Shown piece after piece: positions 1 through 64,000 of a DNA stretch of 64,000 bases (position 1 is the stretch's first letter; each line of letters begins with the position of its first letter). The DNA is from Terebella lapidaria (Eukaryota > Annelida > Polychaeta > Terebellida > Terebellidae). The notes beneath the pieces were generated by a model. It was not told the DNA's origin. It worked only from the letters and a program-made list of their open reading frames with translations, and did not search any database. The stretch is taken from positions 40,372,120 through 40,436,119 of the forward strand of contig OX424563.1 of the NCBI GenBank assembly GCA_949152475.1, read 5' to 3'. Both the position numbers and the translations under genes were made by a program.

Positions 1-919
1 TCGTACGGTGGAGCGTCCCTTGTCAATCGTACGAAGGAGCGTCGCATGTCCATCGTACGGTGGAGCGTCACATGTCCATCTTACGGTGGAGCATCGCTAG
101 TCCATTGTACGATGGAGCGTCGCATGTCCATCGTACAGTGGAGCGTCTCAGGTCCATCTTACGGTGGAGCATCACATGTCCATCGTACGGTGGAGCGTCA
201 CATGTCCATCCTACGGTGGAGCATCCCATGTCCATCGTACGGTGGAGCGTCACATGTCCATCATACGGTGGAGCATAGCATGTCCATCGATGGGTGGAGC
301 GTCACATGTCCATCGTACGATGGAGCATCCCATGTCCATCGTACGGTGGAGCGTCACATGTCCATCGTACGGTGGAGCATAGCATGTCCATCGTACGGTA
401 GAGCGTCAGATGTCCATCGTATGGTGGAGCGTCACATGTCCATCGTACGGTGGAGCATAGCATGTCCATCGTACGGTAGAGCGTCAGATGTCCATCGTAC
501 GGTGGAGCGTCACATGTCCATCGTACAGTGGAGCGTCACATGTCCATCGTATGGTGGAGCATCGCATGTCTATCGTACGGTGGAGCGTCAGATGTCCATC
601 GTACGGTGGAGCATCACAGGTCCATCGTACGGTGGAGCATCGCTTGTAAATCGTACGGTGGAGCGTCACATGTCCATCGTACGGTGGAGCATCGCATGTC
701 GATCGTACGGTGGAGCGTCACATGTCCATCGTACGATGGAGGATCCCATGTCCATCGTACGGTGGAGCATCACATGTCGATCATACGGTGGAGCATCGCA
801 TGTCGATCGTACGGTGGAGCGTCACATGTCCATCGTACGGTGGAGCATCACATGTCGATCGAACGGTGGAGCATCACATGTCGATCGTACGGTGGAGCAT
901 CGCATGTCGATCGTACGGT

Positions 920-1510
920 GGAGCGTCACATGTCCATCGTATGATGGAGCGTCCCATGTCCATCGTACTGTGGAGCATCGCATGTCCATCTTACGGTTGA
1001 GCGTAACGTGTCCATTGTACAGTAAAGCATCGCATGTCCATCATACAGTGGTGCGTCACATGTCCATCGTACGGTGGAGCGTCACATGTCCATCAAAGGG
1101 TGGAGCGTCACATGTCCATCGTACGGTGGAGCCTCGCATGTCCATCTTACAGTGGAGTGTCACATGTCTATCGTTTGATGGAGCGTCGCATGTCCATAGT
1201 ACGGTGGAGCATCGCATGTCCTTCGTACGGTGGAGCGTCGCATGTCCATCCTGCGATGGAGCGTCGCATGTCCATCGTACGGTGGAGCGTCGCATGTCCA
1301 TCTTACGGTGGAGTGTCGCTAGTCCATCGTAAGATTGAGCATCGCATGTCCATCGTACGGTGGAGCGTCACATGTCCATCGTACAGTGGAGCATCCCATG
1401 TCCATCGTACGGAGGAGTGTCAGATGTCCATCGTACGGTGGATTGTCACATGTCCATCGTACGATGGAGCATCCCATGTCCATCGTACGGTGGAGCATCA
1501 CATGTCCATC
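920..1510. repeat. Higher-order block in 26-bp array, copy 1 of a pair
   Basis: About 590 bp of the array, with its specific run of unit variants, recurs near 3233-3823 at an offset of 2313 bp. Marker variants shared by both copies include TTACGGTTGAGCGTAAC, CAGTAAAGCATCGC and TATCGTTTGATGG. Further right the same variant order resumes at an offset of 2235 bp, which is 78 bp (three units) less. This shows a duplication followed by loss or gain of three units. Confidence 0.8.
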
Positions 1511-3232
1511 GTACGGTGGAGCATCCCATGTCCATCGTACGGTTGAGCGTCACATGTCCATCGTACGGTGGAGCGTCACATGTCCATCGTACGGTGGAGC
1601 ATCCCATGTCCATCGTACGGTGGAGCGTCACATGTCCATCGTACGGTGGAGCATAGCATGTCCATCGTACGGTGGAGCGTCACATGTCCATCGTACGGTG
1701 GAGCATCGCATGTCCATCGTATGATGGAGCGTGAGATGTCCATCGTACTGTGAAGCATTGCATGTCGATCGTACGGTGGAGCGTCACATGTCCATCGTAC
1801 GATAAAGCGTCGCATGTCCATCGTACGGTGGAGCATCACATGTCCATCATACGATGGAGCGTCGCATGTCCATCGTACAGTGGAGCGTCACATGTTCATC
1901 GTACAGTGGAGCCTCGCATGTCCATCGTACGGTGGAGCGTCACATTTCCATCGTACGGTGGAGCATCACATGTCTATCATACGGTGGAGCGTCCCATGTC
2001 CATCGTACGGTGGAGCCTCGCATGTCCATCATACGGTGGAGCGTCACATGTCCATCATACAGTGGAGCGTTGCATGTCCATCGTACGGTGGAGCGTCCCA
2101 TGTCCATCGTACGGTGGAGCCTCACATGTCCATCATACGGTGGAGCGTCACATGTCCATCATACAGTGGAGCGTTGCATGTCTATCGTACATTGGAGCGT
2201 CCCATGTCCATCGTACGGTGGAGCATCACATGTCCATCGTACAGTGGAGCATCACATGTCGATCGTACGGTGGAGCATCGCATGTCGATCGTACGGTGGA
2301 GCATCACATGTTCATCGTATGATGGAGCGTCCCATGTCCATCGTACTGTGGAGCGTCACGTGTCCATCTTACGGTGGAGCTTCGCTAGTCCATCGTACGA
2401 TGGAGCGTCACATGTCCATCGTAGAGTGGAGCTTTGCATGTCCATCATACCGTGGAGCGTCACATGTCCATCGTACGGTGGAGCGTCACATGTCCATCGT
2501 ACGGTGGAGCATCGCATGTCTATCGTACGGTGGAGCATCAGATGTCCATCGTACGGTGGAGCCTCGCATGTCCATCATACGGTGGAGCGTCACATGTCCA
2601 TCATACAGTGGAGCGTTGCATGTCCATCGTACGGTGGAGCGTCCCATGTCCATCGTGCGGTGGAGCCTCACATGTCCATCATACGGTGGAGCGTCACATG
2701 TCCATCATACAGTGGAGCGTTGCATGTCCATCGTACATTGGAGCGTCCCATGTCCATCGTACGGTGGAGCATCACATGTCCATCGTACAGTGGAGCATCA
2801 CATGTCGATCGTACGGTGGAGCATCGCATGTCGATCGTACGGTGGAGCATCACATGTTCATTGTACGTGGAGCGTCGCATGTCCATCTTACGGTGGAGCG
2901 TCGCTAGTCCATAGTACGATGGAGTGGCACATGTCCATCGTACAGTGGAGCGTCACATGTCCATCGTACAGTGGATCGTCGCATGTCCATCGTATGGTGG
3001 AGCGTCAGATGTCCATCGTATGGTGGAGCATCACATGTCCATCGTACGATGGAGCATCGCATGTCGATCGTATGGTGGAGCGTCACATGTCCATCGTACT
3101 GTGGAGCGTCGCATGTCCATCTTACGGTGGAGCGTCGCTAGTCCATCGTAAGATGGATCATCACATGTCCATCGTACGGTGGAGCATAACATGTCGATCG
3201 TACGGTGGAGCGTCACATGTCCATCGTACGGT

Positions 3233-3823
3233 GGAGCGTCACATGTCCATCGTATGATGGAGCGTCCCATGTCCATCGTACTGTGGAGCATCGCATGTCC
3301 ATCTTACGGTTGAGCGTAACGTGTCCATTGTACAGTAAAGCATCGCATGTCCATCATACAGTGGTGCGTCACATGTCCATCGTACGGTGGAGTGTCACAT
3401 GTCCATCATAGGGTGGAGCGTCACATGTCCATCGTACGGTGGAGCCTCGCATGTCCATCTTACAGTGGAGTGTCACATGTCTATCGTTTGATGGAGCGTC
3501 GCATGTCCATAGTACGGTGGAGCATCGCATGTCCTTCGTACGGTGGAGCGTCGCATGTCCATCCTGCGATGGAGCGTCGCATGTCCATCGTACGGTGGAG
3601 CGTCGCATGTCCATCTTACGGTGGAGTGTCGCTAGTCCATCGTAAGATTGAGCATCGCATGTCCATCGTACGGTGGAGCGTCACATGTCCATCGTACAGT
3701 GGAGCATCCCATGTCCATCGTACGGAGGAGTGTCAGATGTCCATCGTACGGTGGATTGTCACATGTCCATCGTACGGTGGAGCATCCCATGTCCATCGTA
3801 CGGTGGAGCATCACATGTCCATC
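3233..3823. repeat. Higher-order block in 26-bp array, copy 2 of a pair
   Basis: This is the partner of the block at about 920-1510. The order of variant units is the same, with only a few substitutions: for example 3392 has GGAGTG where copy 1 has GGAGCG, and 3774 has CGGTGG where copy 1 has CGATGG. The edges are judged by eye and may be off by one or two units. Confidence 0.8.
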
Positions 3824-6599
3824 GTACCGTGGAGCCTCGCATGTCCATCATACGGTGGAGTGTCACATGTCCATCGTACGGTGGAGCGTCCCATGTCCAT
3901 CGTACAATGGAGCATCACATGTCTATCGTACGGTGGAGCATCGCATGTCCATCGTATGATGGAGCGTGAGATGTCCATCGTACTGTGAAGCATCGCATGT
4001 CGATCGTACGATGGAGCGTCACATGTCCATCATACGATAAAGCGTCACATGTCCATCGTACGGTGGAGCATCACATGTCCATCATACGATGGAGCGTCGC
4101 ATGTCCATCGTACAGTGGAGCGTCACATGTCCATCGTACAGTGGAGCCTCGCATGGTCATCGTACGGTGGAGCGTCACATGTCCATCGTACGGTGGAGCA
4201 TCACATGTCCATCCTACTTTGGAGCGTCCCATGTCCATCGTACGGTGGAGCCTCGCATGTCCATCATACGGTGGAGCGTCACATGTCCATCATACAGTGG
4301 AGCGTTGCATGTCCATCGTACAGTGGAGCGTCGCATGTCCATCGTGCAGTGGAGCGTCGCATGTCCATCGTACGGTGGAGCGTCACATGTCCATCGTACG
4401 ATGGAGCATCCCATGTCCATCGTACGGTGGAGCATCACATGTCCATCGTACAGTGGAGCCTCGCATGTCCATCATACGGTGGAGCGTCCCATGTCCATCG
4501 TACGGTTTAGCGTCCCATGTCCATCGTACGGTGGAGCATCGCATATCCATTGTACGGTGGAGCGTCAGATGTCCATCGTACAATGGAGCATCACATGTCT
4601 ATCGTACGGTGGAGCATCGCATGTCCATCGTATGATGGAGCGTGAGATGTCCATCGTATGGTGGAGCATCACATGTCCATCGTACTGTGAAGCATCGCAT
4701 GTCGATCGTACGGTGGAGCGTCACATGTCCATCGTACGATAAAGCGTCGCATGTCCATCGTACGGTGGAGCATCGCATGTCCATCGCACGATGGAGCCTT
4801 GCATGTCAATCATACGGTGGGGCGTCACATGTCCATCGTACAGTGGAGCATCGCATGTCCATCGCACGGTGGAGCGTCAGATGTCCATTGTACGGTGGAG
4901 CATCACATGTCCATCGTACTGTGAAGCATCGCATGTCGATCGTAAGGTGGAGCGTCACATGTCCATCGTACGATAAAGCGTCGCATGTAGATCGTACTGT
5001 GGAGCATCGCATGTCCATCGTACGATGGAGCCTTGCATGTCAATCATACGGTGGGGCGTCACATGTCCATCGTACAGTGGAGCATCGCATGTCCATCGTA
5101 CGGTGGAGCGTCAGATGTCCATCGTATGGTGGAGCGTCACATGTCCATCGTACGATGGAGCGTTGCATGTCCATCATACGGTGGAGCGTCGCATGTCCAT
5201 CGTACGGTGGAGCGTCACATGTCCATCGTACAGTGGAGCGTCACATGTCCATCGTATGGTGGAGCATCGCATGTCTATCGTACGGTGGAGCGTCAGATGT
5301 CCATCGTACGGTGGAGCATCACAGGTCCATCGTACGGTGGAGCATCGCTTGTAAATCGTACGGTGGAGCGTCACATGTCCATCGTACGGTGGAGCGTCCC
5401 GTGTCCATCGTACGATGGAGCGTCGCATGTCCATCTTACGGTGGAGCTTCGCTAGTCCATCGTACGGTGGAGCGTCGCATGTCCATCGTACGATGGAGCA
5501 CCCATGTTCATCGTACGGTGGAGCCTCGCATGTCCATCGTACGGTGGAGCGTCACATGTTCATCATACAGTGGAGCGTCACATGTTCATCGTACAGTGGA
5601 GCATCGCATGTCCATCGTACAGTGGAGCGTCACATGTCCATCATACATAGGAGCGTCCCATGTCCCTCGTACGGTGGAGCATCACATGTCCATCGTACGG
5701 TGGAGCATCGCATGTCGATTGTACGGTGGAGCATCACATGTCCATCGTATGATGGAGCGTCCCATGTCCATCGTACTGTGGAGCGTCACATGTCCATCTT
5801 ACGGTGGAGCTTCGCTAGTCCATCGTACGATGGAGCGTCGCATGTCCATCGTATGGTGGAGCGTCACGTGTCCATCGTACGATGGAGCGTCGAATGTCCA
5901 TCTTACGGTGGAGCTTCGCTAGTCCATCGTATGGTGGAGCGTCGCATGTCCATCTTACGGTGGAGCGTCACATGTCCATCGTACGGTGGAGCGTCACATG
6001 TCCATCCTACGGTGGAGCGTCCCATGTCCATCGTACGGTGGAGAGTCACATGTCCATCGTACGGTGGAGCATAGCATGTCCATCGATGGGTGGAGCGTCA
6101 CATGTCCATCGTACGATGGAGCATCCCATGTCCATCGTACGGTGGAGCGTCACATGTCCATTATACGGTGGAGCATCCCATGTCCATCGTACAGTGGAGC
6201 ATCGCATGTCCATCGTAGAGTGGAGCGTCGCATGTCCATCGTACATTGGAGCGCCCCATGTCCATCGTACGGTGGAGCGTCACATGTCCATCGTACGGTG
6301 GAACCTCGCATGTCGATCGTACGGTGGAGCGTCACATGTCCATCGTACGATGGAGCATCCCATGTCCATCGTACGGTGGAACCTCGCATGTCCATCATAC
6401 AGTGGAGCGTCACATGTCCGTCGTACAGTGGAGCATCGCATGTCCATCGTACAGTGGAGCGTCGCATGTCCATCGTACATTGGAGCGTCCCATGTCCATC
6501 GTACGGTGGAGCGTCACATGTCCATCGTACAGTGGAGCATCACATGTCCATCGTACGGTGGAGCGTCAGATGTCCATCGTACTGTGGAGCGTCACATGT

Positions 6600-8390
6600 C
6601 CATCTTACGGTGGAGCTTCGCTAGTCCATCCTACGGTAGAGCGTCGCATGTCCATCGTACGGTGGAGTGTCACATGTCCATAGTACAGTGGAGCCTTGCA
6701 TGTCCATCATACGGTGGAGCGTCACATGTCCATTGTACAGTGGAGCATCACATGTCCATCGTACGGTGGAGCATCGCATGTCTATCGTACGGTGGAGCGT
6801 CACATGTCCATCTTACGGTGGAACCTCGCATGTCCATCATTCGGTGGAGCGTCACATGTCCATCGTACGGTGGAGCATCTCATGTCCATCGTATGGTGGA
6901 GCGTTAGATGTCCATCGTACAGTGGAGCATCACATGTCAATCGTACTGTGAAGCATCGCATGTCGATCGTACGGTGGAGCGTCTCATGTCCATCGTACGG
7001 TGGAGCGTCAAATGTCCATCGTACGGTGGAGCATAGCATGTCCATCGTATGGTGGAGCATCACCTGTCCATCGTACGATGGAGCATCCCATGTCCATCGT
7101 ACAGTGGAGCGTCACATGTCCATCATATGGTGGAGCGTCACATGTCCATCCTACGGTGGAGCGTCAGATGTCCATCGTACGGTGGAACATCACATGTCCA
7201 TCGTACGATGGAGCATCGCATATCCATCGTACAGTGGAGTGTCACATGTCCATCATACGGTGGAGCATCCCATGTCCATCGTACGATGGAGCGTCGCATG
7301 TCCATCGTACGGTGGAGCGTAACATGTCCATCTTACAGTGGAGCCTCGCATGTCCATCCTTCGGTGGAGCGTCACTTGTCCATCGTACGGTGGAGCGTCG
7401 CATGTCCATCGTACGGTGGAGCGTCACATGTCCATCTTATGGTGGAGCCTCGCATGTCCATCATTCGATGGAGTGTCCCATGTGGAGCGTCACATGTCCA
7501 TCTTACGGTGGAGCTTCGCTAGTCCATCCTACGGTAGAGCGTCGCATGTCCATCGTACGGTGGAGTGTCACATGTCCATTGTACAGTGGAGCCTTGCATG
7601 TCCATCATACGGTGGAGCGTCACATGTCCATTGTACAGTGGAGCATCACATGTCCATCGTACGGTGGAGCATCGCATGTCTATCATACGGTGGAGCGTCA
7701 CATGTCCATCTTACGGTGGAACCTCGCATGTCCATCATTCGGTGGAGCATCACATGTCCATCGTACGGTGGAGCATCTCATGTCCATCGTATGGTGGAGC
7801 GTGAGATGTCCATCGTACAGTGGAGCATCACATGTCAATCGCACTGTGAAGCATCGCATGTCGATCGTACGGTGGAGCGTCTCATGTCCATCGTACGGTG
7901 GAGCGTCAAATGTCCATCGTACGGTGGAGCATAGCATGTCCATCGTATGGTGGAGCATCACCTGTCCATCGTACGATGGAGCATCCCATGTCCATCGTAC
8001 GGTGGAGCGTCACATGACCATCGTACGGTGGAGCGTCACATGTCCATCCTACGGTGGAGCGTCAGATGTCCATCGTACGGTGGAACATCACATGTCCATC
8101 GTACGGTGGAGCATCGCATATCCATCGTACAGTGGAGTGTCACATGTCCATCATACGGTGGAGCATCCCATGTCCATCGTACGATGGAGCGTCGCATGTC
8201 CATCGTACGGTGGAGCGTAACATGTCCATCTTACAGTGGAGCCTCGCATGTCCATCCTTCGGTGGAGCGTCACATGTCCATCGTACGGTGGAGCGTCGCA
8301 TGTCCATCGTACGGTGGAGCGTCACATGTCCATCTTATGGTGGAGCCTCGCATGTCCATCATTCGGTGGAGCGTCCCATGTCCATCGTAC
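6600..8390. repeat. Tandem 898-bp duplication within 26-bp array
   Basis: Two adjacent copies, about 6600-7490 and 7498-8390, share a long ordered run of unit variants at a constant offset of 898 bp. That equals 34 full units (884 bp) plus 14 bp. The extra 14 bp is one shortened unit near 7479 (CCCATGTGGAGCGTC), which lacks about 12 bp and sits at the seam between the copies. This is direct evidence for a duplication whose crossover was out of register with the 26-bp unit. Confidence 0.8.
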
Positions 8391-9179
8391 GGTGGAGCCT
8401 CACATGTCCACCGTGCGGTGGAGCATAGCATGTCCATCGTACGGTGGAGCATCAGATGTCCATCGTACGGTGGAGCATCACATGTCCATCGTACGGTGGA
8501 GCATCACATGTCCATCGTACGGTGGAGCATCGCATGTCGATCGTACGGTGGAGCATAGCATGTCCATCGTACGGTGGAGCGTCAGATGTCCATCGTACGG
8601 TGGAGCATCACATGTCCATCGTTCGGTGGAGCATCGCATGTCGATCGTACGGTGGAGCGTCACATGTCCATCGTACGATGGAGCGTCCCATGTCCATCGT
8701 ACGGTGGAGCCTCGCATGTCCATCATACAGTGGAGCGTCACATGTCCGTCGTACAGTGGAGCATCGCATGTCCATCGTACAGTGGAGCGTCGCATGTCCA
8801 TCGTACATTGGAGCGTCCCATGTCCATCGTACGGTGGAGCGTCACATGTCCATCGTACAGTGGAGCATCACATGTCCATCGTACGGTGGAGCGTCAGATG
8901 TCCATCGTACTGTGGAGCGTCACATGTCCATCTTACGGTGGAGCTTCGCTAGTCCATCCTACGGTAGAGCGTCGCATGTCCATCGTACGGTGGAGTGTCA
9001 CATGTCCATTGTACAGTGGAGCCTTGCATGTCCATCATACGGTGGAGCGTCACATGTCCATTGTACAGTGGAGCGTCACATGTCCATCTTACGATGGAGC
9101 CTCGTATGTCCATCGTACGGTGGAGCGTCACATGTCCATCATACGGTGGAGCATCCCATGTCCATCGTACGATGGAGCA

Positions 9180-10480
9180 TCACATGTCCATCGTACGGTG
9201 GAGCATCGCATGTCGATCGTACGGTGGAGCGTCACATGTCCATCGTACGATGGAGCATCCCATGTCCATCGTACGGTGGAACCTCGCATGTCCATCATAC
9301 AGTGGAGCGTCACATGTCCGTCGTACAGTGGAGCATCGCATGTCCATCGTACAGTGGAGCGTCGCATGTCCATCGTACATTGGAGCGTCCCATGTCCATC
9401 GTACGGTGGAGCGTCACATGTCCATCGTACAGTGGAGCATCACATGTCCATCGTACGGTGGAGCGTCAGATGTCCATCGTACTGTGGAGCGTCACATGTC
9501 CATCTTACGGTGGAGCTTCGCTAGTCCATCCTACGGTAGAGCGTCGCATGTCCATCGTACGGTGGAGTGTCACATGTCCATTGTACAGTGGAGCCTTGCA
9601 TGTCCATCATACGGTGGAGCGTCACATGTCCATTGTACAGTGGAGCATCACATGCCGATCGTACAGTGGAGCGTCAGATGTCCATCGTAAGGTGGAGCGT
9701 CACATGTCCGTCGTACAGTGGAGCATCGCATGTCCATCGTACAGTGGAGCGTCGCATGTCCATCGTACATTGGAGCGTCCCATGTCCATCGTACGGTGGA
9801 GCGTCACATGTCCATCGTACAGTGGAGCATCACATGTCCATCGTACGGTGGAGCGTCAGATGTCCATCTTACGGTGGAGCTTCGCTAGTCCATCCTACGG
9901 TAGAGCGTCGCATGTCCATCGTACGGTGGAGTGTCACATGTCCATTGTACAGTGGAGCCTTGCATGTCCATCATACGGTGGAGCGTCACATGTCCATTGT
10001 ACAGTGGAGCGTCACATGTCCATCGTACGGTGGAGCTTCGCTAGTCCATCCTACGGTAGAGCGTCGCATGTCCATCGTACGGTGGAGTGTCACATGTCCA
10101 TTGTACAGTGGAGCCTTGCATGTCCATCATACGGTGGAGCGTCACATGTCCATTGTACAGTGGAGCGTCACATGTCCATCGTACGGTGGAGCATCGCATG
10201 TCTATCGTACGGTGGAGCGTCACATGTCCATCTTACGGTGGAACCTCGCATGTCCATCATTCGGTGGAGCGTCACATGTCCATCGTACGGTGGAGCATCT
10301 CATGTCCATCGTATGGTGGAGCGTTAGATGTCCATCGTACAGTGGAGCATCACATGTCAATCGTACTGTGAAACATCGCATGTCGATCGTACGGTGGAGC
10401 GTCTCATGTCCATCGTACGGTGGAGCGTCACATGTCCATCGTATGGTAGAGCATAGCATGTCCATCGTACGGTGGAGCGT
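9180..10480. repeat. 1.3-kb block of 26-bp array, copy 1
   Basis: This stretch matches about 12532-13832 at a constant offset of 3352 bp, with the same rare unit variants (for example CATGTCCGTCGTACAGTGG and CATGCCGATCG). Further right, about 10751-11339 matches 14025-14613 at 3274 bp, again 78 bp less. About 11355-11858 matches 15369-15872 at 4014 bp. The right half of the array was therefore built by nested kilobase-scale duplications. Confidence 0.8.
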
Positions 10481-12531
10481 CACATGTCCATCGTATGGTA
10501 GAGCATAGCATGTCCATCGTATGGTGGAGCATCACATGTCCATCGTACGATGGAGCATCCCATGTCCATCGTACGATGGAGCATCCCATGTCCATCGTAC
10601 GGTGGAGCATCACATGTCCATCGTACGGTGGAGCGTCACATGTCCATCCTACGGTGGAGCGTCAGATGTCCATCGTACGGTGGAACATCACATGTCCATC
10701 GTACGGTGGAGCATCGCATATCCATCGTACAGTGGAGTGTCACATGTCCATCATACGGTGGAGCATCCCATGTCCATCGTACGATGGAGCGTCGCATGTC
10801 CATCGTACGGTGGAGCATAACATGCCCATCTTACAGTGGAGCCTCGCATGTCCATCCTTCGGTGGAGCATCACATGTCCATCCTTCGGTGGAGCGTCACA
10901 TGTCCATCGTACGGTGGAGCGTCGCATGTCCATCGTACGGGGGAGCGTCACATGTCCATCTTATGGTGGAGCCTCGCATGTCCATCATTCGGTGGAGCGT
11001 CCCATGTCCATTGTACAATGGAGCCTTGCATGTCCATCATACGGTGGAGCGTCACATGTCCATTGTACAGTGGAGCGTCACATGTCCATCTTACGGTGGA
11101 GCCTCGTATGTCCATCGTACGGTGGAGCGTCACATGTCCATCGTACAGTGGAGCTTTGCATGTCCATCATACAGTGGAGCGTCACATGTCCATCGTACGG
11201 TGGAGCGTCACATGTCCATATACGGTGGAGCGTCTCATGTCCATCGTACGGTGGAGCGTCACATGTCCATTATACGGTGGAGCGTCCCATGTCCATCGTA
11301 CGGTGGAGCGTCACATGTCTATCGTACGCTGGAGCATAGCATGTCCATCGTACGGTGGAGCGTCAGATGTCCATCGTACGGTGGAGCGTCACATGTCCAT
11401 CTTACGGTGGAGCTTCGCTAGTCCATCCTACGGTAGAGCGTCGCATGTCCATCGTACGGTGGAATGTCACATGTCCATTGTACAGTGGAGCCTTGCATGT
11501 CCATCATACGATGGAGCGTCACATGTCCATTGTACAGTGGAGCATCACATGTCCATCGTACGGTGGAGCATCGCATGTCTATCGTACGGTGGAGCGTCAC
11601 ATGTCCATCTTACGGTGGAGCCTCGTATGTCCATCGTACGGTGGAGCGTCACATGTCCATCGTACAGTGGAGCTTTGCATGTCCATCATACAGTGGAGCG
11701 TCACATGTCCATCGTACGGTGGAGCGTCACATGTCCATATACGGTGGAGCGTCTCATGTCCATCGTACGGTGGAGCGTCACATGTCCATTATACGGTGGA
11801 GCGTCCCATGTCCATCGTACGGTGGAGCATCACATGTCTATCGTACGCTGGAGCATAGCATGTCCATCGTACGGTGGAGCGTCAGATGTCCATCGTACTG
11901 TGGAGCGTCACATGTCCATCTTACGGTGGAGCTTCGCTAGTCCATCCTACGGTAGAGCGTCGCATGTCCATCGTACGGTGGAGTGTCACATGTCCATTGT
12001 ACAGTGGAGCCTTGCATGTCCATCATACGGTGGAGCGTCACATGTCCATTGTACAGTGGAGCGTCACATGTCCATCTTACGATGGAGCCTCGTATGTCCA
12101 TCGTACGGTGGAGCGTCACATGTCCATCGTACAGTGGAGCTTTGCATTTCCATCATACAGTGGAGCGTCACATGTCCATCGTACGGTGGAGCGTCACATG
12201 TCCATCATACAGTGGAGCGTCACATGTCCATCGTACGGTGGAGCGTCACATGTCCATCATACGGTGGAGCATCCCATGTCCATCATACGATTGAGCGTCG
12301 CATGTCCATCATACGGTGGAGCGTCACATGTCCATCTTACGGTGGAGCCTCGCATGTCCATCATTCAGTATAGCGTCACATGTCCATCGTACGATGGAGC
12401 GTCACATGTCCATTGTACGGTGGAGCGTCCCATGTCCATCGTACGGTGGAGCGTCACATGTCCATCGTACGGTGGAGCATAGCATGTCCATCGTACGGTG
12501 GAGCGTCAGATGTCCATCGTACGATGGAGCA

Positions 12532-13832
12532 TCACATGTCCATCGTACGGTGGAGCATCGCATGTCGATCGTACGGTGGAGCGTCACATGTCCATCGTAC
12601 GATGGAGCATCCCATGTCCATCGTACGGTGGAACCTCGCATGTCCATCATACAGTGGAGCGTCACATGTCCGTCGTACAGTGGAGCATCGCATGTCCATC
12701 GTACAGTGGAGCGTCGCATGTCCATCGTACATTGGAGCGTCCCATGTCCATCGTACGGTGGAGCGTCACATGTCCATCGTACAGTGGAGCATCACATGTC
12801 CATCGTACGGTGGAGCGTCAGATGTCCATCGTACTGTGGAGCGTCACATGTCCATCTTACGGTGGAGCTTCGCTAGTCCATCCTACGGTAGAGCGTCGCA
12901 TGTCCATCGTACGGTGGAGTGTCACATGTCCATTGTACAGTGGAGCCTTGCATGTCCATCATACGGTGGAGCGTCACATGTCCATTGTACAGTGGAGCAT
13001 CACATGCCGATCGTACAGTGGAGCGTCAGATGTCCATCGTAAGGTGGAGCGTCACATGTCCGTCGTACAGTGGAGCATCGCATGTCCATCGTACAGTGGA
13101 GCGTCGCATGTCCATCGTACATTGGAGCGTCCCATGTCCATCGTACGGTGGAGCGTCACATGTCCATCGTACAGTGGAGCATCACATGTCCATCGTACGG
13201 TGGAGCGTCAGATGTCCATCTTACGGTGGAGCTTCGCTAGTCCATCCTACGGTAGAGCGTCGCATGTCCATCGTACGGTGGAGTGTCACATGTCCATTGT
13301 ACAGTGGAGCCTTGCATGTCCATCATACGGTGGAGCGTCACATGTCCATTGTACAGTGGAGCGTCACATGTCCATCGTACGGTGGAGCTTCGCTAGTCCA
13401 TCCTACGGTAGAGCGTCGCATGTCCATCGTACGGTGGAGTGTCACATGTCCATTGTACAGTGGCGCCTTGCATGTCCATCATACGGTGGAGCGTCACATG
13501 TCCATTGTACAGTGGAGCGTCACATGTCCATCGTACGGTGGAGCATCGCATGTCTATCGTACGGTGGAGCGTCACATGTCCATCTTACGGTGGAACCTCG
13601 CATGTCCATCATTCGGTGGAGCGTCACATGTCCATCGTACGGTGGAGCATCTCATGTCCATCGTATGGTGGAGCGTTAGATGTCCATCGTACAGTGGAGC
13701 ATCACATGTCAATCGTACTGTGAAACATCGCATGTCGATCGTACGGTGGAGCGTCTCATGTCCATCGTACGGTGGAGCGTCACATGTCCATCGTTTGGTA
13801 GAGCATAGCATGTCCATCGTATGGTGGAGCAT
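12532..13832. repeat. 1.3-kb block of 26-bp array, copy 2
   Basis: This is the partner of the block at about 9180-10480. The two copies share variant order almost unit for unit, with rare single differences (for example CAGTGGCGCC at about 13458 against CAGTGGAGCC in copy 1). The similarity is far higher than between neighbouring 26-bp units, so the duplication is younger than most of the unit divergence. Confidence 0.8.
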
Positions 13833-15938
13833 CACATGTCCATCGTACGATGGAGCATATCATGTCCATCGTACGGTGGAGCATCACATGTCCATCGTAC
13901 GGTGGAGCGTCACATGTCCATCCTACGGGGGAGCGTCAGATGTCCATCGTACGGTGGAACATCACATGTCCATCGTACGGTGGAGCATCGCATATCCATC
14001 GTACGGTGGAGTGTCACATGTCCATCGTACGGTGGAGCATCCCATGTCCATCGTACGATGGAGCGTCGCATGTCCATCGTACGGTGGAGCATAACATGTC
14101 CATCTTACAGTGGAGCCTCGCATGTCCATCCTTCGGTGGAGCATCACATGTCCATCCTTCGGTGGAGCGTCACATGTCCATCGTACGGTGGAGCATCGAA
14201 TGTCCATCGTACGGTGGAGCGTCACATGTCCATCTTATGGTGGAGCCTCGCATGTCCATCATTCGGTGGAGCGTCCCATGTCCATTGTACAGTGGAGCCT
14301 TGCATGTCCATCATACGGTGGAGCGTCACATGTCCATTGTACAGTGGAGCGTCACATGTCCATCTTACGGTGGAGCCTCGTATGTCCATCGTACGGTGGA
14401 GCGTCACATGTCCATCGTACAGTGGAGCTTTGCATGTCCATCATACAGTGGAGCGTCACATGTCCATCGTACGGTGGAGCGTCACATGTCCATATACGGT
14501 GGAGCATCTCATGTCCATCGTACGGTGGAGCGTCACATGTCCATTGTACGGTGGAGCGTCCCATGTCCATCGTACGGTGGAGCGTCACATGTCTATCGTA
14601 CGCTGGAGCATAGCATGTCCATCGTACGGTGGAGCGTCAGATGTTCATCGTACGGTGGAGCGTCACATGTCCATCTTACGGTGGAGCTTCGCTAGTCCAT
14701 CCTACGGTAGAGCGTCGCATGTCCATCGTACGGTGGAGTGTCACATGTCCATTGTACAGTGGAGCCTTGCATGTCCATCATACGGTGGAGCGTCACATGT
14801 CCATTGTACAGTGGAGCATCACATGTCCATCGTACGGTGGAGCATCGCATGTCCATCTTACAGTGGAGCCTCGCATGTCCATCTTTCGGTGGAGCGTCAC
14901 ATGTCCATCGTACGGTGGAGCGTCACATGTCCATCTTATGGTGGAGCCTCGCATGTCCATCATTCGGTGGAGCGTCCCATGTGGAGCGTCACATGTCCAT
15001 CTTACGGTGGAGCTTCGCTAGTCCATCCTACGGTAGAGCGTCGCATGTCCATCGTACGGTGGAGTGTCACATGTCCATTGTACAGTGGAGCCTTGCATGT
15101 CCATCGTACGGTGGAGCGTCACATGTCCATCGTACAGTGGAGCTTTGCATGTCCATCATACAGTGGAGCGTCACATGTCCATCGTACGGTGGAGCGTCAC
15201 ATGTCCATATACGGTGGAGCGTCACATGTCCATATACGGTGGAGCGTCTCATGTCCATCGTACGGTGGAGCGTCACATGTCCATTATACGGTGGAGCGTC
15301 CCATGTCCATCGTACGGTGGAGCGTCACATGTCTATCGTACGCTGGAGCATAGCATGTCCATCGTACGGTGGAGCGTCAGATGTCCATCGTACGGTGGAG
15401 CGTCACATGTCCATCTTACGGTGGAGCTTCGCTAGTCCATCCTACGGTAGAGCGTCGCATGTCCATCGTACGGTGGAGTGTCACATGTCCATTGTACAGT
15501 GGAGCCTTGCATGTCCATCATACGGTGGAGCGTCACATGTCCATTGTACAGTGGAGCATCACATGTCCATCGTACGGTGGAGCATCGCATGTCTATCGTA
15601 CGGTGGAGCGTCACATGTCCATCTTACGGTGGAGCCTCGTATGTCCATCGTACGGTGGAGCGTCACATGTCCATCGTACAGTGGAGCTTTGCATGTCCAT
15701 CATACAGTGGAGCGTCACATGTCCATCGTACGGTGGAGCGTCACATGTCCATATACGGTGGAGCGTCTCATGTCCATCGTACGGTGGAGCGTCACATGTC
15801 CATTATACGGTGGAGCGTCCCATGTCCATCGTACGGTGGAGCGTCACATGTCTATCGTACGCTGGAGCATAGCATGTCCATCGTACGGTGGAGCGTCAGA
15901 TGTCCACCGTACTGTGGAGCGTCACATGTCCATCTTAC

Positions 15939-15945
15939 TTTGTCC
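15939..15945. other. Direct junction of 26-bp and 75-bp satellites
   Basis: The last 26-bp unit stops after CATGTCCATCTTAC, and 75-bp satellite sequence (AAATTACCTTAATAAC) starts about seven bases later. The bridging bases TTTGTCC include TGTCC, which also occurs in the 26-bp unit, so the exact breakpoint is uncertain by a few bases. No unique sequence or target-site duplication separates the arrays. Confidence 0.85.
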
Positions 15946-16825
15946 AAATTACCTTAATAACAACAAAATCTTCTCAAAATCTCAAGTTCTCAGTACATTG
16001 TACTTCTTCAAAATTCTTCAAAATTACCTTAATAACAACAAAATCTTCTCAAAATCTCAAGTTCTCAGTACATTGTACTTCTTCAAAATTCTTCAAAATT
16101 ACCTTAATAACAACAAAATCTTCTCAAAATCTCAAGTTCTCAGTACATTGTACTTCTTCAAAATTCTTCAAAATTACCTTAATAACAACAAAATCTTCTC
16201 AAAATCTCAAGTTCTCAGTACATTGTACTTCTTCAAAATTCTTCAAAATTACCTTAATAACAACAAAATCTTCTCAAAATCTCAAGTTCTCAGTACATTG
16301 TACTTCTTCAAAATTCTTCAAAATTACCTTAATAACAACAAAATCTTCTCAAAATCTCAAGTTCTCAGTACATTGTACTTCTTCAAAATTCTTCAAAATT
16401 ACCTTAATAACAACAAAATCTTCTCAAAATCTCAAGTTCTCAGTACATTGTACTTCTTCAAAATTCTTCAAAATTACCTTAATAACAACAAAATCTTCTC
16501 AAAATCTCAAGTTCTCAGTACATTGTACTTCTTCAAAATTCTTCAAAATTACCTTAATAACAACAAAATCTTCTCAAAATCTCAAGTTCTCAGTACATTG
16601 TACTTCTTCAAAATTCTTCAAAATTACCTTAATAACAACAAAATCTTCTCAAAATCTCAAGTTCTCAGTACATTGTACTTCTTCAAAATTCTTCAAAATT
16701 ACCTTAATAACAACAAAATCTTCTCAAAATCTCAAGTTCTCAGTACATTGTACTTCTTCAAAATTCTTCAAAATTACCTTAATAACAACAAAATCTTCTC
16801 AAAATCTCAAGTTCTCAGTACATTG

Positions 16826-16850
16826 TACTTCTTCAAAATTACCTTAATAA
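16826..16850. repeat. Short 65-bp unit in the 75-bp array
   Basis: Here the doubled CTTCAAAATT is present only once, so this unit is 65 bp. The likely cause is slippage between the two 10-bp copies. The change moves the downstream array into a different frame. That is why a nominal open frame running in from the 26-bp array switches repeat sequence here and still stays open. Confidence 0.9.
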
Positions 16851-17065
16851 CAACAAAATCTTCTCAAAATCTCAAGTTCTCAGTACATTGTACTTCTTCA
16901 AAATTCTTCAAAATTACCTTAATAACAACAAAATCTTCTCAAAATCTCAAGTTCTCAGTACATTGTACTTCTTCAAAATTCTTCAAAATTACCTTAATAA
17001 CAACAAAATCTTCTCAAAATCTCAAGTTCTCAGTACATTGTACTTCTTCAAAATTCTTCAAAATT

Positions 17066-18825
17066 ACCTCAATAACAACAAAATCTTCTCAAAATCTCAA
17101 GTTCTCAGTACATTGTACTTCTTCAAAATTCTTCAAAATTACCTCAATAACAACAAAATCTTCTCAAAATCTCAAGTTCTCAGTACATTGTACTTCTTCA
17201 AAATTCTTCAAAATTACCTCAATAACAACAACATCTTCTCAAAATCTCAAGTTCTCAGTACATTGTACTTCTTCAAAATTCTTCAAAATTACCTTAATAA
17301 CAACAAAATCTTCTCAAAATCTCAAGTTCTCAGTACATTGTACTTCTTCAAAATTCTTCAAAATTACCTTAATAACAACAAAATCTTCTCAAAATCTCAA
17401 GTTCTCAGTACATTGTACTTCTTCAAAATTCTTCAAAATTACCTTAATAACAACAAAATCTTCTCAAAATCTCAAGTTCTCAGTACATTGTACTTCTTCA
17501 AAATTCTTCAAAATTACCTTAATAACAACAAAATCTTCTCAAAATCTCAAGTTCTCAGTACATTGTACTTCTTCAAAATTTTTCAAAATTACCTTAATAA
17601 CAACAAAATCTTCTCAAAATCTCAAGTTCTCAGTACATTGTACTTCTTCAAAATTCTTCAAAATTACCTTAATAACAACAAAATCTTCTCAAAATCTCAA
17701 GTTCTCAGTACATTGTACTTCTTCAAAATTCTTCAAAATTACCTTAATAACAACAAAATCTTCTCAAAATCTCAAGTTCTCAGTACATTGTACTTCTTCA
17801 AAATTCTTCAAAATTACCTTAATAACAACAAAATCTTCTCAAAATCTCAAGTTCTCAGTACATTGTACTTCTTCAAAATTCTTCAAAATTACCTTAATAA
17901 CAACAAAATCTTCTCAAAATCTCAAGTTCTCAGTACATTGTACTTCTTCAAAATTCTTCAAAATTACCTTAATAACAACAAAATCTTCTCAAAATCTCAA
18001 GTTCTCAGTACATTGTACTTCTTCAAAATTCTTCAAAATTACCTTAATAACAACAAAATCTTCTCAAAATCTCAAGTTCTCAGTACATTGTACTTCTTCA
18101 AAATTCTTCAAAATTACCTTAATAACAACAAAATCTTCTCAAAATCTCAAGTTCTCAGTACATTGTACTTCTTCAAAATTCTTCAAAATTACCTTAATAA
18201 CAACAAAATCTTCTCAAAATCTCAAGTTCTCAGTACATTGTACTTCTTCAAAATTCTTCAAAATTACCTTAATAACAACAAAATCTTCTCAAAATCTCAA
18301 GTTCTCAGTACATTGTACTTCTTCAAAATTCTTCAAAATTACCTTAATAACAACAAAATCTTCTCAAAATCTCAAGTTCTCAGTACATTGTACTTCTTCA
18401 AAATTCTTCAAAATTACCTTAATAACAACAAAATCTTCTCAAAATCTCAAGTTCTCAGTACATTGTACTTCTTCAAAATTCTTCAAAATTACCTTAATAA
18501 CAACAAAATCTTCTCAAAATCTCAAGTTCTCAGTACATTGTACTTCTTCAAAATTCTTCAAAATTACCTTAATAACAACAAAATCTTCTCAAAATCTCAA
18601 GTTCTCAGTACATTGTACTTCTTCAAAATTCTTCAAAATTACCTCAATAACAACAAAATCTTCTCAAAATCTCAAGTTCTCAGTACATTGTACTTCTTCA
18701 AAATTCTTCAAAATTACCTCAATAACAACAAAATCTTCTCAAAATCTCAAGTTCTCAGTACATTGTACTTCTTCAAAATTCTTCAAAATTACCTCAATAA
18801 CAACAACATCTTCTCAAAATCTCAA
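17066..18825. repeat. 1575-bp (21-unit) duplication inside the 75-bp array
   Basis: A run of three ACCTC-variant units whose third unit also reads AACAACATC starts at 17066. An identical run starts at 18641. The spacing is 1575 bp, exactly 21 units. The shared three-unit signature shows that at least this run was copied as one block of 21 units or more. The TTTCAAAATT unit near 17581 has no partner one offset later, so it either arose after the copying or lies outside the copied block. Confidence 0.75.
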
Positions 18826-19660
18826 GTTCTCAGTACATTGTACTTCTTCAAAATTCTTCAAAATTACCTTAATAACAACAAAATCTTCTCAAAATCTCAA
18901 GTTCTCAGTACATTGTACTTCTTCAAAATTCTTCAAAATTACCTTAATAACAACAAAATCTTCTCAAAATCTCAAGTTCTCAGTACATTGTACTTCTTCA
19001 AAATTCTTCAAAATTACCTTAATAACAACAAAATCTTCTCAAAATCTCAAGTTCTCAGTACATTGTACTTCTTCAAAATTCTTCAAAATTACCTTAATAA
19101 CAACAAAATCTTCTCAAAATCTCAAGTTCTCAGTACATTGTACTTCTTCAAAATTCTTCAAAATTACCTTAATAACAACAAAATCTTCTCAAAATCTCAA
19201 GTTCTCAGTACATTGTACTTCTTCAAAATTCTTCAAAATTACCTTAATAACAACAAAATCTTCTCAAAATCTCAAGTTCTCAGTACATTGTACTTCTTCA
19301 AAATTCTTCAAAATTACCTTAATAACAACAAAATCTTCTCAAAATCTCAAGTTCTCAGTACATTGTACTTCTTCAAAATTCTTCAAAATTACCTTAATAA
19401 CAACAAAATCTTCTCAAAATCTCAAGTTCTCAGTACATTGTACTTCTTCAAAATTCTTCAAAATTACCTTAATAACAACAAAATCTTCTCAAAATCTCAA
19501 GTTCTCAGTACATTGTACTTCTTCAAAATTCTTCAAAATTACCTTAATAACAACAAAATCTTCTCAAAATCTCAAGTTCTCAGTACATTGTACTTCTTCA
19601 AAATTCTTCAAAATTACCTTAATAACAACAAAATCTTCTCAAAATCTCAAGTTCTCAGTA

Positions 19661-19920
19661 TCCTTACAACTCATCCTCTCAACTAACACCATCAGATACC
19701 AGTTATCACACAATCACAAGGGACCACTACCCATTTCCAATAATTCCACTTTAATACCTTCCCTAATCAGCAATATCAATACTTCTTTTCCTCAAACTAA
19801 TTAATACCTAACAAATCAAACTAAAAGCTAAATCTTTTTTTATCCATTACCAGAAATAATTTAAACCAGTAAATTACCAACAAAAATATTCCTAAAATAT
19901 TCTCCTTAACTTCTGGAATC
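19661..19920. other. AT-rich spacer after the 75-bp array, no gene seen
   Basis: This is unique, AT-rich sequence with CT-rich stretches and a T run near 19833. The open frame that enters from the satellite ends at 19804 and has no coding character of its own. I see no RNA gene, promoter or terminal repeat here. It may be the 5' part of the retroelement or older flanking DNA. Confidence 0.5.
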
Positions 19921-20106
19921 CGATCACGGGGTGCCTTCAATATATCCAGTTTTGGACCACAGTATCGGGGGTTGGAGCGGGGCCTGATCGCGCCTGCTCG
20001 TACACTGGAGCCGACAGTTTGGCCGACTGGTGACAGCAGAACGTTCTTGCTTCGCCCAACTTCAGGTGCCAGGTTACAACCCTTTCTATATATAGTTGTC
20101 ACCCTG
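19921..20106. repeat. GC-rich block A of a diverged direct-repeat pair, possible promoter repeat
   Basis: This GC-rich island in AT-rich DNA is collinear with the block at 20206-20388 at an offset of about 281-288 bp. Shared parts in order are CGATCA, GGGGT, TTCAATAT, the core CTGGAGCCGACAGTT plus GGCCGACTGG, TCTTGCTTC, and ATATAGTT followed by CACCCT. Block A has the TATA-like string TATATATAG at 20087-20095 and a 10-bp palindrome AGAACGTTCT at about 20039. The paired arrangement upstream of a retroelement could be a duplicated 5' UTR or promoter, but no function is shown. A 101-residue open frame on the minus strand covers it and has no sign of being a gene. Confidence 0.55.
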
Positions 20107-20205
20107 GACCCGGCCAGACTCAACAAAATATCTCTCCAAAATTAAAAATTTTAAAAATTAAAAAACAATTCCAGTACTAAATTTCGGTCATAACACTTCC
20201 TTCCT

Positions 20206-20388
20206 CGATCAAATGTGGGGTATTTTCAATATGCGGCCTTATCCACTGGGACCCTTGGGGTTAGGGGGAGCATCGGTACATCTTCTCGCACTCTGGAGCC
20301 GACAGTTGGCCGACTGGAGGCAGTCGATTGCTCTTGCTTCACCTGACACCAAACCCCGAACCACAGCCCCATATAGTTACCACCCTAC
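20206..20388. repeat. GC-rich block B of a diverged direct-repeat pair
   Basis: This is the partner of the block at 19921-20106. The best conserved segment is the core CTGGAGCCGACAGTTGGCC near 20293. ATATAGTTACCACCCT at 20371-20386 corresponds to ATATAGTTGTCACCCT in block A. The rest has diverged by substitutions and small indels, so the duplication is much older than the nearby satellite copies. The reverse-complement reading gives no recognised RNA gene. Confidence 0.55.
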
Positions 20389-20914
20389 ATGAAAATCATG
20401 GGAGCAACCAAATTACAACTTAAACATATAAAATAATCATATAAAACTTATATCCAATCCAATCCCTTACCCCCTCCCTCACTAAATCTTCTTTTCCATT
20501 TCAGCTATGTACATACCAACTACTATTATATTCAATTTCAGCTAATGTATAAAGACTCTTCAACCCTGTCATTATTTATTTGCCTCTAAATTATTTATCT
20601 ACAACATACCCAAAACAAATTATTGTACTCATCACTGTATATACTATATATATCATATGTGTACTACACAAATACTGCACAATATTATATCTTCTATTGT
20701 ACCCCATCAGGTCATAACAACATGTTACCTAACCTCGGTTATCAAAACATTGTATTAAGTCACTCCATCAATCACACTATCTTTGCCATGCAACTTATTG
20801 TACCTAAATATCATTTATTATGCATCTTTACTGCAAAATCCCTGTAAACACATGTCAAGGGCTCAAACCCACTGTAATGTTATCTTAACATTCCCCATTC
20901 AGCATGGTCATATA
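20389..20914. other. AT-rich spacer, nothing recognised
   Basis: About 525 bp of AT-rich unique sequence with runs such as TATATACTATATATATCATA near 20640. One 74-codon open frame (20623-20847) has a composition typical of translated AT-rich noncoding DNA and no recognisable domain. I find no tRNA, no repeat and no clear regulatory site. Confidence 0.6.
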
Positions 20915-20991
20915 TTTCAATTGTCGGTGTTAGTTTAACAACTATCCCCTACCATGTTCACCCAAGCCTTTCAATTGTCAGTGTTAGTTTA
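20915..20991 (+). repeat. Pair of 23-bp direct repeats, 54 bp apart
   Basis: Copies at 20915-20937 and 20969-20991 begin TTTCAATTGTC and end GTGTTAGTTTA. They differ at one position (G in the first, A in the second). Between them lies unique AT-rich sequence. They sit about 145 bp upstream of the ribozyme motif and may belong to the same terminal or leader repeat. No role can be assigned. Confidence 0.75.
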
Positions 20992-21133
20992 AGATTTATA
21001 ATCCACTCTTCATTGTAACCAGTAGTCAGCTATACCACTCAGTAGCTTTACAATCACCTACCCAGCCAGTCATGCATATCGCCAATTTTGTACTTAAACC
21101 CCCTATTTTACCATCAATATCATTAATAAATTT

Positions 21134-21174
21134 TGCCTCTGAAGAGTTCCCTGAGGAACGAAAGCGCTAAGGCA
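21134..21174 (+). ncRNA. Type I hammerhead ribozyme motif, PLE-type with minimal stem III
   Basis: All parts of a hammerhead core are present in order. Stem I pairs TGCCT (21134-21138) with AGGCA (21170-21174), 5 bp. The first core strand CTGAAGA (21139-21145) matches CUGANGA. Stem II is GTTCC-CTGA-GGAAC (21146-21159), a perfect 5-bp stem with a 4-base loop. GAA follows at 21160-21162. The stem III segment AGCGCT (21163-21168) is self-complementary with almost no loop, and H17 is A at 21169, so cleavage is expected between 21169 and 21170. Hammerheads with very short stem III are known in Penelope-like elements and are thought to act as dimers, where a self-complementary stem III segment helps. 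Such ribozymes lie in the terminal repeats of PLEs and process the element's RNA. Activity here is inferred from the fold only. Confidence 0.85.
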
Positions 21175-21984
21175 TATTCTAGGCACAACTATATCAGTCT
21201 TGTTATTTTCTGCAAAAAAACAAATACAGCTTCATCATTATCAGCCATTAGGAATAAGTTTTATATACCGGATTATCACATACAAGGGATTCACCTACAA
21301 AAGGATTGGATCTCTCACCCAAACCGATAAGTATCACTTACCTATTTCATGTACAATAGTCGCTCGATCTAAGTGTTACCCGGCCCGTCCCCAAAATTCT
21401 CTTTCGACCATTAAAGATACCTAGTAACCTTTTCATCCAAATTGCCCACTGGGGCTATATTTCAACACCTAGTAATTCATATTGCGGAAACGAGAGCCAT
21501 TACTCTCAATCTTTACTTTTCTCTCGACCGTTAATGTGTTAGAACGGGTTGAACCCTGAGCCCAGGTCCCCCCACCCAACACTGATCGAGCGATACCCAA
21601 AATAGGCCAATATATAAACACTAAGCACTTTTACTGTCTATCCTCAACCTTGTCTTAAGTTAAGGGTATCAAATAGTTCCCATCTTAGCACAATACTCTA
21701 GCTTAGCCTACCAACATTCTTCAGCCAAAAGTTTACCTAATTGGGCATAGCCAATAGCTTAAACACAATATTCTATACCACAAAGTCATCTAGTACCAAT
21801 ATTTTGTCTAATTTTAACTCATAATTGTCCAATCCAAATCTTAATTTAAAAAATTCTCCATAATTAAAACCTCACAAAAAATATCCTATTAGGATTATTC
21901 AAAACTAAAAATAAAATAAAATAACTTTAATAAAAAAATCTGTAAAACACTCCCCGAACTAAAAAGTTAGGTAATTCTATCAAA
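21175..21984 (+). other. Leader between hammerhead ribozyme and ORF1
   Basis: About 810 bp without a credible gene. Small open frames overlapping the ribozyme and leader (21133-21330 and 21200-21424) show no domain. Weakly similar pieces recur, such as TTTCGACCATTAA near 21401 and TCTCGACCGTTAA near 21529. TCGCTCGATC near 21359 is nearly the reverse complement of GATCGAGCGA near 21585. The last 140 bp before ORF1 are strongly A-rich. The simplest reading is the 5' untranslated leader of the PLE, downstream of its ribozyme. Confidence 0.5.
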
Positions 21985-23784
21985 ATGAATCTTCGTAATA
22001 AAAAAGTTCTAAACCAACCTAAAACCAAAACCAAAGTCGCTGCTAAGACAACGTCCAAGGCAAGTCCAAAGACCGACTCAAAGTCTACGACAAGCCCCAA
22101 GACTGAGTCGACGCCGACTTCTATCTATTCCTTCTTAACCCCTTCGGGTATCAAGGATAAAGCCCGTCGGGCCATCTCTCTTCTGTTCTCTTCAAGTCCG
22201 GACTCCTCACTAGAGTCAGGCACCTCCTCTCCTCCTCCTCCCTCCCCATCCTCTGGGTCACCCTCACCCTCGTGTGTCGGTTTCCCTCTGGATGCCTCTG
22301 ACTCCCTGTTTCCCCAACGGGAGTCACCCTCTTACTCTTACATTCCATTCTCGGAATATTCCTGTCCGGACTCTCTTGTCCCCCCTCCCCGGAAGAACAC
22401 TCCTAGGCCTCCGGACCTTAAGTGTTCTCCGGACCTCCCCCCAGCCAGTCCTTTCGACTGGGGGGTCCTTCCACCACCCTTCCCTATCCTTTCTACTCCC
22501 TCTGATCTTTCACCACCGCCAGGGTTTGACAAGCTCCCTCGGACGCTCCCATCCCCGGCGGTGATCTCATCTCGGGTGCTAGCCACCACCTACAACGTCT
22601 CACCGGACCTCTTCACCGGTGATTCGCTACTTGTAAAACCTAAACCTAAAACCTGCACCGCAACCACAAACACCTCCACTGACACACATGACATTCCATA
22701 CATACCTCACTCTCACCTCCCAACACCCCAGGTTCACAAACTTGACACGCCACCCATACCCGTGGGTGACTATCCTCACCACCTACACCAACACATAACT
22801 CACCTACGCACATACATCACCAAAGCTCTAAAACTTAAGCTACAAATGAAGGAGATGGACGAGGTCATGAATGTAATTGAACCTTCGTTCATCAACTTCG
22901 AACGTCTTGAAATCCGGTCGGACATCGCCAAATCCAACATGCACCTACTCACTCAAATGCACCTCCAGTTCCGCTGGGGGCGCCAACAACTCATTACATC
23001 CATGCTAAACCAAGAAATAAACCAGCTTATGGACGAATTCTATCGCCAAGCTGTCACCACCCCCAACCCGTCCCTCGTGACCCAATGGTCACTGTTCACG
23101 GCTCATCAATTCTTCAAAAGGGACAATCAAAGCAATATGCAACAATTAAACCAGCAAATCATTAGCTATTTCATGAATTACACCTTACCAAACAGACATA
23201 GGCAGGACAACTTACTCTCTAAAATGCTTTCGACCCTAAATCACGAAATCACACCGCAAACATCACCCTCCAACCATGACACCTCAGGCAGCTTCACCAC
23301 ACCAAAACGGACTTCAAAACAAACCACACCCATAGCAGAGACACCGATGAAGGTCCAAAATAAATTTGCACCTTTGTCGGCTCTCCCCCAAAGGGAACCT
23401 CGTGTCCCCCGCGGTCAACGTCAACCAAAGGCCTCTGAGCCACCTACTCCTCTAAAACCCCAAAACAAGAACAAGCCTAGCCTTAAACCTTCAGGTAGCC
23501 GTAGCCAGCACCAACAATTAGCCCAACCTTCAAAGCCCCATAAACCTAAACCATTAGGCAGACCACCACCCTACTCTAAAAACAATTCCACAGTATTCAT
23601 TGGGGACTCAAATGCTGCCCGACTCTCTCCCCACAGTTTGTCGTTCCCGGGGGCAACCGCACTGGACATTGCCCGGCAGCTTACAACGAACCCCAGCTAC
23701 ATGAACAGGATTCTACACCCTCGCCGTGGGATCCGCGGACATCCAGTCCACACCACCCCCTCAAGCAGCCACCAACATAATTAG
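21985..23784 (+). CDS. Retroelement ORF1: Lys/Pro/Ser-rich protein with start of SGNH esterase-like domain
   Basis: A 599-codon frame starts at the first ATG after an A-rich leader. Residues 1-45 are very Lys/Thr/Ser-rich, as in a nucleic-acid-binding or nuclear-targeting tail. Residues about 47-75 hold a predicted amphipathic helix (GIKDKARRAISLLF). Residues 75-260 are Pro/Ser-rich and low complexity. Residues about 261-420 are mostly helical and rich in Leu, Gln and Met, and could oligomerise like LINE ORF1 coiled coils. Residues 430-530 are basic, Pro/Gln-rich linker. At 537-558 VFIGDSNAARLSPHSLSFPG matches SGNH block I, with GDS at 540-542 giving the likely nucleophile Ser542. The last 30 or so residues look out of frame with the domain. 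The family assignment rests on the block I motif plus the piece that follows; there is no database confirmation. Confidence 0.6.
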   Translation: MNLRNKKVLNQPKTKTKVAAKTTSKASPKTDSKSTTSPKTESTPTSIYSFLTPSGIKDKARRAISLLFSSSPDSSLESGTSSPPPPSPSSGSPSPSCVGFPLDASDSLFPQRESPSYSYIPFSEYSCPDSLVPPPRKNTPRPPDLKCSPDLPPASPFDWGVLPPPFPILSTPSDLSPPPGFDKLPRTLPSPAVISSRVLATTYNVSPDLFTGDSLLVKPKPKTCTATTNTSTDTHDIPYIPHSHLPTPQVHKLDTPPIPVGDYPHHLHQHITHLRTYITKALKLKLQMKEMDEVMNVIEPSFINFERLEIRSDIAKSNMHLLTQMHLQFRWGRQQLITSMLNQEINQLMDEFYRQAVTTPNPSLVTQWSLFTAHQFFKRDNQSNMQQLNQQIISYFMNYTLPNRHRQDNLLSKMLSTLNHEITPQTSPSNHDTSGSFTTPKRTSKQTTPIAETPMKVQNKFAPLSALPQREPRVPRGQRQPKASEPPTPLKPQNKNKPSLKPSGSRSQHQQLAQPSKPHKPKPLGRPPPYSKNNSTVFIGDSNAARLSPHSLSFPGATALDIARQLTTNPSYMNRILHPRRGIRGHPVHTTPSSSHQHN

Positions 23785-24085
23785 AACAGCTCTCTCCATC
23801 CGCGCCATCACCAGACTTCCCGTTGCCCTCCTCCCAGTTCCAGGACCACCCCCAGGCTCTCATCCTAATCTTACACTCCGGACCCAGCAACTCAACAGAA
23901 TCATCTTCAACCAAACTAATCGCCAACACCTCCCAATAGTTCTCCACGACCCCCCAACCAACTGTTTAACTGTGTCAAGCTCAAACCTCTACACTGGCAC
24001 AGCAGTCCAGTCCATCTTAAGCTGCACAGACAGACTCAACCTTCATCCTATACCGGAAAATGGAGGTCCACAGGTTTTTATATAA
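23726..24085 (+). pseudogene. C-terminal piece of SGNH esterase-like domain of ORF1
   Basis: This open frame of about 119 codons overlaps the end of the 599-codon frame. Its first residues, VGSADI, fit SGNH block III (usual form GxND, here with Ala in place of Asn). Its end, DRLNLHPIPENGG, fits block V, where an Asp and a His three residues apart complete the catalytic triad. Having blocks I, III and V in the right order and spacing across the two pieces is the main support for an SGNH domain. The apparent start is only the first GTG in the frame, so this is not an independent gene. SGNH domains in retroelement ORF1 proteins are known in CR1-type LINEs and in rotifer telomeric PLEs, where lipid or membrane roles have been suggested. 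Confidence 0.5.
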
Positions 24086-24656
24086 GCCCTGCCCGGAATC
24101 CGTACGGGAAGGGCACACATCTCCAATTCCGGATCCCCCAAGTTAGACCACTAAAAGATACCCCAACGGACAGTATCCAACCCTCTCCCACTATAGATTC
24201 TCCTCCAGACAACCCCATCCGACTCAACCGACTCAACCCCACGGCGACCTCGACCTGCGATCCACCCAAAATAGACTGTTATGAAAATATCTTAGAAACT
24301 GCTGTACAGGATAATCTACCTCCCCTCAGTCCCCTGTCAGCAATAGTAAGTGTCACTAATTTTGACTTAAATATTCCAAACAGCCAGTCAGCGTTAGAAG
24401 TAATTAGCTCTCAAAATAGGTCTAAAACTCAATATTTCTTAAAACCGCCAGCTCTCAAAAACAATAAGTCAGGCCAGACTTCGAATCATATTTGCAATTT
24501 ATCAAACCTTCTTATCACCAAATCAATTAGCTCACTATTATCGAAAGGCTTAAAATTTATCCCCCACTTTTCCAAACCCACCAAATTTACTAAAGCACAG
24601 GAAGGGACCCAAGCACGCAGAAAAATCATCTTGACCAAAATTATGCATAACAAACC
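24086..24656 (+). pseudogene. N-terminal fragment of Penelope-like reverse transcriptase ORF
   Basis: An open frame without an early ATG runs through this stretch and into the first satellite unit. Its upstream limit is about 23920, overlapping the ORF1 end. It reads PPDNPIRLNRLNP... and reaches, at 24496-24570, NLSNLLITKSISSLLSKG followed by LKFIPHF, then KAQEGTQARRKIILTK. The pattern of a short NLS segment, LLSKGLxFxP and a following basic helix is the known entry region of PLE reverse transcriptases, just before the fingers. None of the catalytic RT motifs are present because satellite DNA replaces the rest. The lack of a start codon suggests that expression depended on the ORF1 region upstream. 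I recognise the motif from memory of the family and did not align it. Confidence 0.6.
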
Positions 24657-24740
24657 TGGGGCATATCGTAAATTTTAAGTTAATTTATTCAGCGAGTATT
24701 TTCGGCTAACAGTTAGTCTAGGTACATAGTACATTGTGAC

Positions 24741-24787
24741 ATAATATGGGGCCGTTTCTGAGAGTTAATTTTTTGACCCCATGTTAT
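24741..24787. repeat. Dyad symmetry in each 158-bp unit (first copy shown)
   Basis: ATAATATGGGG (24741-24751) and CCCCATGTTAT (24777-24787) are inverted repeats of 11 bp with one mismatch, which would be a U-G pair in RNA. They enclose 25 bases. The structure recurs in every unit of the array. A third related string, ATAATGGGG, lies at the unit boundary in direct orientation. Short dyads able to form hairpins or cruciforms are a known feature of several centromeric satellites; no function is shown here. Confidence 0.8.
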
Positions 24788-27700
24788 AGCATAGGCGCTC
24801 ATCGTATTTTATAATGGGGCATATCGTAAATTTTAAGTTAATTTATTCAGCGAGTATTTTCGGCTAACAGTTAGTCTAGGTACATAGTACATTGTGACAT
24901 AATATGGGGCCGTTTCTGAGAGTTAATTTTTTGACCCCATGTTATAGCATAGGCGCTCATCGTATTTTATAATGGGGCATATCGTAAATTTTAAGTTAAT
25001 TTATTCAGCGAGTATTTTCGGCTAACAGTTAGTCTAGGTACATAGTACATTGTGACATAATATGGGGCCGTTTCTGAGAGTTAATTTTTTGACCCCATGT
25101 TATAGCATAGGCGCTCATCGTATTTTATAATGGGGCATATCGTAAATTTTAAGTTAATTTATTCAGCGAGTATTTTCGGCTAACAGTTAGTCTAGGTACA
25201 TAGTACATTGTGACATAATATGGGGCCGTTTCTGAGAGTTAATTTTTTGACCCCATGTTATAGCATAGGCGCTCATCGTATTTTATAATGGGGCATATCG
25301 TAAATTTTAAGTTAATTTATTCAGCGAGTATTTTCGGCTAACAGTTAGTCTAGGTACATAGTACATTGTGACATAATATGGGGCCGTTTCTGAGAGTTAA
25401 TTTTTTGACCCCATGTTATAGCATAGGCGCTCATCGTATTTTATAATGGGGCATATCGTAAATTTTAAGTTAATTTATTCAGCGAGTATTTTCGGCTAAC
25501 AGTTAGTCTAGGTACATAGTACATTGTGACATAATATGGGGCCGTTTCTGAGAGTTAATTTTTTGACCCCATGTTATAGCATAGGCGCTCATCGTATTTT
25601 ATAATGGGGCATATCGTAAATTTTAAGTTAATTTATTCAGCGAGTATTTTCGGCTAACAGTTAGTCTAGGTACATAGTACATTGTGACATAATATGGGGC
25701 CGTTTCTGAGAGTTAATTTTTTGACCCCATGTTATAGCATAGGCGCTCATCGTATTTTATAATGGGGCATATCGTAAATTTTAAGTTAATTTATTCAGCG
25801 AGTATTTTCGGCTAACAGTTAGTCTAGGTACATAGTACATTGTGACATAATATGGGGCCGTTTCTGAGAGTTAATTTTTTGACCCCATGTTATAGCATAG
25901 GCGCTCATCGTATTTTATAATGGGGCATATCGTAAATTTTAAGTTAATTTATTCAGCGAGTATTTTCGGCTAACAGTTAGTCTAGGTACATAGTACATTG
26001 TGACATAATATGGGGCCGTTTCTGAGAGTTAATTTTTTGACCCCATGTTATAGCATAGGCGCTCATCGTATTTTATAATGGGGCATATCGTAAATTTTAA
26101 GTTAATTTATTCAGCGAGTATTTTCGGCTAACAGTTAGTCTAGGTACATAGTACATTGTGACATAATATGGGGCCGTTTCTGAGAGTTAATTTTTTGACC
26201 CCATGTTATAGCATAGGCGCTCATCGTATTTTATAATGGGGCATATCGTAAATTTTAAGTTAATTTATTCAGCGAGTATTTTCGGCTAACAGTTAGTCTA
26301 GGTACATAGTACATTGTGACATAATATGGGGCCGTTTCTGAGAGTTAATTTTTTGACCCCATGTTATAGCATAGGCGCTCATCGTATTTTATAATGGGGC
26401 ATATCGTAAATTTTAAGTTAATTTATTCAGCGAGTATTTTCGGCTAACAGTTAGTCTAGGTACATAGTACATTGTGACATAATATGGGGCCGTTTCTGAG
26501 AGTTAATTTTTTGACCCCATGTTATAGCATAGGCGCTCATCGTATTTTATAATGGGGCATATCGTAAATTTTAAGTTAATTTATTCAGCGAGTATTTTCG
26601 GCTAACAGTTAGTCTAGGTACATAGTACATTGTGACATAATATGGGGCCGTTTCTGAGAGTTAATTTTTTGACCCCATGTTATAGCATAGGCGCTCATCG
26701 TATTTTATAATGGGGCATATCGTAAATTTTAAGTTAATTTATTCAGCGAGTATTTTCGGCTAACAGTTAGTCTAGGTACATAGTACATTGTGACATAATA
26801 TGGGGCCGTTTCTGAGAGTTAATTTTTTGACCCCATGTTATAGCATAGGCGCTCATCGTATTTTATAATGGGGCATATCGTAAATTTTAAGTTAATTTAT
26901 TCAGCGAGTATTTTCGGCTAACAGTTAGTCTAGGTACATAGTACATTGTGACATAATATGGGGCCGTTTCTGAGAGTTAATTTTTTGACCCCATGTTATA
27001 GCATAGGCGCTCATCGTATTTTATAATGGGGCATATCGTAAATTTTAAGTTAATTTATTCAGCGAGTATTTTCGGCTAACAGTTAGTCTAGGTACATAGT
27101 ACATTGTGACATAATATGGGGCCGTTTCTGAGAGTTAATTTTTTGACCCCATGTTATAGCATAGGCGCTCATCGTATTTTATAATGGGGCATATCGTAAA
27201 TTTTAAGTTAATTTATTCAGCGAGTATTTTCGGCTAACAGTTAGTCTAGGTACATAGTACATTGTGACATAATATGGGGCCGTTTCTGAGAGTTAATTTT
27301 TTGACCCCATGTTATAGCATAGGCGCTCATCGTATTTTATAATGGGGCATATCGTAAATTTTAAGTTAATTTATTCAGCGAGTATTTTCGGCTAACAGTT
27401 AGTCTAGGTACATAGTACATTGTGACATAATATGGGGCCGTTTCTGAGAGTTAATTTTTTGACCCCATGTTATAGCATAGGCGCTCATCGTATTTTATAA
27501 TGGGGCATATCGTAAATTTTAAGTTAATTTATTCAGCGAGTATTTTCGGCTAACAGTTAGTCTAGGTACATAGTACATTGTGACATAATATGGGGCCGTT
27601 TCTGAGAGTTAATTTTTTGACCCCATGTTATAGCATAGGCGCTCATCGTATTTTATAATGGGGCATATCGTAAATTTTAAGTTAATTTATTCAGCGAGTA

Positions 27701-30700
27701 TTTTCGGCTAACAGTTAGTCTAGGTACATAGTACATTGTGACATAATATGGGGCCGTTTCTGAGAGTTAATTTTTTGACCCCATGTTATAGCATAGGCGC
27801 TCATCGTATTTTATAATGGGGCATATCGTAAATTTTAAGTTAATTTATTCAGCGAGTATTTTCGGCTAACAGTTAGTCTAGGTACATAGTACATTGTGAC
27901 ATAATATGGGGCCGTTTCTGAGAGTTAATTTTTTGACCCCATGTTATAGCATAGGCGCTCATCGTATTTTATAATGGGGCATATCGTAAATTTTAAGTTA
28001 ATTTATTCAGCGAGTATTTTCGGCTAACAGTTAGTCTAGGTACATAGTACATTGTGACATAATATGGGGCCGTTTCTGAGAGTTAATTTTTTGACCCCAT
28101 GTTATAGCATAGGCGCTCATCGTATTTTATAATGGGGCATATCGTAAATTTTAAGTTAATTTATTCAGCGAGTATTTTCGGCTAACAGTTAGTCTAGGTA
28201 CATAGTACATTGTGACATAATATGGGGCCGTTTCTGAGAGTTAATTTTTTGACCCCATGTTATAGCATAGGCGCTCATCGTATTTTATAATGGGGCATAT
28301 CGTAAATTTTAAGTTAATTTATTCAGCGAGTATTTTCGGCTAACAGTTAGTCTAGGTACATAGTACATTGTGACATAATATGGGGCCGTTTCTGAGAGTT
28401 AATTTTTTGACCCCATGTTATAGCATAGGCGCTCATCGTATTTTATAATGGGGCATATCGTAAATTTTAAGTTAATTTATTCAGCGAGTATTTTCGGCTA
28501 ACAGTTAGTCTAGGTACATAGTACATTGTGACATAATATGGGGCCGTTTCTGAGAGTTAATTTTTTGACCCCATGTTATAGCATAGGCGCTCATCGTATT
28601 TTATAATGGGGCATATCGTAAATTTTAAGTTAATTTATTCAGCGAGTATTTTCGGCTAACAGTTAGTCTAGGTACATAGTACATTGTGACATAATATGGG
28701 GCCGTTTCTGAGAGTTAATTTTTTGACCCCATGTTATAGCATAGGCGCTCATCGTATTTTATAATGGGGCATATCGTAAATTTTAAGTTAATTTATTCAG
28801 CGAGTATTTTCGGCTAACAGTTAGTCTAGGTACATAGTACATTGTGACATAATATGGGGCCGTTTCTGAGAGTTAATTTTTTGACCCCATGTTATAGCAT
28901 AGGCGCTCATCGTATTTTATAATGGGGCATATCGTAAATTTTAAGTTAATTTATTCAGCGAGTATTTTCGGCTAACAGTTAGTCTAGGTACATAGTACAT
29001 TGTGACATAATATGGGGCCGTTTCTGAGAGTTAATTTTTTGACCCCATGTTATAGCATAGGCGCTCATCGTATTTTATAATGGGGCATATCGTAAATTTT
29101 AAGTTAATTTATTCAGCGAGTATTTTCGGCTAACAGTTAGTCTAGGTACATAGTACATTGTGACATAATATGGGGCCGTTTCTGAGAGTTAATTTTTTGA
29201 CCCCATGTTATAGCATAGGCGCTCATCGTATTTTATAATGGGGCATATCGTAAATTTTAAGTTAATTTATTCAGCGAGTATTTTCGGCTAACAGTTAGTC
29301 TAGGTACATAGTACATTGTGACATAATATGGGGCCGTTTCTGAGAGTTAATTTTTTGACCCCATGTTATAGCATAGGCGCTCATCGTATTTTATAATGGG
29401 GCATATCGTAAATTTTAAGTTAATTTATTCAGCGAGTATTTTCGGCTAACAGTTAGTCTAGGTACATAGTACATTGTGACATAATATGGGGCCGTTTCTG
29501 AGAGTTAATTTTTTGACCCCATGTTATAGCATAGGCGCTCATCGTATTTTATAATGGGGCATATCGTAAATTTTAAGTTAATTTATTCAGCGAGTATTTT
29601 CGGCTAACAGTTAGTCTAGGTACATAGTACATTGTGACATAATATGGGGCCGTTTCTGAGAGTTAATTTTTTGACCCCATGTTATAGCATAGGCGCTCAT
29701 CGTATTTTATAATGGGGCATATCGTAAATTTTAAGTTAATTTATTCAGCGAGTATTTTCGGCTAACAGTTAGTCTAGGTACATAGTACATTGTGACATAA
29801 TATGGGGCCGTTTCTGAGAGTTAATTTTTTGACCCCATGTTATAGCATAGGCGCTCATCGTATTTTATAATGGGGCATATCGTAAATTTTAAGTTAATTT
29901 ATTCAGCGAGTATTTTCGGCTAACAGTTAGTCTAGGTACATAGTACATTGTGACATAATATGGGGCCGTTTCTGAGAGTTAATTTTTTGACCCCATGTTA
30001 TAGCATAGGCGCTCATCGTATTTTATAATGGGGCATATCGTAAATTTTAAGTTAATTTATTCAGCGAGTATTTTCGGCTAACAGTTAGTCTAGGTACATA
30101 GTACATTGTGACATAATATGGGGCCGTTTCTGAGAGTTAATTTTTTGACCCCATGTTATAGCATAGGCGCTCATCGTATTTTATAATGGGGCATATCGTA
30201 AATTTTAAGTTAATTTATTCAGCGAGTATTTTCGGCTAACAGTTAGTCTAGGTACATAGTACATTGTGACATAATATGGGGCCGTTTCTGAGAGTTAATT
30301 TTTTGACCCCATGTTATAGCATAGGCGCTCATCGTATTTTATAATGGGGCATATCGTAAATTTTAAGTTAATTTATTCAGCGAGTATTTTCGGCTAACAG
30401 TTAGTCTAGGTACATAGTACATTGTGACATAATATGGGGCCGTTTCTGAGAGTTAATTTTTTGACCCCATGTTATAGCATAGGCGCTCATCGTATTTTAT
30501 AATGGGGCATATCGTAGATTTTAAGTTAATTTATTCAGCGAGTATTTTCGGCTAACAGTTAGTCTAGGTACATAGTACATTGTGACATAATATGGGGCCG
30601 TTTCTGAGAGTTAATTTTTTGACCCCATGTTATAGCATAGGCGCTCATCGTATTTTATAATGGGGCATATCGTAAATTTTAAGTTAATTTATTCAGCGAG

Positions 30701-33700
30701 TATTTTCGGCTAACAGTTAGTCTAGGTACATAGTACATTGTGACATAATATGGGGCCGTTTCTGAGAGTTAATTTTTTGACCCCATGTTATAGCATAGGC
30801 GCTCATCGTATTTTATAATGGGGCATATCGTAAATTTTAAGTTAATTTATTCAGCGAGTATTTTCGGCTAACAGTTAGTCTAGGTACATAGTACATTGTG
30901 ACATAATATGGGGCCGTTTCTGAGAGTTAATTTTTTGACCCCATGTTATAGCATAGGCGCTCATCGTATTTTATAATGGGGCATATCGTAAATTTTAAGT
31001 TAATTTATTCAGCGAGTATTTTCGGCTAACAGTTAGTCTAGGTACATAGTACATTGTGACATAATATGGGGCCGTTTCTGAGAGTTAATTTTTTGACCCC
31101 ATGTTATAGCATAGGCGCTCATCGTATTTTATAATGGGGCATATCGTAAATTTTAAGTTAATTTATTCAGCGAGTATTTTCGGCTAACAGTTAGTCTAGG
31201 TACATAGTACATTGTGACATAATATGGGGCCGTTTCTGAGAGTTAATTTTTTGACCCCATGTTATAGCATAGGCGCTCATCGTATTTTATAATGGGGCAT
31301 ATCGTAAATTTTAAGTTAATTTATTCAGCGAGTATTTTCGGCTAACAGTTAGTCTAGGTACATAGTACATTGTGACATAATATGGGGCCGTTTCTGAGAG
31401 TTAATTTTTTGACCCCATGTTATAGCATAGGCGCTCATCGTATTTTATAATGGGGCATATCGTAAATTTTAAGTTAATTTATTCAGCGAGTATTTTCGGC
31501 TAACAGTTAGTCTAGGTACATAGTACATTGTGACATAATATGGGGCCGTTTCTGAGAGTTAATTTTTTGACCCCATGTTATAGCATAGGCGCTCATCGTA
31601 TTTTATAATGGGGCATATCGTAAATTTTAAGTTAATTTATTCAGCGAGTATTTTCGGCTAACAGTTAGTCTAGGTACATAGTACATTGTGACATAATATG
31701 GGGCCGTTTCTGAGAGTTAATTTTTTGACCCCATGTTATAGCATAGGCGCTCATCGTATTTTATAATGGGGCATATCGTAAATTTTAAGTTAATTTATTC
31801 AGCGAGTATTTTCGGCTAACAGTTAGTCTAGGTACATAGTACATTGTGACATAATATGGGGCCGTTTCTGAGAGTTAATTTTTTGACCCCATGTTATAGC
31901 ATAGGCGCTCATCGTATTTTATAATGGGGCATATCGTAAATTTTAAGTTAATTTATTCAGCGAGTATTTTCGGCTAACAGTTAGTCTAGGTACATAGTAC
32001 ATTGTGACATAATATGGGGCCGTTTCTGAGAGTTAATTTTTTGACCCCATGTTATAGCATAGGCGCTCATCGTATTTTATAATGGGGCATATCGTAAATT
32101 TTAAGTTAATTTATTCAGCGAGTATTTTCGGCTAACAGTTAGTCTAGGTACATAGTACATTGTGACATAATATGGGGCCGTTTCTGAGAGTTAATTTTTT
32201 GACCCCATGTTATAGCATAGGCGCTCATCGTATTTTATAATGGGGCATATCGTAAATTTTAAGTTAATTTATTCAGCGAGTATTTTCGGCTAACAGTTAG
32301 TCTAGGTACATAGTACATTGTGACATAATATGGGGCCGTTTCTGAGAGTTAATTTTTTGACCCCATGTTATAGCATAGGCGCTCATCGTATTTTATAATG
32401 GGGCATATCGTAAATTTTAAGTTAATTTATTCAGCGAGTATTTTCGGCTAACAGTTAGTCTAGGTACATAGTACATTGTGACATAATATGGGGCCGTTTC
32501 TGAGAGTTAATTTTTTGACCCCATGTTATAGCATAGGCGCTCATCGTATTTTATAATGGGGCATATCGTAAATTTTAAGTTAATTTATTCAGCGAGTATT
32601 TTCGGCTAACAGTTAGTCTAGGTACATAGTACATTGTGACATAATATGGGGCCGTTTCTGAGAGTTAATTTTTTGACCCCATGTTATAGCATAGGCGCTC
32701 ATCGTATTTTATAATGGGGCATATCGTAAATTTTAAGTTAATTTATTCAGCGAGTATTTTCGGCTAACAGTTAGTCTAGGTACATAGTACATTGTGACAT
32801 AATATGGGGCCGTTTCTGAGAGTTAATTTTTTGACCCCATGTTATAGCATAGGCGCTCATCGTATTTTATAATGGGGCATATCGTAAATTTTAAGTTAAT
32901 TTATTCAGCGAGTATTTTCGGCTAACAGTTAGTCTAGGTACATAGTACATTGTGACATAATATGGGGCCGTTTCTGAGAGTTAATTTTTTGACCCCATGT
33001 TATAGCATAGGCGCTCATCGTATTTTATAATGGGGCATATCGTAAATTTTAAGTTAATTTATTCAGCGAGTATTTTCGGCTAACAGTTAGTCTAGGTACA
33101 TAGTACATTGTGACATAATATGGGGCCGTTTCTGAGAGTTAATTTTTTGACCCCATGTTATAGCATAGGCGCTCATCGTATTTTATAATGGGGCATATCG
33201 TAAATTTTAAGTTAATTTATTCAGCGAGTATTTTCGGCTAACAGTTAGTCTAGGTACATAGTACATTGTGACATAATATGGGGCCGTTTCTGAGAGTTAA
33301 TTTTTTGACCCCATGTTATAGCATAGGCGCTCATCGTATTTTATAATGGGGCATATCGTAAATTTTAAGTTAATTTATTCAGCGAGTATTTTCGGCTAAC
33401 AGTTAGTCTAGGTACATAGTACATTGTGACATAATATGGGGCCGTTTCTGAGAGTTAATTTTTTGACCCCATGTTATAGCATAGGCGCTCATCGTATTTT
33501 ATAATGGGGCATATCGTAAATTTTAAGTTAATTTATTCAGCGAGTATTTTCGGCTAACAGTTAGTCTAGGTACATAGTACATTGTGACATAATATGGGGC
33601 CGTTTCTGAGAGTTAATTTTTTGACCCCATGTTATAGCATAGGCGCTCATCGTATTTTATAATGGGGCATATCGTAAATTTTAAGTTAATTTATTCAGCG

Positions 33701-36700
33701 AGTATTTTCGGCTAACAGTTAGTCTAGGTACATAGTACATTGTGACATAATATGGGGCCGTTTCTGAGAGTTAATTTTTTGACCCCATGTTATAGCATAG
33801 GCGCTCATCGTATTTTATAATGGGGCATATCGTAAATTTTAAGTTAATTTATTCAGCGAGTATTTTCGGCTAACAGTTAGTCTAGGTACATAGTACATTG
33901 TGACATAATATGGGGCCGTTTCTGAGAGTTAATTTTTTGACCCCATGTTATAGCATAGGCGCTCATCGTATTTTATAATGGGGCATATCGTAAATTTTAA
34001 GTTAATTTATTCAGCGAGTATTTTCGGCTAACAGTTAGTCTAGGTACATAGTACATTGTGACATAATATGGGGCCGTTTCTGAGAGTTAATTTTTTGACC
34101 CCATGTTATAGCATAGGCGCTCATCGTATTTTATAATGGGGCATATCGTAAATTTTAAGTTAATTTATTCAGCGAGTATTTTCGGCTAACAGTTAGTCTA
34201 GGTACATAGTACATTGTGACATAATATGGGGCCGTTTCTGAGAGTTAATTTTTTGACCCCATGTTATAGCATAGGCGCTCATCGTATTTTATAATGGGGC
34301 ATATCGTAAATTTTAAGTTAATTTATTCAGCGAGTATTTTCGGCTAACAGTTAGTCTAGGTACATAGTACATTGTGACATAATATGGGGCCGTTTCTGAG
34401 AGTTAATTTTTTGACCCCATGTTATAGCATAGGCGCTCATCGTATTTTATAATGGGGCATATCGTAAATTTTAAGTTAATTTATTCAGCGAGTATTTTCG
34501 GCTAACAGTTAGTCTAGGTACATAGTACATTGTGACATAATATGGGGCCGTTTCTGAGAGTTAATTTTTTGACCCCATGTTATAGCATAGGCGCTCATCG
34601 TATTTTATAATGGGGCATATCGTAAATTTTAAGTTAATTTATTCAGCGAGTATTTTCGGCTAACAGTTAGTCTAGGTACATAGTACATTGTGACATAATA
34701 TGGGGCCGTTTCTGAGAGTTAATTTTTTGACCCCATGTTATAGCATAGGCGCTCATCGTATTTTATAATGGGGCATATCGTAAATTTTAAGTTAATTTAT
34801 TCAGCGAGTATTTTCGGCTAACAGTTAGTCTAGGTACATAGTACATTGTGACATAATATGGGGCCGTTTCTGAGAGTTAATTTTTTGACCCCATGTTATA
34901 GCATAGGCGCTCATCGTATTTTATAATGGGGCATATCGTAAATTTTAAGTTAATTTATTCAGCGAGTATTTTCGGCTAACAGTTAGTCTAGGTACATAGT
35001 ACATTGTGACATAATATGGGGCCGTTTCTGAGAGTTAATTTTTTGACCCCATGTTATAGCATAGGCGCTCATCGTATTTTATAATGGGGCATATCGTAAA
35101 TTTTAAGTTAATTTATTCAGCGAGTATTTTCGGCTAACAGTTAGTCTAGGTACATAGTACATTGTGACATAATATGGGGCCGTTTCTGAGAGTTAATTTT
35201 TTGACCCCATGTTATAGCATAGGCGCTCATCGTATTTTATAATGGGGCATATCGTAAATTTTAAGTTAATTTATTCAGCGAGTATTTTCGGCTAACAGTT
35301 AGTCTAGGTACATAGTACATTGTGACATAATATGGGGCCGTTTCTGAGAGTTAATTTTTTGACCCCATGTTATAGCATAGGCGCTCATCGTATTTTATAA
35401 TGGGGCATATCGTAAATTTTAAGTTAATTTATTCAGCGAGTATTTTCGGCTAACAGTTAGTCTAGGTACATAGTACATTGTGACATAATATGGGGCCGTT
35501 TCTGAGAGTTAATTTTTTGACCCCATGTTATAGCATAGGCGCTCATCGTATTTTATAATGGGGCATATCGTAAATTTTAAGTTAATTTATTCAGCGAGTA
35601 TTTTCGGCTAACAGTTAGTCTAGGTACATAGTACATTGTGACATAATATGGGGCCGTTTCTGAGAGTTAATTTTTTGACCCCATGTTATAGCATAGGCGC
35701 TCATCGTATTTTATAATGGGGCATATCGTAAATTTTAAGTTAATTTATTCAGCGAGTATTTTCGGCTAACAGTTAGTCTAGGTACATAGTACATTGTGAC
35801 ATAATATGGGGCCGTTTCTGAGAGTTAATTTTTTGACCCCATGTTATAGCATAGGCGCTCATCGTATTTTATAATGGGGCATATCGTAAATTTTAAGTTA
35901 ATTTATTCAGCGAGTATTTTCGGCTAACAGTTAGTCTAGGTACATAGTACATTGTGACATAATATGGGGCCGTTTCTGAGAGTTAATTTTTTGACCCCAT
36001 GTTATAGCATAGGCGCTCATCGTATTTTATAATGGGGCATATCGTAAATTTTAAGTTAATTTATTCAGCGAGTATTTTCGGCTAACAGTTAGTCTAGGTA
36101 CATAGTACATTGTGACATAATATGGGGCCGTTTCTGAGAGTTAATTTTTTGACCCCATGTTATAGCATAGGCGCTCATCGTATTTTATAATGGGGCATAT
36201 CGTAAATTTTAAGTTAATTTATTCAGCGAGTATTTTCGGCTAACAGTTAGTCTAGGTACATAGTACATTGTGACATAATATGGGGCCGTTTCTGAGAGTT
36301 AATTTTTTGACCCCATGTTATAGCATAGGCGCTCATCGTATTTTATAATGGGGCATATCGTAAATTTTAAGTTAATTTATTCAGCGAGTATTTTCGGCTA
36401 ACAGTTAGTCTAGGTACATAGTACATTGTGACATAATATGGGGCCGTTTCTGAGAGTTAATTTTTTGACCCCATGTTATAGCATAGGCGCTCATCGTATT
36501 TTATAATGGGGCATATCGTAAATTTTAAGTTAATTTATTCAGCGAGTATTTTCGGCTAACAGTTAGTCTAGGTACATAGTACATTGTGACATAATATGGG
36601 GCCGTTTCTGAGAGTTAATTTTTTGACCCCATGTTATAGCATAGGCGCTCATCGTATTTTATAATGGGGCATATCGTAAATTTTAAGTTAATTTATTCAG

Positions 36701-39700
36701 CGAGTATTTTCGGCTAACAGTTAGTCTAGGTACATAGTACATTGTGACATAATATGGGGCCGTTTCTGAGAGTTAATTTTTTGACCCCATGTTATAGCAT
36801 AGGCGCTCATCGTATTTTATAATGGGGCATATCGTAAATTTTAAGTTAATTTATTCAGCGAGTATTTTCGGCTAACAGTTAGTCTAGGTACATAGTACAT
36901 TGTGACATAATATGGGGCCGTTTCTGAGAGTTAATTTTTTGACCCCATGTTATAGCATAGGCGCTCATCGTATTTTATAATGGGGCATATCGTAAATTTT
37001 AAGTTAATTTATTCAGCGAGTATTTTCGGCTAACAGTTAGTCTAGGTACATAGTACATTGTGACATAATATGGGGCCGTTTCTGAGAGTTAATTTTTTGA
37101 CCCCATGTTATAGCATAGGCGCTCATCGTATTTTATAATGGGGCATATCGTAAATTTTAAGTTAATTTATTCAGCGAGTATTTTCGGCTAACAGTTAGTC
37201 TAGGTACATAGTACATTGTGACATAATATGGGGCCGTTTCTGAGAGTTAATTTTTTGACCCCATGTTATAGCATAGGCGCTCATCGTATTTTATAATGGG
37301 GCATATCGTAAATTTTAAGTTAATTTATTCAGCGAGTATTTTCGGCTAACAGTTAGTCTAGGTACATAGTACATTGTGACATAATATGGGGCCGTTTCTG
37401 AGAGTTAATTTTTTGACCCCATGTTATAGCATAGGCGCTCATCGTATTTTATAATGGGGCATATCGTAAATTTTAAGTTAATTTATTCAGCGAGTATTTT
37501 CGGCTAACAGTTAGTCTAGGTACATAGTACATTGTGACATAATATGGGGCCGTTTCTGAGAGTTAATTTTTTGACCCCATGTTATAGCATAGGCGCTCAT
37601 CGTATTTTATAATGGGGCATATCGTAAATTTTAAGTTAATTTATTCAGCGAGTATTTTCGGCTAACAGTTAGTCTAGGTACATAGTACATTGTGACATAA
37701 TATGGGGCCGTTTCTGAGAGTTAATTTTTTGACCCCATGTTATAGCATAGGCGCTCATCGTATTTTATAATGGGGCATATCGTAAATTTTAAGTTAATTT
37801 ATTCAGCGAGTATTTTCGGCTAACAGTTAGTCTAGGTACATAGTACATTGTGACATAATATGGGGCCGTTTCTGAGAGTTAATTTTTTGACCCCATGTTA
37901 TAGCATAGGCGCTCATCGTATTTTATAATGGGGCATATCGTAAATTTTAAGTTAATTTATTCAGCGAGTATTTTCGGCTAACAGTTAGTCTAGGTACATA
38001 GTACATTGTGACATAATATGGGGCCGTTTCTGAGAGTTAATTTTTTGACCCCATGTTATAGCATAGGCGCTCATCGTATTTTATAATGGGGCATATCGTA
38101 AATTTTAAGTTAATTTATTCAGCGAGTATTTTCGGCTAACAGTTAGTCTAGGTACATAGTACATTGTGACATAATATGGGGCCGTTTCTGAGAGTTAATT
38201 TTTTGACCCCATGTTATAGCATAGGCGCTCATCGTATTTTATAATGGGGCATATCGTAAATTTTAAGTTAATTTATTCAGCGAGTATTTTCGGCTAACAG
38301 TTAGTCTAGGTACATAGTACATTGTGACATAATATGGGGCCGTTTCTGAGAGTTAATTTTTTGACCCCATGTTATAGCATAGGCGCTCATCGTATTTTAT
38401 AATGGGGCATATCGTAAATTTTAAGTTAATTTATTCAGCGAGTATTTTCGGCTAACAGTTAGTCTAGGTACATAGTACATTGTGACATAATATGGGGCCG
38501 TTTCTGAGAGTTAATTTTTTGACCCCATGTTATAGCATAGGCGCTCATCGTATTTTATAATGGGGCATATCGTAAATTTTAAGTTAATTTATTCAGCGAG
38601 TATTTTCGGCTAACAGTTAGTCTAGGTACATAGTACATTGTGACATAATATGGGGCCGTTTCTGAGAGTTAATTTTTTGACCCCATGTTATAGCATAGGC
38701 GCTCATCGTATTTTATAATGGGGCATATCGTAAATTTTAAGTTAATTTATTCAGCGAGTATTTTCGGCTAACAGTTAGTCTAGGTACATAGTACATTGTG
38801 ACATAATATGGGGCCGTTTCTGAGAGTTAATTTTTTGACCCCATGTTATAGCATAGGCGCTCATCGTATTTTATAATGGGGCATATCGTAAATTTTAAGT
38901 TAATTTATTCAGCGAGTATTTTCGGCTAACAGTTAGTCTAGGTACATAGTACATTGTGACATAATATGGGGCCGTTTCTGAGAGTTAATTTTTTGACCCC
39001 ATGTTATAGCATAGGCGCTCATCGTATTTTATAATGGGGCATATCGTAAATTTTAAGTTAATTTATTCAGCGAGTATTTTCGGCTAACAGTTAGTCTAGG
39101 TACATAGTACATTGTGACATAATATGGGGCCGTTTCTGAGAGTTAATTTTTTGACCCCATGTTATAGCATAGGCGCTCATCGTATTTTATAATGGGGCAT
39201 ATCGTAAATTTTAAGTTAATTTATTCAGCGAGTATTTTCGGCTAACAGTTAGTCTAGGTACATAGTACATTGTGACATAATATGGGGCCGTTTCTGAGAG
39301 TTAATTTTTTGACCCCATGTTATAGCATAGGCGCTCATCGTATTTTATAATGGGGCATATCGTAAATTTTAAGTTAATTTATTCAGCGAGTATTTTCGGC
39401 TAACAGTTAGTCTAGGTACATAGTACATTGTGACATAATATGGGGCCGTTTCTGAGAGTTAATTTTTTGACCCCATGTTATAGCATAGGCGCTCATCGTA
39501 TTTTATAATGGGGCATATCGTAAATTTTAAGTTAATTTATTCAGCGAGTATTTTCGGCTAACAGTTAGTCTAGGTACATAGTACATTGTGACATAATATG
39601 GGGCCGTTTCTGAGAGTTAATTTTTTGACCCCATGTTATAGCATAGGCGCTCATCGTATTTTATAATGGGGCATATCGTAAATTTTAAGTTAATTTATTC

Positions 39701-40320
39701 AGCGAGTATTTTCGGCTAACAGTTAGTCTAGGTACATAGTACATTGTGACATAATATGGGGCCGTTTCTGAGAGTTAATTTTTTGACCCCATGTTATAGC
39801 ATAGGCGCTCATCGTATTTTATAATGGGGCATATCGTAAATTTTAAGTTAATTTATTCAGCGAGTATTTTCGGCTAACAGTTAGTCTAGGTACATAGTAC
39901 ATTGTGACATAATATGGGGCCGTTTCTGAGAGTTAATTTTTTGACCCCATGTTATAGCATAGGCGCTCATCGTATTTTATAATGGGGCATATCGTAAATT
40001 TTAAGTTAATTTATTCAGCGAGTATTTTCGGCTAACAGTTAGTCTAGGTACATAGTACATTGTGACATAATATGGGGCCGTTTCTGAGAGTTAATTTTTT
40101 GACCCCATGTTATAGCATAGGCGCTCATCGTATTTTATAATGGGGCATATCGTAAATTTTAAGTTAATTTATTCAGCAAGTATTTTCGGCTAACAGTTAG
40201 TCTAGGTACATAGTACATTGTGGCATAATATGGGGCCGTTTCTGAGAGTTAATTTTTTGACCCCATGTTATAGCATAGGCGCTCATCGTATTTTATAATG
40301 GGGCATATCGTAAATTTTAA

Positions 40321-40365
40321 AGGGTATATATCACGAAAATTGGATATTGGTTTTTGTTATGTATG
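40321..40365. repeat. Same-length divergent segment inside one 158-bp unit
   Basis: In one unit, the roughly 45 bases that normally begin GTTAATTTATTCAGCGAG are replaced by unrelated-looking sequence beginning AGGGTATATATCACGAAAAT. Both normal and odd segments end in ACATAGTACATTGTG, and unit length stays 158 bp. The preceding unit carries two substitutions (40178 and 40223) in a region otherwise almost free of them. Equal length suggests an old variant monomer or related satellite, not a random insertion. Confidence 0.85.
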
Positions 40366-43300
40366 ACATAGTACATTGTGACATAATATGGGGCCGTTTC
40401 TGAGAGTTAATTTTTTGACCCCATGTTATAGCATAGGCGCTCATCGTATTTTATAATGGGGCATATCGTAAATTTTAAGTTAATTTATTCAGCGAGTATT
40501 TTCGGCTAACAGTTAGTCTAGGTACATAGTACATTGTGACATAATATGGGGCCGTTTCTGAGAGTTAATTTTTTGACCCCATGTTATAGCATAGGCGCTC
40601 ATCGTATTTTATAATGGGGCATATCGTAAATTTTAAGTTAATTTATTCAGCGAGTATTTTCGGCTAACAGTTAGTCTAGGTACATAGTACATTGTGACAT
40701 AATATGGGGCCGTTTCTGAGAGTTAATTTTTTGACCCCATGTTATAGCATAGGCGCTCATCGTATTTTATAATGGGGCATATCGTAAATTTTAAGTTAAT
40801 TTATTCAGCGAGTATTTTCGGCTAACAGTTAGTCTAGGTACATAGTACATTGTGACATAATATGGGGCCGTTTCTGAGAGTTAATTTTTTGACCCCATGT
40901 TATAGCATAGGCGCTCATCGTATTTTATAATGGGGCATATCGTAAATTTTAAGTTAATTTATTCAGCGAGTATTTTCGGCTAACAGTTAGTCTAGGTACA
41001 TAGTACATTGTGACATAATATGGGGCCGTTTCTGAGAGTTAATTTTTTGACCCCATGTTATAGCATAGGCGCTCATCGTATTTTATAATGGGGCATATCG
41101 TAAATTTTAAGTTAATTTATTCAGCGAGTATTTTCGGCTAACAGTTAGTCTAGGTACATAGTACATTGTGACATAATATGGGGCCGTTTCTGAGAGTTAA
41201 TTTTTTGACCCCATGTTATAGCATAGGCGCTCATCGTATTTTATAATGGGGCATATCGTAAATTTTAAGTTAATTTATTCAGCGAGTATTTTCGGCTAAC
41301 AGTTAGTCTAGGTACATAGTACATTGTGACATAATATGGGGCCGTTTCTGAGAGTTAATTTTTTGACCCCATGTTATAGCATAGGCGCTCATCGTATTTT
41401 ATAATGGGGCATATCGTAAATTTTAAGTTAATTTATTCAGCGAGTATTTTCGGCTAACAGTTAGTCTAGGTACATAGTACATTGTGACATAATATGGGGC
41501 CGTTTCTGAGAGTTAATTTTTTGACCCCATGTTATAGCATAGGCGCTCATCGTATTTTATAATGGGGCATATCGTAAATTTTAAGTTAATTTATTCAGCG
41601 AGTATTTTCGGCTAACAGTTAGTCTAGGTACATAGTACATTGTGACATAATATGGGGCCGTTTCTGAGAGTTAATTTTTTGACCCCATGTTATAGCATAG
41701 GCGCTCATCGTATTTTATAATGGGGCATATCGTAAATTTTAAGTTAATTTATTCAGCGAGTATTTTCGGCTAACAGTTAGTCTAGGTACATAGTACATTG
41801 TGACATAATATGGGGCCGTTTCTGAGAGTTAATTTTTTGACCCCATGTTATAGCATAGGCGCTCATCGTATTTTATAATGGGGCATATCGTAAATTTTAA
41901 GTTAATTTATTCAGCGAGTATTTTCGGCTAACAGTTAGTCTAGGTACATAGTACATTGTGACATAATATGGGGCCGTTTCTGAGAGTTAATTTTTTGACC
42001 CCATGTTATAGCATAGGCGCTCATCGTATTTTATAATGGGGCATATCGTAAATTTTAAGTTAATTTATTCAGCGAGTATTTTCGGCTAACAGTTAGTCTA
42101 GGTACATAGTACATTGTGACATAATATGGGGCCGTTTCTGAGAGTTAATTTTTTGACCCCATGTTATAGCATAGGCGCTCATCGTATTTTATAATGGGGC
42201 ATATCGTAAATTTTAAGTTAATTTATTCAGCGAGTATTTTCGGCTAACAGTTAGTCTAGGTACATAGTACATTGTGACATAATATGGGGCCGTTTCTGAG
42301 AGTTAATTTTTTGACCCCATGTTATAGCATAGGCGCTCATCGTATTTTATAATGGGGCATATCGTAAATTTTAAGTTAATTTATTCAGCGAGTATTTTCG
42401 GCTAACAGTTAGTCTAGGTACATAGTACATTGTGACATAATATGGGGCCGTTTCTGAGAGTTAATTTTTTGACCCCATGTTATAGCATAGGCGCTCATCG
42501 TATTTTATAATGGGGCATATCGTAAATTTTAAGTTAATTTATTCAGCGAGTATTTTCGGCTAACAGTTAGTCTAGGTACATAGTACATTGTGACATAATA
42601 TGGGGCCGTTTCTGAGAGTTAATTTTTTGACCCCATGTTATAGCATAGGCGCTCATCGTATTTTATAATGGGGCATATCGTAAATTTTAAGTTAATTTAT
42701 TCAGCGAGTATTTTCGGCTAACAGTTAGTCTAGGTACATAGTACATTGTGACATAATATGGGGCCGTTTCTGAGAGTTAATTTTTTGACCCCATGTTATA
42801 GCATAGGCGCTCATCGTATTTTATAATGGGGCATATCGTAAATTTTAAGTTAATTTATTCAGCGAGTATTTTCGGCTAACAGTTAGTCTAGGTACATAGT
42901 ACATTGTGACATAATATGGGGCCGTTTCTGAGAGTTAATTTTTTGACCCCATGTTATAGCATAGGCGCTCATCGTATTTTATAATGGGGCATATCGTAAA
43001 TTTTAAGTTAATTTATTCAGCGAGTATTTTCGGCTAACAGTTAGTCTAGGTACATAGTACATTGTGACATAATATGGGGCCGTTTCTGAGAGTTAATTTT
43101 TTGACCCCATGTTATAGCATAGGCGCTCATCGTATTTTATAATGGGGCATATCGTAAATTTTAAGTTAATTTATTCAGCGAGTATTTTCGGCTAACAGTT
43201 AGTCTAGGTACATAGTACATTGTGACATAATATGGGGCCGTTTCTGAGAGTTAATTTTTTGACCCCATGTTATAGCATAGGCGCTCATCGTATTTTATAA

Positions 43301-45258
43301 TGGGGCATATCGTAAATTTTAAGTTAATTTATTCAGCGAGTATTTTCGGCTAACAGTTAGTCTAGGTACATAGTACATTGTGACATAATATGGGGCCGTT
43401 TCTGAGAGTTAATTTTTTGACCCCATGTTATAGCATAGGCGCTCATCGTATTTTATAATGGGGCATATCGTAAATTTTAAGTTAATTTATTCAGCGAGTA
43501 TTTTCGGCTAACAGTTAGTCTAGGTACATAGTACATTGTGACATAATATGGGGCCGTTTCTGAGAGTTAATTTTTTGACCCCATGTTATAGCATAGGCGC
43601 TCATCGTATTTTATAATGGGGCATATCGTAAATTTTAAGTTAATTTATTCAGCGAGTATTTTCGGCTAACAGTTAGTCTAGGTACATAGTACATTGTGAC
43701 ATAATATGGGGCCGTTTCTGAGAGTTAATTTTTTGACCCCATGTTATAGCATAGGCGCTCATCGTATTTTATAATGGGGCATATCGTAAATTTCAAGTTA
43801 ATTTATTCAGCGAGTATTTTCGGCTAACAGTTAGTCTAGGTACATAGTACATTGTGACATAATATGGGGCCGTTTCTGAGAGTTAATTTTTTGACCCCAT
43901 GTTATAGCATAGGCGCTCATCGTATTTTATAATGGGGCATATCGTAAATTTTAAGTTAATTTATTCAGCGAGTATTTTCGGCTAACAGTTAGTCTAGGTA
44001 CATAGTACATTGTGACATAATATGGGGCCGTTTCTGAGAGTTAATTTTTTGACCCCATGTTATAGCATAGGCGCTCATCGTATTTTATAATGGGGCATAT
44101 CGTAAATTTTAAGTTAATTTATTCAGCGAGTATTTTCGGCTAACAGTTAGTCTAGGTACATAGTACATTGTGACATAATATGGGGCCGTTTCTGAGAGTT
44201 AATTTTTTGACCCCATGTTATAGCATAGGGGCTCATCGTATTTTATAATGGGGCATATCGTAAATTTTAAGTTAATTTATTCAGCGAGTATTTTCGGCTA
44301 ACAGTTAGTCTAGGTACATAGTACATTGTGACATAATATGGGGCCGTTTCTGAGAGTTAATTTTTTGACCCCATGTTATAGCATAGGCGCTCATCGTATT
44401 TTATAATGGGGCATATCGTAAATTTTAAGTTAATTTATTCAGCGAGTATTTTCGGCTAACAGTTAGTCTAGGTACATAGTACATTGTGACATAATATGGG
44501 GCCGTTTCTGAGAGTTAATTTTTTGACCCCATGTTATAGCATAGGCGCTCATCGTATTTTATAATGGGGCATATCGTAAATTTTAAGTTAATTTATTCAG
44601 CGAGTATTTTCGGCTAACAGTTAGTCTAGGTACATAGTACATTGTGACATAATATGGGGCCGTTTCTGAGAGTTAATTTTTTGACCCCATGTTATAGCAT
44701 AGGCGCTCATCGTATTTTATAATGGGGCATATCGTAAATTTTAAGTTAATTTATTCAGCGAGTATTTTCGGCTAACAGTTAGTCTAGGTACATAGTACAT
44801 TGTGACATAATATGGGGCCGTTTCTGAGAGTTAATTTTTTGACCCCATGTTATAGCATAGGCGCTCATCGTATTTTATAATGGGGCATATCGTAAATTTT
44901 AAGTTAATTTATTCAGCGAGTATTTTCGGCTAACAGTTAGTCTAGGTACATAGTACATTGTGACATAATATGGGGCCGTTTCTGAGAGTTAATTTTTTGA
45001 CCCCATGTTATAGCATAGGCGCTCATCGTATTTTATAATGGGGCATATCGTAAATTTTAAGTTAATTTATTCAGCGAGTATTTTCGGCTAACAGTTAGTC
45101 TAGGTACATAGTACATTGTGACATAATATGGGGCCGTTTCTGAGAGTTAATTTTTTGACCCCATGTTATAGCATAGGCGCTCATCGTATTTTATAATGGG
45201 GCATATCGTAAATTTTAAGTTAATTTATTCAGCGAGTATTTTCGGCTAACAGTTAGTC

Positions 45259-48200
45259 TAGGTTACATAGTACATTGTGACCATAATATGGGGCCGTTTC
45301 TGAGAGTTAATTTTTTGACCCCATGTTATAGCATAGGCGCTCATCGTATTTTATAATGGGGCATATCGTAAATTTTAAGTTAATTTATTCAGCGAGTATT
45401 TTCGGCTAACAGTTAGTCTAGGTACATAGTACATTGTGACATAATATGGGGCCGTTTCTGAGAGTTAATTTTTTGACCCCATGTTATAGCATAGGCGCTC
45501 ATCGTATTTTATAATGGGGCATATCGTAAATTTTAAGTTAATTTATTCAGCGAGTATTTTCGGCTAACAGTTAGTCTAGGTACATAGTACATTGTGACAT
45601 AATATGGGGCCGTTTCTGAGAGTTAATTTTTTGACCCCATGTTATAGCATAGGCGCTCATCGTATTTTATAATGGGGCATATCGTAAATTTTAAGTTAAT
45701 TTATTCAGCGAGTATTTTCGGCTAACAGTTAGTCTAGGTACATAGTACATTGTGACATAATATGGGGGCCGTTTCTGAGAGTTAATTTTTTGACCCCATG
45801 TTATAGCATAGGCGCTCATCGTATTTTATAATGGGGCATATCGTAAATTTTAAGTTAATTTATTCAGCGAGTATTTTCGGCTAACAGTTAGTCTAGGTAC
45901 ATAGTACATTGTGACATAATATGGGGCCGTTTCTGAGAGTTAATTTTTTGACCCCATGTTATAGCATAGGCGCTCATCGTATTTTTATAATGGGGCATAT
46001 CGTAAATTTTAAGTTAATTTATTCAGCGAGTATTTTCGGCTAACAGTTAGTCTAGGTACATAGTACATTGTGACATAATATGGGGCCGTTTCTGAGAGTT
46101 AATTTTTTGACCCCATGTTATAGCATAGGCGCTCATCGTATTTTATAATGGGGCATATCGTAAATTTTAAGTTAATTTATTCAGCGAGTATTTTCGGCTA
46201 ACAGTTAGTCTAGGTACATAGTACATTGTGACATAATATGGGGCCGTTTCTGAGAGTTAATTTTTTGACCCCATGTTATAGCATAGGCGCTCATCGTATT
46301 TTATAATGGGGCATATCGTAAATTTTAAGTTAATTTATTCAGCGAGTATTTTCGGCTAACAGTTAGTCTAGGTACATAGTACATTGTGACATAATATGGG
46401 GGCCGTTTCTGAGAGTTAATTTTTTGACCCCATGTTATAGCATAGGCGCTCATCGTATTTTATAATGGGGCATATCGTAAATTTTAAGTTAATTTATTCA
46501 GCGAGTATTTTCGGCTAACAGTTAGTCTAGGTACATAGTACATTGTGACATAATATGGGGCCGTTTCTGAGAGTTAATTTTTTGACCCCATGTTATAGCA
46601 TAGGCGCTCATCGTATTTTATAATGGGGCATATCGTAAATTTTAAGTTAATTTATTCAGCGAGTATTTTCGGCTAACAGTTAGTCTAGGTACATAGTACA
46701 TTGTGACATAATATGGGGCCGTTTCTGAGAGTTAATTTTTTGACCCCATGTTATAGCATAGGCGCTCATCGTATTTTATAATGGGGCATATCGTAAATTT
46801 TAAGTTAATTTATTCAGCGAGTATTTTCGGCTAACAGTTAGTCTAGGTACATAGTACATTGTGACATAATATGGGGCCGTTTCTGAGAGTTAATTTTTTG
46901 ACCCCATGTTATAGCATAGGCGCTCATCGTATTTTATAATGGGGCATATCGTAAATTTTAAGTTAATTTATTCAGCGAGTATTTTCGGCTAACAGTTAGT
47001 CTAGGTACATAGTACATTGTGACATAATATGGGGCCGTTTCTGAGAGTTAATTTTTTGACCCCATGTTATAGCATAGGCGCTCATCGTATTTTATAATGG
47101 GGCATATCGTAAATTTTAAGTTAATTTATTCAGCGAGTATTTTCGGCTAACAGTTAGTCTAGGTACATAGTACATTGTGACATAATATGGGGCCGTTTCT
47201 GAGAGTTAATTTTTTGACCCCATGTTATAGCCATAGGCGCTCATCGTATTTTATAATGGGGCATATCGTAAATTTTAAGTTAATTTATTCAGCGAGTATT
47301 TTCGGCTAACAGTTAGTCTAGGTACATAGTACATTGTGACATAATATGGGGCCGTTTCTGAGAGTTAATTTTTTGACCCCATGTTATAGCATAGGCGCTC
47401 ATCGTATTTTATAATGGGGCATATCGTAAATTTTAAGTTAATTTATTCAGCGAGTATTTTCGGCTAACAGTTAGTCTAGGTACATAGTACATTGTGACAT
47501 AATATGGGGCCGTTTCTGAGAGTTAATTTTTTGACCCCATGTTATAGCATAGGCGCTCATCGTATTTTATAATGGGGCATATCGTAAATTTTAAGTTAAT
47601 TTATTCAGCGAGTATTTTCGGCTAACAGTTAGTCTAGGTACATAGTACATTGTGACATAATATGGGGCCGTTTCTGAGAGTTAATTTTTTGACCCCATGT
47701 TATAGCATAGGCGCTCATCGTATTTTATAATGGGGCATATCGTAAATTTTAAGTTAATTTATTCAGCGAGTATTTTCGGCTAACAGTTAGTCTAGGTACA
47801 TAGTACATTGTGACATAATATGGGGCCGTTTCTGAGAGTTAATTTTTTGACCCCATGTTATAGCATAGGCGCTCATCGTATTTTATAATGGGGCATAGTC
47901 GTAAATTTTAAGTTAATTTATTCAGCGAGTATTTTCGGCTAACAGTTAGTCTAGGTACATAGTACATTGTGACATAATATGGGGCCGTTTCTGAGAGTTA
48001 ATTTTTTGACCCCATGTTATAGCATAGGCGCTCATCGTATTTTATAATGGGGCATATCGTAAATTTTAAGTTAATTTATTCAGCGAGTATTTTCGGCTAA
48101 CAGTTAGTCTAGGTACATAGTACATTGTGACATAATATGGGGCCGTTTCTGAGAGTTAATTTTTTGACCCCATGTTATAGCATAGGCGCTCATCGTATTT

Positions 48201-49360
48201 TATAATGGGGCATATCGTAAATTTTAAGTTAATTTATTCAGCGAGTATTTTCGGCTAACAGTTAGTCTAGGTACATAGTACATTGTGACATAATATGGGG
48301 CCGTTTCTGAGAGTTAATTTTTTGACCCCATGTTATAGCATAGGCGCTCATCGTATTTTATAATGGGGCATATCGTAAATTTTTAATTTATTCAGCGAGT
48401 ATTTTCGGCTAACAGTTAGTCTAGGTACATAGTACATTGTGACATAATATGGGGCCGTTTCTGAGAGTTAATTTTTTGACCCCATGTTATAGCATAGGCG
48501 CTCATCGTATTTTATAATGGGGCATATCGTAAATTTTAAGTTAATTTATTCAGCGAGTATTTTCGGCTAACAGTTAGTCTAGGTACATAGTACATTGTGA
48601 CATAATATGGGGCCGTTTCTGAGAGTTAATTTTTTGACCCCATGTTATAGCATAGGCGCTCATCGTATTTTATAATGGGGCATATCGTAAATTTTAAGTT
48701 AATTTATTCAGCGAGTATCTTCGGCTAACAGTTAGTCTAGGTACATAGTACATTGTGACATAATATGGGGCCGTTTCTGAGAGTTAATTTTTTGACCCCA
48801 TGTTATAGCATAGGCGCTCATCGTATTTTATAATGGGGCATATCGTAAATTTTAAGTTAATTTATTCAGCGAGTATTTTCGGCTAACAGTTAGTCTAGGT
48901 ACATAGTACATTGTGACATAATATGGGGCCGTTTCTGAGAGTTAATTTTTTGACCCCATGTTATAGCATAGGCGCTCATCGTATTTTATAATGGGGCATA
49001 TCGTAAATTTTAAGTTAATTTATTCAGCGAGTATCTTCGGCTAACAGTTAGTCTAGGTACATAGTACATTGTGACATAATATGGGGCCGTTTCTGAGAGT
49101 TAATTTTTTGACCCCATGTTATAGCATAGGCGCTCATCGTATTTTATAATGGGGCATATCGTAAATTTCAAGTTAATTTATTCAGCGAGTATTTTCGGCT
49201 AACAGTTAGTCTAGGTACATAGTACATTGTGACATAATATGGGGCCGTTTCTGAGAGTTAATTTTTTGACCCCATGTTATAGCATAGGCGCTCATCGTAT
49301 TTTATAATGGGGCATATCGTAAATTTTAAGTTAATTTATTCAGCGAGTATCTTTCGGCTA
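45259..49360. repeat. Indel-rich sector of the 158-bp array
   Basis: Nine of the roughly eleven small indels that I see in the whole array fall here. They are single-base gains near 45264, 45281, 45765, 45981, 46400, 47231, 47897 and 49351, and a 4-base loss near 48380. Three substitutions also fall here: GTATCTTCGG near 48719 and 49035, two units apart, and AAATTTCAAG near 49169. Several gains lengthen homopolymers, as raw long-read errors do, but others (GGTTACATAG, TAGCCATAGG, GCATAGTCG) do not. Confidence 0.75.
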
Positions 49361-52300
49361 ACAGTTAGTCTAGGTACATAGTACATTGTGACATAATATG
49401 GGGCCGTTTCTGAGAGTTAATTTTTTGACCCCATGTTATAGCATAGGCGCTCATCGTATTTTATAATGGGGCATATCGTAAATTTTAAGTTAATTTATTC
49501 AGCGAGTATTTTCGGCTAACAGTTAGTCTAGGTACATAGTACATTGTGACATAATATGGGGCCGTTTCTGAGAGTTAATTTTTTGACCCCATGTTATAGC
49601 ATAGGCGCTCATCGTATTTTATAATGGGGCATATCGTAAATTTTAAGTTAATTTATTCAGCGAGTATTTTCGGCTAACAGTTAGTCTAGGTACATAGTAC
49701 ATTGTGACATAATATGGGGCCGTTTCTGAGAGTTAATTTTTTGACCCCATGTTATAGCATAGGCGCTCATCGTATTTTATAATGGGGCATATCGTAAATT
49801 TTAAGTTAATTTATTCAGCGAGTATTTTCGGCTAACAGTTAGTCTAGGTACATAGTACATTGTGACATAATATGGGGCCGTTTCTGAGAGTTAATTTTTT
49901 GACCCCATGTTATAGCATAGGCGCTCATCGTATTTTATAATGGGGCATATCGTAAATTTTAAGTTAATTTATTCAGCGAGTATTTTCGGCTAACAGTTAG
50001 TCTAGGTACATAGTACATTGTGACATAATATGGGGCCGTTTCTGAGAGTTAATTTTTTGACCCCATGTTATAGCATAGGCGCTCATCGTATTTTATAATG
50101 GGGCATATCGTAAATTTTAAGTTAATTTATTCAGCGAGTATTTTCGGCTAACAGTTAGTCTAGGTACATAGTACATTGTGACATAATATGGGGCCGTTTC
50201 TGAGAGTTAATTTTTTGACCCCATGTTATAGCATAGGCGCTCATCGTATTTTATAATGGGGCATATCGTAAATTTTAAGTTAATTTATTCAGCGAGTATT
50301 TTCGGCTAACAGTTAGTCTAGGTACATAGTACATTGTGACATAATATGGGGCCGTTTCTGAGAGTTAATTTTTTGACCCCATGTTATAGCATAGGCGCTC
50401 ATCGTATTTTATAATGGGGCATATCGTAAATTTTAAGTTAATTTATTCAGCGAGTATTTTCGGCTAACAGTTAGTCTAGGTACATAGTACATTGTGACAT
50501 AATATGGGGCCGTTTCTGAGAGTTAATTTTTTGACCCCATGTTATAGCATAGGCGCTCATCGTATTTTATAATGGGGCATATCGTAAATTTTAAGTTAAT
50601 TTATTCAGCGAGTATTTTCGGCTAACAGTTAGTCTAGGTACATAGTACATTGTGACATAATATGGGGCCGTTTCTGAGAGTTAATTTTTTGACCCCATGT
50701 TATAGCATAGGCGCTCATCGTATTTTATAATGGGGCATATCGTAAATTTTAAGTTAATTTATTCAGCGAGTATTTTCGGCTAACAGTTAGTCTAGGTACA
50801 TAGTACATTGTGACATAATATGGGGCCGTTTCTGAGAGTTAATTTTTTGACCCCATGTTATAGCATAGGCGCTCATCGTATTTTATAATGGGGCATATCG
50901 TAAATTTTAAGTTAATTTATTCAGCGAGTATTTTCGGCTAACAGTTAGTCTAGGTACATAGTACATTGTGACATAATATGGGGCCGTTTCTGAGAGTTAA
51001 TTTTTTGACCCCATGTTATAGCATAGGCGCTCATCGTATTTTATAATGGGGCATATCGTAAATTTTAAGTTAATTTATTCAGCGAGTATTTTCGGCTAAC
51101 AGTTAGTCTAGGTACATAGTACATTGTGACATAATATGGGGCCGTTTCTGAGAGTTAATTTTTTGACCCCATGTTATAGCATAGGCGCTCATCGTATTTT
51201 ATAATGGGGCATATCGTAAATTTTAAGTTAATTTATTCAGCGAGTATTTTCGGCTAACAGTTAGTCTAGGTACATAGTACATTGTGACATAATATGGGGC
51301 CGTTTCTGAGAGTTAATTTTTTGACCCCATGTTATAGCATAGGCGCTCATCGTATTTTATAATGGGGCATATCGTAAATTTTAAGTTAATTTATTCAGCG
51401 AGTATTTTCGGCTAACAGTTAGTCTAGGTACATAGTACATTGTGACATAATATGGGGCCGTTTCTGAGAGTTAATTTTTTGACCCCATGTTATAGCATAG
51501 GCGCTCATCGTATTTTATAATGGGGCATATCGTAAATTTTAAGTTAATTTATTCAGCGAGTATTTTCGGCTAACAGTTAGTCTAGGTACATAGTACATTG
51601 TGACATAATATGGGGCCGTTTCTGAGAGTTAATTTTTTGACCCCATGTTATAGCATAGGCGCTCATCGTATTTTATAATGGGGCATATCGTAAATTTTAA
51701 GTTAATTTATTCAGCGAGTATTTTCGGCTAACAGTTAGTCTAGGTACATAGTACATTGTGACATAATATGGGGCCGTTTCTGAGAGTTAATTTTTTGACC
51801 CCATGTTATAGCATAGGCGCTCATCGTATTTTATAATGGGGCATATCGTAAATTTTAAGTTAATTTATTCAGCGAGTATTTTCGGCTAACAGTTAGTCTA
51901 GGTACATAGTACATTGTGACATAATATGGGGCCGTTTCTGAGAGTTAATTTTTTGACCCCATGTTATAGCATAGGCGCTCATCGTATTTTATAATGGGGC
52001 ATATCGTAAATTTTAAGTTAATTTATTCAGCGAGTATTTTCGGCTAACAGTTAGTCTAGGTACATAGTACATTGTGACATAATATGGGGCCGTTTCTGAG
52101 AGTTAATTTTTTGACCCCATGTTATAGCATAGGCGCTCATCGTATTTTATAATGGGGCATATCGTAAATTTTAAGTTAATTTATTCAGCGAGTATTTTCG
52201 GCTAACAGTTAGTCTAGGTACATAGTACATTGTGACATAATATGGGGCCGTTTCTGAGAGTTAATTTTTTGACCCCATGTTATAGCATAGGCGCTCATCG

Positions 52301-55300
52301 TATTTTATAATGGGGCATATCGTAAATTTTAAGTTAATTTATTCAGCGAGTATTTTCGGCTAACAGTTAGTCTAGGTACATAGTACATTGTGACATAATA
52401 TGGGGCCGTTTCTGAGAGTTAATTTTTTGACCCCATGTTATAGCATAGGCGCTCATCGTATTTTATAATGGGGCATATCGTAAATTTTAAGTTAATTTAT
52501 TCAGCGAGTATTTTCGGCTAACAGTTAGTCTAGGTACATAGTACATTGTGACATAATATGGGGCCGTTTCTGAGAGTTAATTTTTTGACCCCATGTTATA
52601 GCATAGGCGCTCATCGTATTTTATAATGGGGCATATCGTAAATTTTAAGTTAATTTATTCAGCGAGTATTTTCGGCTAACAGTTAGTCTAGGTACATAGT
52701 ACATTGTGACATAATATGGGGCCGTTTCTGAGAGTTAATTTTTTGACCCCATGTTATAGCATAGGCGCTCATCGTATTTTATAATGGGGCATATCGTAAA
52801 TTTTAAGTTAATTTATTCAGCGAGTATTTTCGGCTAACAGTTAGTCTAGGTACATAGTACATTGTGACATAATATGGGGCCGTTTCTGAGAGTTAATTTT
52901 TTGACCCCATGTTATAGCATAGGCGCTCATCGTATTTTATAATGGGGCATATCGTAAATTTTAAGTTAATTTATTCAGCGAGTATTTTCGGCTAACAGTT
53001 AGTCTAGGTACATAGTACATTGTGACATAATATGGGGCCGTTTCTGAGAGTTAATTTTTTGACCCCATGTTATAGCATAGGCGCTCATCGTATTTTATAA
53101 TGGGGCATATCGTAAATTTTAAGTTAATTTATTCAGCGAGTATTTTCGGCTAACAGTTAGTCTAGGTACATAGTACATTGTGACATAATATGGGGCCGTT
53201 TCTGAGAGTTAATTTTTTGACCCCATGTTATAGCATAGGCGCTCATCGTATTTTATAATGGGGCATATCGTAAATTTTAAGTTAATTTATTCAGCGAGTA
53301 TTTTCGGCTAACAGTTAGTCTAGGTACATAGTACATTGTGACATAATATGGGGCCGTTTCTGAGAGTTAATTTTTTGACCCCATGTTATAGCATAGGCGC
53401 TCATCGTATTTTATAATGGGGCATATCGTAAATTTTAAGTTAATTTATTCAGCGAGTATTTTCGGCTAACAGTTAGTCTAGGTACATAGTACATTGTGAC
53501 ATAATATGGGGCCGTTTCTGAGAGTTAATTTTTTGACCCCATGTTATAGCATAGGCGCTCATCGTATTTTATAATGGGGCATATCGTAAATTTTAAGTTA
53601 ATTTATTCAGCGAGTATTTTCGGCTAACAGTTAGTCTAGGTACATAGTACATTGTGACATAATATGGGGCCGTTTCTGAGAGTTAATTTTTTGACCCCAT
53701 GTTATAGCATAGGCGCTCATCGTATTTTATAATGGGGCATATCGTAAATTTTAAGTTAATTTATTCAGCGAGTATTTTCGGCTAACAGTTAGTCTAGGTA
53801 CATAGTACATTGTGACATAATATGGGGCCGTTTCTGAGAGTTAATTTTTTGACCCCATGTTATAGCATAGGCGCTCATCGTATTTTATAATGGGGCATAT
53901 CGTAAATTTTAAGTTAATTTATTCAGCGAGTATTTTCGGCTAACAGTTAGTCTAGGTACATAGTACATTGTGACATAATATGGGGCCGTTTCTGAGAGTT
54001 AATTTTTTGACCCCATGTTATAGCATAGGCGCTCATCGTATTTTATAATGGGGCATATCGTAAATTTTAAGTTAATTTATTCAGCGAGTATTTTCGGCTA
54101 ACAGTTAGTCTAGGTACATAGTACATTGTGACATAATATGGGGCCGTTTCTGAGAGTTAATTTTTTGACCCCATGTTATAGCATAGGCGCTCATCGTATT
54201 TTATAATGGGGCATATCGTAAATTTTAAGTTAATTTATTCAGCGAGTATTTTCGGCTAACAGTTAGTCTAGGTACATAGTACATTGTGACATAATATGGG
54301 GCCGTTTCTGAGAGTTAATTTTTTGACCCCATGTTATAGCATAGGCGCTCATCGTATTTTATAATGGGGCATATCGTAAATTTTAAGTTAATTTATTCAG
54401 CGAGTATTTTCGGCTAACAGTTAGTCTAGGTACATAGTACATTGTGACATAATATGGGGCCGCTTCTGAGAGTTAATTTTTTGACCCCATGTTATAGCAT
54501 AGGCGCTCATCGTATTTTATAATGGGGCATATCGTAAATTTTAAGTTAATTTATTCAGCGAGTATTTTCGGCTAACAGTTAGTCTAGGTACATAGTACAT
54601 TGTGACATAATATGGGGCCGTTTCTGAGAGTTAATTTTTTGACCCCATGTTATAGCATAGGCGCTCATCGTATTTTATAATGGGGCATATCGTAAATTTT
54701 AAGTTAATTTATTCAGCGAGTATTTTCGGCTAACAGTTAGTCTAGGTACATAGTACATTGTGACATAATATGGGGCCGTTTCTGAGAGTTAATTTTTTGA
54801 CCCCATGTTATAGCATAGGCGCTCATCGTATTTTATAATGGGGCATATCGTAAATTTTAAGTTAATTTATTCAGCGAGTATTTTCGGCTAACAGTTAGTC
54901 TAGGTACATAGTACATTGTGACATAATATGGGGCCGTTTCTGAGAGTTAATTTTTTGACCCCATGTTATAGCATAGGCGCTCATCGTATTTTATAATGGG
55001 GCATATCGTAAATTTTAAGTTAATTTATTCAGCGAGTATTTTCGGCTAACAGTTAGTCTAGGTACATAGTACATTGTGACATAATATGGGGCCGTTTCTG
55101 AGAGTTAATTTTTTGACCCCATGTTATAGCATAGGCGCTCATCGTATTTTATAATGGGGCATATCGTAAATTTTAAGTTAATTTATTCAGCGAGTATTTT
55201 CGGCTAACAGTTAGTCTAGGTACATAGTACATTGTGACATAATATGGGGCCGTTTCTGAGAGTTAATTTTTTGACCCCATGTTATAGCATAGGCGCTCAT

Positions 55301-58300
55301 CGTATTTTATAATGGGGCATATCGTAAATTTTAAGTTAATTTATTCAGCGAGTATTTTCGGCTAACAGTTAGTCTAGGTACATAGTACATTGTGACATAA
55401 TATGGGGCCGTTTCTGAGAGTTAATTTTTTGACCCCATGTTATAGCATAGGCGCTCATCGTATTTTATAATGGGGCATATCGTCAATTTTAAGTTAATTT
55501 ATTCAGCGAGTATTTTCGGCTAACAGTTAGTCTAGGTACATAGTACATTGTGACATAATATGGGGCCGTTTCTGAGAGTTAATTTTTTGACCCCATGTTA
55601 TAGCATAGGCGCTCATCGTATTTTATAATGGGGCATATCGTAAATTTTAAGTTAATTTATTCAGCGAGTATTTTCAGCTAACAGTTAGTCTAGGTACATA
55701 GTACATTGTGACATAATATGGGGCCGTTTCTGAGAGTTAATTTTTTGACCCCATGTTATAGCATAGGCGCTCATCGTATTTTATAATGGGGCATATCGTA
55801 AATTTTAAGTTAATTTATTCAGCGAGTATTTTCGGCTAACAGTTAGTCTAGGTACATAGTACATTGTGACATAATATGGGGCCGTTTCTGAGAGTTAATT
55901 TTTTGACCCCATGTTATAGCATAGGCGCTCATCGTATTTTATAATGGGGCATATCGTAAATTTTAAGTTAATTTATTCAGCGAGTATTTTCGGCTAACAG
56001 TTAGTCTAGGTACATAGTACATTGTGACATAATATGGGGCCGTTTCTGAGAGTTAATTTTTTGACCCCATGTTATAGCATAGGCGCTCATCGTATTTTAT
56101 AATGGGGCATATCGTAAATTTTAAGTTAATTTATTCAGCGAGTATTTTCGGCTAACAGTTAGTCTAGGTACATAGTACATTGTGACATAATATGGGGCCG
56201 TTTCTGAGAGTTAATTTTTTGACCCCATGTTATAGCATAGGCGCTCATCGTATTTTATAATGGGGCATATCGTAAATTTTAAGTTAATTTATTCAGCGAG
56301 TATTTTCGGCTAACAGTTAGTCTAGGTACATAGTACATTGTGACATAATATGGGGCCGTTTCTGAGAGTTAATTTTTTGACCCCATGTTATAGCATAGGC
56401 GCTCATCGTATTTTATAATGGGGCATATCGTAAATTTTAAGTTAATTTATTCAGCGAGTATTTTCAGGCTAACAGTTAGTCTAGGTACATAGTACATTGT
56501 GACATAATATGGGGCCGTTTCTGAGAGTTAATTTTTTGACCCCATGTTATAGCATAGGCGCTCATCGTATTTTATAATGGGGCATATCGTAAATTTTAAG
56601 TTAATTTATTCAGCGAGTATTTTCGGCTAACAGTTAGTCTAGGTACATAGTACATTGTGACATAATATGGGGCCGTTTCTGAGAGTTAATTTTTTGACCC
56701 CATGTTATAGCATAGGCGCTCATCGTATTTTATAATGGGGCATATCGTAAATTTTAAGTTAATTTATTCAGCGAGTATTTTCGGCTAACAGTTAGTCTAG
56801 GTACATAGTACATTGTGACATAATATGGGGCCGTTTCTGAGAGTTAATTTTTTGACCCCATGTTATAGCATAGGCGCTCATCGTATTTTATAATGGGGCA
56901 TATCGTAAATTTTAAGTTAATTTATTCAGCGAGTATTTTCGGCTAACAGTTAGTCTAGGTACATAGTACATTGTGACATAATATGGGGCCGTTTCTGAGA
57001 GTTAATTTTTTGACCCCATGTTATAGCATAGGCGCTCATCGTATTTTATAATGGGGCATATCGTAAATTTTAAGTTAATTTATTCAGCGAGTATTTTCGG
57101 CTAACAGTTAGTCTAGGTACATAGTACATTGTGACATAATATGGGGCCGTTTCTGAGAGTTAATTTTTTGACCCCATGTTATAGCATAGGCGCTCATCGT
57201 ATTTTATAATGGGGCATATCGTAAATTTTAAGTTAATTTATTCAGCGAGTATTTTCGGCTAACAGTTAGTCTAGGTACATAGTACATTGTGACATAATAT
57301 GGGGCCGTTTCTGAGAGTTAATTTTTTGACCCCATGTTATAGCATAGGCGCTCATCGTATTTTATAATGGGGCATATCGTAAATTTTAAGTTAATTTATT
57401 CAGCGAGTATTTTCGGCTAACAGTTAGTCTAGGTACATAGTACATTGTGACATAATATGGGGCCGTTTCTGAGAGTTAATTTTTTGACCCCATGTTATAG
57501 CATAGGCGCTCATCGTATTTTATAATGGGGCATATCGTAAATTTTAAGTTAATTTATTCAGCGAGTATTTTCGGCTAACAGTTAGTCTAGGTACATAGTA
57601 CATTGTGACATAATATGGGGCCGTTTCTGAGAGTTAATTTTTTGACCCCATGTTATAGCATAGGCGCTCATCGTATTTTATAATGGGGCATATCGTAAAT
57701 TTTAAGTTAATTTATTCAGCGAGTATTTTCGGCTAACAGTTAGTCTAGGTACATAGTACATTGTGACATAATATGGGGCCGTTTCTGAGAGTTAATTTTT
57801 TGACCCCATGTTATAGCATAGGCGCTCATCGTATTTTATAATGGGGCATATCGTAAATTTTAAGTTAATTTATTCAGCGAGTATTTTCGGCTAACAGTTA
57901 GTCTAGGTACATAGTACATTGTGACATAATATGGGGCCGTTTCTGAGAGTTAATTTTTTGACCCCATGTTATAGCATAGGCGCTCATCGTATTTTATAAT
58001 GGGGCATATCGTAAATTTTAAGTTAATTTATTCAGCGAGTATTTTCGGCTAACAGTTAGTCTAGGTACATAGTACATTGTGACATAATATGGGGCCGTTT
58101 CTGAGAGTTAATTTTTTGACCCCATGTTATAGCATAGGCGCTCATCGTATTTTATAATGGGGCATATCGTAAATTTTAAGTTAATTTATTCAGCGAGTAT
58201 TTTCGGCTAACAGTTAGTCTAGGTACATAGTACATTGTGACATAATATGGGGCCGTTTCTGAGAGTTAATTTTTTGACCCCATGTTATAGCATAGGCGCT

Positions 58301-61300
58301 CATCGTATTTTATAATGGGGCATATCGTAAATTTTAAGTTAATTTATTCAGCGAGTATTTTCGGCTAACAGTTAGTCTAGGTACATAGTACATTGTGACA
58401 TAATATGGGGCCGTTTCTGAGAGTTAATTTTTTGACCCCATGTTATAGCATAGGCGCTCATCGTATTTTATAATGGGGCATATCGTAAATTTTAAGTTAA
58501 TTTATTCAGCGAGTATTTTCGGCTAACAGTTAGTCTAGGTACATAGTACATTGTGACATAATATGGGGCCGTTTCTGAGAGTTAATTTTTTGACCCCATG
58601 TTATAGCATAGGCGCTCATCGTATTTTATAATGGGGCATATCGTAAATTTTAAGTTAATTTATTCAGCGAGTATTTTCGGCTAACAGTTAGTCTAGGTAC
58701 ATAGTACATTGTGACATAATATGGGGCCGTTTCTGAGAGTTAATTTTTTGACCCCATGTTATAGCATAGGCGCTCATCGTATTTTATAATGGGGCATATC
58801 GTAAATTTTAAGTTAATTTATTCAGCGAGTATTTTCGGCTAACAGTTAGTCTAGGTACATAGTACATTGTGACATAATATGGGGCCGTTTCTGAGAGTTA
58901 ATTTTTTGACCCCATGTTATAGCATAGGCGCTCATCGTATTTTATAATGGGGCATATCGTAAATTTTAAGTTAATTTATTCAGCGAGTATTTTCGGCTAA
59001 CAGTTAGTCTAGGTACATAGTACATTGTGACATAATATGGGGCCGTTTCTGAGAGTTAATTTTTTGACCCCATGTTATAGCATAGGCGCTCATCGTATTT
59101 TATAATGGGGCATATCGTAAATTTTAAGTTAATTTATTCAGCGAGTATTTTCGGCTAACAGTTAGTCTAGGTACATAGTACATTGTGACATAATATGGGG
59201 CCGTTTCTGAGAGTTAATTTTTTGACCCCATGTTATAGCATAGGCGCTCATCGTATTTTATAATGGGGCATATCGTAAATTTTAAGTTAATTTATTCAGC
59301 GAGTATTTTCGGCTAACAGTTAGTCTAGGTACATAGTACATTGTGACATAATATGGGGCCGTTTCTGAGAGTTAATTTTTTGACCCCATGTTATAGCATA
59401 GGCGCTCATCGTATTTTATAATGGGGCATATCGTAAATTTTAAGTTAATTTATTCAGCGAGTATTTTCGGCTAACAGTTAGTCTAGGTACATAGTACATT
59501 GTGACATAATATGGGGCCGTTTCTGAGAGTTAATTTTTTGACCCCATGTTATAGCATAGGCGCTCATCGTATTTTATAATGGGGCATATCGTAAATTTTA
59601 AGTTAATTTATTCAGCGAGTATTTTCGGCTAACAGTTAGTCTAGGTACATAGTACATTGTGACATAATATGGGGCCGTTTCTGAGAGTTAATTTTTTGAC
59701 CCCATGTTATAGCATAGGCGCTCATCGTATTTTATAATGGGGCATATCGTAAATTTTAAGTTAATTTATTCAGCGAGTATTTTCGGCTAACAGTTAGTCT
59801 AGGTACATAGTACATTGTGACATAATATGGGGCCGTTTCTGAGAGTTAATTTTTTGACCCCATGTTATAGCATAGGCGCTCATCGTATTTTATAATGGGG
59901 CATATCGTAAATTTTAAGTTAATTTATTCAGCGAGTATTTTCGGCTAACAGTTAGTCTAGGTACATAGTACATTGTGACATAATATGGGGCCGTTTCTGA
60001 GAGTTAATTTTTTGACCCCATGTTATAGCATAGGCGCTCATCGTATTTTATAATGGGGCATATCGTAAATTTTAAGTTAATTTATTCAGCGAGTATTTTC
60101 GGCTAACAGTTAGTCTAGGTACATAGTACATTGTGACATAATATGGGGCCGTTTCTGAGAGTTAATTTTTTGACCCCATGTTATAGCATAGGCGCTCATC
60201 GTATTTTATAATGGGGCATATCGTAAATTTTAAGTTAATTTATTCAGCGAGTATTTTCGGCTAACAGTTAGTCTAGGTACATAGTACATTGTGACATAAT
60301 ATGGGGCCGTTTCTGAGAGTTAATTTTTTGACCCCATGTTATAGCATAGGCGCTCATCGTATTTTATAATGGGGCATATCGTAAATTTTAAGTTAATTTA
60401 TTCAGCGAGTATTTTCGGCTAACAGTTAGTCTAGGTACATAGTACATTGTGACATAATATGGGGCCGTTTCTGAGAGTTAATTTTTTGACCCCATGTTAT
60501 AGCATAGGCGCTCATCGTATTTTATAATGGGGCATATCGTAAATTTTAAGTTAATTTATTCAGCGAGTATTTTCGGCTAACAGTTAGTCTAGGTACATAG
60601 TACATTGTGACATAATATGGGGCCGTTTCTGAGAGTTAATTTTTTGACCCCATGTTATAGCATAGGCGCTCATCGTATTTTATAATGGGGCATATCGTAA
60701 ATTTTAAGTTAATTTATTCAGCGAGTATTTTCGGCTAACAGTTAGTCTAGGTACATAGTACATTGTGACATAATATGGGGCCGTTTCTGAGAGTTAATTT
60801 TTTGACCCCATGTTATAGCATAGGCGCTCATCGTATTTTATAATGGGGCATATCGTAAATTTTAAGTTAATTTATTCAGCGAGTATTTTCGGCTAACAGT
60901 TAGTCTAGGTACATAGTACATTGTGACATAATATGGGGCCGTTTCTGAGAGTTAATTTTTTGACCCCATGTTATAGCATAGGCGCTCATCGTATTTTATA
61001 ATGGGGCATATCGTAAATTTTAAGTTAATTTATTCAGCGAGTATTTTCGGCTAACAGTTAGTCTAGGTACATAGTACATTGTGACATAATATGGGGCCGT
61101 TTCTGAGAGTTAATTTTTTGACCCCATGTTATAGCATAGGCGCTCATCGTATTTTATAATGGGGCATATCGTAAATTTTAAGTTAATTTATTCAGCGAGT
61201 ATTTTCGGCTAACAGTTAGTCTAGGTACATAGTACATTGTGACATAATATGGGGCCGTTTCTGAGAGTTAATTTTTTGACCCCATGTTATAGCATAGGCG

Positions 61301-64000
61301 CTCATCGTATTTTATAATGGGGCATATCGTAAATTTTAAGTTAATTTATTCAGCGAGTATTTTCGGCTAACAGTTAGTCTAGGTACATAGTACATTGTGA
61401 CATAATATGGGGCCGTTTCTGAGAGTTAATTTTTTGACCCCATGTTATAGCATAGGCGCTCATCGTATTTTATAATGGGGCATATCGTAAATTTTAAGTT
61501 AATTTATTCAGCGAGTATTTTCGGCTAACAGTTAGTCTAGGTACATAGTACATTGTGACATAATATGGGGCCGTTTCTGAGAGTTAATTTTTTGACCCCA
61601 TGTTATAGCATAGGCGCTCATCGTATTTTATAATGGGGCATATCGTAAATTTTAAGTTAATTTATTCAGCGAGTATTTTCGGCTAACAGTTAGTCTAGGT
61701 ACATAGTACATTGTGACATAATATGGGGCCGTTTCTGAGAGTTAATTTTTTGACCCCATGTTATAGCATAGGCGCTCATCGTATTTTATAATGGGGCATA
61801 TCGTAAATTTTAAGTTAATTTATTCAGCGAGTATTTTCGGCTAACAGTTAGTCTAGGTACATAGTACATTGTGACATAATATGGGGCCGTTTCTGAGAGT
61901 TAATTTTTTGACCCCATGTTATAGCATAGGCGCTCATCGTATTTTATAATGGGGCATATCGTAAATTTTAAGTTAATTTATTCGCGAGTATTTTCGGCTA
62001 ACAGTTAGTCTAGGTACATAGTACATTGTGACATAATATGGGGCCGTTTCTGAGAGTTAATTTTTTGACCCCATGTTATAGCATAGGCGCTCATCGTATT
62101 TTATAATGGGGCATATCGTAAATTTTAAGTTAATTTATTCAGCGAGTATTTTCGGCTAACAGTTAGTCTAGGTACATAGTACATTGTGACATAATATGGG
62201 GCCGTTTCTGAGAGTTAATTTTTTGACCCCATGTTATAGCATAGGCGCTCATCGTATTTTATAATGGGGCATATCGTAAATTTTAAGTTAATTTATTCAG
62301 CGAGTATTTTCGGCTAACAGTTAGTCTAGGTACATAGTACATTGTGACATAATATGGGGCCGTTTCTGAGAGTTAATTTTTTGACCCCATGTTATAGCAT
62401 AGGCGCTCATCGTATTTTATAATGGGGCATATCGTAAATTTTAAGTTAATTTATTCAGCGAGTATTTTCGGCTAACAGTTAGTCTAGGTACATAGTACAT
62501 TGTGACATAATATGGGGCCGTTTCTGAGAGTTAATTTTTTGACCCCATGTTATAGCATAGGCGCTCATCGTATTTTATAATGGGGCATATCGTAAATTTT
62601 AAGTTAATTTATTCAGCGAGTATTTTCGGCTAACAGTTAGTCTAGGTACATAGTACATTGTGACATAATATGGGGCCGTTTCTGAGAGTTAATTTTTTGA
62701 CCCCATGTTATAGCATAGGCGCTCATCGTATTTTATAATGGGGCATATCGTAAATTTTAAGTTAATTTATTCAGCGAGTATTTTCGGCTAACAGTTAGTC
62801 TAGGTACATAGTACATTGTGACATAATATGGGGCCGTTTCTGAGAGTTAATTTTTTGACCCCATGTTATAGCATAGGCGCTCATCGTATTTTATAATGGG
62901 GCATATCGTAAATTTTAAGTTAATTTATTCAGCGAGTATTTTCGGCTAACAGTTAGTCTAGGTACATAGTACATTGTGACATAATATGGGGCCGTTTCTG
63001 AGAGTTAATTTTTTGACCCCATGTTATAGCATAGGCGCTCATCGTATTTTATAATGGGGCATATCGTAAATTTTAAGTTAATTTATTCAGCGAGTATTTT
63101 CGGCTAACAGTTAGTCTAGGTACATAGTACATTGTGACATAATATGGGGCCGTTTCTGAGAGTTAATTTTTTGACCCCATGTTATAGCATAGGCGCTCAT
63201 CGTATTTTATAATGGGGCATATCGTAAATTTTAAGTTAATTTATTCAGCGAGTATTTTCGGCTAACAGTTAGTCTAGGTACATAGTACATTGTGACATAA
63301 TATGGGGCCGTTTCTGAGAGTTAATTTTTTGACCCCATGTTATAGCATAGGCGCTCATCGTATTTTATAATGGGGCATATCGTAAATTTTAAGTTAATTT
63401 ATTCAGCGAGTATTTTCGGCTAACAGTTAGTCTAGGTACATAGTACATTGTGACATAATATGGGGCCGTTTCTGAGAGTTAATTTTTTGACCCCATGTTA
63501 TAGCATAGGCGCTCATCGTATTTTATAATGGGGCATATCGTAAATTTTAAGTTAATTTATTCAGCGAGTATTTTCGGCTAACAGTTAGTCTAGGTACATA
63601 GTACATTGTGACATAATATGGGGCCGTTTCTGAGAGTTAATTTTTTGACCCCATGTTATAGCATAGGCGCTCATCGTATTTTATAATGGGGCATATCGTA
63701 AATTTTAAGTTAATTTATTCAGCGAGTATTTTCGGCTAACAGTTAGTCTAGGTACATAGTACATTGTGACATAATATGGGGCCGTTTCTGAGAGTTAATT
63801 TTTTGACCCCATGTTATAGCATAGGCGCTCATCGTATTTTATAATGGGGCATATCGTAAATTTTAAGTTAATTTATTCAGCGAGTATTTTCGGCTAACAG
63901 TTAGTCTAGGTACATAGTACATTGTGACATAATATGGGGCCGTTTCTGAGAGTTAATTTTTTGACCCCATGTTATAGCATAGGCGCTCATCGTATTTTAT

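Follow-up and report, generated by a model that had tools for sequence, protein, structure and literature searches.

Lunse, Weinberg and Breaker reportedly found that small hammerhead variants of Penelope-like retrotransposons cleave RNA as dimers, and Cervera and De la Pena are said to have described, in 2014, minimal hammerheads in the pseudo-LTRs of Penelope-like elements (PLEs). Passages of three papers (PMC7761336, PMC7229834, PMC6155905) likewise treat PLE hammerheads of the minimal type I kind, and dimer cleavage, as already known. A tandem arrangement is stated in part of PMC6466107 to be necessary in eukaryotes for cleavage by dimers, and a section of PMC11167929 describes PLEs as forming partial tandems with pseudo-LTRs. 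In review text, PLE hammerheads are called widespread and their role unknown (PMC7761336). In a lizard PLE, cleavage required protein, and insertion in vitro was unaffected by mutations that abolished cleavage (PMC11167929), findings that weigh against the reading preferred below. Terminons and Athena appear, in excerpts of PMC6431247 and PMC5408684, as telomeric PLEs that lack an endonuclease and carry hammerheads and GDSL ORFs.

Here we describe a very probable hammerhead from Terebella lapidaria. By the window we mean the whole 64,000-nucleotide stretch of DNA that was analysed (C9:40372120-40436119, in a genome of 761.6 Mb in 438 contigs). It consists mostly of satellite, and a fragment of about 5 kb between the arrays carries the ribozyme:

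1-15938: array of a 26-bp satellite
15946-19660: array of a 75-bp satellite
19661-24656, forward strand: 5' fragment of a PLE between two satellite arrays, its outer limits being those of the arrays
24657-64000: array of a 158-bp satellite

The 158-bp array, 99% uniform across its 249 copies, abuts the PLE fragment. Upstream of the hammerhead, gapped similarity between the window and a related copy on contig C17 continues for about 1.1 kb; therefore, the element extends in that direction. The sequence upstream of the ribozyme further contains a pair of related segments, each about 63 bp long (19994-20056 and 20282-20343, 81% identical).

We put at roughly 0.85 the probability that positions 21134-21174 hold a minimal type I PLE hammerhead that evolved to cut as a dimer; its cleavage, its dimer action and its role are what we infer. 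It is very probably a genuine PLE hammerhead in a dead copy of the element, and it adds to the PLE hammerheads already known to cleave as dimers. The parts of the ribozyme are as follows:

21134-21174, forward strand: type I hammerhead with complete core (from sequence, Markov control, family covariance model and pair counts)
21125-21133, forward strand: conserved sequence of AATAAATTT type on the 5' side of stem I (from alignment of copies)
21134-21138 (TGCCT) with 21170-21174 (AGGCA), forward strand: stem I, 5 bp (from sequence)
21139-21145, forward strand: CTGAAGA, first part of the core (C3 U4 G5 A6 N7 G8 A9; from sequence)
21146-21150 (GTTCC) with 21155-21159 (GGAAC), forward strand: stem II, 5 bp (from sequence)
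21151-21154, forward strand: CTGA, loop of stem II (from sequence)
21160-21162, forward strand: GAA of the core (from sequence)
21163-21168, forward strand: AGCGCT, minimal self-complementary stem III (from co-fold and palindromes in relatives)
21169, forward strand: H17, an A (from sequence)
21169/21170, forward strand: predicted cleavage site after H17 (from the hammerhead rule)

CTGAAGA (21139-21145) corresponds to C3 to A9 in the standard numbering of the hammerhead core, and the core rule places the predicted cut after H17, here between 21169 and 21170. All the traits of a type I hammerhead (a CUGANGA...GAA core, stems I to III, UH before the cut and an open stem I) are present, with stem III existing as a dimer pairing only. 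The earlier note on this DNA had proposed a complete type I hammerhead at 21134-21174, and every core position and pair that it named can be read in the sequence; the cut that it predicted at 21169/21170 agrees with the placement of H17 by this rule. The AGCGCT of the window is too short for a hairpin and could form a 6-bp helix between two copies. The AATAAATTT-type stretch (21125-21133) is perhaps an internal loop or outer arm of stem I.

The hammerhead resembles the dimeric PLE hammerheads, as described in passages of PMC7761336 and PMC6466107, in its PLE context, its minimal stem III and its presumed dimer action through a palindromic stem III; it differs in that no tandem copy was found at the loci covered here, and in that three of its relatives (C7, C3 and C17b, below) have an extra A between A9 and G10.1. 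With the pseudo-LTR hammerheads (PMC7761336 and PMC6155905) it shares the class of element and the minimal stem III; it differs in that a pseudo-LTR position is at most conjectural here. The plus-strand hammerhead of CChMVd has an extra A10 at the same place in the core as the C7, C3 and C17b copies (excerpt of PMC3705267), but CChMVd is a viroid and the window copy has no extra A.

Coding sequence of PLE type had been claimed to lie downstream on the same strand, and indeed an ORF1-like frame and the start of an RT frame were found there, the window being without the RT itself:

21985-23784, forward strand: ORF1-like PLE frame (ATG at 21985; open from stop to stop from 21946, 612 aa), with homologues on C17, C4, C9, C15 and C7
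23705-24085, forward strand: coding homology continuing in another frame, with a weak SGNH/GDSL-like match
23920-24656, forward strand: start of an RT-type reading frame with GLKFIP (57% to the C7 relative over 49 aa, where RT sequence comes next)

The GLKFIP stretch is, we assume, typical of PLE RTs. The Pfam indication for 23705-24085 was Lipase_GDSL_2 with an E of 0.097, below the cut-off, and no Pfam family reached the cut-off in the coding region of the window downstream of the ribozyme. The element ends at 24656, where the 158-bp satellite cuts it off before the RT. Because of this truncation the window copy is a relic, and since the RT is absent it cannot move by its own protein. RT sequence is kept in the C7 and C4 relatives and was not seen in the C17 copy. 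That of C7 showed 33-40% to the RT frame of another PLE of this genome, locus L041, and matched Pfam RVT_1 with an E of 1.2e-4 (22.3 bits, cut-off 29.6). By eye, no GIY-YIG domain follows at the end of the C7 RT frame, and loss is possible in this interrupted and old copy; the RT frame of L041 continues, again by eye, into GIY-YIG, and a C4 fragment matches that part (Pfam GIY-YIG, E 2.3e-4, just below the cut-off). A GIY-YIG endonuclease is not obligatory for a PLE, and PLEs without it exist. A LINE-like ORF (L030, 4853-7159, opposite strand, by eye) interrupts the RT region of the C7 PLE. On C4, the same PLE is partially duplicated in tandem at L028/L029 (C4:40080966-40085437), where the hammerhead region is missing, and a GIY-YIG-like fragment (E 2.3e-4) lies upstream of this duplication on the other strand.

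Searches of this genome at the DNA and protein level revealed related loci on C17, C4, C7, C9 and C15, and the ribozyme or its remains were found at six loci, namely the window and the following five:

C7:29702621-29702647, reverse strand: C7 copy, core intact, extra A between A9 and G10.1
C3:15096607-15096633, reverse strand: C3 copy, core intact, extra A between A9 and G10.1
C17:23445329-23445355, reverse strand: C17b copy, extra A, mutated core CCGAAGA, H17 a G
C9:31288964-31289017, reverse strand: C9c copy (locus L034), mutated core UUGAAUA, located by covariance model
C17:8577963: C17 copy, 5' half lost and 3' half kept

The earlier note had expected related copies to conserve both the core and the stem pairings. 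The pairings were conserved throughout (65 of 65, five copies), and the core gave a mixed picture, being intact in three of the six copies (window, C7, C3), mutated in C17b and C9c and without its 5' half in C17. The extra A occurs in three of the six (C7, C3, C17b), and the window copy is without it. When the upstream and leader stretches of the window and C7 were compared, the ribozyme alone aligned (44 bp, and 55 bp in a second comparison). The C4 copies begin 3' of the hammerhead, and no ribozyme remains in them. A pattern with the extra A and up to 3 mismatches gave 3 matches in the genome against 1 control match; the corresponding pattern without the extra A gave 3 matches against 7 in its reversed-pattern control, and only the exact window match was counted. 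Neither mismatch pattern (up to 3) yielded an additional convincing site. At L038, a by-eye inspection showed an insertion of about 180 bp (around 1300-1490) bordering the C3 hammerhead on its 3' side, with an apparent 10-bp target-site duplication at its flanks and seemingly encoding the end of an SGNH-type protein. L041, a 4.9-kb tandem PLE, had no hammerhead by rule or by model; a GGA...TCCGAAAC stretch that precedes its ORF1, noted by eye, is perhaps a decayed hammerhead.

Conservation of the pairs was assessed in an alignment of five copies (window, C7, C3, C17b, C9c), the C17 copy being omitted from the counts as its 5' half is lost. This alignment was made by a model that contained stems I and II, so that these two stems were fitted to it, and stem III was outside the model. 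All 65 of the 65 pair cells were paired, and both sides had changed in 7 of the 13 pairs. On four of five pair measures none of 500 shuffles scored as high, and on the fifth, the number of pair types, 33 of 500 did. When the partners were slid, pairing fell to 20-48%. In a plain alignment of the window, C7 and C3 alone, 39 of 39 cells were paired, and the 4 pairs changed on both sides were reached in 8 of 500 shuffles. The C7 and C3 ribozymes are identical at 54 of 55 bases, and because they differ at this one base alone the independent lineages are few. A hand-placed alignment of the copies was used beside these pair counts; plain MAFFT alignments were discarded, as they put the gap of the window copy in the wrong place or moved C17b out of register. 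We built a covariance model, R1, trained on the window, C7 and C3, which covers stems I and II and leaves stem III unmodelled. It scored the window copy, itself one of the three training sequences, at 75.7 bits, and in 194,529 bases from 16 sources it recovered two copies on which it had not been trained (L035, 40.3 bits, E 1.7e-6; L034, 37.6 bits, E 8.3e-6).

Stem III differs among the copies and is a palindrome in all of them: AGCGCT in the window and C17, AGTACT in C7 and C3, AGGCCT in C17b and ACGCGT in C9c. None of the four palindromes closes a hairpin alone, and each pairs with itself in another copy. That stem III has changed and yet stayed self-complementary is evolutionary evidence for selected pairing between copies. 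When two window copies were co-folded without constraint, the minimum was the exact double hammerhead (-31.1 kcal/mol against 2 x -12.1 kcal/mol), with stem I and six stem III pairs formed between the copies and stem II formed within each. Placing all 256 inner tetramers in the window context gave the exact double hammerhead for 8, comprising 7 of the 16 palindromes and 1 of the 240 others, and the natural tetramers GCGC, GUAC, GGCC and CGCG are all among those 7. We considered this count of exact folds a useful control; the mean energy gain separated the palindromes poorly (-4.7 vs -3.8), with 6 of the 256 inserts gaining as much as that of the window, and was rejected as a control. In their native context, the unconstrained dimer minima of C7 and C3 were not the exact double hammerhead: in C7 stem I took another register and stem III was lengthened, and in C3 two monomer-like folds were joined through outer pairs. 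The proposal that the palindromic stem III suits dimer action thus gains modelled support from the four palindromes and the co-fold control. By the rule and R1, a single hammerhead was found per locus in the fetched flanks (194,529 bases of 16 sources), and a more distant or decayed tandem partner, or an intact element at some other place in the genome, may exist.

The same note had placed the hammerhead in a terminal repeat of the element. This was not borne out, the window having one hammerhead and no second repeat unit that we could find. Similarly, no repeat of the hammerhead region and no complete PLE unit were found within the loci examined. Comparison of the C7 3'UTR with three regions upstream of hammerheads gave scores reached by 98, 162 and 168 of 200 shuffles. 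A short-repeat likeness of GGCGTCC type, noticed by eye between the C7 3'UTR and upstream sequence, was dropped as shuffles scored as high. With Terminons and Athena the present elements have in common the hammerhead, a C7 RT frame that ends without GIY-YIG and a weak GDSL-like match in a frame of the window; they differ in that the loci lie away from contig ends, the hammerhead is 5' of ORF1 and none of the telomeric repeats tried is near the hammerheads. A Terminon would have C-rich telomeric repeats beside its hammerhead; the joined loci and positions 1-25000 of the window had no run of (TTAGGG)3 or (TTAGG)4 on either strand.

A look-alike that arose by chance, with no ribozyme history, would be consistent with the results from Rfam. 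In the window, all Rfam families stayed below their gathering scores, and the best match for the hammerhead was HH9, with 17.5 bits against 52 and an E of 0.15 in 501 bases searched. Rfam RF02275 gave no match across the genome among the 58 of 33,118 first-look candidates that were scored. The Rfam hammerhead models gave nothing for the C7, C3 and C17b copies, no match at E up to 10 in 241 bases around the C7 copy and none at E up to 1 for L041, L038, L039, L040 and L002. The covariance search suggested by the earlier note thus returned no significant match, and a family-specific model was required; the gathering score is a limit of detection and not a defining trait of type I hammerheads. Chance would also agree with the unremarkable monomer fold of the window hammerhead (z -1.00, 31 of 200 shuffles as good), and part-motifs do arise in this way: the first strict pattern, that of the window stem II, gave 3 matches and 0 in its reversed control, and 2 of the 3 lay in an unrelated duplicated protein-coding gene on C1 and were rejected as chance. 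Against it, all pairs are kept in five copies on four contigs, with 7 of 13 changed on both sides. Moreover, a script requiring the core, stem II of at least 4 pairs, GAA, UH and stem I of at least 4 pairs matched once in the 5-kb element fragment, at the window site, and not at all on one strand of 20,000,400 bases of first-order Markov sequence derived from that fragment. We therefore consider chance very improbable. Equally remote is the idea that the hammerhead belongs to a metazoan retrozyme, that is, to short tandem repeats with a hammerhead each, and not to a PLE. Tandem satellites do flank the element, and most classical animal type I hammerheads are said, in part of PMC7229834, to sit in such repeats, but R1 run over the whole window found one site and none in the satellites, and the flanking homology is PLE leader at four other places, together with ORF1. 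From the viroid-like extra core A of some copies, and from the failure of the Rfam models, it would seem that genome annotations record too few of these ribozymes.

The hammerhead could instead belong to the PLE and act as a monomer aided by a protein of the element, the palindrome being incidental. The protein-assisted hammerhead of the lizard PLE PAc (PMC11167929) offers a precedent, and no tandem partner was found in the flanks searched; we still judge this unlikely, as four different palindromes occur, each of them one of the 8 inserts (of 256) with which the window sequence folds into the double hammerhead. In the dimer reading that we prefer, two copies, on one or on two transcripts, would be held together by the palindromic stem III and by a stem I formed between them, and each would cut after A21169. 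The RNA downstream of the cut would then begin with a 5'-OH, and its leader would run for about 815 nt to the start of ORF1. In an active element, such cutting would trim or separate the transcripts of neighbouring units. It is an even question whether the motif now has no ribozyme role anywhere in this genome and is what remains, in decay, of a subfamily now extinct, which is compatible with its having evolved as a dimer. The copies are few, with an intact core at 3 loci, the RT is lost in the window and not seen in C17, and the RT region of C7 carries an insertion; on the other hand, C7 and C3 have intact and nearly identical ribozymes.

Downstream of the ribozyme the leader contains a further structured region:

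21359-21594, forward strand: domain of 236 nt lying 3' of the ribozyme, strongly folded, with the long-range closing helix TCGCTCGATC/GATCGAGCGA

Its fold (-62.0 kcal/mol, z -4.75) was equalled by none of 200 shuffles, and the same was true of the C17 copy of the domain (-65.9 kcal/mol, z -4.63, 0 of 200). Among 37 sliding frames over 19681-22080, this domain was the only one with z below -3, and the C7 and C3 leaders had no such frame in 16 frames each. Its sequence is conserved in C17 and partly in C9c (70%) and C17b (68%). RNAalifold on the domain in four copies gave an unfavourable covariation term (+0.62), in an alignment too short to include the 3' arm of the closing helix, and so lends the fold no support from covariation; Rfam gave nothing for 21359-21594 up to an E of 2. 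We tentatively consider, as a doubtful extension, a PLE lineage without GIY-YIG with a 5' leader that would work as an RNA device in two parts, in which a hammerhead active only as a dimer, in some copies with the viroid-like extra core A, is followed about 190 nt later by the 236-nt folded domain. Pairing of two element RNAs might then trigger cleavage and free the structured leader for translation or priming.

Some neighbouring PLE sequences carry other domains. NADAR is found in Gypsy and Tx1 elements according to part of PMC12477816, and a limited literature search, covering texts in part, gave Gypsy and Tx1 for it and none in PLEs. L041 (C6:35416500-35421600) is a PLE in head-to-tail arrays with a unit of 4,918 bp, as judged from match spacing, and Pfam identifies NADAR in its first ORF (2103-3827, reverse strand) with an E of 6e-16; the C-terminal part of this ORF looks SGNH-like by eye. 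A second NADAR and GDSL-like ORF, with both Pfam matches below the cut-off, lies at 3914-4960 of L031 (forward strand), upstream of the C7 hammerhead and on the opposite strand to it.
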